Shown here in pieces: positions 1-64,000 of a DNA stretch of 64,000 nt (position 1 is its first letter; each line of letters opens with the position of its first letter). The stretch lies in contig NW_024881567.1 in assembly GCF_019059575.1 (NCBI RefSeq), positions 1,176,309 through 1,240,308 on the forward strand, in the 5' to 3' direction. The notes below the pieces were generated by a model, which did not search any database, was not told the origin of the DNA, and saw only the letters and a program-made list of their open reading frames with translations. Source of the DNA: Amphibalanus amphitrite. Lineage: Eukaryota; Arthropoda; Thecostraca; Balanomorpha; Balanidae. Both the position numbers and the translations under genes were made by a program.

Positions 1-46
1 CGATATCTTGCTGACTCTCCTCACCACTTGACAATGGGCGGCTTTT

Positions 47-205
47 GTGGTCGCGACCGGGCTGAGTCTGCCACCGAAGTCCCAGCTTATTACGCCTCAG
101 GCAGATGTGCAATTGGCTGCCGCTGATGTCCAGCTGCTGGCAGACCAGCTTCTGGCTCATGACGCCGTGGATGCCGCCATGCAATTTTATCACGAAAGGA
201 GATAT
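47..205 (+). other. possible coding exon fragment
   Basis: An open stretch with GC-rich third positions and an Ala/Leu/Asp-rich helical-looking translation (it contains LLADQLLAHDAVDAAMQFYH). A pyrimidine-rich CAG lies near 104-110 and could be an acceptor, but I see no GT donor where the open stretch loses its coding look. No family recognised. It could be an exon of the gene whose last exon is at 7,114-7,381 or a decayed repeat ORF. The frame stays open to 250, where the composition changes. Confidence 0.22.
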
Positions 206-250
206 TGTATCCCTTTCTCGCAACTGCCTTGGACGCAAACTACCATGTGA

Positions 251-1215
251 ACCCGTCTGTGAATCGACTCCTACTCAGAGCAACAGTCTGAGTTGAAAAC
301 CGATAGCAGAGGCACGTATTCATCCAATATTCCCACTTCTAACATCAGAAAGGATTAGGAAACTGTGCAAACAGATATGACGAAAAAATAGATGTCCGGA
401 TAATTTCGTTACACCCTGTACTGAATTAGTTTTTGTGCCTTCGTAACATGTTACGAAGCTGTCAGAGAAAAAATAGCGTTCTGCCCCTCCAACTTTTGCT
501 TATTTGTAGAACTTCGTTGCTTAGCAAACCACTATGTTGTTCGCATTGAGGAGCTTTGAAATGTATGTGTGATTCAAAATGTATGTGTGATTCAAAATGT
601 TAGTAATGTAATTAAAAGAATTGATTCAGTGTTGCACATAATTAAACATAACAACCGAGCATTGCAGGTTTGACGGCCTTTTGCCCCACCACCTTCCCTG
701 GAAAAGCTCAACCCTTGCCTATGCACAGTGGGGATTTTTTCGATCTATCGCGTCTTAATTCCAAAAATCTTTTTTGGATTTTTGTTTATTTTTTTTTGTG
801 TCAGTGGGGCTAAGAAATGTCTGAATTTTTCATATACATATGGCATTGTTTTATCTGTATGTTCACAGCAAGACTAGGAAAAATGCGCCAAAAGTTCACA
901 CTCATGCGTGATTACTCAATGGGCTCAGTAACAGGGTATATTGAGTGAAGGGTAGGACGAACTTTGGTAGGAATTTCTAGTATAACTACTAGAAAACCTA
1001 CTATATGTGGTCGGGACTAGCAAAAAGTTAGTTCAATCTAGAATATGGTAGCGCTTATGGTTGGCAGTCGTGACGCGCACGTGACAATCATTTCTTTCAT
1101 TTCTTAAATAACAGGTTTTAAGGGCCGATTAGTGGGCAGATACATTCAATTAGCTATTAATAATTGATTATGCAAACATTCAAGAATCTACATCATTTAA
1201 TTCTAGCCAAAATCA
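251..1215. other. no gene recognised; repeat fragment
   Basis: AT-rich non-coding sequence. Around 430-465 there is a piece (TGCCTTCG, then TGTTACGAAGCTGTCAG) of the dispersed repeat seen complete at 2,285-2,700 and 32,697-33,620. A 17-bp direct repeat (ATGTATGTGTGATTCAA) occurs at about 560-600. Nothing else can be assigned. Confidence 0.4.
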
Positions 1216-1292
1216 CGCGGCGCTTCCAGGATTCGAACTCACGACCCTCGGATCTGTAGCCCGATATGCTACCGACTGCGCTACCGAGGACC
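1216..1292 (-). pseudogene. tRNA-derived sequence (tRNA pseudogene or SINE head)
   Basis: Read on the minus strand it has a perfect Pol III A box (TAGCGCAGTCGG) and a near-perfect B box (AGTTCGAATCC) at tRNA spacing, plus an anticodon stem (TCGGG/TCCGA) with loop CTACAGA. That loop would give anticodon ACA, which is not a normal cytosolic tRNA. The T-stem and acceptor stem pair badly. It is therefore more likely a tRNA pseudogene or the promoter-bearing head of a SINE. No poly-A or simple tail was recognised downstream. Confidence 0.55.
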
Positions 1293-2096
1293 GCGAACCG
1301 ACGATCGGAGAGGCGGATCGCGGGTGCTGGCGTGCAGAGAAATCTTTACCCTGTACGCCGTAGAAGATCGGCTGGGTTTCGTGAAAAATGGTAGAGGAAT
1401 TGTCGAAAGAAAATTCATCGATCTATCATTTGAGACTAAGAACCATTGATTCCTTCAAAGGTTGACCGAGATATCGCTCGCCGAAAACAGGCCATTTAAC
1501 ATGTAAACCCTATGGGCTGGTAGGAAATGTACGCCGTGGAGCAGTAGTGCTACCAACTAACTTCGGCGGGGGCCGCTCAGTAAGGCCCGAAAGTATAGCT
1601 CAATCTCATTGTCCTATCCTGTTGGTTTTATTCTTGCGAGGTTTTAAAGTTGAATATCTTCTGAAAGGCACCTTTATTAGAAATGGAATGGCAAACAGAA
1701 AATAATGCCACAACCTTACTAAGGTCACAAAAATGCAATTTACCAAAAACACTAACAGACACCATATTGAAGGAATGGTATCCTAAATAACTGTAGGAAA
1801 TCAACAATGTTTTCCACACTTTTCCACTCCGAAACATATCCTATCGAATTCGCAATTTTTTCCTGCACAGGACAACGCCTAGTTTGGCTGCCGAAACTTG
1901 CCTGAACACGGAATATTCACATTAGAGTATCTTAATACCCCACTCTAGGAGCGCTAGGGCAAACAGCACGATATAGGTTTGTTCCGGACATAGGCGAATA
2001 ATTTAACTTCGTGATTTATATGATGCATATTTTCTGAGACACATTCATTAGGAATAGGATGACAAGCGTAAATTATACATACCGTAACCTTATTAG
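1293..2096. other. no gene recognised
   Basis: Non-coding, moderately AT-rich. Two weakly similar stretches (about 1,660-1,790 and 2,020-2,100, both with the pattern TTAGGAATNGNATGNCAA followed by an ACCTTANTAAGG-like motif) suggest an old local duplication or repeat. No ORF with coding character. Confidence 0.3.
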
Positions 2097-2225
2097 GTAA
2101 CCCTCGGACTTGTGGGGAGGGGGAGGGGGAAGGGGTCGGATGAAACCCCATGGTTTTCCGCAAATTACTCGCGCAAAAAGCGGCTGATTGCGACGAAACT
2201 TTCGGTGCCCTCGAGACCATCAATT
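2097..2225 (+). mobile_element. TTAA-type element, 5' terminal fragment
   Basis: Starts CCCTCGGACTTGTGGGG, followed by a G-tract and the internal stretch AAGCGGCTGATTGCGACG, which matches the start of the element at 59,709 (AAGCGGCTGATCGCGACG). The expected TTAA before CCC is GTAA here. No matching 3' end is adjacent. The 3' terminus at 6,285-6,326 has the right sequence type but cannot be paired with certainty. Confidence 0.5.
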
Positions 2226-2284
2226 TTACATCTAATCCAAAAATTTCATGACTCTGACCCAACCGACCTTTGACCTGTGGCATA

Positions 2285-2700
2285 TTTCTCGAGACCATGT
2301 TTGGCCGGAATCGCGATTCGGCGTATGCCAGCTCACATTATCCGCGGTTTCCAGTCTTTTTGTGGTTTTAAACGTTCAACTATGTGAAATGATGTTGGTG
2401 CCATGCATTATGGTGGGTGTCATGGTCACGTGAAGGTCAAGTCAAGGTCATTGACCTTTGATGACCTTGGCTCACTTTTTCGAGTTTTACTTGTTTCTCG
2501 GGCAGTTTTTGGTGCTGATTTCGAATTAAGCAACCATTTGAATATTTACGAAGTAGTTCTGGTGCCTTCGTGTTCGTACCATGCTACGAAGCTGTCAGTA
2601 GTAGGTGACACCTACTATGGATGGCCGGCAGGACGCCTACTGGTTGAGCTGACCTGACCTGACCCGACCTGGCCTAAATGCATAAAGACATCGTCTTTGA
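2285..2700 (+). repeat. dispersed repeat, copy 1 (paralogue at 32,697-33,620)
   Basis: Begins CGAGACCATGTTTGGCCGG and ends near a run of direct GACCT repeats (CTGACCTGACCTGACCCG) and CCTAAATGCAT. The same order is found at 32,697-33,620, where a 468-bp TTAA MITE interrupts it. Copy 1 thus acts as the empty site for that insertion. The GACCT run is the complement of AGGTC tandem repeats. Element class unknown; no ORF or terminal inverted repeat seen. Confidence 0.7.
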
Positions 2701-3785
2701 TCAAAACTAACATGAAATTAGTGATTAGCACCCTAAAATACCCCGTATCACCCAAACTTTGCGAAGTTTCAAGAGGTCTCGATTTTTCAACTTTAGTTGG
2801 GTCATTAAACTGACTTGGAAAGTCAACTTATGACATTGGAGTTTGAAATTGGATATATTCGGCCTCATCTCGTCATAGGCAGCACGCTTGATTTTTCCGA
2901 GAAGCTCTAGCTTGATCAGGGGCCAAACGGCTGAGCCGGGGGTCCAATTGAACCCCCTATACTATGTTGATTATGCACATTTACACATTTACACTTTTAC
3001 AGGTAACATTCTTTCAGAACACACCAGCCAACATCTTAGCACAATTTGGCTACAATACTACCTATGGTTTGCCCTCTAAGAATAAAGACGTGCTAGATCG
3101 GAAAAATCCCCGCTGTGCTATGGGGCAAAACATAAGGGACAAAAACACAAAACAAGACAGATAAAAAACAAATTAAAATGAACTCATTACCTAATGAAGT
3201 TCAGTCTGGAGCAAAACCATAGTTAATAGGTATTTATGTCAAATTAGAATGAAAGATTAAAATCAACCTAACCAGGCCTTACGGTCTGACCTGGTCCTAA
3301 CCGCCTTACTTCACCTAACTTAACCCTATTCAACCTAACCTACCACAACACCTGCAGAGGTACCTTCCTGGAAAAATGACGCCCAGGGAGGTGTCCAACG
3401 TATTGGAATATCACCAAGATTGCTTGTCAAAATGTGTCTCATCATGCTCTTGTTTGACAAGTGATGTATAATAAATGTGACATTCAAAAATAGTGATCAG
3501 AATATTCAAATAATTAGGGTGCAATGCTGTTCATCATAGCGCACACTAATCATGTTGTTTTTGTGTAGGCCGTCTGTGCATTATTGTGTACACTGCTATG
3601 TGCACCTTAAGGAAAAAAGTGACTGGTGGTACATGACAAAGGGTTGCACAACTGTGAAGTTCATGCCCTTGGTCTTGCTGGTGCCAAATGCCTATAGCTA
3701 TAGCAGGATCAGTGAGGGTTGTAGACCTGCTACATACACTGTGCATTGAAGATATTGGCACAAAGTTCATCCATAATTACCAGTA
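2701..3785. other. no gene recognised
   Basis: Non-coding AT-rich sequence, with a CCTAAC-rich stretch at about 3,265-3,345. The short ORFs here have no family features. Confidence 0.3.
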
Positions 3786-4690
3786 TAACGCCTTTTGGGC
3801 GAAGAACGAGCGAGCGAGATAGTGAGCCCTGCACGTGCGGAAGGGCGAGAGGGTGCTTCCAACGGGTTTGCGCAAAGCACCCTTCTAACTGGTCGCTAGC
3901 GGTGTGCCAAATTTGAACGCAATCGGCCCAGCCGTTCATGAGATCTGGAAGCGGCATTCTGCATGTGCAACGGGGTCCAAAATGACTTTTGCACGGCACC
4001 CTACTAACTGGTCCCCAACCGTGTACCAAATTTGAGCGCAATCGGCCCAGCCGTTCTCGAGATCTGGAAACGCCCCCTGCACGTGCGCACGTGCAGTAGC
4101 ACCCTAACCGCAACACATGGGAATGCATTGCCTGGTAGGTGCCTACCTGTATGCCAAGTTTCAGCGAAATCGCCCCAGTAATTACCGAGTTACTGAAATG
4201 GGAACAAATTTGGCACCTCTGTTTGTTGTATTTTGCACGTGCACTGGGGGTGACCCACATGCATCGAGAGTATCCTATTTTGGGTAGGGATGGGTAGGTA
4301 GGGTAGGTTAGGGTAGGTTTGGGTAGGGTAGGGAAGGGATGCTGCTACCCTATAAAAATTACCGCAAGTCAATCGCCCAAGCGGCTGCTGAGATATGAGC
4401 CTCTCAAAATCACTACTTTTGCAAAACAGCTTGAACACCCTTGACTTTTCACGTGGCACGTGCCACGACGGTCACTGAGATGTATCAAAAGTAGTCAATT
4501 ACGGGGTAGAAGGGATGGGGCTACCCAGCAAAAAAGACCGCAGGCCAATCGGTCCAGCGGTTGCTGAGATATAAGCCTCTCAAAAGCGTTACAGGCCGGG
4601 CCGGGCCGGGCCGGGCCGCTCATACTGAGATTTTTCCGTTATATTGAAAAGACTCACTTCGCTCGCTGCGCTCGCTCGCTGGTAACTATG
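3786..4690. repeat. CACGTG-rich dispersed repeat with CGAGCGAG termini
   Basis: The left side has ACCAG then CGAGCGAGCGAG and GTGAG. The right side has the inverse (CTCACTTCGCTCGCTGCGCT then GCTGGTAAC), so the unit looks like an inverted-repeat-bounded element of about 0.9 kb. Inside, a diverged module (CCAAATTTGANCGCAATCGG followed by CCAGCCGTT and GAGAT) recurs at about 3,907, 4,025, 4,150, 4,357 and 4,535. Palindromic E-box sites GCACGTGC occur at least four times. A GGGTAGG-rich stretch (4,283-4,340) and (GGGCC)5 (4,593-4,617) lie within. No target duplication was identified. Confidence 0.55.
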
Positions 4691-5504
4691 CTTGCTTAAC
4701 ACCTAACCTAATGTAAGAAGCAACATAAATGCCCAGATGATACAGCTCTCTGGTTAACATCACACAAATTTATTGACATACTTTGCAGGTACATATTTAC
4801 ATTCATAGCAAATACTTTCGATTTGAGCATATTTGATTGACCGAATCCTCAATATAATCTGAATAAAACGATCACATCTTTCGATCACAGATCTTTGTCA
4901 ACCAATACCAGCAGGCGCCACAATTGTAGATGTCAAAATACTTTTCGTTCAGTACACATGCACAACAGTAGATATATCATCATGGAAAAGATTTATGGTT
5001 GGTAATTCTAAAAGTCGCAGCAGTCAAATATAATACACAGAAAACCTATACACAAGATTAAAGTGCGTGTGTGCTTAAACATATACAAATTTAATGTGCT
5101 ACAATACAATACGTTTGCAAAACAATTAAATGGGCAGCATGTTATACTTTTACCCTGGGCACAGTTAGGGCACATACGACATGTACACAGTGATGAACAA
5201 TTAAATGAGCATATTGTACATAAATGAACATTATATACATAAAGGAGTACCTACCTACATATGAGCATATTACATTTTACTATACTCATACCCTGGACAA
5301 AGTTAGGACACATACAACATGTATACAAAACAGCAGGGGCGTCGTTTTGTATAGGCCTGGTAGGGCCCGAGCCCTACCAATGTTTAGTTATTTGGGCCCT
5401 ACCAATGTTCGCTGAGCCCTACCAATCTTTTGTCACTTTTCAGTTGGTAACAAAATCAGCATAAACAGATAAGCAAATAAGCATATATGAACAGTCGTCA
5501 CAGA
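4691..5504. other. no gene recognised
   Basis: AT-rich sequence. Around 5,262-5,330 a short stretch (GAGCATATTACATTTTACTA... CCCTGGACAAAGTTAGG) weakly repeats 5,140-5,190, an old direct duplication. No coding potential. Confidence 0.3.
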
Positions 5505-6285
5505 TGCGTGTGGCCTGTGGGCCGTAGGAGCTGCTGTCGCGAACCCTTCGCAAGCCGGCAGGGGGTTCTTACGGAACGGCAAGGGTCCTTACTCCTCAGG
5601 CCGGCAAAGGGTCCTCAGAGGCCGACAGCACCTTCAGAAGTTCAGTTGGGTCCTTAGAGAACGGCACGGTACTCTCAGACTCCGAGGCCTCTTGCACCAA
5701 AATCCTCTTGCACCAATGCTTGGATTATTTTGCATCGTATACCCAGTCCAAGTCTCTAATGTAACAATTTGCGTGCAAAATTTAGCAAGCACATGTAGGA
5801 TTATGTATTGGGCTATTGCAGACAAATTTACCACCGTTAGATTAGCTTATTCTGAAACCGGTTTTTCGATTTTACCTAGCTAGGTAGTTTGGTGCAAGAG
5901 GCCACGGTGTGATCCTCAGAATTGCCGGTGTGGGCCACGCAAAAGTCACCGGTGGGTGTTCGTCAGATGCACATGTGTTGGGCTTTCAGAGGCGCCGGAG
6001 TGGGACCTGCACAGTCGCCGGTGAGGGCCCTCTTAAGCGCCGTTTCGGGGCCCTCAGATACACTAGTTTATGGCCATCACAGATATGCGTGGGACCCTTA
6101 GAGCTGCTGAGTGCTGGTGCGGGCCCTTCATAGGCCGACAAGGGGACCTCAGAGGTCGGTGGTGCGTTCAGGAACGCCGAGGGGGTCCGTTTAGACCGGA
6201 ATAGTATTCTCAGACGCCACTGGGACCCTCAGAGTCACCAGTGTGGACTCAGTGGAGCCGTCAGAGTCGCTAGTGTAGGGCCTTA
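5505..6285. repeat. degenerate GC-rich minisatellite (GGNCCTCAGAGGCCG-type)
   Basis: Imperfect repeats of roughly 20-35 bp built on GGGNCCTCAGAGNCGCCGG. Of the same style as the arrays at 48,860-53,480. Interrupted by a 218-bp inverted-repeat element (5,686-5,903). The array runs into a TTAA-type terminus at 6,285-6,326. Confidence 0.6.
5686..5903. mobile_element. short MITE inserted in minisatellite
   Basis: Perfect 15-bp terminal inverted repeats: GGCCTCTTGCACCAA at 5,686-5,700 and its complement at 5,889-5,903. The interior is AT-rich and unlike the flanking GC-rich array. Superfamily and target duplication not determined. Confidence 0.6.
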
Positions 6286-6326
6286 CGGGGGGGGGGGGGG
6301 GTTGATGCTCCCTGTGCCGGCGAGGG
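6285..6326 (+). mobile_element. TTAA-type element, 3' terminus
   Basis: G-tract, short linker TTGATGC, then CCCTGTGCCGGCGAGGG abutting TTAA (6,327-6,330). This is the inverse of the 5' terminus at 59,709. The matching 5' end is not adjacent. Confidence 0.6.
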
Positions 6327-6330
6327 TTAA

Positions 6331-7048
6331 ATTGAGCTTAAAGATTTTACGCAAGAATGAGATGGATGAAGCATAAGTAATGCCAACTGCGCGGCGCCTC
6401 GTGGACGTAAAAAAATAGCCGATCACCCCCCCCCCCCCCTCCCGGGTGACGGATAAATGTTATGTCCCGCGAGTGTGACTTTGCATCCCCCCCCTCCCCT
6501 TTTGCTAACGGCTGCGACCGCCAGTGCGCTATGTTAATATGCATGAACCTGGGCCACTTTTACCTGCACTACGACGAAATGGCTGTACTATGACGAATAT
6601 CGTGCCGCGATTCAACCTACGAATGCACTATGCCGTACTCTGAAAATCACTTGCACTATCACCGAAAATTGAAATGTGTGCACTGCCGCCTAGATTGGTC
6701 GTTAAAAGCTGTAGTCCTTATTTCTATGCCCGTGACAAGTCGCACATGACATTACGTCGCTCTCAAAACGTTAATGCGCAATGCTGGCGCCGTATAGTCG
6801 AGACTACAGAATGATGTTCCACTTTTCATAGCCAATTATTTGCCTGGAGTGGTAGGCTGTGCCGCATCACGCGGGTTGAGTTCACAAATTATAGCTATTT
6901 CCCAATGCTCACAATCGACCCGCTTAATTGCGTGATAAACGGCACAACTTAGCGCTCCGGTCAACTGATAGCTTCTGAGGAGTGGAACATTTATTGTAGT
7001 CGACTATACATCCTTCTGGTATCTTACCATCAGCTGCCTTGCAAATTC
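6331..7048. other. no gene recognised; possible intron of the gene ending at 7,381
   Basis: Contains a C-tract at about 6,426-6,440 and, at 6,509-6,525, GGCTGCGACCGCCAGTG, a sequence resembling a hAT right terminus (compare GGCTGCGCCACTG at 61,830-61,842). No left partner was found. Otherwise featureless. Confidence 0.3.
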
Positions 7049-7113
7049 TTGGCCAAGATGGTATTAATTTTGGAGCTAGGTATTTTCAAGATAATATTTG
7101 TGCGTCTTTTCAG

Positions 7114-7381
7114 GCGGTGTTTTCCGCCAGATGTGCTGATTGACGGAGCGCATGCGGTGGCGCCGTGTGTTTCCCCACAGCTGATGGCCAGCTCCTGCTT
7201 CCTGATGAGTGAGACGGACCTCAGCACCCGGTTCTGTTTCGTGTGTCTGGACGGCGCGGCGGCTCTGGCGGCGCTGGATGCCGGCGAGTCGCTGGACGAC
7301 GCCTTTGTGGAGCGCCACTGCGCCCAGCTGGTGGCCGGCGTGCGTCGGCTCTGCGCCTGGGTGCTGGCCAACTCGGCCTAG
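7114..7381 (+). CDS. 3'-terminal coding exon of an unidentified host gene
   Basis: A strong acceptor (pyrimidine-rich tract ending TCTTTTCAG at 7,105-7,113) opens an exon whose first base completes a split codon. The frame then runs 88 codons to a TAG at 7,379-7,381. Third positions are strongly G/C-biased and the bias stops at the TAG, which is typical of a real coding exon and unlike the surrounding repeats. The peptide begins RCFPPDVLIDGAHAVAPC and ends RRLCAWVLANSA. It is Ala/Cys/Leu-rich with predicted helices and no transmembrane segment or recognisable motif. I do not recognise the family. Upstream exons are not in evidence unless 47-205 is one. A 37-bp-arm hairpin follows 132 bp after the stop. 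Confidence 0.6.
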
Positions 7382-7513
7382 GTGGTCGGCGCCCGGGCGG
7401 CAGCGCCGCCGCCGAGCCTCATCCGTGCCGACATGTTCCTGTGACGGCCCGCGCTGCAGTCAATGAGCTCCATCGCTGCCATCAACACTCAGCATTCTGC
7501 AGTGGTCTGCTGT

Positions 7514-7593
7514 GCCCGTCCGACTGTGACTGCTGACTGAGTCCGTTCTGTCTTGCCAGAACGGACTCAGTCATCAGTCACAGTCGGACGGGC
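7514..7593. repeat. long near-perfect hairpin in 3' flank of the terminal exon
   Basis: Arms of 37 bp (7,514-7,550 and 7,557-7,593), one mismatch, separated by a 6-nt loop TCTTGC. Each arm runs from GCCCGTCCGACTG to GAGTCCGTTCTG. If transcribed as 3' UTR it would fold into an almost uninterrupted duplex. It may also be a small foldback element or a hairpin RNA precursor. Confidence 0.8.
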
Positions 7594-7754
7594 TCAGTCA
7601 CTGCCGAGTCGCTGCGAAGTTGCAGCGGCGCATACGAAGCGCTCGATTGGTGACAATTCAACGGAATGAATGGGTCCAAAAGACGGAGGAAATTAGAGCG
7701 TTGATGACTTATCGTCGGACGGGCCGCAAAAGAGACTAGCCAATAATGTCGAGA

Positions 7755-8293
7755 CGTTTGTTTTATAGTTCGTTTTTATTCAAAAGGGATTTGGCTCCAA
7801 GTAGCTTTGCACGTGTTTGGCCAGAGAAAAGGACAAAAACTGAACCAGAGAAAATCGAATGTCGCCAAAGTTTAACATGTGAATCATTCCCGATTAATCC
7901 GTACGTGCGTTTTAGAATTTCGTACGTGCGTTTTGGAAATAGATGGAACAGTGGTGATGTAATGCTGTCGAACTTGCACTACATGTGATGCATAACTATC
8001 ATGGACAGAATCGCTTACTCGATTCTAACCTCGGTAACAGTGAAAAACGGAGTTTGCTAAAATTTGTTGACAATTCGCGCCATCATACGGACAATGGGTG
8101 CCAGCTGCCACGAGTGACGTCATCATAGTATGCTCATTTTGAAGACAGAATTTCCATGTATTTACCGGGCACAATGTAAAATAGAATATTTTTAGGTAAG
8201 AAATTAGCCCCAGACGCTGAAGTTGACGAAGCTCACGTGAAAGCTTCCATAATGAACTTGAAGCCAAATCCCTTTTGAATAAAAACAAACGCA
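7755..8293. mobile_element. MITE-like inverted-repeat element
   Basis: Inverted copies of TTTTTATTCAAAAGGGATTT followed by GGCTCCAAG/GGCTTCAAG at about 7,771-7,802 and 8,260-8,293. The similarity continues weakly inward to CACGTG at both sides. About 540 bp, no transposase. Target duplication not resolved. Confidence 0.5.
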
Positions 8294-9127
8294 TGGTTGG
8301 TTGGCCCGGCGTCTATTTACCATTTTCAGGGTCAAGTGGTGATGGTGCTGACCCGACTGGAGCGGCGGAGCCCGCCCCGTCGCGTCGCCGGGAGGTAGGT
8401 AGGTAGTAGCCGTTCTCACGACGGGCATCTGGTAGGGGGGAGTGGGGCACATTGTGTCAATTTTTACCAAAGTGGCTCTAGCGCGCACTCTTTCAACAGC
8501 TTGTGTTTGATACTTTCCTGGTATATCCCCTACAGCAAGAGCTTCAAATATTCCATTAGTGTTCCGGCTGCATCTCCATTGGTTTCGACGCTAGAGTCGG
8601 TTATGTGTCGACGCGTCGTCTGACAGAAACTGCCCCATACACGGGGCAGATTCTGTCACCTGCAGGGGCATATTTTATCAGTAATGGGACACATCCTTCT
8701 TCAATTACTGTATGCCATCCAGTGTCTCTGGAATGTTTCATTTTAACCCTCGCCCTGGCAGGGCATTTTTCATAACACGGCCTGGCAGGGGGGGGGGTCG
8801 ATGCGACCTCCCCTCGCGATTGGCTCCTATGGCACCTAGAAACACCAAATTTGGTAGGTAGGTGGGCTTTCTGGAGTTCTCGCCCCTGTGCAAATTTGTT
8901 TGCTCTAAGTCAATATTTAGGAGGGTTTTGGGGGGAATAAATGTAAAAATTTCGCTAAAAACACGTCAAAAGTTTTTTTTCGCCTATAACTTTTGATCTA
9001 ATTAAGATAGAGCAAAAAGAAAAGCACCAGTGAACTCCGTACGTCATGGCGCGTCGAATGATATACTTTTTAGCCTGCTTAAGGGTACTTAAAGTTTTTC
9101 TTAATTTTTAAGTAAACTTTAATTTAA

Positions 9128-10045
9128 CCCGGCAGTTGCTGGGGTATTTCGCCACCCACCGTTTGCTGGGGGGGGGGGCGTTAAACGCCCCCAGCCGATA
9201 ACTCGAGAACCAATAGGCGCAGCGAAACGCACGAGGCGGCAAACGAAAGAGCGCGACGAGACGCTTCAGATGAGTACTTTAAAGTTGAATTTTGAGGTCA
9301 CAGGTCGGGTCAAGGTCAGGTCAAACACCTGAAATCGGGCTTTCAGTAGCATGGACTTCAGGACTTCGCAATGGGCGCCTCTCGTCATAAACTCTGTCCA
9401 AATGGTGCACAATCCATCATATTAGGCCTACAAGAGTGTCAGCTCCATGTCGGGGTCGATCAAGCATAGGTCAGGGTCAAGGTCAGGTCAACCGGGTAGG
9501 CACATATCCCCGAAAATCAAAACTGATATTCGCAGCCTATGACACATGTTTTATAGGTAATTTGGGGCGTAGAACACGATGGTGACATTCATTTTATCAT
9601 ATGTGTACGTGTTTGGCTCAAAAAGTTCAATTTAAGAAATGCATGTATCATGGTCGTGAAGTAGTCACGAAAAATTGCCAAGATTCAGTTCAAGATTATG
9701 GAAAATGCGGAACGATAATCAATAATCGAAGATAGCCATTTGATTGATCATGGTATTGGCAGTCTAATGGCGTTTACGGCATGTATGTATGTCTATTCTG
9801 TGATTTTATATGATTTTTTGAACATATGCCGTTTTTGGTCGAAAACTCAGAAATCATGACGTCACTAAAACCTCGATATCTCAAAAATTTTCCGACCGAT
9901 TTTTTTGAAACTTTGTCACAATAAACTTCAATCAATTCCCTACAGGTACCCAAAATTTGGCGCGCCTGCGGCGCGCCGTTTTTATGCTATGGCCCGGCGA
10001 AAAAAGTGGGGGCGTTTAACGCCCCCCCCCCCAGCAACTCGCAGG
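9128..10045. mobile_element. TTAA-flanked element B, nested in A
   Basis: TTAA at 9,124-9,127 and 10,046-10,049. Left end CCCGGCAGTTGCTGGGG; right end inverted CCTGCGAGTTGCTGGGG. Hairpin cap CGTTAAACG on the left and CGTTTAACG on the right between G and C tracts. Non-coding. Contains GTCAAGGTCAGGTCA at about 9,308 and again near 9,476-9,490. Confidence 0.85.
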
Positions 10046-10260
10046 TTAATTAAGTTCAAGTTTACCAAATTGCATCATATAGCATATCATTCGATTCGGC
10101 TGATCACCAGGAACACAATGACACCATTTTTAAGCTCTAGCGTCATTATGTGTCCAGTTATTGGCGAAAACGTCATTTGACCTCAGTTGACCTCATTTGA
10201 CCTGACCCATGGATAAGTACATACACCAAACAAAGAAGCACCAAGTGACCTGCTGTTAAG

Positions 10261-13146
10261 TAGGGCGGGTCATCCGAGAATTTTTTTTCGAGGACACAAA
10301 ATGAAGACCGAAATTCCTACGGAGCATGTCACAAGAAGACTGTGTGAATTTTTTCAATTTTTTTGGTTGAGGTTGCGGGTCGCCGCAGCCAATTAATCAA
10401 CCGGGTTTTTCGCTACATTTTCACTGCACGCGAGTTTTGAGCACAAATATCATATAATTAATTATTTTCAAATATATACCTCGAAACTTCAGCTATTCCT
10501 CAACCTATTCTCTAAGTCTGTTGGCTGTATCTCTCTAACTGTGGCCATGGTGCCATGCTCTCTGTATCGGTTTTCCGCAACTCGATCGCAGCGCCATCTC
10601 TTGAGAGGACTGTTAACCTTGCGTCGGTCGAGACAGTATGCATTCTGCTGATGCGATCTTAGGACGCTGATGAAAAAAACGTGAGGCACAGGAGCGTATA
10701 TAACGTGAAAGCTGTCAATTGCAATTAAATTAGCCATGAAATTTACATATTAGGGGTTCACCTGACTTTAGCACAGCCATTATTCGCCAAGTGCGATAGT
10801 GTCCGCTGGACCTATTAGTCATTTAATTCTGCGCTGAGACTTCAGCAGCATTATTTTCAGTTTTGGCTTCGATTATTTTCTTGCATGTAAATTTAACCTT
10901 TTGTTAATGCAAACCTAGTGTTAGAACTGAACAGTAGCAGCTCAATTGCAGAATAAGTACTAATTTAGCCCGGCTTCATCTGACAGCAGACTGAGGATGA
11001 GTTGCGAGGTATCCTGCTGATCGGCGATCCGCGTATCATATCACTGCCCGAGTCGCGCGTTCTCATCGGACCATCAGATCCCATTTTGATGACCTATTGG
11101 GGCTGGGCCACCGCAACAAGCAGTGGAGCATCGAGCTTTGAGGGAAACTGACCTCATAATAACCGCAGTAGTAGCTGCTAAGCGGTCGCCGGCGCAATTT
11201 GTGATCCCAATCATGTGACATTGTTGCAGTTAGTGGAAAGGAGCCTCCATGTCGAAACGGAACTAATGCCGCGTGGTGGTCCTCAGTGACACTTCACATT
11301 CTGTTCTCGGATAGGCAAGTGATTACAAAGGAAATGCCCTTCTGCATTTTACGTGCATAAGGATGCGTCGTTTATCATGATAAATAGGATGGCCGTGCTG
11401 GATCATCGGCTAGGACGAGCCTGCTGGAAGAGCATATTGCTTCAGTAAATGAGCCGGTAGTCAGTGCTTATTCTATTTTACACCAAAATCAGACAAGGGC
11501 CAAATTATTAAACAAGTTTACAAGACTTGTGGAAAAGCCACTGGACTAAAGCCGCGCCGATCAGTGGACCATTTACTAAGAGTGCCTGTGCATCGAGCAG
11601 GAACCGTTCGTGCCGTTTCGGGCAACGCCATGCAGTCCAGATCAGAGAACACTTCTGAACAGCCCGGAAGCAGACGTCACCTCTTGACAAATCCTGAGGT
11701 AGCTGTCAGTAAGGAAGCTTGAGCCCTTGAATTTGGTAAAATGGCTTACGTTGGCAGCTTGCAAGTTACGTATTCCGTCGCGATCGCCCATCATACAACA
11801 TATATTGACCAGCTTCGAACTATCACCGAGTTCAATGTTGTTCACTATGTCCCAATGTGGTCCGAAATTACGGAGTAAACATTGCAGAGACGGATTACTC
11901 CAAAGCATCCCGCTATTGCGAGACCTCTCAGCTCATCGGTCTGTGTCATTTGCCCAGTGATCGACAGGAATAAGTACCGGACTCACTATAGGAAACTTTT
12001 TTGGACTGCCACTAGCCGATACAGACAGCCAGCAAACAGTGCATACGCTGCGATGCTTGCTGAACTAAGGAATGGTGATAAAAAGACTCGGGACACTTAC
12101 GGCAAAAAAGTATAGGAAGTGAATGAGGCAGGAGACAAAGATATGCGATTCTATCAGCATTTTGCAATAAACAAGTCATGCACTACATGCAGCTCATAGA
12201 TCGGTCCAAAAAACGCGTTACAGAGTCACCAATAGCAATCTCGGTGGAAGAGGGTGACCTTCGACCCGCTGCTTAGCAAATTAATTTCGATCCGGTGCAT
12301 ACCCATACTCACTACTCAGGCAGTGGAGCGAGCCGTCCGGCTCCTAACTTAGGCAGCATACGCTGTTGTTATTAAGAGAGCACGTCTCAGTTACATCATG
12401 TGTGCCATCAGGACGCAATACAGCGCTCTCATGCCGGCGTTTGAATCAATTATCGAAGTGTGATTTTCTGTCCTAGGACGGTAAGGTGGCTGACTACGTT
12501 GCATTCAAAAATGAACATACGGTTTGGACTGATGTTATCTGTCTGCAAAACTTAATTTAACTGATAAACATATATCAAAGTTAAGCATCTCGCTGTTTTC
12601 TTGGCGAAATCACTATAGGTATAGCTTCCGGAGCAACTTAGTATATGGATCGAATGGGTACAACTCACCTATTGTCAAATAAGGAACACCAGACACCTAG
12701 GAACACCAAAGAACACCATATACCCGACGTGGCAGCGGCAATATACCCTGGCAGCGGCTGCGTCAGCTTTTAACGGTCGGAAAGCCGTCAAAACCAATGT
12801 TATGCCAAACTCGCTCAATAGATGGCGCTGGTTTCGTTGCGCTCAGATCGCCGATGCTAATCGCTATTCTGAGCACGATTCTGCCACTGGGGTTTCCAAA
12901 CTTTGTGAAGAGGTGGGGGTAAGCATGTAGAACTAGGAAAGTGGTAAATATAGTATCTTTCTCGATTTTTTCCTACTAAATTTTGCAAACAACGAGAAAA
13001 ATTAGCAAAAGTGGTCTCGAAAAACCGTGTACGGCGCGCCCAGTTCCTTTTCAAAAATTCGCAAAAAATATGTTTTAACCGTTTTATGGATCAGCCCGTA
13101 GGAAAATCGCTCTTCACTTGAAAACTTTTTTCATCGACCCGCCCTA
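10261..13146. mobile_element. hAT-type element with 8-bp target duplication
   Basis: Perfect 11-bp terminal inverted repeat TAGGGCGGGTC at 10,261-10,271 and its complement at 13,136-13,146, flanked by the 8-bp duplication CTGTTAAG (10,253-10,260; 13,147-13,154). An 8-bp duplication with TAGGG/CAGGG termini is characteristic of hAT elements. The 2.9-kb interior has only short broken ORFs (for example near 11,508-12,115) in which I recognise no hAT transposase, so it is probably a long non-autonomous or fully decayed copy. It sits inside TTAA element A and is therefore younger. Confidence 0.85.
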
Positions 13147-13597
13147 CTGTTAAGTATTGTGGTTTCAAAGCACAAAAGTGACAGAACGAAGCGGATATCT
13201 CCAGTATTTTCCGAATATAGTATTTTCCCATAGGCTTAACATTATGACTTAATGACCTCTACCTGACCTCAGGTCAGTGACCTCAAAAAACCCGAACTAT
13301 ATGTTATAAAACTCAGTGAACTTAGCACATCTTGAAAGTTTGAAGGAAATCAGTCCCAAACTGTGAGTTTGACGGGTGTAAAAGAAAATTGAAATTTGGC
13401 CATGACCTTGTACCGGTTTTGCTGACCTGGTGACCTGACCCTAGATCACCCGAACCTGAAATTTTCAGGTCATATGTAAAAAGGTTGCCCCATAGGCTGT
13501 GCCAAATTTGGCGGCGCTGCGCGCCGCCGTTTTTACGCTATTTTCGAAAAACCTTAGAAGGGGTCGCGACCCCCCCCCCCTGCCAAGTCGAGGGTTA

Positions 13598-14124
13598 AGG
13601 CCGCCGTCCACTGTGACGTAATTTCGTCCGGAGTCGGTCCGGAATGTCGCCGCTTGCGAACCGCATCCGAACCGCAGACGGAGAGCTCACGAACACTGAC
13701 GGACACCTTGCGGAGATCAATTATCGATTATTAAAAATGAAAATATAGGAATTGACAAGCATCACAGAGTGTTGCCATGCTAAGGTCTAAGGAAGTGATA
13801 TTTACTTACTTCATGTTGAAAAAGTCGAACTTCTTTCTTAATTTTGCGATTGAAAACTCGAAGACGGAAGACGGTCACTGTCCGCGTCCATTCCGTCTGC
13901 GTTTTCCGCAGAAAGGTTCAACATGTCGGACTTTGTTATTTCGTTTCCGTGGCAACCGCTTCCGAAACGCTTGCGGAGAGCTGACGGAAAATCAACAGCT
14001 GATTGCCGTTCGGATGCGGTCCGCACAGTTCGCACACGATTTCCGTACGGACCGGATACGCCCACAGGGCTCTGTGTTAAATTCCGTACGGACCGCAAGC
14101 GTTCCGCATAGTGGACGGCGGCCT
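13598..14124. mobile_element. MITE with GGCCGCCGTCCACT termini
   Basis: Inverted termini AGGCCGCCGTCCACT (13,598-13,612) and its complement (14,110-14,124). The interior is enriched in CGGACCG/CCGTACGG motifs. It directly abuts the right TTAA of element A, so A probably inserted at its edge. No target duplication is clear. Confidence 0.7.
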
Positions 14125-14245
14125 GTGTTTTCCACTTATCTTCGTATAATATGTATATAGAGAATGACAACCAGATTTGGTCCTGGCACAAATTTTCTCA
14201 CGTCTTCTATCACGCTCGTGGAATATTTGGGGAATTGGGTGTTAA

Positions 14246-15912
14246 AGTGACCATCCCACCTTAAAATTAGTTTTGAGTTGAGATAGTCAAATTGGTGGCC
14301 ATGGCCTGCGAATACCGGTTTGGGCACTCACAACATCGAAAAATGCTTTAATTCGGAGATATGGAATTTCAAACTTGCAGTTCTCGGATTCTCAGGGGCT
14401 AATGCATTGGAATGCCCCCTTAGAATTTGTGACATCAGCGGAGATCTAACGATTTTTAAATCTTCGACTAAAACCATCGTCAACACGTGGTGGTATACAC
14501 TGCTTTGCGCGCAACGTCTGCCGCACTTCGAGGCTGCCAAATTATTGCTTCCAAATAAGTCGCTAGGAACAGCGGGGATCCCAAAAAGTTAACAAAAGTT
14601 AAAGCCTAATATCTTGAAAACCAGTGAATATCTTTCGGTGAAATTTTGTAGATACTCATTTGTGATCTTTCCGAACCAAGGGACATCACTTGTATGCCAA
14701 TTCATTAACCCGCGCCCTGCTGGGGGGGGGGGGTGTTTGAACACCCCCCCCCCTTGTGGTTTTTTGCGAATATCTCAAAAACGGCGACACCTTATCATAC
14801 ATCAATTCTACACATGTTGTGAAAATTTCAGCCCAAGGTCATTCAAGGTCAGGTCACCAGGTCACTTGAAGTGACCTCACCTCATAAAAACTTTCAATGT
14901 CTGTCATAGCTACACCGAGTGACCGATCGCTTTGAAACTTTCAGCGATTGCTAAGAGCAATAGCATGTACAAAATGTGTATCTCAGAATTTTGATATCGA
15001 TGACCTAAGGTCAGGTCGATTTTGCGACCTCCCCATTATAAGTCAATGGGAGAAAATTGAAATGCGCCTCTTTTGGATAAAAGACATTATAAACACTCCC
15101 AAACACCGAATTACAAGTGGTTTAGACACACTGAACTTGAAAATGGTGTCCGTGACCCTTGTTTATGCCCTGAGGTCATCTTAGGTCACGAATGGTATCT
15201 AACAGTTTTTCGCAAATAACTTTTGATAGAGGCATGTTAGAGCGATGAAAACGCCTTAGATGTGTTCAGCTCGACGATACGGATCGACTGATATGTAACA
15301 TGACCCTTTCCGGTCAGGTCATGACCTTGACCTGAGGTCAAATTTTCAAATTGACCTTTCAAGGTCAAGTCATAGTTCATTCGATGCGTCTTGACGAGAG
15401 GAACACGATGCCGGTAACAGTAAGCTCGTACAAGGCTTGGGTCAAAAGTTATTGCAGAAAAACTGTTTTCGAAAAAATCGGCTATTTTTGCAGTTTTTGC
15501 CCCCTGCAGGCAAAACCGTTGACGTTAGGTCAAATCTGAGAGAATTACTCAGAAAGGGCGTTAATAGGGCTATCGAATGCGCTTTTCTGCGGCGCTGTAA
15601 CTCTATTGGTTCCCGAGTTATGCGTTGGCTTCTTGGAAATTTTCGACATTCGACCTGGAAATCGGCAAAATTTTACCTTCAATGACCTCTGGTGACCTGA
15701 CCTTTGACCTGACCAAAAAATTGACCGAAGTGATTTCGTCATTATTTTTTACGCTCTTTCGAACGCCGCCTTCCGCGTATCGCTACGTGGCCCAGGAGCC
15801 GAGTTACAAGGGGGGTGTTCAAACACCCCCCCCCCCCCAGCAGGGCGTGGAAATCCAGGACCCCCAGCAGGGCGCGGGTTAACTTTTTTGAAGGTGGGAG
15901 CCGAGGGTCCCT
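14246..15912. mobile_element. TTAA-type MITE, copy 1 of AGGGACCCTCCCACCTT family (interrupted)
   Basis: Left TTAA (14,242-14,245) then AGTGACCATCCCACCTT; the right end inverted is AGGGACCCTCGGCTCCCACC, followed by TTAG in place of TTAA. The interior matches 32,972-33,439 in inverse orientation (shared GTCGCTAGGAACAGCGGGGA at about 14,559-14,578). Element C (14,709-15,878) is inserted within; net length about 0.49 kb. Confidence 0.65.
14709..15878. mobile_element. TTAA-flanked element C
   Basis: TTAA at 14,705-14,708 and 15,879-15,882, with 18-bp inverted termini CCCGCGCCCTGCTGGGGG. The terminal hairpins have cap TGTTTGAACA on the left and TGTTCAAACA on the right. The right end has a duplicated subterminal CAGCAGGGCG. 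The interior contains GACCTGAGGTCA-like palindromes and AGGTCA repeats; no ORF. Relatives: 44,348-45,556 and 63,391-64,000. Confidence 0.85.
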
Positions 15913-16412
15913 TTAGGTGTGAACCCAATTGCAAATTTTGGTTTGGCTCCGGCACATAGGCGAGCGAGACGGCGGCATGGACAAATTACAACAAATCTGA
16001 ACAGATGGGGCAGATACTCGATTAAGTGACAAAAAGTGTCCCATTCGATGAAAATAAAAAATGTTGTTTTTTACTCAAAACTTCGACTATATGAACAAAA
16101 TTATGTTCAGCAAGATAATGCTGACACTCATAACTACCCGAAGCGGTATTCAAAGTCACCAGCACGCTATCTGAATAGTCATGAACTAATGTTTTCTTTA
16201 AGAAAAAAGTTTGGATTTCTGCTGCAAAAACGAACTTTTTACATTTCATCAAATATGGTCACAGATACGTTGTTGTATTGATGGTGCCGGACCTTGCCAA
16301 GCAAAAACGAACATATCTCAAATTACAACAGCATACCTGCGCTCGATAGTTTATAGAAAACCCTGAGCTGACAGGATGTGCCCCGTGACAGAATCTGTCC
16401 CACTCGCCCCTA

Positions 16413-16886
16413 CACCTTTGGTGCAGCTTTGGCGAGGAGTTGGTCTAATTAGGTTGGGTGTATGTATTTCTTAGTGGCTATCAGCTAGGGCTGCACTAAT
16501 TGCTTATACACATGCCTTGTCATATCTTCAGACATTTTCATCGATTGAAACACTGAAATGAATGCATTATATAAAGATATTTGTTATAAAAGATTAGGTG
16601 CAGATTTGGTGAGAATTGGGTGCATTCGCCAGATAGCCCGTCGTGAAAACGGCTAATATGCATGCTAGTGCCTGCAGTGAGTACCTGGGGCGTCTGACGC
16701 TTGTGGCTGCGCACTGTCGCCGGTCGCCGCAGGGCACTGCTCAGTTCGACTCTTTCTCCAGCGGCATTTCGTCAGCCCGGTGCAGGAATGTGTCATCGAG
16801 GATGAGGAGCGGTTTTGGGCCTAGGCGCAGAACGCCTAAACAGAACAGGGATAATAGCGGCTGGTGAACCGGCGTTCGCAGTGATC
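16413..16886. other. no gene assigned; GC-rich stretch
   Basis: AT-rich until about 16,640, then GC-rich to 16,880 with an open frame of 74 codons lacking recognisable domains. Could be an exon remnant. Ends at the TA target of the mariner-like element. Confidence 0.25.
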
Positions 16887-16888
16887 TA

Positions 16889-19155
16889 CACCTTTTTAGG
16901 CGCAAATTAATCTAACTGAAGACCAAATTAAAACAAGTGAAATCCAATTTAAGACAAGTGAAGCCCATATTAAAACAGTTGAGATCCAAATTAATCTTTA
17001 TGAAATGCATTTTAAAACAATTGAAATGCAGTTTAAAACGCTTGAAAGACCGCAGAATATACGAACTGCAGAAAGCTATTAGTGTCGCAAATGATTGCCA
17101 ATGAGTGATCAATTTGCTTATGATTTCAAGAAGAAAATGTAAAATCAAATACCAAATGACATCGTCTTTATTTGTATTCTTTCCAGGACGAAGACAAAAA
17201 CCCTGACCGGGCAGGAGGTAATATCGCTGTGGGAAACCAATGCCATCGTATATTGGTACGGTACAAACATCAATGATCATGCTCAATACCAATAAATGTC
17301 GGTGAAATTAATTGACAACAAGTGCGCTGTTTACATTCTTACGGTAATTCATGGGCGATGCTGGCCCCCGGTGCGGCACATTGGAGCGGCCGCGGAAAAC
17401 CTGGCACCGTGACCGCCTTTCCCGGCCGCACCCGGTAGTTCTCGTTCCATGCAATCCGATAATCATTGCACTACGAGTGTAGCGCTCACACGCCCATCGC
17501 CAAGTCCATGAGTGCCAGACACCCAGCGAAGTGCCTTTGGACGTGATTGCAAGCGTGCATGCACATGATGGGTGTGATGCGAGGCATGGCGGCATCAATG
17601 TTGCGCTCGAGATATCGAAGCCGGTGCTCGGTCTGTGAAATCCCCGTCTCTGGCGTCATCATCTCCTGAAAGCTGGCTGTCATGCTGTTCTTCATCGCCG
17701 CCTTCATCGCCGACCAGCGATGAAGGCCGTCAATGGGGTTAAGGGGTGCGCTGTAGGGGGCGGTGCGGAGGACTTGGACGCCCTCAAACTCTGGCTCCGC
17801 TTGGATGGCCTCCAGGTCGGTGTGGGCTGGCGCGTTGTCGCACACCACCACGACATTCTCCATCGGCTCTGGACAGTGTCGAAGAGCTCGCCGGAGCCAT
17901 TCGCAGCAGTCCTCCTTGCGGAACGATCCGCGCCGCCGCTCCCAGTACACCATGCCCGTTTGGCTTATGGCGCCGATGACATGGATGTTGTCGCCCTTAC
18001 CTGTGGCGACCTTCACGCAGCACCGTTGGCCGCGGCGGGACCGTCCCTCTGAACGTCGGAGAAACAAATTTACATTTGTTTCGTCCATGTACAGGATCGT
18101 CTTGCCAGCACCAGTGGCTTCCATTACCTTTCGCACAAAGGTGGCTCTTCTGTCTTTATTTGTCGCACTGTTCATTGTTACCGGCTCGGGCAGGACCTTC
18201 TTAACCGTGTACATGCGACCACTCAGGTGCTTGTGAACAGTGTTACTGGACAGCTGCACACCAGTCTCCTCGCGCAGTTTGTTCGCGATCTCCTTCAGAG
18301 TGAGCTGGGGGCTAGCTTCCACATAGCCCACTAAAGTGTCAATCATTGCCGCGTCCACCTTGCAGACCGTTGCGCCACCTCGCTTCCTTGGTGGCCCGTC
18401 ACCGTCACCCTCGCCTCGCCGAATGTAGCCGTAGGCAGTCTTCACGGCAACTCCATTGGCAGTGGCGGCCTGCTTCCAGTCGCCGCCAGCTTTGAAGCAG
18501 TCTATAATCCGCTTCCGAGCATCACGTGGGACTCGGACGTAGCAAGGACGTAGTGCCCACGCCGGGTTCCTGGTTTGACTCCACGTCGATTCGGCGTGTT
18601 TGCCGGCGCTGGTTGGTCAACTTCCTGATCCGTGTCTTCTAAGACCTGAAAGTCACCCTCCATGATGCAATGCAATTGTATGGTACAGAAGTTATTGGTA
18701 TTTACAGAAGAAATAAATATTACATAGACTATAAAGCCAACTTTTCACACCAATCTACTTCAAGTGAGTGAAATAAGCAGGACTCAAAGGAGCCGTCGTC
18801 TTCAGCTCAGAAAAAAATGTCAGTAAAATTAGTTTTTTTTCACGTGCAATTTAACTGTGCAAAACCATGCACCTTGTTTTAGTAAACCTCCGTTAGGCAC
18901 ATCAGTGCACCCACCTGCATAGGCATAGGTTAAGGTATCATAGCTTCAACAATCGCCACATAGGTAAATGTTCAACACATCCAATAATGTTAAACGCATC
19001 AACTGTTTTAAATTGCATTTCAATTGTTTTAAAATGCATTTCACAAAGATTAATTTGGATCTCAACTAATTTAATATGGGCTTCACTTGTCTTAAATTGG
19101 ATTTCACTTGTTTTAATTTGGTCTTCAGTTAGATTAATTTGCGCCTAAAAAGGTG
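16889..19155 (-). mobile_element. Tc1/mariner/IS630-like transposon with long repeat-built TIRs
   Basis: Flanked by TA (16,887-16,888; 19,156-19,157). The inverted termini begin CACCTTTTTAGGCGCAAATT and stay nearly identical for about 150 bp. Within each, a roughly 21-bp unit of the form CAAGTGAAATCCAATTTAAGA repeats about six times. It encodes one transposase on the minus strand (17,486-18,445). 2,267 bp. The high TIR identity suggests recent activity, yet the coding frame appears shifted near the 5' end. Confidence 0.85.
17486..18445 (-). CDS. IS630/Tc1-mariner superfamily DDD transposase
   Basis: Cuts and joins the element's ends at TA sites. The catalytic triad is visible: D121 in YMDETN, D203 in VCDNAPAH, and D239 in PLNPID, 35 residues after the second, so a DD(35)D pattern. 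The N-terminus carries a helix-turn-helix-like stretch (residues about 35-75, LKEIANKLREETG then TVHKHL). The frame stays open upstream to about 18,610 and encodes another HTH-like segment (CFKAGGDWKQAATANGV just before residue 1), so the first codon used here (GTG) is not the biological start. An ATG at 18,661-18,663 in another frame would need a one-base shift near 18,560. Usual relatives are 330-400 residues. The residue after NPI is D rather than the commoner E; both occur in the family. Confidence 0.85.
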   Translation of the reverse strand: MKTAYGYIRRGEGDGDGPPRKRGGATVCKVDAAMIDTLVGYVEASPQLTLKEIANKLREETGVQLSSNTVHKHLSGRMYTVKKVLPEPVTMNSATNKDRRATFVRKVMEATGAGKTILYMDETNVNLFLRRSEGRSRRGQRCCVKVATGKGDNIHVIGAISQTGMVYWERRRGSFRKEDCCEWLRRALRHCPEPMENVVVVCDNAPAHTDLEAIQAEPEFEGVQVLRTAPYSAPLNPIDGLHRWSAMKAAMKNSMTASFQEMMTPETGISQTEHRLRYLERNIDAAMPRITPIMCMHACNHVQRHFAGCLALMDLAMGV

Positions 19156-19157
19156 TA

Positions 19158-20129
19158 TTTCTCGGCAATACACAGTGTCATTAAAAAAAGGGTAGCAAGG
19201 GGTTTTGTTAAGCGTTGTACAAGCGTTGTATATTACAGGTAGTTGGTGAATCGAGGGGATAAATACACATGGCGTACAACGAAGTAAAATCGTTGCTATA
19301 GGTATAACACAGTTTACCCGCTCCGGGTGTGAGGGAGGGGTGTGGGGCAATGAGTGCATTTGACTATCGTGGCAATTGAAAACGAACGCGAATCGTAACT
19401 TCTTAAGGTTATCAACGCAAACAAAGCGATTGTAAGGAAGAACAAGTTCTTTTTTTTCTTTTTTTCCGGTTTATTCACTTCGAACGGCAACGGTGGCTCA
19501 TGCCAAACAATCTGAGAGGTTGACACTTGCCACAACCTCAGCAGCGCCAAAACCCACCCACACATTGTCTACAGTTCGCGTTTCTGCCCAGAGAGGTATA
19601 CAATTACACACCACACACACAGTCACGTCGGAGGCCGGGCCGGCGGATCCAAGCAACGCGGCGCCGGCAGCTCCCCACTCTGCACACGTGCTCACAATGT
19701 ATGTACCGAAATCTGATGCAACCAAACCAATGTATGCAACTAACCTAAAGCAGCCCCGCCGGCGGCCTAGCCAGCAGAGCTCGATTCCGACGGCGGCAGC
19801 CCCGCGAAGGCGGCGACAGCGGCGGACGGACCAACAACGGGCGCAGAGGACCGCGCCGCCTCCGGCCGCGCACGAGATCGCCCGGCGCGACAACTCGACC
19901 AGCCTGCCCGCAGCAGCTTCAGGGATAAAGATTTGTGTATAATGGTTGAGGAAGGGTGAGGATTGTGAGCGCGTGTGTTGGGGTGTGCGTGCTTGGGTGC
20001 ATTTGTGCGCGATACTGCTGCTGTTGGCCACCTGCGCGGTTCTAAATGTGGATGTGTGTGCGCGTGTGTGTAGGTGCGTGGGTAGGTGAGTGTGTGTGCA
20101 ATTGATTCGTTGTGTGAGTGACTGATTGT
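19158..20129. other. unassigned; GC-rich island followed by GT-rich DNA
   Basis: About 19,630-19,910 is markedly GC- and CpG-rich with open frames on both strands but no domain I recognise. 20,000-20,110 is GTGT-rich. On the minus strand this lies just downstream of the LINE stop codon, so part of it may be LINE 3' UTR; the GC-rich part does not resemble the AT-rich LINE. Confidence 0.3.
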
Positions 20130-20133
20130 TTAA

Positions 20134-21346
20134 CCCGGCACCGCCTGGGCTATTTCCGTACCCACGACAGCCTGGGGGGGTCGGATCCGACCCCCCCCCT
20201 GTTATCTCGAGAACCAATGGTCGTATCGAGCCCCGCGAGGCGGCGTTTGAAAGGTCTCTACGAGACCTTCCCAAAGCACTCTTAAGATTTTAAGATTGAG
20301 GTCAACTTTCGGGTCAAGGTCAGGTCAAAGGTCAAATTCAGGGGTTTTGCATGATTAGGCTTACGGACAGCGGAATCGATAGCTGCTGCTCGAAACTCAC
20401 CACAAATGACCTCAAAAACCTAGTGAAGGTACCATGTGCGTATAGGGGTCATACTAAGTACGGGTCAAGGTCAGGTCACGAAAGGTCACGGTTTTCACTT
20501 TCTGCTACATGGGCGTGCGACACATGTTTTATGGCTTATTTTTCACGCCAAATGCGATGGTAATGGTCATATGTGACCCCAAGTCACTGTGCTGGTGATA
20601 AGTGTGCATTGAAAGCATAAAAAAATCGTTTATACCATACATAACTAAACGAGGGCTAAGAAAAAAGTCAATTTTTCAACTTTTTATTTTTGACATAAAA
20701 ATGCACTTTTCTAGACGAGCTTTGTCCCAGGAATCTAGTGGTGCCATTTGTTTTCACATGCGATCTTCAGAAGTGCCTCTACTTCGCGAAAATGCTTATG
20801 ACGTCACCATGCCCTATGCATGTTGGAGCTATATTTTACAATTTGGGGGTCAAAAATCAAGATAGAAAGTTGAAATTTGGGACATCTAATGTTCTAATAA
20901 AGCTCTATAACATATATTCCGGTTTTTTGGAAATTCTCAAAATTTTGGATTTTATTAGCTGTTTTCCAAAAAATATAGTTTTTTTGAATTTTTAGGGTTG
21001 AAAAACGCATTTTATGGAAAATCCGAGATAGCCATTTTAAAGAACTCGTTGAGCTGCGTCTTTTCATGTCCTTAATTTGCAATTTGCTTACAACCTCGAT
21101 TTTTGGCGATTTTTTAAACATTTACCATTTTTTGACTGAAAACGCCATGTAGTTACATCACTAAAATCGATATATCTCAAAAATATTTGAAATTTTTTCT
21201 TAAAAATTGCACAGGAGACGTCAAATTGATGGAGGAGGAGGTATGCCAAGTTTCAAGTTGATAGCGCAAGCGGTTCATGAGTTATTAAAAAAAAACGGAG
21301 GGGGGGGGGGTCGGATTCGACCCCCCCCCCCCCAGGCGGTCGCGGG
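20134..21346. mobile_element. TTAA-flanked element F
   Basis: TTAA at 20,130-20,133 and 21,347-21,350. Left CCCGGCACCGCCTGGG; right inverted CCCGCGACCGCCTGGG. Hairpin cap TCGGATCCGA on the left and TCGGATTCGA on the right between G and C tracts. Inserted at the stop codon of the LINE (its TAA lies in the TTAA). The interior carries AGGTCA repeats, including a direct repeat with one-base spacing. Confidence 0.87.
20314..20334 (+). promoter_or_regulatory. nuclear-receptor-like half-site cluster
   Basis: Extended half-site TCAAGGTCA (20,314-20,322) overlaps a perfect DR1, AGGTCA-A-AGGTCA (20,322-20,334). These match the known consensus of NR5/ERR-type monomer sites and HNF4/RXR-type DR1 sites. 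Binding is inference; similar clusters recur in sister elements. Confidence 0.4.
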
Positions 21347-21350
21347 TTAA

Positions 21351-23076
21351 ATACCGCTGGTTGATGCTGCTAAGTTTTTCAAGGAACCCCATTTCTTTGT
21401 GAATGCGTCTAATGTGTTGGCTTTTTTCGCGATACTGTATTCTGTGTTAACTAATTGCTTCAGCTTATTTTCCAAATGTGATATATTTGGGATATTTTCC
21501 TTTAATCTCGCTTCGTATATAACCATCTTGGCAAATACTAATAGACATGCTTCCATTTCCGTTACATTTGTGAGGAAAAACCAGTTCTTTCGTTGTATAT
21601 TTAAGTTGATGTTGTATTTGCTCAATAAGCTCGTCTTAATTGATGTGATGTATGTCCGCGTGTGAGGACATAACCAATATATATGGGCTAATGTTTCTGG
21701 TTCTTCCTTACAAAATGTACAACTATCATTTTCAGTAATATTTATTAACTTTAAATATGTATTCGTAGACAATATGCGATTAGCAAGTTTATATTGGAAT
21801 ATTCTTGCACGGTTGCAGTGTGTCGCTTTTGTTATTTCAAAGAAACTATTTTCATCATAACAGCTTATGTCCCTTATCCATTTTTCGCTAACTCTTCTGT
21901 CGCACGGTTTGCTTGAAAACACATATGTATTATACGCAAGTCGCGTGAAATTTGACTCATTTAAAATCAGGTTCATACGTAATGGCATAATTGGTCCTAC
22001 TTTTTTTTACTATAGACCTTTTCTTCATTTCATCCGGTAAGCTTTTCATTAAGCTGGTGTAGCACAAAAGTGTCATTTTGATATTGTAACACTTTTCGAG
22101 ACTTTCTTTTGAATGAAGCTTACCGGTATTTTCATCAATTAAATCAGCGAGCAACCGTATTCCTTTATTGTTCCAATTTCTAACAATTGAGCAATGGTAC
22201 TTTGTATAATCTGAGAACCACATGTTCTCGTGCAATATATGTGGCATATCTGGCTCATGAAGTTCAGTGAATCTAGCAAAGGCACGCAAGACGTCTTTCC
22301 AAAAGGGGTTTTGTATTTTTCCACACTTGACATGTAAGTTTTTACTACCATAGCGCACTATATCATGGATGTTAGGAAATTCATTTTTCGCTAATTGTGC
22401 CCACTCAGTGTTCGTGCCTGTCAAAAGTCTTCGCAGCCATGATAACTTCATGCTGTTCACGAACGCCTCAATGTCAATCATCTGTAGGCCGCCATGTCTG
22501 AATGTTTGACATACCTACTTTATATCGTTTTATCGGGTCTCGTTTACTATTCCATAAAAACGAAAATAGCAGGCTCTTAAGTTTCTTTATATCTTTTGCG
22601 TCTGGATTCGGTAAAGCTGTAAATAAATGCACAACTTTGGATATTAACAGTGATTTTATAACTACGATTCTTCCTAGCAGTGTAAGATTTCTCCTTTTCC
22701 ACTGAAGTATTTCGTTTTGAATCTGTTGTAATTTTGGATCTATGTTGTCTTTAGTTGTGTTTTTAATCGTGTTAGAAAACGTTATTCCCAATATTTTCAA
22801 CGTACTAACTTGTCTAATGCCATAATACCCACTGGACTCATGATTGGCAGGTACGCTGATTTTGAGGCAAGATGTCTTTGCTATATTCAGACCTAATCCA
22901 GAAACCTCGGAAAATGTTCTCAATTCTTGCAGCGCTCCCTCAATGCACTGTGGTGAGCGTAAGAAGAGCAGTGTATCGTCAGCATATTGTGATATCCTGA
23001 TCTCATTATTAAACAAATGAATGCCAGTCAAGAGTTGTGATCGTTTTATTTGATGCGCTAATGTGTTAACAGCTAA
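21351..23076 (-). pseudogene. LINE segment 7: RT motif C, thumb, C-terminal zinc knuckle
   Basis: Starts after the foldback with TLAHQIKRSQLLTGIH, followed by the catalytic QYADDTLLF motif intact. Then come the thumb and the C-terminal region with GGLQMIDIEAFVNSMKLSWL and the zinc-knuckle CTFC...LAHIYWLCP typical of L1/Tx1 LINEs. Frames change near 22,480 and 21,990. Stop codon TAA at the TTAA target of element F. Confidence 0.85.
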
Positions 23077-23142
23077 TAAAGTCTGATGGCCAAGAGTTGC
23101 GAACGAAAATTATAATAAAAATCTAAATCTTTTTGTATTTCA

Positions 23143-23172
23143 GACGTTTCGACAACACTGTGTCATCGTCAG
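23143..23172 (-). ncRNA. hammerhead ribozyme motif, left arm of foldback
   Basis: On the minus strand: core CTGACGA, stem II GACA/TGTC with a short loop, then GAAACGTC. Palindromic ACGT before the cleavable C is the short stem III typical of Penelope-type hammerheads, known to work best as dimers. Stem I is weak (3 bp). Identical to 23,319-23,348 on the other strand. Confidence 0.6.
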
Positions 23173-23318
23173 TAATTGATATAAAATATTTCCTGAAGTC
23201 ACAAATCACATTTTAAAAATAACTCAATGTTATTTTAAATGTTATTTTCTTATTTGTTATTTTAAATGTTATTTTTAAAATGTGATTTGTGACTTCAGGA
23301 AATATTTTATATCAATTA

Positions 23319-23348
23319 CTGACGATGACACAGTGTTGTCGAAACGTC
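23319..23348 (+). ncRNA. hammerhead ribozyme motif, right arm of foldback
   Basis: Core CTGACGA (23,319-23,325), stem II GACA/TGTC, GAAACGTC (23,341-23,348). Self-cleavage would be predicted after the final C. The surrounding stem I pairs only TTA with TGA, so activity is uncertain. Confidence 0.6.
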
Positions 23349-23451
23349 TGAAATACAAAAAGATTTAGATTTTTATTATAATTTTCGTTCGCAACTCTTG
23401 GCCATCAGACTTTATAAACATGTCTTACAATACTGAACAGTTAACAGCTAA

Positions 23452-23616
23452 GTTAAAAAGGTACCCTGAGACAGGGTCCCCCTGCCTAATTCCCCGTTTT
23501 AAGTAGATTTGGTCACCAAGGTAGCCGTTTAGCACGATTCTGGAGAAATTTGCTTGGTTGAAATAAAGTAGATTAATAATTGTTCTGAAATACGTCCCAA
23601 ATTTGTAGTTAATTAA
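23452..23616 (-). pseudogene. LINE segment 6: RT motif B region
   Basis: Minus-strand translation INYKFGTYFRTIINLLYF, then YLKRGIRQGDPVSGYLFNLA. GIRQGDPVSGYLF is the RT motif B of L1/Tx1 LINEs. Too short for ORF callers. Joins VTQAL of segment 5 and LAVNTLAHQI of segment 7 in frame. Confidence 0.85.
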
Positions 23617-24792
23617 CCCGCGCCCCGCTGGGCTATTCAGCCATACGCGCCCTGCTGGGGGGGGGGGGGGGCAGATTCTGCCCCCCCCTGTCTAACTTCC
23701 GAACCGATGGTCGTAGAAAGACGGGGAAAACGGCAATCGAAAGCTCTCAACAAGGCGGATCTTAAGAGCCCAATTTTTTTTACTTAAGTAGGTCAGAGGT
23801 CAGGTCAAGGTCAGGTCAAGGGTACAAAATGCAAGTTTCTACAGTATTGGCCTTGCACCGTAGTTGCCGAAGAATGGACTGAGACTGATTGCCCAAAACG
23901 TGTTCTTAGACTACCAAGACAATATTCGTTGCACACAATGTCATTCAAAGGTCAAGGTCAAGGTCAGGTCAGGTCAGGTCACCAAAAACAAAATATAGAA
24001 AAGGGCATGTGCGACACATGTTTTATGGGTCAATTTACTCATGGAATTCAATAGGCACACTCAATAAGTGATATGGACCACCTCTGGATGAATTTCAGGT
24101 CGAGGTCAGGTCAAGGTCAGGTCAAGTGAGGTCAAATTTTGAAGTTGGTTGTGTAGGCCTAAAAAGGTGTCTATCCGATGCAGTTTTTCACGGCGAATCG
24201 AATGGTGCTATTTTTATTTCCGTACGAGGTCTACAACTTCCAAAAAAATCATTTTTCAAAATTTTTGTGTGTCGTGACGTCATAAAATTTTGAATAACTC
24301 CCACATTTTTGAACCGATTCTTCTAAAAATTGGTATGTAGGTGCACATAGACCACTTCTTTGACATATATTCCTGTTTTTCGATAAACTCAAAATTTTGG
24401 ATTTTATAAATATTTTCCCAAAAAAGTCAGTTTTTTGGAAAAATTTTGGCCAAAATCCAAAATTTTCAAAAAACCGAGATAGCCATTTGATAGACAAAGT
24501 AGAATCACGTATAACCTTTTTTGTTACGTCTTGATTCCACTAAAAATGAAGAAGTTAGCGGCGTTTGAAATTTTGCCGTTTTTTAGGCGAAAATGGCGAA
24601 CATGACGTCACTAAAACGTCAATTTCTCAAAAATTTTCCGACGGATTTCGCTCAAATTTTCAGGGAACGTGTCAAATTGATGTATGATAAGGTACTGAAA
24701 GTTTGACGTCGCTGGCGTAACGCGTTTAGAAGTTATTGGCGAAAAACGGGAGGGGGGGCAGATTCTGCCCCCCCCCCCCAGCGGGGCGCGGG
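23617..24792. mobile_element. TTAA-flanked element K inside the LINE
   Basis: TTAA at 23,613-23,616; the right copy has mutated to CTAA (24,793-24,796). Left CCCGCGCCCCGCTGGG; right inverted CCCGCGCCCCGCTGGG. Hairpin cap GCAGATTCTGC at both ends. Many AGGTCA repeats (about 23,800-24,130). No ORF of its own. Confidence 0.87.
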
Positions 24793-25644
24793 CTAATGCT
24801 TGTGTAACGAAATCCCAAGACAGTGTGTCAAAGGCAGCCTCAAAATCGGCCGACATGATAAGGCCGGATCCATTGTTGTTATGTAGAGAATTTATGACAT
24901 CAAACACCAAGCGTGTGTTTTCTCCTATGTAGCGTCCCTTTATATGGGCGGTTTGGCATGGATCTATTAGCTTGCTTATCACTTTTTGTAATCGGTTTGA
25001 GATAGCGGTAGATATTATTTTATAGTCTACATTTAGTAATGTTATTGGGCGCCATCCTTTCACGTTATTGGGCGATTTTCCTGCCTTCGGTATCATGGTA
25101 ATGACACCTTCTCGATGTGTGAGCATCATTACCTCGGTGTAATCAAAAAATAAATGACCTATGAATAAACGGTCCTAAACTGTTCCAAAAATACTTAAAG
25201 AAGGATGCTGTAAACCCATTCGAGCCTGGTGACTTGCCTTTTTTCATCCTACTTAGCGCCTCGGTTAATTCGTTCAGCGATAACGGTTGTTCAAGCTGGC
25301 TTATTTCGTCATCGTTCAGTGTCTTGCCTATGTTGTTGCTCAGGTAGTTACTGTATGTTTGTGGAGCGACTTGTTCTTTGTTATATTTATTGGAGAGATC
25401 AGTAGTAAATGTTTTAAGTATAACAGACATATTTGAAGTTTTCTGGTCTCCAATTTGAAGCACTGATGGCGTTTTTCTAATGGCATTCCTTTTTTCGAGT
25501 TCTAGGAAAAATTTCGATGACTTCTCGCCTTTTTCATGCCATCTTGTACGAGAACGAACAATAAGGCCATCGATAACTGGTTTTCTAATTTCTTCGAGCT
25601 GTTCTTTCAACCTTTCGACGCTCAGGGCGTGCTCCGAGGAATTC
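24793..25644 (-). pseudogene. LINE segment 5: RT N-terminal region and motif A
   Basis: Contains HALSVERLKEQLEEI, the hallmark RSRTRWHEKGEKSSKFF, KKGKSPGSNGF, VITMIPKAGKSP, GWRPITLLNVDYKI and motif A ADFEAAFDTLSW with the catalytic Asp. One frameshift at a T-run near 25,145. All motifs match the L1/Tx1 group. Confidence 0.88.
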
Positions 25645-25677
25645 AAATGAAATGGATGGCTGTGATGAGCATCGTTA

Positions 25678-26749
25678 TCTATATTACTATTTGAGGTGAC
25701 GTAGTTTCTGTCTTTAACCGAGGTCGCGACATGGTGCTACGTAGCGCGGGTTACAGATCACACCGTTGCACCTACCGCGCTGAAATTTGCGCAAGTTATA
25801 GAACAAGGATGGACAACGTGCCTTTGAGCGGTCTCGGCTCGATCGGATCGATAGCGAGCGCGTGGCGCGTGCCCAAAAAGTGCAAATTCGCGTCATAGAC
25901 TTTAAATGTATAAATCGGCTGGCAAAAACGGGCGAAAATGGCTAAATTTGCCCGACACGGGTCCGTTCCCCGTGCAATATCTCGGTAGCCGTGCGCCCGA
26001 TCGGCACGGGGAAAACAGCATCGTGTAGAGAATCGAACAGGCAATCGAATAGTGTGCGGTGCAGGGGTGGCACGCGCCACGTTCAAGTGTGAGGGCAATT
26101 TCATTTCAAAAAGTGCCATTTTAAACGGATTTTGGATTTTATTTTATTTTCCCGTGACCATCAGACTGAGAGAGTTGAAACAAAGTCAATTGGCAAGAGA
26201 AATGTACCGCCTCTCATGGAAAAATTGTGAACAGCTAATTAATCAAAAACAATGTGGAAAAAATCGCTGAATTAAATGGTATTTGTCCAAAATGTGCCAC
26301 TAAATAATTACACGGATTTTGCTGCTTAACCCGATACGTTTGACAATTGAAAATGCTATCATTGGAAAGAGCATTCAATTCTCTCCAAGATCCAATCATC
26401 ACGTTTGCATGACAAGCAACAGTATTCTTAAAAATATAAGTGTTTCAAACCTCTGCAAAACGTTTTTTAGCGAAAATTATCTACGCCTTTCATTTGTCAC
26501 AAACTACGCACCTAAATTATAAAACACATTTGTCAGGTTCACTGAACTTTTGACAGGCTCTTATGTAGAAAGCATGCTTATCAGACACGGGCACCTCGAT
26601 GCGATGGATATTTTTTCCAAACCAAATCGTTTAGCCATCAAAAAGCAATCGACCGAAATGGAATGGAAACCCAACCGACACAAGAAAACCAAACAACCGC
26701 CGATCGAAAATATCCCTTTTCGCGTTGCGGAGCACGCGGGTCACCCTAG
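25678..26749 (+). mobile_element. non-autonomous Helitron, copy 1 of tandem pair
   Basis: Starts TCTATATTACTATTTG after an A and ends CTAG. Near the 3' end a hairpin (CGCG-T-TGC/GCA-CGCG, loop GGA) sits about 7-8 nt before CTAG. TC start, hairpin, CTRR end and insertion between A and T are the Helitron signature. No RepHel ORF. About 1.07 kb. Confidence 0.8.
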
Positions 26750-27809
26750 TCTATATTACTATTTGTGGTGACGTAGTTTCTGTCTATTACGAAGGTCGCG
26801 ACATGGTGCTGTACGTAGCGCGGGTTACAGGTCACACCGTTGCACCTACCGCGCTGAAGTTTGCGCAACTCATAGAACAAGGATGGACAACGTGCCTTTG
26901 ATGGGTCTCAGCTCGATCGGATCGATAGCGAGCGCGTGGCGCGTGCCCAAAAAGTGCAAATTCGCGTCATAGACTTTACATGTATTAATCGGCTGGCAAA
27001 AAACGGGCGAAAACAGCCAAATTTATCCGACACGGGTCCGGTCCCGGTGCAATATCTCGGTAACCGTGGGCCCGACCGGTACGGGGAAAACAGCATCGTG
27101 TAGAGAATCGAACGGGCTATCGAATGGTGTGCGGTGCAGGGGTTGGCTTGCGCCACGTGCACCGGGGAGGACACTTTCTTTTGAAAAATGGACGTTTTGG
27201 ACGGATTTTGGAATTTATATTCATTTCAGGTGATCGTCAGACGGAATGAGTTGAAACAGCGCCTATTAGCAATAAAAATGTACCGTCTCTCATGGAAAAA
27301 TTGTGAAAAGCTAATTGATCAAAAACAATGTGGAAAAAAATCGCTGAATTAAATGGTATTTGTCCAAAATGTGCCACTAAATAATTACACGGATTTTGCT
27401 GCTTAACCTGATACGTTTGACAATTGAAAATGCTATCATTGGAAAGAGCATTCAATTCTCTCCAAGATCCAATCATCACGTTTGCATGACAAGCAACAGT
27501 ATTCTTAAAAATATAAATGTTTCAAAGCTCTGCAAAACGATTTTTAGTGAAAATTATCTACGCCTTTAATTTGTCATAAAACTACGCGCCTAAATTATAA
27601 AGCACATTTGACAGATTCTGAAGTGGAAAGCATGCTTATCAGACACGGGCACCTCGATGCGGTGGATATTATTTCCAAACCAAAATGTTTAGCCATCAAA
27701 AAGCAATCGACCGAAATGGATAGATAACCCAACCGACACAAGAGCAACCAAACACCCACCGATCGTAAATACCCCCTTTTCGCGTTGCGGAGCACGCGGG
27801 TCACCCTAG
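26750..27809 (+). mobile_element. non-autonomous Helitron, copy 2 of tandem pair
   Basis: Begins TCTATATTACTATTTG directly after the CTAG of copy 1, with no base between, and ends CTAG followed by T. High similarity to copy 1 throughout. A head-to-tail dimer is expected when rolling-circle replication reads past the 3' terminator. Confidence 0.8.
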
Positions 27810-27898
27810 TATATACTATGTAGTATGTAATACGAGAAGTAGTAGCCTTTGCTCATATTAATGTTCAAATAATGCACAAAATTGAATATATTGAAATA

Positions 27899-27934
27899 AT
27901 ACTGATATTTCGCCTTGCGGCATCATCAGAGTAC
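27899..27934 (-). ncRNA. hammerhead ribozyme motif in Penelope end, copy 1
   Basis: Minus strand: stem I GTACT/AGTAT, core CTGATGA, stem II GCC-GCAA-GGC, GAAATATC with palindromic ATAT stem III and cleavable C. Lies downstream of the Penelope ORF on the same strand, the place expected for the pLTR ribozyme. Sequence identical in the core to 36,302-36,337. Confidence 0.75.
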
Positions 27935-27956
27935 ACACATACAACTTTAGGTTTAA

Positions 27957-28867
27957 CCCTCGCCCGCACATGGGGGGGGGGGGGGTGGTTGCCACCCCCC
28001 CCCCCCCCCAGGTAGTCTTTCTGCTCTGCACTCAACATCTTTAGAGCTAGAAGGCTGATTTTTCGTATAGCTGCTCCTCTATCCTTTCTTGATGTCCACT
28101 GAAAATTTCAAGTTTCTGTGATTTTTGGTTTCGGAGATATGACCTTGTTTTTCAGGTCATGTCATGACCCAAATGGCCAATTCTCAACATCTTGCGTTTG
28201 CCATGGGCCTTGTGAGCTTTTGACACTCTGATTTCGGCCTTTTTTGCCAGTCTTACCTCCCACCTATCATGGAACATGTTGTTCGACGATGTACAGGGGT
28301 CAAGTGCAGGGTCAAGGTCAACCTAGGTCATCTAAGATAATTGCGTTTTAGGCAAGCTGAATTTACTTTTTGTGAAGTTTTTTTACTGCATTTTTGGTAA
28401 AAGCTTCTCAGATCATGATTTCATGTAATATGGACCCAAAAACAATCGGTGCACACATCAGTATACACACAGACACACACAGACATACAAACACATGTAA
28501 TTGACCTTGACCTTACTTGACCTGAAATGACCTCAGCAGCAAAATTCTGGTCGGTTAGTGTGACAAAGAGGTTCTAGCTGGCTTGGCACCAGAAAACAGC
28601 ATCTTCATCGGTATTTGATAAGCAGCGCACTTGATATCCAACGGTGACCCAAAACAGCAACATTTGTTAGTTTGACCTGACCTGGAAGGTCAATGACTGA
28701 CCTGAGAAGGTAAAACTGGGTATCATTGGATTCGTCTCTTCCCAAAGAATCTTTTTGGTCTTTACCGCTAAGCTCTATCTCCAACAGGAACGAAATGGCG
28801 CGGGGGGTGGCAACCCCCCCCCCCCATGTGCGTTCTAGGATGGGAAAATGGCATGTGCGGGCGAGGG
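27957..28867. mobile_element. TTAA-flanked element L inside Penelope 3' region
   Basis: TTAA at 27,953-27,956 and 28,868-28,871. Termini CCCTCGCCCGCACATGGGG and inverse (right: CCCTCGCCCGCACATGCC). Hairpin cap TGGTTGCCA on the left and GGTGGCAACC on the right. 911 bp, non-coding, with AGGTCA sites near 28,310 and 28,670. Confidence 0.85.
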
Positions 28868-29127
28868 TTAACAAAATGCAAGAAAGCAAGAGACACGTGC
28901 GACTTTACCACGGGAACAAACGCCAGCCGATAGTCAAATCTTGTCCTATATAAGAACATTGGAAGAACCTATAACATACGTTGACTACATTTTATACATA
29001 TGATAACAAATGCATGTAACAGTACGGTAGAGCGAAGAACAAACACACAACAGCAATAGGAGACGATGTGCAGACTGCAGAGGCCAGAGACCTATACCAC
29101 ACACCATGTCGGTCAGACACCAGAGGG

Positions 29128-30528
29128 CTACCCTAGTAGAGGCCATGTATCTAACTGATTGTTCAGACTGGGACGCCTGTCCCGAATGGCCAGAGCCTCT
29201 GCTATCTTTCTGTCTGCTGCATCTTTGCACCGGCGTATGATGGAGACAGACAACCGTGGCTCTGACACATTGGGGTGACACTGTTCCATATGATCACCAA
29301 ATGGGGTCTGCCGAGTACGATTCGCGCCGTCACGGAAATGCTCATCGAATCTATATCTGATACACCGTTTGGTTTCACCGATATAGATTTGCGGTGGTCC
29401 TCCCAAGTCAGCACATATGGTGCACGTGATTGTGTACACCACGTTCTTAGTGGTGCACCGACCCGTCAGACCACTGGTGCACGTGCGGCATGAACGCTTT
29501 CCAGCGCGGCATGGAGGTGGGTCTAACGCCGAGTGAACAAGGCGTCTTTGGATGGTGTTCTCGTTCTTCCAAGACGCCGTGAGACTCGGATTGACTGATT
29601 TTAAGGCAGCATCTACTCTCCTAGTCAGGGTGTCGTCTATGAAAGGAAGGGTCAGGTATATCCTGTCTTTCTTCTGTGGTCGTTTTGTTGTCTTTTTAGG
29701 GTGTTTGTGCTGACGTATAGCTTGTCGAGCCACCCCGTCAAGCCAGTGGGGTGGGTAGCCGTTAGAGAGGAACAGTGCACGAATCATATCCATGCTGTGT
29801 TTGGCGCTGGTCTGATCTGAAGAGACTTTGAGTGCACGTAGAAACTGTGACTTCACTACTGCTTTTTTCATCTTAAACGGCTGGGCGGAATCGTACGGGA
29901 GGATGATGGAGGCTGCTATCGGCTTTATGTAAAGGTGGGTGGTATAATGGCCATCCGGGCGCACGCTGATGATAGTGTCCAAAAATGAAATCTGTCCGCA
30001 TTGTTCAGCTGTATCTGTCCGTTCGATGGTAAATTTGATAGTCGGGTGGACTGTGTTCAGATACTCAAAATAGGACGTTAGGGAGTCTTCTCCGTGCGAC
30101 CACACGCACAGACATTCATCGATATAACGCATGTACATGTCCGGCTGGACACGATCCGATGACAGAAATATTTCCTCTAGGGCTCCCATAAAGATAATCG
30201 CTACTGACGGGGCTATGCGACTACCCATAGGCAGTCCCATGTTTTGTTTGTAATATGCCTGACCAAATCTCAGGAAACTATTGCTTAAACAATGATTTAG
30301 TAGGCGTTCGACGTCAGCCAAATCGAGTCCAAACATGTTGATGACATGTCCATGTTCCTGCAGTAGGTTCGTGACCGTCTGTACGGCCTCATCAATGGGA
30401 ATATTGCCGTAGAGGTTAGTAACATCCAGGCTAAAGACTATCGTGCCCGGAGGAAATCCGTTTGCGTAGCGCTCATTTAAGCGTTGAAGATAGCTGTCAG
30501 TGTCTGGAAGGTGGGCTGGGACCACCAT
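29128..30528 (-). CDS. Penelope-like element reverse transcriptase with GIY-YIG endonuclease (N-truncated)
   Basis: 466 codons, uninterrupted. RT motif A FSLDVTNLYGNIP (Asp35), motif B MGLPMGSRIAPS (about 97-108), motif C RYIDE (134-138), then FLDTIISV. A linker with a Cys cluster (CRAGKRSCRTC) leads to the GIY-YIG nuclease: VYTI (about 364), YIGET (382-386), R and EH downstream. This RT/GIY-YIG order is unique to canonical Penelope-like elements, which copy themselves by target-primed reverse transcription. The usual YxDD is YIDE, so the second catalytic aspartate is Glu; activity is doubtful. The protein starts at an ATG inside an inverted repeat (30,525-30,553), so the upstream RT fingers are missing. 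A hammerhead lies about 1.2 kb downstream. Confidence 0.88.
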   Translation of the reverse strand: MVVPAHLPDTDSYLQRLNERYANGFPPGTIVFSLDVTNLYGNIPIDEAVQTVTNLLQEHGHVINMFGLDLADVERLLNHCLSNSFLRFGQAYYKQNMGLPMGSRIAPSVAIIFMGALEEIFLSSDRVQPDMYMRYIDECLCVWSHGEDSLTSYFEYLNTVHPTIKFTIERTDTAEQCGQISFLDTIISVRPDGHYTTHLYIKPIAASIILPYDSAQPFKMKKAVVKSQFLRALKVSSDQTSAKHSMDMIRALFLSNGYPPHWLDGVARQAIRQHKHPKKTTKRPQKKDRIYLTLPFIDDTLTRRVDAALKSVNPSLTASWKNENTIQRRLVHSALDPPPCRAGKRSCRTCTSGLTGRCTTKNVVYTITCTICADLGGPPQIYIGETKRCIRYRFDEHFRDGANRTRQTPFGDHMEQCHPNVSEPRLSVSIIRRCKDAADRKIAEALAIRDRRPSLNNQLDTWPLLG

Positions 30529-31456
30529 GGTGTGTCAAAAGTGGAAATAGCCGGTGCGCCGTCTGGCAACCCGGCAGCCCGCCGCCATAGGGAAATCCAT
30601 GCTTTTTGTCGCTTTTTCGCTCCCTATGAGTCACTTGATCTAATAAGAGCTTAACTAGGAACGAGGCGGGTCACTTGGACGTATTCGGGAGCCGAATACG
30701 GTGTTTTGGAGCCAATACCTGGGAAACCCTACCCGCCCAAGGCGAGTTTTAAAGAGTCTGCATACCCAAATTAACGTTGAGCGCGGCCGTTTTCGGTCGG
30801 TTTTCCCCGACCTTGTGGCGAAATCGCCTTATTTATTCAACCAGGGTGGGCTAATTCGCTTAACTAGGAATGAGGCATTGAAGAGAATTATTCAAGTAAT
30901 AGAGCTGTGCAAAAATATTTTTTGTATTGTTAAAACTGTATCCGCCCTCGAACGATAAATATTGTTGACCCATCAGAAACAGATCACCTGGAATGCGTTT
31001 GGACTTGGCTGGATCTAATATTAGCGAGTATCTGCTAACGCAGTTTCTTGGCTTACATAGTACGCACACAAGCATACATACTTCCTGCCCTTGGTTATTC
31101 CTCACTTGAATGAAAATTTTGCTATAATAACTATTCCAAGCAGCTAACAGGTTTTAGTGCAGTGCCAATTCGGAACCGTTCAGCGCCGCCAGTCTCCCAG
31201 GCGGCGCGTAACGGCTGCCGCCGGCCGCCGCGCCGCCGCTCTGGCAGGGTGTTTGACTTCATATCTCTGTTGCTAGAAAAGTTGTGGACCGATTTACTTG
31301 ATTCTTGCATGAAAAGATCCGCTATTCAATTCTTAGCAGATAACGAAAATTTGACGTCAATTGCACGATCCGCTGCCCATATTGTGGTACTGCCATCTAT
31401 TGACAAGGCTGGCGAACTAAAGCCGGGCGGCTATTTCCACTTTTGACACACCATGG
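30525..31456. repeat. segment bounded by 29-bp perfect inverted repeat
   Basis: CCATGGTGTGTCAAAAGTGG plus nine further bases at 30,525-30,553 is repeated inverted at 31,428-31,456. It cuts the 5' end of the Penelope ORF. It may be a DNA element (AT next to each end) or an inverted arrangement of Penelope ends. The interior has a GC-rich stretch at 31,180-31,250 and a 94-codon open frame without known domains. Confidence 0.55.
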
Positions 31457-32350
31457 GACGTATAAATAAACTGGACTGACGATCCCAATGGACCTCCTAT
31501 GGAAGATAGTGAGCCGACGAGGCGCCATTTTACGTTGCCAAAAACCTGTGCTCTGAAAGGTCATCGAGCCAATACAATTGGAATTGCGTCTAAACGGATG
31601 ATCGGATCGAGATGCTGGTGGTACCGTTCGACGGGTAATGCTTTGAGGCAGGTGATGACGAATGTCACAGGTCACCCGGTGTCACATGGCGCGTGCCACG
31701 TGCCGACAAAGTCAGGAAGGGCAAAAACCTTTAAGCGACGCTCCAAATCAAACGGTGGGCGGCACAGGTGCCAAATTCACAGGTCACATGTCCCGGTGTT
31801 TGACCATTAACATATGGTATGCTCGGCAGCAGGGGGTGCGGAATGCACGCGCCCGGGGCGAAAAACATGTTTTGAGGAGGCATCCTCCGATTCCGGAAAA
31901 CCTTGACCTAGGCACACCAAATTTGGCACACTGACACTACTGACGCGCTTTAAGGTGCTGTACAAATAGGCGTGCTGGGGTACACGGTGCACGTGCTGTG
32001 CACGTGTAGACCTTTTGATGTTGCACTCTGTGTCACATATGCGGGTAGGGCGGGGGGTAGCGCTGGCAAGCTCAAAGTGCCAGATTTACACAGGCCACCC
32101 ATAATGCATTCCAGCATAGTTATTGAGCTATCCATCTCCTGATGGACCCCAAAGGTGCGTTCTGCACGTGCAAAAATTGTCCGCGCCGGGCGGTGTGAAT
32201 GCTTGGACTCCCCTTGTGGATTTATGTAAATATCTCGAAAACGGCGTTGTGTAGCGCCGCCGTTTTTGGCACACCTTTCCATACGTCTTTTTCACACATG
32301 CTGCGTAACTTTCAGACTTGGTCACTCAAGATTAGGTCATCAGGTTACGT
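31456..32350. repeat. inverted duplication, arm 1
   Basis: About 0.9 kb nearly the complement of 35,294-36,165. Shared marks: GGACGTATAAATAAACTGGA at the outer edge, GCACGTGC E-box palindromes, AAAACGGCG...GCGCCGCCGTTTT near the inner edge. Part of it resembles the start of TTAA element C (TATCTCGAAAACGGCG). Short open frames shared by both arms look accidental. Confidence 0.75.
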
Positions 32351-32696
32351 TAATTCGGGCTCCAAAACATTTAGCTACTCACAGCAACGCAAATTTACGC
32401 TACCATCGCCCGGTAGCGCAGCATAGGCATCTTTGTTTCCACGTTGTTTGCGCCTGTAGTGATACTGTACCGCAATAACCATTATCTTCATCTTCATCCA
32501 TAGATGGCAGTAGCAGAGCGCCTGCATCTATGCTGTGCCGCAGTGCTTTTACAATACGAATTACGAACTGAGCATTGAGCAAGCGCGGTGTAATACGATT
32601 ATGTGGTGGCCTGGACGGTGACCGCGGCCAAGAAATGGTTCTAACTTGACTGAGTAGCGGTAAATCAGCATCATTAATTTAACAATTTATTATTAC

Positions 32697-33620
32697 GAGA
32701 CCATGTTCGGCCGGAATCGCGATTCGGCGTACGTCGGCACGCACTAGCCACGCGTTTGCTGTCTTTTCGTGGTTTCAAGCGTTCAAACATGTAATGTTGG
32801 TAAACAATATGTAATGTTGGTCACATGCAATATGGTGGGTGTCAAAGTCACGTGAAAATTAGGTCAAGGTCACTGACCTTTAATGACCTTGGTTCACCTT
32901 TTCGAGTTTTACAAACTACATGTTCCTACGACAATTTTTGGAGCTGATTTCAAATTTAGCATTCAGTTTAAAGGGACCCTCCCACCTTCAAAAAAGTTAA
33001 TGAATTGGCATGAAAGTGATGTCGCTCGGTTCAGAAAGAGCGAAAACGAATATCTACCAAATTTCACAGGAAAATATTCACCGGTTTTCAAGATATTAGA
33101 CTCTTACTTTTGTTTACTTTTTGGGATCTCCGCTGTTCCTAGCGACTTTATTTGAAAGTGCGGCATTTGTTGCGCGCAAAGCAGCATATACCACCGCGTG
33201 CTACAAAACGTTTTAGTCAAACATTTAAAAATCGTTAGATATCTGCGCTGACGTCACACATTCAGAGGGGTATTCCTATGCATTAGCCCCCCTGAATCAA
33301 AATGCTGCAATTTTGAAATTCAATATTTCCGATTTAAGGCATTTCTCGATGTTGTGAGTGCCGAAACCGGTAATTGTGAGCCAGGGACCCCATTTTGGCT
33401 ATCTCAACTCAAATCTAATGTTAAGGTGGGAGGGTCCCTTTAACATTTAAGAAGTTATAGTTTTAGTGCCTTCGTATTGTTCGTAACATGTTACGACGCC
33501 ATCAGTGGTGGTTGACACCTACTATGGATAAGCGGGAGGACACCCACTGGTTGACCTGACCTGACCTGACCCGACCTGGCCTAAATGCATGAAAACATCA
33601 GCTGTGATCAAAACAAACAT
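32697..33620 (+). repeat. dispersed repeat, copy 2, interrupted by MITE
   Basis: Same start (CGAGACCATGTTCGGCCGG-like) and end (CTGACCTGACCTGACCCG, CCTAAATGCAT) as 2,285-2,700, with a 468-bp TTAA MITE in the middle. Confidence 0.7.
32972..33439. mobile_element. TTAA MITE, copy 2 of AGGGACCCTCCCACCTT family
   Basis: TTAA at 32,968-32,971 and 33,440-33,443. Inverted termini AGGGACCCTCCCACCTT, perfect over 17 bp except for flanking drift. 468 bp. The paralogous empty site at about 2,540 confirms insertion. Confidence 0.85.
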
Positions 33621-33872
33621 GACATTCCTGATAAATGACCCGTAGAACTCGCAACAACCTCAATTTACGAAGTTGAACTAAACATATCAAAAGTGTTCTC
33701 AGCGCTCTTGCATGTCTCTACCAAAGCAAAGGTTACTGTCAAAATGTTGTGGAGGGCTACCATGACCTGAAATAACCCCAGGACATAAGTAGAAGTCACA
33801 GGTACAATTTCCCGATTAAATTTGTCACGTTTCCCTGCTACCCGTGTCCCGTTATTTGAGTGCATTGTTTAG

Positions 33873-34820
33873 TAGGGGAAGGTGGGGTAAGACGGCCCAG
33901 CGGGGCAAGACGGACCACCAGCCCTCCCGGCTGAACCGCTGCTGGTATCTACTGCTTTATGCACTCACTATGTTTGTTTTCCTTCGTAACAATGGCCACC
34001 TTGAGCTCATGCTGCTAGGATGCATAGCTTTTGAGTTATTGAGAAAAATGTTGTTTTTCGTCAAACCGATCTAATATAAGAGGTCTACGGGTGATTCAAG
34101 TACGGTGCCTTTCTTGCATGATAAGTTTCTATTTTGCACTTAACTGTGAAGAACAAAGTTATAAACTTAGTTATAGTCACACTTTAGGAAAGGCAAGGTT
34201 TTGCAATGTTGAGCTATTTGACATATACGTCATGATAATGACAGAATTTAGATTTGGGGCAAGACGGACCACTGTGGTCCATCTTACCCTGCGGTGGTCC
34301 ATTGTACCCTGCATATGGAAAGTTCTTTTCCAAAACATTGACACAAGTTTAAGTAAGCTAATTTTTCAGGAAGGAGTCTTTGTTGCATGAGAGCGATGCA
34401 TGCAAGTGCTCAGTTAGCATGCATTCATGCCAAACGACAATCAACACATATGTTCCCAGCTTTTAGATGCACTTCCATCACACATGAGTAAAGAATAAAG
34501 GTTCATTTTGTTATTTTACCATTCTGGTTACTTTTTCTTACAAGAGTACAGAGCAGAAGTGTAACACACATGAACGGATAGCAGGCACTGCTGGATGGTC
34601 CGTCTTACCCCACGTTTTTTCTTGTCTGAGTTTTTGACATGTCCTTCTTTAAGAGCATCCACCACCTAGATGTCTTTAATTTGAAATTTAGTCTTTACAC
34701 ATATCAACAGAGGAAGGATTGAGCATTCCGAAGACTATAAATAATATGAATTACGAGAGCAGTGTAGCAAGGTATGCGGCCTCAAACCTTAGCTGGTCCG
34801 TCTTACCCCACCTTCCCCTA
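33873..34820. mobile_element. TIR element (TAGGGGAAGGTGGGG ends)
   Basis: Left TAGGGGAAGGTGGGGTAAGA and right the complement, 948 bp. A TGTTTA direct repeat lies next to both ends (33,866-33,871; 34,821-34,826). Subterminal copies of GCAAGACGGACCAC, and an internal pair GACGGACCAC/GTGGTCCATC at 34,264-34,283 forming a palindrome. Non-coding. Related ends bound 8,433-16,412. Confidence 0.75.
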
Positions 34821-34826
34821 TGTTTA

Positions 34827-35293
34827 TATGAGTTTCGTGCAACAGAAGCGCAGTTTAATTGTCTCCCATTGACTTACCTATAATAGAAAGGTCGCAAAAT
34901 TAACAGAACCCTAGGTCAGTGACAGTGAAATTCCAAGGTAGAGGTACAGCCCACCGCTAAAGTAATGTAGGGTTTTACCAATCTCAACGGTTGGCTTTGA
35001 CTGGCGATTGTTTAATGCGGAGTGATCGAAAAGAAGATGTCAATAGCTAAAGTTGCAGCTGCAAGGGTGACGATACATATAAGCTACAAAGTTTCATTGT
35101 AGTCTGGTTAATCGTTCATAAGCTTCAGAAGCAGAACATACCCATGACTGAAACCCCACATTACTTCTGCTGTGGACTGTACTTTACGTATATGTGGTGC
35201 TCTTAGTAATCGCTGCCAACGTTTTAGACCGATTGTTCAGTCTGTGTAGCTATGACGGGCACTATAACTTTTTCCTAAGGTAAGGTCACTTGG
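34827..35293. other. no gene recognised
   Basis: Non-coding sequence between the TIR element and inverted arm 2; no ORF or repeat recognised. Confidence 0.3.
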
Positions 35294-36165
35294 ACGTAAC
35301 CTGATGACCTAACCTTGAGTGACCAAAGTCTGAAAGTTACGCAGCATGTGTGAAAAACATGTATTAAAAAGTGTGCCAAAAACGGCGGCGCTACACAACG
35401 CCGTTTTCAAGATATTTACATAAATCCACATGGGGTGTCCAAGCGTCCCCACCGCCCGGCGCGGACAATTTTTGCACGTGCAGAGCGCACCTTCGGGGTC
35501 CACCAGGAGATGGATATGCTCAATAACTATGCTAGAATGCATTCTGGGTGGCCTGTGTAAATTTGGCACTTTGAGCCTGCCAGCGCTAAGCATATGTGAC
35601 ACAAAGTGCAACATCAAAAGGTTTGCACGTGCACAGCACGTGCACCATGTACCCCAGCACGCCTATTTGTACAGCACCTTAAAGCGCGTCAGTAGTGTCA
35701 GTGTGCCAAATTTGGTGTGCCTAGGTCAAGGTTTTCCGGAATCGGAGGATGCCTCCTCAAAACATGTTTTTTGCCCCGGGCGCGTGCATTCCGCACCCCC
35801 TGCTGCCGAGCATACCATATGTTAATGGTCAAACACCGAGACATGTGACCTGTGAATTTCGCACCTGTGCCGCCCACCGTTTAATTTGGAGCGTCGCTTT
35901 AAGGTTTTTGCCCCTCCTGACTTTGTCGGCACGTGGCACGCGCCACGTGACACCGAATGACCTGTGACATGCATCATCACCTGCCTCAAAGCATTAGCCG
36001 TCGAACGGTACCACCAGCATCTCGATCCGATCATCCGTTTAGACGCAATTCCAACTGTATTGGCTCGATGACCTTTCAGAGCACGGGTTTTTGACAACGT
36101 AAGATGGCGCCTTGTCGGCTTCACCTGAAGGGAGGTGGTTGCGGGTCCAGTTTATTTATACGTCC
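35294..36165. repeat. inverted duplication, arm 2
   Basis: Complement of 31,456-32,350. Followed within 140 bp by the second hammerhead-bearing Penelope end, whereas arm 1 (read on its own strand) is followed by the Penelope ORF and then a hammerhead. Both arms therefore precede a Penelope end in the same relative order. Confidence 0.75.
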
Positions 36166-36301
36166 GTGGCTGGGACATACATGACCAGCTGGGAGAGAAT
36201 CTGTTCCAAAAACCACGTTACCTTATCGAGAGGACCCCCACATGCGGACACAATGGGGCGGAGGGGCACCCCGCTCTTGCACCCCCTAAAGTTGTATGTG
36301 T

Positions 36302-36337
36302 GTACTCTGATGATGCCGCAAGGCGAAATATCAGTAT
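36302..36337 (+). ncRNA. hammerhead ribozyme motif in Penelope end, copy 2
   Basis: Stem I GTACT (36,302-36,306) with AGTAT (36,333-36,337), core CTGATGA (36,307-36,313), stem II GCC-GCAA-GGC, GAAATATC (36,325-36,332). All invariant hammerhead positions are present. Lies about 70 bp before the outer end of the composite insertion. Confidence 0.75.
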
Positions 36338-36408
36338 TATTTCAATATATTCAATTTTGTGCATTATTTGAAGATTAATATGAGCAAAGGCTACTACTTC
36401 TCGTATTA

Positions 36409-36539
36409 CTCCGAGGAATTCGTTTCTACAAATAGTGAGTGAGCTTGATATATTTTTGCAAGGAGTTCTGCTTCAGTTAAAGGAATTCCTTCGCTTTTCT
36501 TTTTGAATATTTTACTGTCTCACCTCTGATCATCATTAA
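36409..36539 (-). pseudogene. LINE segment 4: linker between endonuclease and RT
   Basis: Minus strand MMIRGETVKYSKRK, then (after a small shift) KSEGIPLTEAELLAKIYQ and AHSLFVETNSSE. Joins segment 3 at FYETLL/MMIRG and segment 5 at NSSE/HALSV. Not callable as an ORF alone. Confidence 0.8.
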
Positions 36540-37320
36540 AGGGACAGTATCATCGAAAAAAATCCATGTATGGAGCTGATTTTTTTTTTACTAGCATTTC
36601 TTATTTTTCTGAATCAGAAAAACATAGTTTGAGGACCGAACTCGGTGAAAAATATTGCAACCACATTTCATTTTCATGATTCATTTTCATGAGCGAACCA
36701 CCACTATACAAGCATGGCCGCCAGTTTGGAAGCATGCAAAATTACTACAGAACTGGCGCAGATAATACATTATTGACGCTACGCTTACGCGGTCGTTCTT
36801 CTGATTGAGTTGTCCTTAGGGAGAGGTAGCCTTAGGTATTGCCTATAAAAATATAACGTGACAATTGGAGGGAGTGACAATTGGACGTGACAATTGACAA
36901 TGGGAGAAAATATCACGTGACAATCACGTGATAAACGTCATACATTGGAGGGAGATTGTGATTCAAGCTGGAGGAATTCCGTTGTTGAGCCGCTAGAATC
37001 CGAAGGAAACAGCGGAAATTGCCTACGACTATTTAATGAATTTAACGGTGATGAATAAGTGCGAAAAACGTTTTGGCTTTATAAAATTTGATGAAATGAC
37101 CAGGGTAAAAGTTTTATTACTGGCGGTCAATCCAAAACGGCGCAAACATTTAAACAGTGAAGATAGTGAAGCACGATTCAAAGTGTGGTACACCTTTCGT
37201 ACTTTGAGCGGCGATAGCGGGATAACGGTGTGGAGCTTCGAGGATCGGTCTTCAGTTCCCGGACCAGAAAGGTGGGGCCTATGCAATGTCAAATTTCATC
37301 AAAATGGTGATACTGTCCCT
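36540..37320. mobile_element. TTAA MITE with AGGGACAGTATCA termini
   Basis: TTAA at 36,536-36,539 and 37,321-37,324; 13-bp inverted ends AGGGACAGTATCA; 781 bp. Directly adjoins the next MITE with one shared TTAA. A 143-codon open frame (37,036-37,467) runs across the boundary and is probably accidental. Confidence 0.82.
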
Positions 37321-37324
37321 TTAA

Positions 37325-38000
37325 AGGTAGACTGCCACCTTTTTTCCACAAAACGGTTTTCACTAGAGCTGAGCCACCTATGTCCCAGACTGAAGTCGGT
37401 TTTCCGAAATTCGAACCCGTTTGCCAGAAATCGGAGACCAAAGTTCAGTTTGATGCCATTTTTTTAGTCCAAGAAAACCGACATCTCTACTGTTTATCAA
37501 TAACTTTGAAACATGAATTTTCTTATCTTTTGGTAAATATATGTCAAAACTTTGATTGTTTCGAGATCAGAGAAGAATTTTGGAGTGTCAAAATAAAAGT
37601 TAAACCTATATATTCAGTAGTTCATTTTTTCCAAAAAAGTGTGGGAAATGGGGTTTAACATGGGCCAGACCCATTCCAAATGAGCCATGATTTTTAAATG
37701 TTTTACGAGCTTAAATGCAAAATAAATTAAACATGGCCAATTTCTTATGAAATCATATATTAGTAAATCATAAAATACCTTACTTTTTCAAATAAAATGT
37801 AATAATCTTATGACCTTGAAGTCTAGTGATGTGTAAACATTGTCGCTAGACATTAACCGATTGATAATTGTATGATAATCGACAATTTTTTCGCGATTCA
37901 CGTGATGATACTTTGTCAGGTGAATTCTAAAATTTTGTTTTGTCCAGGGAATAAATCATAGGCCGATCTGAGAAAACTTTTTGAAGGTGGCAGTCTTCCT
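37325..38000. mobile_element. TTAA MITE with AGGTAGACTGCCACCTT termini
   Basis: TTAA at 37,321-37,324 (shared) and 38,001-38,004. Left AGGTAGACTGCCACCTT; right inverted AGGAAGACTGCCACCTT. 676 bp, AT-rich, non-coding. Confidence 0.82.
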
Positions 38001-38170
38001 TTAAAAGTGTTTCATAAAATAAACCATCGTTTACCTGAAATTGAACCGCGCTGTAATTTTGTGCGTCTCTTAAGAATGCTTTCGTATACAACGGTGGGGC
38101 GTACTGTTCTATGGTGTTTTCAATACACTCGTGAACTAATTTAATGTAATTATCGTCATTGAGTAGCGAA
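38001..38170 (-). pseudogene. LINE segment 3
   Basis: Minus strand LLNDDNYIKLVHECIENTIE, then QYAPPLYTKAF and VNDGLFYETLL. Continues WKFNDS of segment 2. A conserved linker region of L1/Tx1 ORF2. Confidence 0.85.
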
Positions 38171-39240
38171 CAGGGGCGGCGGATTCGGGGGGGCAGGGGG
38201 GGCAGCTGCCCCCCCTGGCAAAATCGTGGGGGGGCAAAAGTATCTTTTTGCCCCCCCATAATTTGTGACAAAGCTTAGACAAGAAACCATATACCTGATG
38301 ATTTTGTTCGACCATCTGAAGATGTAACCAGATGCCCATATACTTTATCATCATATACTATCATATACTTTATCAAAAGCCTAGTAGTACGTTGGCTTTT
38401 TAAATGGCAAGCGTTCGCGTTCAATTGAAGTTTTCCTCTCTTCAACCTAGTTTTGGAGGCATTGTAAGCGTCAACGTGACGTAGCGGCAACCCCCTTCAG
38501 TGACCGCTTACAGGGGCGACGGATGCGGGGTGGCAGAGGAGGCATCGTCCCCTAAGAAACTCTTGGAGGAGGGGCAAACGTATATTCTTGCCCCTCCATA
38601 ATTTGTGCCCTAAACATGTGGAAAATTTCCATAACCTGATATTGCAGCTATGCGCTCCTACAGTTTGTTCAACGGTGCCTTTTGAATATGTGTAAATGCT
38701 AACCATTTCCGCTTTATATCATTTTTTGTCTTTTTAGATTCGATTTAGATATTTTAAGTGTGCAAGAGACGCAACTCATACCTTCAGTGGTCGTTTGCCG
38801 CTATTTTGTACCTACATAAATGCCAAATCGCTAGCGAGCGGAGACGGAAGGGCTAGACATTCGCTTGCGGGTAGTTAGGAGTAGGACTGATGAGCGCTCA
38901 TAATAAGCCACTCATCTTATTTTTTTTCAAGCGGAACAGTTTCCAGCGCATAAAATGGTAAACGCCAAGGTCGTACACATTGACCACATTGACCAATGCA
39001 CGGTATGGTATGACACCCAAAGGCCAGTCATCAGAGATCTACTTTGGGCATTCGGAGGCTTGTGTGGGGCCAGTGTAAAAACTGGATGTTCACAGTTCAG
39101 TATCCGCTTTATTTCAGTTTCACTATTAAAAAAGTAAAAATTAATGATGGAAACTCTTGAGGGTTAGGGCACTGATCATTAGTGGGCCCCCCTCTGTCTA
39201 AAGGCTGGCTATACATAGAATAAAGAGCATCAAACACGAA

Positions 39241-39394
39241 CAGTAGCGGCGGAACACCTTCAATTAAGGGGGGCGGGGGGCACTGCCGACTTTTGGTCCA
39301 ATTCTTTCCATGCAACGCCCATAGGGCTAACGTTAAAATGCCAAAATCAAAGGGGGCACGGTGCCCCGGTGCCCTCCCCGTTCCGCCGCCTATG
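39241..39394. mobile_element. 154-bp miniature hAT
   Basis: Ends CAGTAGCGGCGGAACACC and, inverted, CATAGGCGGCGGAACGGGG; perfect 8-bp duplication AACACGAA (39,233-39,240; 39,395-39,402). Inside the larger hAT. Confidence 0.85.
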
Positions 39395-40302
39395 AACACG
39401 AAAGCAAATTCTAAGACATTTGGGAAAATGAGTATGCCCCGCAGCGTCCGATAACTACCACCTTCCAGTGGGTCAAGCCAACGGGGCCCAAGTCTATAAT
39501 GGCACTTAACGATAGCACTAACCTTGTTTCACTTTTCGTTGAAGTCTGTTCCGAATGGTTTCGGCCACAGACTGGCTGCACTGAGGTCGTTTGGTATGTG
39601 CAACTGTAATTAAAGCCACCTGAGGCGCCCTGACACCAGGCTGAAGCTGGGTTGGAAATGCTTCGTCTTTGCAGATATCACTGACCACTGATTCTCGAGT
39701 GCCTGAACCGGTAATGTCGTGGCAAAATTTGGTGTGATAATTTGGACCTTACCGCAGTCAGCACACCCTAAAGCCCTAATAAAGAAACGCCCCACCCAGA
39801 GCTTCTGGATTCTCGTTCCAGTCCACCGTTCCTTCACCTCAGCCCGCCGCCGCGCTCCCTCACCCTCCGTTCCCAGCTTGACGAGCGTTTGGGCCTTAGT
39901 TAAGCCCTGCTGTAGGCTTACTGTATAAACCCATCGAGACAGCCCGTCTCGGTGAGCTTATTTGGCGAACTACTGCCTTGGGGAGGGTATCTGGCGGATC
40001 GCTGTCCCAATAGGTTTAGATGTGACCGACTGTCTCTGAATGTTTGAGCGGTCTCCTCCCGCTGTGAGTTAGTTTCAGTTGATATCTGTCTCAGAAATAC
40101 TTTTTAATGGAAGGTTAAACGGAAATCGAACGTAAAATGAACAGAGGAAACGGTAACGAGTTACCTCATTGAAGAATAGCGCTCGCCTACTTCAAAAGGT
40201 TTGGCACCGTTCTTCAACATCTGATATGCGATCGGGTTATGGCACAATTTTTCCTATTTGAGCTTTTTTCTAATACAGCAATACGAAAAGCGTTACATCG
40301 TC

Positions 40303-40563
40303 CACTGGCGGATCCAGAGAGCGGGCATTTAAAGCAAATATTAACTCCCCTCCCCCTGGCCCCTGCATCGCCCGAAATAGACAAAACGTACCTTATGTTT
40401 CCTAATAATAACACTTTTATCAGGATTTTTTTTTTTTTGCTTTATACTGTTCAGCATTATAAAGTAAGGAATCGAAATCCGAGGAGTTTTTGGATTTTGG
40501 ACACTTTTTTGGGGGGGGTATGTCCCCTACAGCGTCGAAAACGTCTTTCTGGATCCGCCTATG
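40303..40563. mobile_element. 261-bp miniature hAT
   Basis: Ends CACTGGCGGATCCAGA and, inverted, CATAGGCGGATCCAGA; target duplication ACATCGTC/ACATCATC (one mismatch). Confidence 0.8.
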
Positions 40564-40620
40564 ACATCATCTCGACTGGGATCTTGCCCCCCCACGCCAA
40601 AATCGAATCCGCCGCCACTG

Positions 40621-40693
40621 GTAGCGAATCATTAAATTTCCACAGTCCCGGACCTGGCTTTGACGCACCTATTACTAAACTCATTGACACCAT
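40621..40693 (-). pseudogene. LINE segment 2
   Basis: Only 73 bp between two insertions; minus strand VSMSLVIGASKPGPGLWKFN. The GPGLWKFN motif is diagnostic of L1/Tx1 ORF2 just after the endonuclease domain. Confidence 0.85.
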
Positions 40694-42968
40694 TGTGACA
40701 CATTGTGGCGCAAGGTAAATTGGGACGCAGTGTGTCTGGACCTTCTGCGGGCGGACTGGAATGCTGTCTATGACTCAGTCTCGATTGACGACAAAGTGAG
40801 TGCTTTTCTGGCCATCTGGTGGAGCGTACTTGACGTGCACTGTCCTGTGAAGCGTGTCACACCTCGCCGGCCCCACTGCCCGTGGCTGGAGGACTGCCCG
40901 GAGCTGCGGGAGTTAATGAGTAGGCGAGACGCAGCGTACCGCGTGTGGCGCCGCTCTCGGACGGACACGGACAGGGACGAGTATCGGAGACTGAGGAACT
41001 GTGTGAAAAGTGGACTGATCAAGTGCAAGCGCGACTTTTTAGCCAGTGACATGCTTTCCGATCGCCGAGCCTTTTGGCGCAAACATCAGGGATTTCGCTT
41101 TCCGTCCTTCCCGTGGTGGAGCTGGTGCTTGCGAGGGGGTACCACTGGGTCAAGAGGACACTTTTAACGCCCATTTCGCAGCTGTTGGGCCTCGAATCGC
41201 TGCTGAGCTGTCCGCCAGTGACCCCTTCCCACTCCCGCCGCGGCCGCCGTGTGTTACGTCGGCGGGGCTGCGTCTGCAGCCTGCCACGCTGCCGGAGCTG
41301 TCGCTGGCTCTGAGCCGGTTGTCTTCGTCCCGCGCAGTCGGGCATGATGGTGTACCGCTGCAGGCTATAAGATCGTGTTTTACTGTCATAGGCTCTCATA
41401 TTTTACACATTGTGAACGCGTCCATCATTTCTTGTACTTTTCCCGACACATGGAAGCTCGCTACAGTCGTGCCTTTGCACAAGTCCGGTGCCAAAGATCT
41501 ACCAGGCAATTTTAGGCCAATCTCTATTTTACCTGTGTTATCAAAAGTGTGTGAAAAAATTGTTTGTACTCAGCTGTCATCTTATCTCGCTCGCTGTCAC
41601 CTTTTAGCTCCGTCACAGTATGCTTACCGATCTAGACACTCAACGGAGGACGCGCTGATCGACGCGGTAGAGTGGATGACGCGGCGTGTCGACGATGGCG
41701 ATGTTGTCGCCGTCACGTCCATCGACTTGAGCCGGGCGTTTGACAGTGTTGACCATGACGTTCTGCTTAGAAAGCTGTGCTGGTATGGTATTGATCCTAG
41801 ATGGTTTCGTAGCTACCTGACTGGTCGACGGCAGGTGGTGAGAGGTGGTTCCTTGTCCTTGCCTCTTTCCCATGGGGTTCCGCAAGGTTCCCTAGTCGGT
41901 CCCATCCTCTTCAGCATCTTCACAAATGACCTTCCATCCTATCTTCCTCACGGTCGCCTCATCTCCTACGCCGACGACACCCAATTACTTGACTCGGCCC
42001 GTCCTAAAGATCTATCCATCCTTAAATCCCGACAGGAGGATACCCTCCGTGCTGTCCTCTCCTACTTCACATCCAACTCCTTAAAAATGAACCCATCCAA
42101 GACCACTCTGCTCCTTGTCGGCACTGCCCAAAACCTTAAGAAAACCTCATCCTTCCACCTTAACCTGTCAGGCTACTTACTAACACCCTCGCCATTTGTG
42201 AAGATGCTGGGAGTGACCCTAGACCCCACCTTATCCTGGGAAAAGCACATCTCCAACGTTGTCAAAAAGTGCAATTCCATCCTTATATGTCTGTATAAAA
42301 TTCGCCATCATCTCAGTCCCGACATCCTCAAGCTCCTTATCCAGTGTCATACCTTTCCTCACATCCTGTACTGCCTCTCTGTCTGGGGTGGCGCCGCTGC
42401 ATGCCACCTTCACCGTGTGCAGAAGGCGATGAATTTTGGTGCGAGGGTTGTCTCTGGCGTGCCCAGGCATCACCATGTATCGCCGATCCTAGCTGCGCTG
42501 GGCTGGTGTGACGTGCGCGAGCTGGTTGAGCGCCGTGACTGCCTCGGCGTCTACAGGGCGCTGAGGGACCCGCACGCTCCCGCGGCGATCCGCTCCCTGT
42601 TCGTCCCTCGTACAGCGGTTTCCCGGCGCAGCACCCGGTCGACTGAGGCGGGCGCTCTCGAGCTGCCTCCATACCGCCTGTCCGCGTCGCGCCGCGCGTT
42701 TTCTTACCGAGCGGCCGCGGCGTGGAACCGCCTGTCGCCGGCTGTCACCGGCTCTGTAACCCGCGCCGAGTTTCTGCGCCGGCTATCGAACTAGTCGAGG
42801 GTCTGGTTTGTCCGACTTTGGACCGTGTTTTTATATACCCATCTCTTGATTGTGATTTACTGTGATATTGACTGTGTCATGTTTTTATCTATGTACTCTG
42901 ACTCGGACTAAATATTAAGCCACTATGTGGAAATGTCCTCAATACACCGAACTTGAAACTTGAACTTG
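40694..42968 (+). mobile_element. CR1/Jockey-type LINE, 5'-truncated, with 8-bp target duplication
   Basis: Flanked by GACACCAT (40,686-40,693; 42,969-42,976). Opposite orientation to its LINE host. The 3' end carries short tandem TTGAAAC/TTGAACT repeats without poly-A, as in CR1-like elements. The coding part ends at 42,794, followed by a 174-bp 3' UTR. The long intact RT frame marks it as one of the youngest insertions here. Confidence 0.85.
40703..42794 (+). pseudogene. CR1/Jockey-like reverse transcriptase (one frameshift)
   Basis: First frame 40,703-about 41,120 (linker upstream of RT: WRSRTDTDRDEYRRLRN-like and DRRAFWRKHQGF), then a shift into a 582-codon frame ending TAG/stop at 42,794. 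RT signatures: NFRPISILPVLSKVCEK, motif A SIDLSRAFDSVDHDVL (Asp about 227), motif B HGVPQGSLVGPILF, motif C SYADDTQL (about 308), and the C-terminal SYRAAAAWNRLSP typical of CR1/Jockey proteins. The endonuclease is absent (5' truncation). Catalytic residues are intact; the frameshift inactivates it. Confidence 0.88.
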
Positions 42969-42976
42969 GACACCAT

Positions 42977-43651
42977 GTTATGATCCGTTCTATAGCCGGG
43001 ACTAATCTCTACGTCTGAGCACTGATTGGACAAGTGTTCGCTTATATATAGCATGTCCATTGTCCAGTCTTGCACCTTTACTTAAATTTGGGTTGTGCCA
43101 TGTGTAATCCTGAGAATTTTTGTTTTCAGATCTCCAGACGTCAAGCAAGTTGAATTTTTCGCAGACAATCATAAATTTTCTTTTAGCCCGAATGTTATTC
43201 TCGCACACGTAACCGTAACAATCTTTATTGAAATCTATAACGAAGTTAAAGTCTCCGCCGATGACACAATTTTCAGAATTCGTCTGTTCTAGTATGCTCT
43301 CTATTTCACTATAAAACTTTAGATCATCTTGGTTAGGACCATATATGCTTCCTAATAAGTAACTCTCCAAGCCGATCTTACATTCTACAATACGTAGTTA
43401 CCATTTCTGTTTGTGTGTTTATTTATGATCTCGTGTCCTATCCTGTTGCTTATAAGAATGAAAGATCCTCTGCTATTGTCTGTATGAAACGAGTGATGCG
43501 CTTTTCCTTTCCATAGGGTGTTAAATGCAGATATTTTTCGTTCTGTTAAATGTGTATCCTGAAGGAATATTATGTCACATTTCAAACTTCTTATAAAGTT
43601 CATTACATCTCTGCGCTTATGTTTGGACCCGAGTCCTCTTGTGAAGAACAA
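42977..43651 (-). pseudogene. LINE segment 1: APE-type endonuclease domain
   Basis: Minus strand: RGLGSKHKRRDV, DIIFLQDTHL (usual QETH has Asp for Glu), LISNRIGHEI, then after a shift YLLGSIYGPNQDDL, GGDFNFVID, LLDVWR, DYTWHNP, a shift at about 43,062, and LYISEHL...GYRTDHNMVS (the SDH-type motif reads TDH). These are the ordered motifs of the apurinic-type endonuclease that nicks target DNA. Begins close to the natural domain start. Confidence 0.87.
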
Positions 43652-43689
43652 GTTCGATCAGAGCGTTAGTACACTTACTTGTTGACAAT

Positions 43690-44221
<532 letters not shown>

Positions 44222-44347
44222 CCGCAGGGGCGGATCCAGGAATTTTCGGGAGGGGGGGGGGCGGCAAGTCGAGATAGGGGCGACCTGGCAATCCGGGGGC
44301 GCTCCATACAAAGGGGGCGCCAAACCGTCAAAATCGGGAGCTAAAAG

Positions 44348-45556
44348 CCCGCGGCGTGCTAGGGGGCGTTATCGCGGTCCCCCTCAGGTTTTTCGCAAAT
44401 ATCTGAAAAACTGCTGCGCGCAGCGCCGCCATTTTCAGCATACCTTATCATGCATCTTTTTTGCACATGTTGCAAAAATGTCTGACGCGGGTCATGGAAG
44501 GTCAGGTCACCAGGTTATGCCAAGTGACCTAGCCTAAGAAAAAGTTCAAATGCTTACCATTGCTAATGCTATACCGACCGAAGGATTGCTTTGAACCTTT
44601 CAGCGATTGATGAAAGCAACACTGTTCATGAAATGTATATCTCGGAATTTCGATATCTGTGACCTAAGGTCAGGTCAGTTGTGCGACGTCTCCATTAGGT
44701 AGGTAGGTCCATTAAGTCTTTGGGAGAAAACTGAAAAGCATCTCTTTTGGACGAGCGCCATTCTAGACAATATCAAGCATTGGGATACATATAAAATTAT
44801 CACACTGAATAAGAACATTGCACCTAGTGTGACCACTCATTATGTCCCAGAGGTCATCCCATGTCATGAAAGGTCCGCAGCAGTTTTTTTTAAATAACTT
44901 TTGATGAATTCAAGCTAGAGCGATAAAAACACCTCAGTTGTGTTCAGCTCGACGATACGCATCGACTGCTATGCAGCATGACCTTTCCCGGTCAGGTCAT
45001 GACCTTGACCTGAGGTTAAATTCTCAAAATTACCTTTCATAAGGTCAATCTTTAGTTTGTTCGACGTGTCTCGACGACAAAAACGCAATGCTGGCAAACG
45101 TAATGTCGAGACTCTCTTGAGTCAAAAGTTATTGCAGGAAAACATTGTTCGTAAAAAGGCTATTTTTAGAGTCTTTTGCCCTCTGAAGGCTAAACCGTTG
45201 ACCTGAGGTCAAATCTGAGCGCAGCTTGCAGAAACACCTTTAAAAGGGCTATCGAATGCGCTTTTCTGCGGCGCTATAGCTCTAGTGGTTTCCGAGTTAT
45301 GTGCCGCTGCTTCGAAAACGGAAAAATGTTGAAACAGGCAATATTTTACCTTTGATGACCTCTGGTGACCTGACATTCGACCTGGCCTAAAAAATGACCG
45401 TTTTGTTTTCGTCCTGTTTTTTGACGATCTTTCGAATGCCGCTTATCGCGTGTCACTACGCGGCCCAGGAGCCGAGTTAGACGAGGGAGTGTGCCTGCCC
45501 CCCCCCCCCCCTCCCGAACAGGACACGGAAAACTCAGACCACCAGCACGGCACGGG
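44348..45556. mobile_element. TTAA-type element M (degenerate relative of C)
   Basis: Left CCCGCGGCGTGCTAGGGGG, right GCACGGCACGGG followed by TTAA (45,557-45,560); the left TTAA is not intact. The interior aligns with 14,709-15,878 (TTTTTCGCAAATATCTGAAA, GTGACCTAAGGTCAGGTC). Older than C by divergence. Confidence 0.7.
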
Positions 45557-45639
45557 TTAAAAGTCGTAGATGGGCACCGCTACTCTAGCAAAAGATATTA
45601 GCAAAAAGGTGGCCTCCATTTACTGGTGCAGTCCTTCTT

Positions 45640-47290
45640 CTCCCGGTGATGCCCCCTCCTTTTTCTGGAAGCGTCTCACTTATGCTGGTATGCCTCACTT
45701 CCTGGGGGCGCCCAACCTCTGCTTGGATCGCCTAATCCATTATGTCCTCTCCGTGGCCGAGTGGATAAAAGCGCCGGAATTCGACGCTTCGCCGGAAGTG
45801 AGAGCCCGGTTCAAGCCCCGGTGCGGGCGGCCACATTTAGCTCCTACGTGTAATGGCGTGCGCGTCTGTGGCAGGGGCCGCACAGAAGCCAGGTAACGTG
45901 AGTGAGCGGAGGGGACCGTGTCCAGTCGTGAGGGCACGTTAAACGTTCGGACCAAATTCTGCCATACAACTGGAATTGCGCGATCGGGTGGTGGGGTCAG
46001 GGTCAGCACAACAAGCTATGCTTAGTGCGGGCTCTGATTCCTCAAATCCGCCCATTCAGCCATTCGGACTAAATTTATAAAAAAAAAATGGAGAGACCCA
46101 CTTTGCTTAAGTCGCCTCATTTCTTCCTTCTAAGAACGACCAATTTGCTGTAGGCGGCCCACTTATCTGGGACGCCCATCTTCTGCTAGAACTCATAGAA
46201 GTGCCCCTCTTCTTCCTGATGCGTCCCACTTCTACTACGAGTGCACCTTTTCTGTTAGGGCGCCCCTTTGCTGCTGAGGAGTCTTTTTATACTGTGAATA
46301 GGGCGGCCCTCTCCTGTTGGCTGTTGGGCGACCCCAAATTCTGCTGAAGGCGCCCCACTTCTGCCCAGCTTTTGGTGGGGGTGCCCCTCTCTTGCAGGGG
46401 GCACTTCTCTTTTGCTGGAGACGCCTCTCTTGTGGGGGCGCCCTTCCACTGCGGGGATCGTCTCTCTTCTGCCAGAGGCACCCCTTTTCTTCTTATGGGG
46501 CTCCTTTTTTTTCTGGGGCGAGGCGACCCTCTGCTGCTCGGAACGAGGCACACCTCTCCTTTTACTGGGGCACCGCCCCTCTGCTGGGGTTGCCCTTCCG
46601 CTGTCGTCAGGGGCGCCCCTCTTGGTAGAATATACTCCTTTTCTTTTTGTAATGGGGCGCCCCTCTTCTACCGGGGGCGCCCATCTGCTGCTGGGGCGTC
46701 TGTCTTCTGCCGGATATTGTCAATGGGGCGCCCATATCCTGTTTGGCGGGCCCAACCTCTGCTGGAGGCTCCCTATTTCTGATTAACTTTTGCTGTGGCG
46801 TCTCTCTTCTGCTGGGGCGCCCCTCTTCTGCTTGGGGCGCCCGTCTCCTGCTGGAGACCCCTCTCTTCTGCTGGGGCGCCCCTCTTCTGCCAGTGGCACC
46901 CATTTTCTTATTATGGGGCTCCTTTTTTGCTGGGGCGCCCAGCTGCTGTCAGGGCGCCCCTCTTCTCGGAATGGGGGCGCCTCTCTCCTTTTGCTGGGGC
47001 GTCAGTCGCTCCTCTTCAGGGGGACACGTCTCCTGCTAAGGGTGCCCTTCCGCTGCCAGGGGCGCCCCTCTTGAACAGAAGGTATTTTATATTCTTGTAA
47101 CGAGACGCCCTCTTCTGCTGGGGGCGCCCATCTGCTGCTGGGGCGACTCTCATCTGCTGGGAATAGGCAATTGGGCGTCACTCTCCTGCTTGGTGAGCCC
47201 AACTTCTGCTGGAGGCGCCCTATTCCGGCGGAACCTTTGCTGTGTCGCCGCTCTTCTACTCGGGGCGCCCTCTCTGCCGCGGGATATGGG
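45640..47290. repeat. minisatellite, monomer about GGGGCGCCCCTCTTCTGCTG
   Basis: Dozens of imperfect units of roughly 20-30 bp centred on the palindrome GGGCGCCC. Confined to the hAT at 44,225-47,359. Interrupted by a SINE. Long open frames on both strands are a by-product of the GC-rich repeat. Confidence 0.85.
45749..46089 (+). mobile_element. tRNA-derived SINE
   Basis: Starts with a type-II tRNA-like head: A box TGGCCGAGTGGA and B box GGTTCAAGCCC at 45,753-45,820, followed by about 250 bp of body and an A10 tail at 46,079-46,088. The head resembles a Leu/Ser tRNA. It lies within the minisatellite, which resumes after the tail. Target duplication not clear. Confidence 0.7.
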
Positions 47291-47371
47291 CGCCTTTTTC
47301 GGATGGCGGGGGGGGGGGGCGGCCGCCCCCGTCGCCCCCCCCCCCTGGATCCGCGCCTGTAACAAGGAGCC

Positions 47372-48078
47372 AACTTGTAGATTTGGTTTACAGTGTACTT
47401 CAAAGAGACCTCGAAGGTGTGCGCCGCTGGGCCCACATGTGGAAATTAAAACTTAACCCTGCGAAGTGTAAGGCGTTTACTATGACGCTCAAGGCAAAAC
47501 CGGTAGAAGCAACATTTTTCACTGATCAGGCAGCATTGGAACACGTGGACACAATTAGAGATCTAGGTGTTAATACTAGATACGAAACTTACATTTGGAC
47601 CTCAGGTGCATCACACTGTCGTGAAAGCCAATATAGGGCGCTCGGAATTCTAATAAGTTCATTTCAAGTGGCTAATCCGAGAGGTTACCTAAAATCATCG
47701 GCAGTCCTTACGTCCTATTTTGCTCACGTTCGTTCCGTGTTGGAGCATTGCAGCGTCATATGGGGAGGGGCGGCCGCCATACACAAGGACCGCATCGAAC
47801 GAACCCAACACAAGTTTCTTATTTGGTTGAGCGCCCATTCAAAGAAGCAGTCAGCTTCGCTGTCGTACTCTGAGTTACTTAAACATTTTAACATCTGTTC
47901 TTTGGCTGCACGCAGAGTACAACACGCTATAATGTTCTTGCGCAGTGTGATGACTGGTAGGATCAGTTCGTCTTTTCTGTTACGATCCTTCTCTTTCGAG
48001 GTACAGGTCTCGCGGGTTTTAGCGGTAGGTTTTGCACCTAGAAAATTTAGTGTACTTCAGGCTATATCTTCGTCGTCT
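47372..48078 (+). pseudogene. non-LTR reverse transcriptase, thumb/C-terminal fragment
   Basis: Open frame with LVDLVYSVLQRDLEGVRRWA, then HMWKLKLNPAKCKAFTM (the post-YADD LN..KC motif), IRDLGV, SVIWGGAAAIHKDRIERTQH and a C-terminus ending SSSS. This is the region after RT motif C in Jockey/CR1/RTE-like LINEs. The catalytic part is missing, removed or separated by the hAT on the left. Confidence 0.75.
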
Positions 48079-48356
48079 TAAAGGGACATGTTCATGTCTA
48101 ACATGGGGAATGGAGTTGAGATAGCATTTATACTCGTTATGTGCTAAAACCTCATAATCCGGACAGGGGTGGATTTTTTTGTTTTTCATTGGGGTTGCAC
48201 AGCCCTGAAAGGGCGCCCAAAGCGGTTCCGAGGGGAGCAATGGTCCGAAAGTGGGCGCTTGCAGGGGCGGTCGTAAACTTGGCGTGGGGGGGGGGGGGCG
48301 AATTGGCAAAGGGGCCCTGTCGACCCTCGGGGGGAGGGGGCGGTGTTTTAGCTTAA

Positions 48357-48860
48357 CCCGCGTACCGCCGGGGGGGGCGGATATCCGCCCCTCCTGAGGT
48401 TTTTCGTAAATAACGGAAAACCGCGAAATTTCGCATGACTATTTCCCCTATCAATTTTACATACTATGTGCAAGTTTGAACCGGCCTATCTTTCAAGATC
48501 AAGTCACCAGGTCACTTCGAATGACCCGACCTCAAATCACTTTTTTGAAACTTTGTCACCGTGTCAGAGTTATAGTAGATGACGGAGTCCTTTGCAAGTT
48601 GCAGGATGTAATGAGGTCATTGGTAGCTACAATTTGTTTATCTCTTTTTTATACCGATGACCTAAGTTTAGGTTAAGTTCTTGGCCTCCCCATTATAAGT
48701 CAAGGGGAAAAATCAATTGCCTTATTTTTCCCCCTAAAACGCGTCGGAATGGCCTAAAATACCATGAATGACTTGATATAAGATCAATCTTGACTACCTT
48801 TAGGCCTTTTTTTGCTCTTGGGAAACTGTAAAGTCATGTGAAGTCATCAAAGGACACCGA
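48357..48860 (+). mobile_element. TTAA-type element N, 5' part
   Basis: TTAA (48,353-48,356) then CCCGCGTACCGCCGGGG, cap CGGATATCCG between G and C tracts, then TTTTTCGTAAATAACGGAAA and AGGTCACTTCGAATGACC-like sequence as in element C. No 3' terminus found; sequence passes into the minisatellite. Confidence 0.6.
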
Positions 48861-51300
48861 TTTTTTGCAAATAACTCCTTACAGGAACGAGATAATGCCG
48901 CGCAGATGGTCTCATGCATCGCTCCTCGGAGATCGGCATGACTTGTCTGCGTTGGGCCTAAGAGAACCGAACCGATTGGGATGCTTGAAAGCCGCCTTGA
49001 GGCCCTTTGAAACCCGTAAGAGTCCACCTGAGGATTATTTGCGGCACGTTGAGGACGGCAAGGAGTACATACCTATATAGGCTAGTATGGATTCCTAAGA
49101 AGCCAGTATAGAGCCCTAAGAAGTGGGTGGGGGGAGCAAAAAGTATAACTTTTGGTCCTTCAGACTTCAGAGGCCTATAGGTATAGCGTTTGGAGAGACC
49201 TGCGTGGGGCATTAACGACCCACGTGGGATCTCCAAGGATCGACGTGGGGTCATCAGATGCCGGTGGGGCTCTCATCTGACGGAATGGGGATGGTCCTTA
49301 GAGAGCGGAAAGGAGCCATAAAAGAACAGTTTTGCCCCTCAGGAGCAGACAAGAGTCTTCTGACACCCAAGGGCGCACACAAGGGGGGGCACACGGGCCC
49401 GTGCCCCCCCCCCCATTCGAGTTGGGGGGCCCAACTCGAAGGAAGGGGCCCATTTGAGCTCAAATGGGCCTCTAACTAATCCTTAGACCACCGAAGACCG
49501 TGTACAAAGGGCCCTCAAATGGCCTTAAAGGGCCCTCAGATGGTCTCCAAAAGCCCTCAGATGGCCTCGAAGAGCCCTCAGTTAGCGTCATAGGGCCCTC
49601 ATCTGGTGTCAAAGGGCCCTTAGATGGTGTCAAGGGGCCCTCAGATGGCCTTAAGGAGCCCTCAGATGACCTCAAAGGACTCTCAGATGGCCTTAAAGGG
49701 CCCTCAGATAGCCTCAAAGGGCCCTCAGCTAACGTCAAACGGACGTCAGAAGGCCTTAAAGGGTGTCAAAGGTCCCTGAGCTGGCGTCAGAGGGCCATGC
49801 CCTTGCGTCAAACGGCTCTCCGAAGGCTCTAAAGGGTCCTTTGCTGGTGACAGAGGGCCCCCAGCTGGCGCCAAATGGCCATCAGAAGGTCTCAAACGGT
49901 CCTCAGCTGGCGTCAAGCGGCCCTCAAAAAGCCTCAAGGGGCCCTTAGAAAGCCTCAAGGGGCCCTTAGAAGACCTCAAGGGCCCTCAGAAGACCTTAAA
50001 GAGCGTCAAAGGGCCTTGAGCTAGCGTGAGGGGCCCCCCCAGCTAATGCCAGAGGGCCCTGAGCTAGCGTCAAACTTAAAGTGCCCTTAGCTGGTGTCAG
50101 AGGGCCCCAGTTGGTGTCAGAGGGTCATCCATTGGCGTCTAATGGCCATCAGAAGGCCCAAAAACACGATCCTCAGCTGGCGTCCAACGGTTCTCAGCTG
50201 ACGTCAAGAGGCCCTCAAAAGGGTTCAAAGGCCCCTCGACTGCTCAAAGGGCCCTTAGAAGGCCTCAATGGGAACTCAAGAGACGTTAAACGGCCCTCAA
50301 AAGGCTTGAAAAGGCCCTCTGCTGATGGCAAAGGGCTCGCACCTGAGTCAATAAGAGCCTTGTCAAAAAAACGGACCTGAGAAACCTTGCCGGCCCTGGT
50401 TATCTGCGGGACTCCTACACTTACCTGAGTGGCCCCCGTTTACTGAGGGGCCCTGGTTATTGATGGGGTCCCTGGTTACTTAAGGGGCGCCTGGTTACCA
50501 GAGGGGCCCATGGTTACCTGGTGGGCCCCTGATCAATTGAAAACCCCTGGTCATCTGAAACGCCCCTGATTACCTAAAGGGTCCCTAATCACTTGGATTC
50601 AGTGACATAGCAAGGGAGCGAGGGGGTACGTGCCCGTTCTCGGGTTTAGGGTTCCTTCGAAACCGAGGGGCCCTGCGGCGCCAGTTGGTAGCAGAGGGTT
50701 CGCGCTGGCCGCACTTCAACTCGGAAGGACACCACAGGGCTTGTGGGGGCACGTTATTGGCTCCTATGTAGCCACAATTATCTTCATAAAGGCCCAATGC
50801 CGGTTTCTGAGAGACCTCGCCGGCCGCTCAGGGCCCTAGTAACGGCCAACGAAGGATTGGCTGCTATGGCTCCACATCCGTCTGTGATAGACACACGGTC
50901 CACACCAGTGTTTCTAAAGGCACCCACAACGGCAACTGCGAGGCCCCTCGCCCCACCTCCAAGGGACCCCCCACCAGCGCATCTTAAGGGCCTACATCGG
51001 CGGCTCTGAGAGTCCCCACACCGACGCCTCTGAGGGCCACGTACCAGTGACTCTGAGGGCCTCTTACCAGCCTCCGAGTGTCCTTGCCAGCCTATGACGG
51101 GCCACTTTCCACTTGCAGGCCATTTTGCAGGGCCACACACATGCCAATGATGGCCCCACCAGTGTCTCTAAGCCCTAAGACCCCGCAACGGCGCCTGTGA
51201 GGACCCAACACCAGCGCATCTGACGGCCTTTCACTGGCACCTCTGAGCGCGCCACACACCGGTGACTCTGAGGAGCTCGCTCGCTTCGCTCGCTCGTAAA
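48860..51300. repeat. minisatellite, monomer about GGGCCCTCAGATGGCCTCAA
   Basis: Best preserved at 49,500-50,370 (period about 20-32). Sub-blocks: GGGGCCCTGGTTACCTGA type at 50,393-50,590 and CTCTGAGGGCC type at 50,800-51,290. Ends at a palindromic CTCGCTCGCTTCGCTCGCTC (51,279-51,298), the same motif that ends the repeat at 4,690. Contains a G/C-tract hairpin at about 49,384-49,415. Confidence 0.8.
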
Positions 51301-51780
51301 ATATCATGTAAATTAGGCATTAGTGTACATTAGGCACGCTCCTCGGGCATTAATGATACATTTGCTTGCCGATTTTCCACACTTTCTCATGCAAAGACCG
51401 TTTTAAAGAGACCCGTCTGCCAGTGAGACTGGACCCACCGTGCCTCCCTCCTCCCATCGAAAGGTCCTGGATACAGCCTTGCCTGAGCTGACCCCGGGCC
51501 CCCGGGTGACTCGCGGGCCCGGGGTCCGCGAAAAAAAACATGCTAAAAAAAACATGCTTGCGTAAAAATATATATGTTTTGAAAATTAAGCTGGTACCGA
51601 AATAATTGTTTTACCTACCATGCATTGACAAACCAATTGCTCAAGCTTCAAACCAACCGAAATATAGCCCCGTGGGCCGTATTTTTTTTTGGGGGGGGGG
51701 GGGCCTGCGGCATGGGGGGGCTCAGTTCGAAGGTCGTGCCCCCCCCCCCATTCAAAAATCCTGTGTGCGCGCCTGCTGAC
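51301..51780. other. G/C-tract hairpins and degenerate hAT-like ends
   Basis: Contains GGTCCTGGATACAGCCTTG (51,460-51,480) and AAAATCCTGTGTGCGCGCCT (about 51,756-51,776), both similar to hAT right termini, and a G-tract/C-tract pair at 51,691-51,750. No complete element resolved. Confidence 0.35.
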
Positions 51781-53480
51781 ACCAGTATGAGGCCCTTATA
51801 TAAGTCCGGCGTTAGATCATTTAAGGCTAGTATTGACCCTCTTAAACCGGGTGAGAGCTCGCGCAGCAGTTTGGATCTTAGAACTCCAACGTGGGTCCTA
51901 CAAGACCTGGCTGAGCCATCAGAGGCCAATGCGGGGTCATCAAAGGCCAGTTCGGAACCTCTGAGGTGATGTGAGCCCTTGGAGACCAGCATTGGGCCTT
52001 GACAGGTCAATGTGGGACTCCTTGACTGGTATGGGCCCTAAGAGATATGTGTGGTGTCAATGCTACCCACAATAGACACAAATAACGACATGGGGTCTCA
52101 GAGACTAGCAGAGGCCCTTAAAGACCAGCATGGGCCAAAAAGATCGACAGGGGCCCTCCGAGACCGGCAGAGACTAAAAAGATAGCATGAGGCGCCCATG
52201 ATGCCATCAGAAGCCTCAGAAGCCCATGATGCCTCAGAAGCCCGGGCTCTCAAGGACCGAAATGGAACTATCAGAGACCAGTGTGGGCCCCATGGCAGCA
52301 GACATGAGCCCTCAGAAACCGATATGACTTCGATATGGCACTAGTCCATAATGGGCTCGCTGCGACAAGATAACGGCCCTCAAGTTCCGAAATTCCGACA
52401 TGGGGACCAACAGAGACTGACAGAGAACCTTGGAGGACGGCATGAAACGCCAAAAGTTCTTCCTTGGACCACAGAGACTAAAGATGGGACTCTCAGAGCC
52501 TGTTGTTGGGTCCTCTGAGGCCTGTTTCGGGCTACCAGGGTCCGGTTCGGTCCATCAAATGCCGGTCATGCCCCTCAAAAGCCGGTTTGGGACCCTGAGC
52601 GGCCAGTACTGGCCCTCCAAGGCCAGTTGGTCATCAGAGGCCAGCCCAATATGGGCCCTTACAGGCCAGTGTGGAGCTCTCAGAGGTCAATGTTCCTCAG
52701 AGCCCAGTGCGAGATACCCACAGGAGTGGGTTCATCAGAATTCAGAGGCTAGTGTGGGTCCCTCCAAGGAGCCCGGTTCGGCGCCCTCAGAGGTCGGTGT
52801 AAGGCCCTCAAAGGCCAGTATTGGTTCTCAAAGACCAGTATGGGCCAGAATGGGCCATCAGAGGTCAATGTGGGCCCTAAGAGGCCGGCAACGGGCCTTC
52901 AGAAGCCAGTACGGGCCCTCAGAAGTGCCCAAGGGTCAATCTTTATCTGCCAGAGACAGAAATTGGGCCATCCGAGGCCGGTGTTGGGCCCTAGCAGGTC
53001 AGTTTGGGCCATAAGAGACCAATTTGGACCCTATAAAAACCAGCGTGGGTCCGTACAGGCCAGTGTGGGGCCCTCGGAGACCAGTACAGAGCCTTCAAAG
53101 GGCAGTTTGGAACCACCAGAGGCCGACGTGGGCCCTCAGATGCCGGTGTGGTATCTTACAGGCCAGCGTGGAGCCCTCAGAAGACAGAGGTCAGTGTGGG
53201 GTCCTAAAAGACCAGCATGGGTCGGTGTTGGACCCCAGAGGTCAGCAGAGGGCCCTCAAAGGCCAGTATGGGCCCTCAGAGGCCAATGTGGACCTGTAGA
53301 GACCGGCATCGGGCCTTCAGAAGTCAGTCGAGCCCTCGGGGGCACCCAAAGGCCAGTCTTGGGCCCCCAGAAACAAAAATGAGGCCTTGAGAGGCGTGGA
53401 CCCTCAGAAACCGGTTTGGGAGCCCTCGAGACCAGTACAGGGCTCTCAAGGGCCAGTGGAGGGCATGGCCCTGATGCCCC
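51781..53480. repeat. minisatellite, monomer about GGGCCCTCAGAGGCCAGTGT
   Basis: Imperfect units of 25-35 bp on the theme CCCTCAGAGGCCAGTNTGGG for about 1.7 kb. Followed by (CCCCCA)n and CA-rich DNA to 53,545. Confidence 0.85.
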
Positions 53481-53852
53481 GTGCGACCGCCACTGGGCCC
53501 CACCCCCACCCCCACCCACACACATACACACGCGCACACGCACACACGCATATAATATTATCATTTTGGTACTTGGCTAGGTAGAGCAATGTCTCAATGA
53601 TGACCAGTCACAAATTACATTTCAGCTGGGCGGTATGTTTACGGACGCCATTTAATTGCGTCCCAGAAAAGCTATTTCTGGCACCTAAAAGCTGACTCGC
53701 CCCAAAATTGGTCCTCAGCACCTATTTGGTGGATACCAGCACCAATCATGGAAAATGACCTTAATTAGCTGTTTCTGGCACCTATTCATCGGTACGCCTT
53801 ACTCTTTTTTCTGAATCTGGCACCTAAATGCTGAGCGTAGCACCAATCTAGT

Positions 53853-55689
53853 CAGGGGCGGATCCAAGGGGGGGGGTCACATGGGTCATGCCCCCCCCCC
53901 CTTGAGGCCCGGGGGCCCAAAGACCTGCCAGGGGCACCACCGGCCTATCAGGGGTATCACAGTCCTGACAGGGGCACCACAGGACCGCCAGGGGCACCAC
54001 AGGCCTAGCAGGGACACCACGGGCCTGGTGCCCCTGGGCCCTGACAGGACTGTAACGCCCCTGACAAGCCCGAAGTGTCCCCGGTAGGCACGTGATGCCC
54101 CTGACAGGCCTGAGGCGCCCCTGCAAGGGCGGTGGTGCCCCTGGCAGGCCTGTGGTGTCCATGGCAGGCCTGTGGTGCCCTTGCTAGGCCTCTGGTGCCC
54201 CTGACAGGCTTGTAATGCCCCTGGAAGGACTGTGGTGCCCCTGGGCCCTGACAAGCCTGAGGTGCCCCTGACAGGCCAGTGGTGCCCTTGCTAGGCCTGT
54301 GGTGCCCCTGGCAGGCCTCTGGTGCCCCTGACAGGCTTGCGGTGCCCTTGGAAGGACTGTGGTGTCCCTGGGCCCTGACAAGCCTGAGGTGCCCCTGACA
54401 GGCCCGTGGTGCCCTTGTTAGGCCTGTGGTGCCCCTGGCAGGCCTCTGGTGCCCTTGCTAGGCCGCTGGTGCCCCTGGCAGGCCTCTGGTGTCTTTGCTA
54501 GGCCGCTGGTACCCCTGCGCCCGGAGAGGACTGGTGCCCCTGAAAAGTCTGAAGTGCCCCTCGGCAGGCCCGTGGTGCCCCTGACAGGCCCAAGGTGCCC
54601 CTGCGAGGCCGGTGGTGCCCCTGGCAGACCTCTGGTGCCCCTGGCAGGTCTGTGGTGCCCCTGGCAGGTCTGTGGTGCCCCTGGCAGGTCTGTGGCGCCC
54701 CTGGCAGACCTGTGTTGACTGGTGCCCCTGCTAGGTCGCTGGTGCCCCTCACAGACCTGTGGTGCCCCTGGGCCTTGACAAGCCTGAGATGCCTGGCTAT
54801 GACAGGCTCGTGGTGCCCCTGATAGACCAGTGGTGCCCTTGCTAGGCCTGTAGTGCCCCTGGCAGGCCTCTGGTGCCCCTGCTACCCCTGCGCCCGGAGA
54901 GGACTATGGTTCCCCTGAAAAGCCTGAAGTGCCTCTCGACAGGCCCGTGGTGCCCCTGGCCCCTGACAGGCCCAAGTTACCCCTGCGAGGTCGGTGGTGC
55001 TCCTGGCAGACCTCTGGTGCCCCTTGCAGGTCTGTGGTGCCCCTGGCAGGCCTGTGTTGACTGGTGCCCCTGCTAGGCCGCTGGTGCCCCTCACAGGCCT
55101 GCGGTGCCCCTGGAAGGGCTGTGGTGCCCCTGCCCCTAGGGGTGCTCATGGGCCCAACAGGTCCGTTGTGCCCCTGACAGGCCTGTCGTGTATACTTGCT
55201 AGACCTTTGGTGCCCCTACTTCCTGGCAGGCCTGTGGTGCCCCTGGCGGGCCTGTGGCGCCCCTACAAGGCCGTAGGTGCCCCTGAAAGGTTTGTGGTGT
55301 CCCTGGAAGGACTTTGGTGCCCCTGACAAGCCTGAAGTGTCAAGGACAGACCCTTTAGACGCCAGGGTCAAGTTCGTCGGACTGACAACGATTTGCTTAC
55401 CTGATAACGTTCCTGGTAAGTACTCACTACTCAGCGTCCACAACATATATACACATAGCATCTATGCACATAGCACATTCATATATACTTGCTTATAATT
55501 GGTAAATGTGGTTGTGGCTAAGAGTTAAGATACTGACTAAAAATAAAAAATAAAAAGAAAAAAACTGAAAATGGGGGCACCACCAAAATGAAGTGGACGA
55601 AATCCGTTGAGTTTTTAATTTTGGGTATAGGTAGGGGCACCACTTCGATTCATGACCCTCCCCTTGGAGTTTTCCTGGATCCGCCCCTG
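53853..55689. mobile_element. hAT element carrying GGTGCCCCTG minisatellite
   Basis: Ends CAGGGGCGGATCCAAGG and, inverted, CAGGGGCGGATCCAGG; perfect 8-bp duplication AATCTAGT (53,845-53,852; 55,690-55,697). 1,837 bp, nearly all minisatellite. Nested in the 11-kb hAT. Confidence 0.9.
53930..55340. repeat. minisatellite, monomer about GGTGCCCCTGGCAGGCCTGT
   Basis: About 1.4 kb of 20-bp-class units (GGTGCCCCTGACAGGCCTGT variants), sometimes with GCTAGGCC or GGAAGGACT. The complement CAGGGGCACC resembles the hAT terminus CAGGGGCGGATCC. Confined to the hAT at 53,853-55,689. Confidence 0.9.
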
Positions 55690-55697
55690 AATCTAGT

Positions 55698-56814
55698 AGA
55701 AAAATGAACTACTGGCTGGTAGAATCATGTTGTTCTGGTATAATGACCCCTGGAGTCTAGCCTAAAGGTTGCCAGTGCAGCTACACTCTAAGACAGCCCC
55801 GTAGTGATCTCAGCATTGTATATGACGTTTAAGTAAGCAAATAATATTGATTTGTTTGAAAAAAACAATGTCATTTAAATATTTAAAAGTACTTATTTGT
55901 AATGGTTCAAGGGAAACATTTTTGTGAGTAATTGTCTCGATTTTGACCATTAAAACGGGTGTTGTATTTTTTGACGTCATCAAATAGCTCCAAAAAAGAA
56001 ATGTAATGTTTTCATTCCGTTCAAGGCCGCTGAAGAAACGCGGGATCTTGCGTGGGACATTGTACGTTGTTTGCCGCGCAGAGTTGTGCCGTGGTTGTGC
56101 CTTTTTTCATCCGTTTCTTACTTATGTCATATGTGTGCATGAAGCTTTGATTTTGTTTTTGGTTATTGTGTGGCCGGTCAGTCAAACGCCCCTGTAGAAA
56201 CCGGATGCTGCGTTTGATCGAGATGGAGTCAGACGATGATTGCAGAAAGCTAATAGTATTGAAAAGAGGGCCGGTTGCGTGGCATGTCTGTTCAGAGTTG
56301 ACATTTTGCTTTACTCCAGTTTATGACCTGAGAGCCTGGCTGGAAGTGACGGATCCAAACTTTTCACGTTAAAATGGCTGAGGGTGCAATAATCTCTAGT
56401 CTCTACATAGCGGGCTGGTATAGGAGCGTCTTGCTATGCTGCACCATAGCTGGCTAGTGATTCTCTTTTGGCTAGAAATGGCATTAATCATTATCTCCAC
56501 TGGCGAAAATGGCACTTGACATCACCGAATGCACCGTTCATGTTGTTAGGATACATAAAATCAGGAAGATTACGCGAATTAGGTAGGCAAACGTGGAATA
56601 AAATAGGTGCTGGATGTTTTGGTTTTGGTGCTGAATCAGCAAACAGCAAATACGGAGTTCAACTAGACGATCTGGCAACTTTAGGCTGTGTGGAAGCAAT
56701 TAGGTGCCAGATTCAGATATTAGGGTCGAATAAGCATTTTGGGGCTGATCAGCAATTAGGTGCCAGAAACAGTTTTTTAGGGACCAGAAACAAATATTCC
56801 CCTATGTTTACTTG
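55698..56814. other. no gene recognised
   Basis: AT-rich. Contains copies of a TTTCTGGCACCTA / TAGGTGCCAGAAA motif (also 53,670-53,830 on the other strand and 56,704-56,775), suggesting a diverged local repeat that brackets the inner hAT. No domain recognised in the short frames. Confidence 0.3.
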
Positions 56815-58700
56815 TGGGGCGGCAGCCGCACCTACATCTGAAGAGCATGCAGCCTGTACCTACACTTAAGGGGCGGCACGTGTACTTGTGGGGGCGGCAA
56901 CTACACATAAGGGGGCGGTACTTACACTCTAGGGACGGAACCTTCATTTGAGGGGGCGGCATCCACACTTTAGGATACTTAAAGAGGCGGCACCTACATT
57001 TGCTGGGGTCGTCAACTACACCTGAGGGGGCAGCACCTATGTACATTCGAGGGGGCGGCACCTACATTCGAGCGGGTGATAGCTACCTTTTAGGGGGCGG
57101 CATTTACATTTGAGGTGACAGCATTTACACTTTAGGGGGCGGCACCTGCATTTTAGGGGCGGCACTCACACTTGACAGGGCGGCACATACATTTTATAGG
57201 CGGCACCCACACATGAGGGGGCGGCACCTATCTACATTTGAAGGGAAGGCACATACACTTAAGAGGGCGGCACCTGCATTTTAACCCGCGCCCTGGTGGG
57301 GTCTGTTTATAACGCGACCTGGTGGGGGGGGGGGGCTATTTTTTGCCCCCCCCCTCGTATCTCCGAAACTACTGGACGGATCCGCAAAATTCAAACGGCG
57401 TTCGAAAGGCCTGTCAGATTTGTCGAAGGAAACCAAATTTCATTGACCTCGGGGTCACCGATGACGTCACAGGTCAGGTCAAAGATGAAATGTTTCACCG
57501 TTCACGGGTCTTCTAGGGAATGCAATATAACACCGAGGAAAACGCATTTTGTCGAGAATCAGCGGTAGGGCGTCAGTTGCCTAGTAGATATGTTGCTACT
57601 AGAGGTCACTGGCAATACCAGGTCAGGTCACAGGTCAGGTCACCAAGGGTCACAGGTCAGGTCACATGAGCCCAAGTTTACTAAGGTTGTGTGATACATG
57701 TTTTATGGCCAATTTTCATTTCCAACTCAATGCTGTTGGTTATACGACTATCAGGTACGGCTTAGGTCACTTTCTGGTGAAGTTCAGGTCAAGGTCAGGT
57801 CAAGGTCAGGCCAAAAAAGGTCAAATTTTAAAGTTGATAGTTTTGCATAAAATGGGTATTGATTCGATGCAGCTCGTCACGGGGAGTCTAATGGTGGTCT
57901 TTGTTTTGCGCTACGGGGTCTAGAATTGCTAAAAATTGAGTTTGAAAATTTGACGTCATCAATTTTGAACAGTTTTTTCGCTATAACTTCGCCAAAAAAA
58001 GAGGTATCAATCTCAAATTTGGTATGTGGATGGAAGGCGGTAAGGACTATCACATATATTCCGGTTTTTGCGAAATTCAAAAAACTTTTTGGATTTTTCG
58101 ATTATTATATCCAAAAAATCTATTTTTTGATTTTTGGGGGTCCAAATCCAAAAATTTCAAAAATCCGAGATAGCAGTTTTGTAGCCCTGTCCAATCTACA
58201 GCTTTTATGTCTTTATCATTTTTCTGTATTTGCAAAGCTATAGGCCTGACAGCTCTTCCCGCGAAACCCTTTTTGGGTCGAAAACGGCAGAACATGACGT
58301 CACTCTGACGTCATTTCCGGCCAACCTATCATAGCCTTTGGAAAAATTTTTGGTCACAATGTGTAAAATTGATGTCCGGGAGGGTACTGAAAGTTTGGTG
58401 ACGATCGGCGCAGTGGTTCTGGAGATATATCGAAAAGTCTAGAGGGGGGGGGGGGCAAAAAATAGCCCCCCCCCCCACCAGGTCGCGGGTTAAGGGGTGG
58501 CACCTACCTTAAGGGGCGGCAACTACATTGAGGGGGCGGCAACTACACCTCAGGGGGCGGCACCTACATTCGAGGGGCGGCACCTACACTTAAAGGGGCG
58601 GTTCCTACACTTAAAGGGGCGGCACCTACACTTAAAGGGGCGGCACCTACACTTAAAGGGGCGGCACCTACATTTGAGGAGACGGCACCTACACTTGAGA
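56815..58700. repeat. minisatellite, monomer about GGGGCGGCACCTACACTT, split by a TTAA element
   Basis: Array at 56,815-57,280 and 58,494-58,700, with element P between. The most regular units are at 58,570-58,690 (18-20 bp, nearly identical), suggesting recent expansion. Confidence 0.88.
57285..58489. mobile_element. TTAA-flanked element P inside minisatellite
   Basis: TTAA at 57,281-57,284 and 58,490-58,493. Left CCCGCGCCCTGGTGGGG, right inverted CCCGCGACCTGGTGGGG. Cap GGCTATTTTTTGCC on the left and GGCAAAAAATAGCC on the right. AGGTCA clusters at 57,470, 57,618-57,663 and 57,785-57,812. 1,205 bp, non-coding. Confidence 0.88.
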
Positions 58701-58783
58701 GTTGAGGGGTGACCCTTATTACATTATGGGTGGAGCTCTTGAAGATGGTGCGAAGTCAACAGGCGGCATTGAGTTTTGGTGTG

Positions 58784-58999
58784 GTACACTCGGGGGCAGA
58801 TTGATGTTCCACCACTTCCTACCCATCGGGCTCTCATGGCTCAGCACTGGCTGCTGCCAGTGGCAGCACTGGCAGCACTGGCACTGGCAGGCAGTGCTGA
58901 GCAGTGCTGAGGGCAGGCAACACTGACAGCAGCCAGTGCTGAGCCATGGGAGCCCGATGGGTAGGGATTGGTGGAACATCAATCTGCCCCCGAGTGTAC
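58784..58999. repeat. 73-bp-arm inverted repeat
   Basis: Arms 58,784-58,856 and 58,927-58,999, only a few mismatches. They run from GTACACTCGGGGGCAGATTG to CAGCACTGGCTGCTG. The 70-bp loop is made of short GGCAGCACT/CAGTGCTGAG repeats. No target duplication seen. Confidence 0.85.
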
Positions 59000-59708
59000 A
59001 TGGTTATGGGGCGGCACACTTTGAGTCGCCCGCCGGTTTACTTCAATTTTGAAGTTGGGGTTGCACATTGCACAAATTGATGTTGGGGTTGCACAATTCA
59101 AAGTTGGGGTTGCACGTGCAACCCCAACTTGATATAAAAATCCAACCCTGAATCCGGAGCCATTCGACTCAAAAATATAAAGTGACTGCGCTAGAGAGCA
59201 ATTTCGATGGTCTTTACCAGATCGCCAAGGTCTTTACCCGATATGACCAGAGGCAGTGGCGCAGAGGATTTCGTTTCGGGGGGGGTCATCGCTTCCAAAG
59301 CGGGCCCCCTAGTGTGCGGGCCCCCACCCATTTTTCAGAATCTCTCCATATTTCATACGCATTCTGGGGCGGGCCCCCTTTACCTGCACGATAACCCTGA
59401 GCGAGTTTGAATCAGAAACTTTGCATAGAACAGTAGCTCGGTAATCACCCGGTCTTCACTTTTACGCAAATTGACTACGACAGAAATATGTTACTATGAC
59501 GTATGACTTCGTATCTTTCGAGTCCGATATGAGCCCCAATTCCGCAATATGCATAGCATATTATATGCAATCGGAACTGTTGCCTGCTTCTGTCGCACAA
59601 GATTTAAAAGTAGTCCCATGTGCCTGTCCTAAGTCATCTATTGGCTGCTGTAGTAGATTGTGCTTTTATTCTTCTTCATTACGTGAATTCGCTCGTAAGA
59701 AGTTTTAA

Positions 59709-59811
59709 CCCTCGCCGGCACAGGGGGGAGGGGTTGATGCAACCTCCTAAGGTTTTTTTTCGCGAAGAACTCGCGTAAAAAAGCGGCTGATCGCGACGTA
59801 ACTTCCATAGT
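59709..59811 (+). mobile_element. TTAA-type element Q, 5' terminal fragment
   Basis: TTAA (59,705-59,708), then CCCTCGCCGGCACAGGGG, cap TTGATGCAA, then AAGCGGCTGATCGCGACG. Breaks directly into Helitron sequence. Confidence 0.65.
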
Positions 59812-60758
59812 GCGCTGAAATTCGCGCAACTTATAGAACAAGGATGGGTAACGTGCCTGTGAAGAGTCACAGCTCGATCGGGCCGGTGGTGAGCACATGG
59901 CGCGTGCTCAAAAAGTGCAAATTCGCGTCATAGACTTTACATGCATAAATCGGCTTGCAAAAATGGGCGACAATGGCTCAACTTGCCCGACACGGGTCCG
60001 GTCCCCGTGCAGTATCTCGGTAACCGTGGGTCCGATCGGCACGAGGAACACAGTATCGTGCATGAGAATCGAACGGGCTATCGAATGGTGTGCGGTGCAG
60101 GGATGGCACGCGCCACGTGCACCCGTGAGGGCACTTATGCTTGAAAAATTGACGTTTTGGACGGATTTTGGACTTAATGCTATTTTTGGGTGACTGTCAG
60201 ACGGAGCGGGTTCAAACAACGCTTGTTGGCAAGAGAAATGTACCTACCGCCTCTCATGGGAAAATTGTGAAAAGCTAATTGATCAAAAACAAGGTGGAAC
60301 AAATTGCTGGAGAAAATAGCATTTGCTTATGACTTACTTAATTACAGGGGTTTTGCTACATAACCTGGTATGTTTGACAATTGAAATGGGCATAGATTGG
60401 AAGAGCATTCAATTGTGACCAAGGTCCAATCATCGCTTTTGCATGACGAGCAACAATATTCTTAAGAATATAAATGTTTCAAACCTCTACATAGTAATTC
60501 ATCGATGGCTTTCACTCTTCAATAACCTACGCCAACCTATGTCATGAAATACACTTGGCATGTTCTATAGTAGAACGCATGGTTATTATCAGACACGAGC
60601 ACCTCGATGCGATGGATATTTTTTCCCAAAACCAAAATGCTTAGCCGTCAAAAGGCAATCGACCGTAATGGATCAAACCCACAGACACAAGACCAACCAA
60701 ACGCCCACCGATCGAAAATACCCCTTATTCGCGTTGCGAAGCAAGCGGGTCACCCTAG
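59812..60758 (+). mobile_element. Helitron copy 3, 5'-truncated
   Basis: Matches the Helitron pair at 25,678-27,809 from GCGCTGAAATTCGCGCAAC to the terminal CACCCTAG. The 3' hairpin is mutated (GCGTTGCGAAGCAAGCGGG). CTAG is followed by C, where the minisatellite begins. Confidence 0.75.
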
Positions 60759-60764
60759 CGGGCC

Positions 60765-61530
60765 CCATTCACCGGGGGCTCGGGCCCTATCCACATGGGG
60801 GACCAAGCCCTATCCATACGGGGGCCCGGGCCACGTTCACCTGGGCTCCGGGCCTCGTCCACCCGGGGCTCCGGGGCCCGCCCACCAGGGGGCCCGGGCC
60901 CCATCCAGCCGGGGGCCCGGGCCCCGTCCACCCGGGGCCTGGGGTCCGTACTCCCGGGGGCCCGGACCCATCCATCGGGGGGCCCTGGCACATCTACCCG
61001 GGGGGGCGTGCCCCATCCACCTAAGGGGCCCGGGCCCGTTCTCCCGGGGCCCGGGCCCCATCCACCCGGGGGCCTGTGCCCTATCCACCCAGGGGCCCGT
61101 GCCCTATCCACCCAGGGGCCCGGGCCCGTTCTCCCGGGGCCGGGCCCCATCCAACCGGGGGTCCGGCCCCGTCCACCCGGGGCTCAGGGCCGTTCTCCCG
61201 GGGGCCCGGGCCCCATCCAGCCGGGGGCCCGGGCCCCTCCACCCAGGGGCCCGGGCCCGCTCTCCCGGAGCCTCGGGCCCCATCCACCCGAGGGGCCTGG
61301 ACCCTTTCTCGCGGGACCCGGGGGTCGGGCCCCGTCCCCGGGGCCCGTTCTCCCGGTGGCTCGGATCCATCCACCGGGGCCCCATCCGCCGGGGGGCCCG
61401 GGCCCTATCCACCCGGGGGCCCGGACCCATCTACAGGGGGCCCGGGTCCCATCCACCCAGGGGCCGGGCCCGTTCTCCTGGGGGCCCGGGCCCTGTCCAC
61501 CTGGGGCCCCAGGCCGACCCTCACCCGAGG
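60765..61530. repeat. minisatellite, monomer about GGGCCCGGGCCCCATCCACC
   Basis: About 0.77 kb of 20-30-bp units with nested palindromes GGGCCC, CCCGGG and GGGCCCGGGCCC. Starts immediately after the Helitron terminus. Open frames in all six directions (up to 416 codons) reflect lack of A/T, not coding. Confidence 0.9.
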
Positions 61531-61577
61531 TGTCGCAGTGGGCATTTCTCGAAGCGGGCTCGTCCGATTAGATTAGG

Positions 61578-61578
<1 letters not shown>

Positions 61579-61642
<64 letters not shown>

Positions 61643-61677
61643 TCTCTCTCTCCTCTCTCTCCTCTTCTCTCTCTCCC

Positions 61678-61766
<89 letters not shown>

Positions 61767-61772
61767 TCTCTC
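61579..61772. repeat. (TC)n microsatellite
   Basis: About 195 bp of TC with a few CC, CTTC and GCTC interruptions. Next to the right end of the hAT. Confidence 0.95.
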
Positions 61773-61850
61773 GAGCGGGCCCCTGACAGAAATTTCGGGG
61801 GGGTCAGCTGACCCTTTGACCCCCACCCTGGCTGCGCCACTGACCAGAGG

Positions 61851-62566
61851 TGTATGACGTCAGCAAGAAAAAGCCTAGATTTCAAGTTAACGGGAACGGA
61901 TTCGCCTAACAGGACTGGTCTTTTTTAAAAAATTGCGTTCAAGATTGTCCGCAAGCAGAATGTTGAGACAACACGGGCAGATGGAGCGCGAATCGTCGTA
62001 AAGCTTTTCAGAATGCTTGCTTCTGATTGGGTAGTATTCTTTGAGGTTTAAAGCTGGAGAACTCAATAACGCTCTCCTCATACATTTTGCGCGTTTTTGT
62101 TTGCTGGTTGTCAAGGCAAACAAAACAAAAACCAAGATACATACGGCCTTGCAAGATACCAATAAGAAACCCAAAACCCTTTTGCGCGTTTGTGTTTTAT
62201 TTTTTCCAGTAGCTTGCTGTCAAGCAAAGCCGTTCAACCGAAGCCGTTGTGATGAAGCAAAGCTGTTTTCTAGTGAAACTGTAAGTTACCAGTGAGTATT
62301 CGCAATGTTGTGATTTAAAAAAAAGTAAATGACTGAAAGGGATCCAAATTATTTCTGAAATAAAGCAACAGTTCAGGTCTAGGTCATTTTGGCAGGCAGG
62401 GCAGGCAGGCAGGCAGCCAAAATTTCTGAAATAAAGCACCAGTTCAGGTCTAGGTCATTTTGGCAGGCAGGCACGGCACGGCATGGTGGTACGGCACGGC
62501 ACACCAAATGGTTCAAATTCAACAGGTGTATGGTAGTTTGATCTATCATTGGCTTTGAAAATGAAA
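61851..62566. other. no gene recognised; short direct duplication
   Basis: A 55-60-bp direct repeat (TTTCTGAAATAAAGCANCAG, then TTCAGGTCTAGGTCATTTTG) at about 62,350-62,395 and 62,425-62,465, separated by (GGCA)n and followed by (CGGCA)n. Two AATAAA-like signals lie in the copies. Confidence 0.45.
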
Positions 62567-62615
62567 ATTATCATTGCCACAGTATTATTATATGCATCTG
62601 TTGGATTTTTCACAG
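62567..62615 (+). other. possible signal-peptide first exon
   Basis: ATG-initiated peptide MKIIIATVLLYASVGFF has a lysine followed by a hydrophobic core, as in secretory signals, and ends at a good donor context CACAG/GTGAT. The following GC-rich sequence (tandem GTCACTG...CGTCTGCCGG-type units, 62,690-62,760) looks intronic or repetitive. No downstream exon identified. The hydrophobic run may be chance. Confidence 0.22.
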
Positions 62616-62806
62616 GTGATTCTCACGTCTGGACCCGCGATGACTTGGAACGTGGACGTCGGACAGGCCGCCGCGCGTCCGTCGGGCGGTGGTCACCTGT
62701 CTGCCGGGGGTCACTGCGCGCCGGTCTGCCGGAGGTCACTGTACGCCTGTCTGCCGCGATTCCTGCTGGCTTTTGGTTTGGTCTACATTCGGTGGAGAGT
62801 AGTTAA

Positions 62807-63390
62807 TTTTAGTAAATTCTAGTAAATCCTAGAATTCAAAATTGGAAGAAACTGGATAGTTGACGTCTGCTGAATATATCTATCGTTCTGCCAATTGGTA
62901 GCAAAATAATCTTGCTGCAACTGCTTACCTCAGCAGCTGTTGTGTTTCAGTGTTTATCCTGATGTACAGAAAGAATGTGTGCAAATGTTTGAACCGCGTG
63001 GACCGAGCAAAGTGATCTGGCCTAGGTTAGGATTGCCAGTGATTTGGGAATATAACCTTGTGTGAAAATAATATAAATGATGGTGCTTCAGAAGTGTTAT
63101 GGAGGAGCGTCCCTGAAGGTGTCAGTCATTGCCAGTGACCAAAACCAAGACTATATACACCGCAAAAACACTCAGTATTATCACAAAAAAATATATTTAA
63201 AAACACGCAAAGGTTGGTTACACACCAGTTCTTCAGGCAACACCACTCAAACACAGACTGCTGATGCCAACACCATTTGTCAATCGACTCAATGTCAGCC
63301 ATCAGACTCCTACATCACATCAGGTGTTCAACGACAAGGTTTGTGCCAATTTTAGGTACAAGTTGTGCTTCCATACACTTGATAAAATAA
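62807..63390. other. no gene recognised
   Basis: An open frame at 63,077-63,355 (92 codons, Ser/Thr/Gln-rich, no domain) lacks coding bias. Otherwise featureless. Confidence 0.25.
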
Positions 63391-64000
63391 CCCGCGCCCA
63401 GTGGCGGTCTCAGCCAACTTCGCCTAGGGGGGGGGGGGGGGGCATATTACCACCACCTCTACTCAAAAACTAAGAGGGCTAGAAAGACGCGGTAAAAAGC
63501 AGTCGATAGCTCTCAATGCGTACGTTTGAAAGTATTAAGGTCATTTTTCATCTTGGAGCAATATTGGGGTCACTGGAGGTCATCAAAGTCAAATTTGCCA
63601 AATGTCATTATCTTCTTCAAAAACATGCTTATATCTCAGGAACTTGATAGCTAGAAAAGCGCATTGAAAAGCAATCGATAGCTTTTGAACTCTTCTTCGA
63701 TAAGGTCATTATCAAAATTGACCTCAGGTCAACGGTTTAGCCTCCAGAGAGGCAAAAAACTCCAAAATAGCGTGTTTTTTCGCAAAGTGTTTTTTCGACA
63801 ATAACTTTGACTAGAAAAAGCCACGACGTTTCTATTGCCAGAATCGTGTTCCTCTCGACGAGACGCGTCGAATGAACTATAATTTGACTTGAAAGGTCAA
63901 CTTGAAAATTTGACCTCAGGTCAAGGTCCTGACCTGACCGGAAAAGGTCAAGTTGCATATCATTCGATGCGTCTCACAAGACAAACACAATGAAGCCAGC
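63391..64000. mobile_element. TTAA-type element R (relative of C), cut by window end
   Basis: Starts CCCGCGCC after ATAA, then a hAT-terminus-like CAGTGGCGGTCTCAGCC and a G-tract. The interior matches element C in reverse (GACCTCAGGTCAACGGTTTA; ATTCGATGCGTCTC near the edge). The 3' end lies outside the window. Confidence 0.65.

Follow-up and report, generated by a model that had tools for sequence, protein, structure and literature searches.

The hAT elements found between positions 44225 and 61842 of the window (the whole 64,000-nucleotide stretch analysed) probably represent non-autonomous families that consist largely of a GC-rich minisatellite and were dispersed by transposition after a founder expansion. 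At least seven distinguishable hAT families with arrays (A to F and I) are present in this one genome. Minisatellites are usually viewed as local expansions. Here, each family appears to have formed its array once, after which cut-and-paste elements spread it, and a single array present in hundreds of independent copies offers a natural experiment on minisatellite mutation. The features concerned are organized as follows (window coordinates, with strand where assigned; TSD, target site duplication):

44225..47359, + strand: hAT element A, ends CAGGGGCGGATCC / CAGGCGCGGATCC, TSD disturbed in the window
45745..46087: SINE-like insertion within this A copy, at positions skipped by the other A loci, with a tRNA-like head recognized by eye
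46100..47290: A array, about 60 degenerate 19-20-bp GGGGCGCCCC-type units (TRF and cyclic-monomer fit)
48164..59150, + strand: hAT element B with nested elements inside, ends CAGGGGTGGATTT, perfect 8-bp TSD AATCCGGA
48262..53495, + strand: hAT element F within B, with a degenerate ~21-bp GGGCCCTCAGAGGCCAGTGTG array, ends CAGGGGCGGTCG / CAGTGGCGGTCG, flanks decayed
49368..51775, + strand: hAT element E within F, ends CAAGGGCGCACACA / CAGGCGCGCACACA, perfect TSD CTGACACC
49500..50340: E array, 21-bp GGGCCCTCAGATGGCCTCAAA units (TRF and cyclic-monomer fit)
53853..55689, + strand: hAT element C, CAGGGGCGGATCC at both ends, perfect TSD AATCTAGT
53925..55340: C array, 20-bp GGTGCCCCTGGCAGGCCTGT units, ~63 in the main block (TRF, copy alignment and cyclic-monomer fit)
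56815..57278: left part of the B array, 21-bp GGGGCGGCACCTACACTTA units (TRF and cyclic-monomer fit)
57281..58493: TTAA-flanked MITE, TTAACCCGCG...CGCGGGTTAA, with poly-G/C, splitting the B array (direct sequence reading)
58493..58705: right part of the B array (TRF)
59048..59132: short GGGGTTGCAC array near the right end of B (TRF)
59254..61842, + strand: hAT element D, ends CAGTGGCGCAG, perfect TSD ACCAGAGG
60759..61509: D array, 22-23-bp GGGCCCGGGCCCCATCCACCC units (TRF, copy comparison and cyclic-monomer fit)

The original prediction had taken the 11-kb element for a single unit with two monomer types; it is a nest (B > F > E, with C and the TTAA MITE also within B), in which GGGCCCTCAGA belongs to E and F and GGGGCGGCACC to B, and its left B/F junction was found again at two other loci (L064 and L065). 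The first few units on the left side of the C array run in the opposite orientation, and GGGGTTGCAC also occurs as a single unarrayed copy near the left end of B (48189). Rfam returned nothing at gathering scores across 43000-62500, SINE-like insertion included. Elsewhere in the window, a Tc1-like element (16878-19166) carries ~21-bp tandem repeats in both of its 168-bp inverted ends.

The predicted hAT ends with 8-bp duplications were recovered for B, C, D and E, all with perfect TSDs, and for the ends of A, whose duplication is disturbed in the window and perfect at 12 of the 13 other loci with both ends. Counting the window copies, TSDs of 8 bp flank six of six D and five of five C copies, and they were also found around F (in L022), H (in L024) and I (in L019, L025 and L027). 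The ends form short terminal inverted repeats (TIRs) beginning CA(G), with 0-3 mismatches between the two ends over their first 14 bp. In a scan of the window and the fetched loci, 35 pairs combined CA...TG ends with a perfect TSD, some of which look like chance matches inside arrays. Eight control dinucleotides yielded 0-3 pairs each, while AG, CC and GG yielded 9, 12 and 15; the excess is partly by design because most loci had been fetched as A or D copies. The 8-bp TSDs do not fit the 3-bp TSD of PIF/Harbinger elements, the foldback or Galileo-type layout (tandem repeats in long inverted ends) is absent, with the A, D and E arrays internal and in one block, and lengths of 2.7-2.8 kb (A), 1.8 kb (C) and 2.5-2.6 kb (D) depart from the few hundred bp of short MITEs, a class that the size of element I would suit (~0.36 kb minus its nested A). 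The elements correspond to VNTR-bearing DNA transposons, with an array inside the TIRs and a unit number that differs from copy to copy. No mention of the end sequence CAGGGGCGGATCC was found in a literature search that covered few subscription papers.

Families A, C and D carry their array from site to site. Eighteen loci besides the window copy contain family A, with matching pieces at 93-98% identity for the most part; both ends were present in 13, and the match reached the array in 17 of the 18 as fetched. Five further D copies, at 97-99% identity, each have a perfect TSD and the array inside, and four further C copies have their own perfect TSDs, with the array at the same place in these and in the window copy. 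Relatives of E (L013 and L018) and F (L022:973-3553, perfect TSD GGTAGGTA) were also recovered. Beyond the array, the interiors of A and D are partly other repeats. First-look candidate counts (2894, 2751, 1197 and 85) are not copy numbers; by exact match, the C right-end 32-mer occurs 714 times in the genome and the C array mark 543 times.

Elements A to E each gave a GC-rich array in TRF, and the cyclic-monomer fit, which extends to F, gave a unit-to-consensus identity of 73-83% for A to F vs. 59-64% for shuffled sequences, with units of 19-23 bp. The expectation that every hAT encloses an array stood for A to F and failed for the hAT at 38171-40620 (TSD GTAGCGAA), in which TRF found none. 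For H, repeats had been seen by eye, and a 22-bp fit was no better than shuffled, so that H was rejected as a 22-bp array family. Monomers were likewise expected to be private to each element; they do differ between families, except that E resembles F and A resembles I. As copies are ~93-99% alike and units only 73-83% identical to their consensus, the arrays predate the bursts that spread them.

The association between array and element is best documented for C. Among the matches listed, 67 C array marks were accompanied by both C ends in 32 cases, the right end only in 30, the left end only in three and neither in two (an end was counted when it lay within 15 kb of the array mark and shared its strand; contigs C1-C70), so that 65 of 67 lie near a C end, as expected if hATs seed minisatellites. 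Exact-match marks overlook diverged copies. Conversely, 48 of the 100 C right marks among the matches listed have an array mark within 1 kb. For D, 30 of the 100 left marks among the matches listed (contigs C1-C306) were paired with a right mark, a low figure because another repeat shares the segment that contains the left mark. These data bear on the idea that minisatellites already present in the genome were picked up by hAT ends landing around or within them. Insertions of this kind can be found, since A sits inside the array-like element I, a 905-bp hAT lies inside the A array in L013, and the TTAA MITE lies inside the B array. However, arrays without hAT ends, which the original prediction had named as the finding that would count against it, are rare for C, and monomers differ between families, which makes such a capture most improbable.

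Array length differs between copies, which was seen in C, D and A. Indels of at least 10 bp inside arrays measured 20, 20, 20 and 40 bp in C (five copies), 23 bp in D (six copies), and 59 and 20 bp in A (nine near-full-length copies, from eight of the 18 loci plus the window); outside arrays, such changes were limited to a CT tract, poly-C and 10-bp changes. Among the matches listed, the D array span (30 copies, window included) was 844-846 bp in 16 and 775-848 bp in 24, with longer classes at 868-869 (three copies), 983, 1244 and 1333 bp, and the spans follow ~23-bp steps about a mode of 845 bp. For C, 42 copies among the matches listed spanned 1274-1874 bp (of 62 left marks, 57 could be paired with a right mark no more than 15 kb away, and the 15 pairs more than 2 kb apart were set aside). 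No 20-bp step was detected in the C left-to-right mark distances (p-value 0.9), hence some of the variation is not in whole units; the left-to-array distances gave p-values of 5e-4 for a 20-bp step with all copies and 0.12 with distinct values. As for allelic differences in length, contig C1910 (ungapped blocks 97.8-100% identical) showed no indel >2 bp in any array, and says little on individuals because the contig may be redundant. Overall, arrays drift slowly after dispersal, gaining or losing whole units in aligned copies. Given array-bearing copies with fresh TSDs and this slow later change, these minisatellites owe their spread mainly to hAT transposition rather than to local expansion, as best shown for C.

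Mechanistically, slippage in each founder would have tandemly duplicated a short GC-rich stretch, most likely while an excision gap was being repaired, and the resulting array would have grown to occupy the element. The array-containing elements were then copied to many sites, each time with a fresh 8-bp duplication. No array-less ancestor of the array-bearing elements was found.

By analogy with a proposal made for Galileo, the units could also be multiplied subterminal binding sites, kept under selection because they help the transposase to find or pair the ends, a reading we consider unlikely. The predicted echo of the terminus in the monomers was not borne out, as the terminal 25 bp matched an element's own monomer no better than shuffled monomers did (p-values 0.10-0.45 in all five elements, some foreign monomers scoring better). 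When 200 bp of the ends were considered, p-values dropped to 0.003 for A, C and E and 0.013 for B (0.27 for D), the best match for A, C and E sitting within the array or at its edge. An unarrayed copy of the own core was found in the subterminal stretch for five of nine arrays (summed shuffle expectation 0.72; single p-values 0.04-0.17), and in a version of the test based on 8-mers, all five elements had own cores no more than 200 bp from their ends. These matches speak for binding-derived units, as do unit lengths of about two helical turns, the repeats in the inverted ends of the Tc1-like element, and the THAP domains of Galileo, which bind tandem-repeat sites (PMC3688188). However, the cross-family control was not clean, with the cores of other arrays present in subterminal stretches in 24 of 72 comparisons (five of these hits concern an array from the same element), and with B 8-mers matching A ends seven times. 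Furthermore, in five of six families no block of positions stood out from the remainder of the unit by its conservation (C being weak, p-value 0.04 uncorrected), and arrays are mostly internal single blocks. The predicted origin of arrays from subterminal binding repeats is thus suggestive at most, the subterminal echo being weak and shared across families. It is tempting to speculate further that hAT and Tc1-like transposases drove a parallel growth of arrays with ~20-23-bp units as landing platforms for multimeric transposases, array length being selected and minisatellites a by-product, although we regard this as quite improbable.

A putative transposase partner opens the binding-site idea to direct test. 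This element, T, has at least three copies, with proteins 98-100% alike, open frames of 879-898 aa (52 of 2142 protein-search candidates scored), and DUF4371 (PF14291) and Dimer_Tnp_hAT (PF05699) domains. Its right end reads ...TGGATCCGCCCCTG in two of three copies and, past the first 15 nt, is like the C right end (p-value 0.006, although the C left and E left ends match as well from G/C runs alone) and unlike the A left end (p-value 0.73), the tie between A and T being a shared 14-bp end only. A search for the left end of T, covering joined stretches of 10.6 and 9.5 kb, found none. Exact TGGATCCGCCCCTG was present in one (L051) of 13 further transposase 3' flanks, and no end pair with a TSD was found at transposase loci L040-L044, L045 having only a 253-bp pair beside the gene. 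Judging from this right end, the rare element T may supply the transposase of family C in trans.

T itself has a GC-rich minisatellite with a 30-bp unit, organized in 406-bp higher-order repeats, which runs into the open reading frame as 10-residue repeats, and a 21-bp array that may lie outside T is found farther upstream of one T copy, its unit resembling those of I and E (p-values 0.01-0.02). The arrays could also be what remains of the repeat-bearing 5' part of a transposase gene after deletion of the transposase. However, comparison of the 30-bp unit with the non-autonomous monomers tested revealed no detectable similarity (no pair at p-value < 0.02), so that it was rejected as their parent, and the relic origin is very unlikely.

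Array-filled hATs scattering hundreds of ready-made arrays are a variant of a phenomenon known in other transposons. In MtPH-A6-4, a PIF/Harbinger subfamily of Medicago truncatula, 2 to 35 tandem repeats are tied to a DNA transposon, the extremes nearly filling the space between TIRs, and abortive gap repair is proposed (PMC2213677); that case concerns another superfamily, a 3-bp TSD and one subfamily, whereas several families are involved here. Tetris/TIR-220 of Drosophila virilis is likewise non-autonomous, with internal tandem repeats that are a source of arrays and alleles one repeat apart, but it is a foldback element with ~220-bp AT-rich units in long TIRs, and its repeats also occur satellite-like without element ends, which is rare for C (PMC4079207 for Tetris). 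Galileo (P superfamily) shares tandem repeats in a DNA transposon, located in long TIRs with demonstrated transposase binding sites (PMC3688188), while the arrays here are mostly internal. Hermes is itself a hAT, the subterminal repeats of which are bound by transposase BED domains, yet those motifs are short and precisely placed close to the ends, unlike a kilobase array (PMC10368747). Finally, miDNA4 (Xenopus tropicalis) and (GTCY)n (Lepidoptera) are described (PMC9659126) as non-autonomous elements spreading tandem repeats, the former Tc1/mariner and the latter a microsatellite, whereas here several hAT families, mostly of 1.8-2.8 kb, occur together.

The end of contig C70 (genome size 808 Mb), which forms the window, carries several hAT elements between positions 44225 and 61842, mostly nested one within another:

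hAT elements and a MITE in the window (TSD, 8-bp target site duplication)
44225-47359: hAT element A; TSD disturbed
48164-59150: hAT element B; perfect TSD; holds F, E, C and a TTAA-flanked MITE
48262-53495: hAT element F, inside B; flanks decayed
49368-51775: hAT element E, inside F; perfect TSD
53853-55689: hAT element C, inside B; perfect TSD
57281-58493: TTAA-flanked MITE, inside B
59254-61842: hAT element D; perfect TSD

The hAT ends and 8-bp duplications of the original prediction are seen directly for B, C, D and E, and at other loci for the remaining two: both ends of A were recovered in 13 of the 18 loci fetched, with a perfect TSD in 12 of these 13, and a relative of F (L022:973-3553) is flanked by the perfect TSD GGTAGGTA. 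Scanning the window and fetched loci for CA...TG ends (perfect 8-bp duplication, up to 4 of 14 bp mismatched) yielded 35 pairs, against 0-3 for 8 of 11 control dinucleotides; the excess for AG (9), CC (12) and GG (15) probably arises because arrays furnish repeats. These 35 pairs are non-independent, since most loci had been retrieved as copies of A or D, and some resemble chance matches inside arrays. Stronger evidence than pair counts is that every copy bears its own, different perfect duplication.

The arrays travel with these ends. A cyclic monomer fit gave 73-83% identity for A-F (vs. 59-64% for shuffled sequence), and matches reached the A array at 17 of 18 other loci, as fetched (at L023 an array match was absent within the stretch examined). 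All five further D copies (97-99% identity) hold an array of 766-791 bp and have perfect duplications, all different, while four further C copies combine the same array with four other perfect duplications. Genome-wide, exact sequence marks for C numbered 714 (right end), 543 (array) and 488 (left end), with 0 for reversed controls; at ~1.3 kb per array, the C minisatellite would thus total roughly 0.7 Mb. Among matches listed up to contig C70, with ends sought on the same strand up to 15 kb away, 67 array marks had both ends (32), the right only (30), the left only (3) or neither (2). Because divergence destroys exact marks, free arrays make up at most 2/67 of that sample, and C arrays are not commonly found outside hAT ends among these matches. 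For D, the left mark accompanied 30 of 32 right marks among the matches listed.

The expectation that each hAT carries an array held for A-F, but not for a hAT at 38171-40620 (TSD GTAGCGAA), where TRF detected no array and the local-repeat score was weak. At other loci, hAT element I (~0.36 kb) consists largely of GGGGCGCC-type units (monomer fit 74% vs. 63% shuffled). Element H, a hAT in L024 (TSD AGAAGAGG), looks repetitive by eye, and was rejected as a 22-bp array family (63% vs. 62% for shuffled sequence). A non-hAT inverted-repeat element with CCCAGTAAACATGCC ends and TA flanks (L021:2407-3836) contains palindromic 11-bp GCCGACGTCGG arrays, and GC-rich arrays are therefore not restricted to hATs. 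Separately, L023 holds a 20-bp GCCGCGGAGGCACGTGC array at 51-838; hAT ends were not evident along the stretch examined.

Array length does vary between copies, slowly and with unit-sized indels in A, C and D. Five aligned C copies differ by 4-16 substitutions per pair over about 1,265-1,285 array positions and by four array indels (20, 20, 20 and 40 bp), whereas indels of at least 10 bp are absent outside the array. Six D copies revealed one 23-bp array event, and nine A copies events of 59 and 20 bp. Across 42 copies of C, the left-to-right mark distance ranged from 1274 to 1874 bp (1749 in the window; 15 longer distances, probably containing insertions, were excluded), with no 20-bp quantisation found. 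The D array spanned 844-846 bp in 16 of 30 copies including the window; spans of 775-777 (3 copies), 868-869 (3) and 983 bp differ from this by -3, +1 and +6 of the 23-bp units, and those of 802, 806, 834, 1244 and 1333 bp do not all fit such steps so neatly. The near-identical contig C1910 had no array indel >2 bp relative to the window. A (CT)n tract in D (61580-61772) varies between copies far more than the minisatellite.

Identity of units to their consensus averages 73-83%, vs. about 93-99% between copies, and the arrays were therefore built and had already decayed before the present copies spread, a pattern that one expects if a founder gained an array and was then copied. Nests also moved: A lies within I at L025 and L027 with an identical inner duplication (GGCGCCAA), and at L019 with the same junction but altered first bases. 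Given this shared inner junction and three different outer duplications, the A-in-I nest moved as one. The left F/B junction (48164-48262) recurs at the same point in L064 and L065, and the B+F nest probably moved as a unit.

Regarding array origin, the original prediction invoked expansion of subterminal transposase-binding repeats, with monomers echoing the terminus. This echo was not recovered: own monomers matched the terminal 25 bp no better than shuffled ones (p 0.10-0.45), and some foreign monomers scored higher. Own cores occur in unarrayed subterminal stretches for 5 of 9 arrays (summed shuffle expectation 0.72), and an 8-mer test placed own cores near the ends in 5/5 elements. However, other arrays' cores occur there in 24 of 72 comparisons (5 of them due to a single short array that also lies in B), 8-mers of B match the ends of A 7 times, and in five families (A, B, D, E and F) no block of positions within units stood out as better conserved than the remainder (for C, uncorrected p 0.04). 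These comparisons make a subterminal seed plausible but do not show selection on it. In our preferred proposal, the first step would be slippage during post-excision gap repair, as put forward for MtPH-A6-4 (PMC2213677).

A hAT transposase gene, T, a candidate source of transposase, was found among the 149 genomic matches to the PF05699 profile. Its three copies (protein 98-100% alike, open frames of 879-898 residues) combine DUF4371 with a hAT dimerisation region, and among the 52 of 2142 candidates scored the next best is 42% identical. In two of the three, the gene is followed by the sequence ...TGGATCCGCCCCTG. Past the initial 15 nt, the T right end resembles that of C (p 0.006 vs. shuffles) and not the left end of A (p 0.73); as a caution on such scores, G/C runs by themselves make the C and E left ends alike (p 0.002). 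Joined stretches of 10.6 and 9.5 kb revealed no left end of T. By inference, T would drive the mobility of C. T itself (L059+L051, L060, L061) carries a GC-rich minisatellite, whose 30-bp units are organised in a higher-order repeat of 406 bp that continues into the open frame, where it is read as ten-residue repeats. The repeated 406-bp blocks resemble duplicated exons, with a donor-like GTAGGT site noted by eye.

Among DNA transposons, internal tandem repeats have been described for PIF/Harbinger elements (PMC2213677), foldbacks (PMC4079207; PMC3688188) and several MITEs (PMC9659126). Unlike these cases as described there, the present ones belong to the hAT superfamily, with GC-rich 19-23-bp units in several families at once; no published hATs of this kind were found in the literature searched, coverage of which was far from complete. 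Elsewhere in the window, a Tc1/mariner-like element (16878-19166; open DDE_3 transposase frame 17486-18616) has 168-bp inverted ends, 94% complementary, composed of ~21-bp AT-rich tandem repeats. Within 44225-61842, the arrays measured have an observed/expected CpG of 0.22-0.59, below the 0.68-1.10 of non-array parts, a difference resembling the effect of methylation in the arrays. Finally, a ~0.97-kb repeat present in two copies at 25777-27809 is ~80% alike to the D interior (59812-60758), a likeness that stops where the D array begins.
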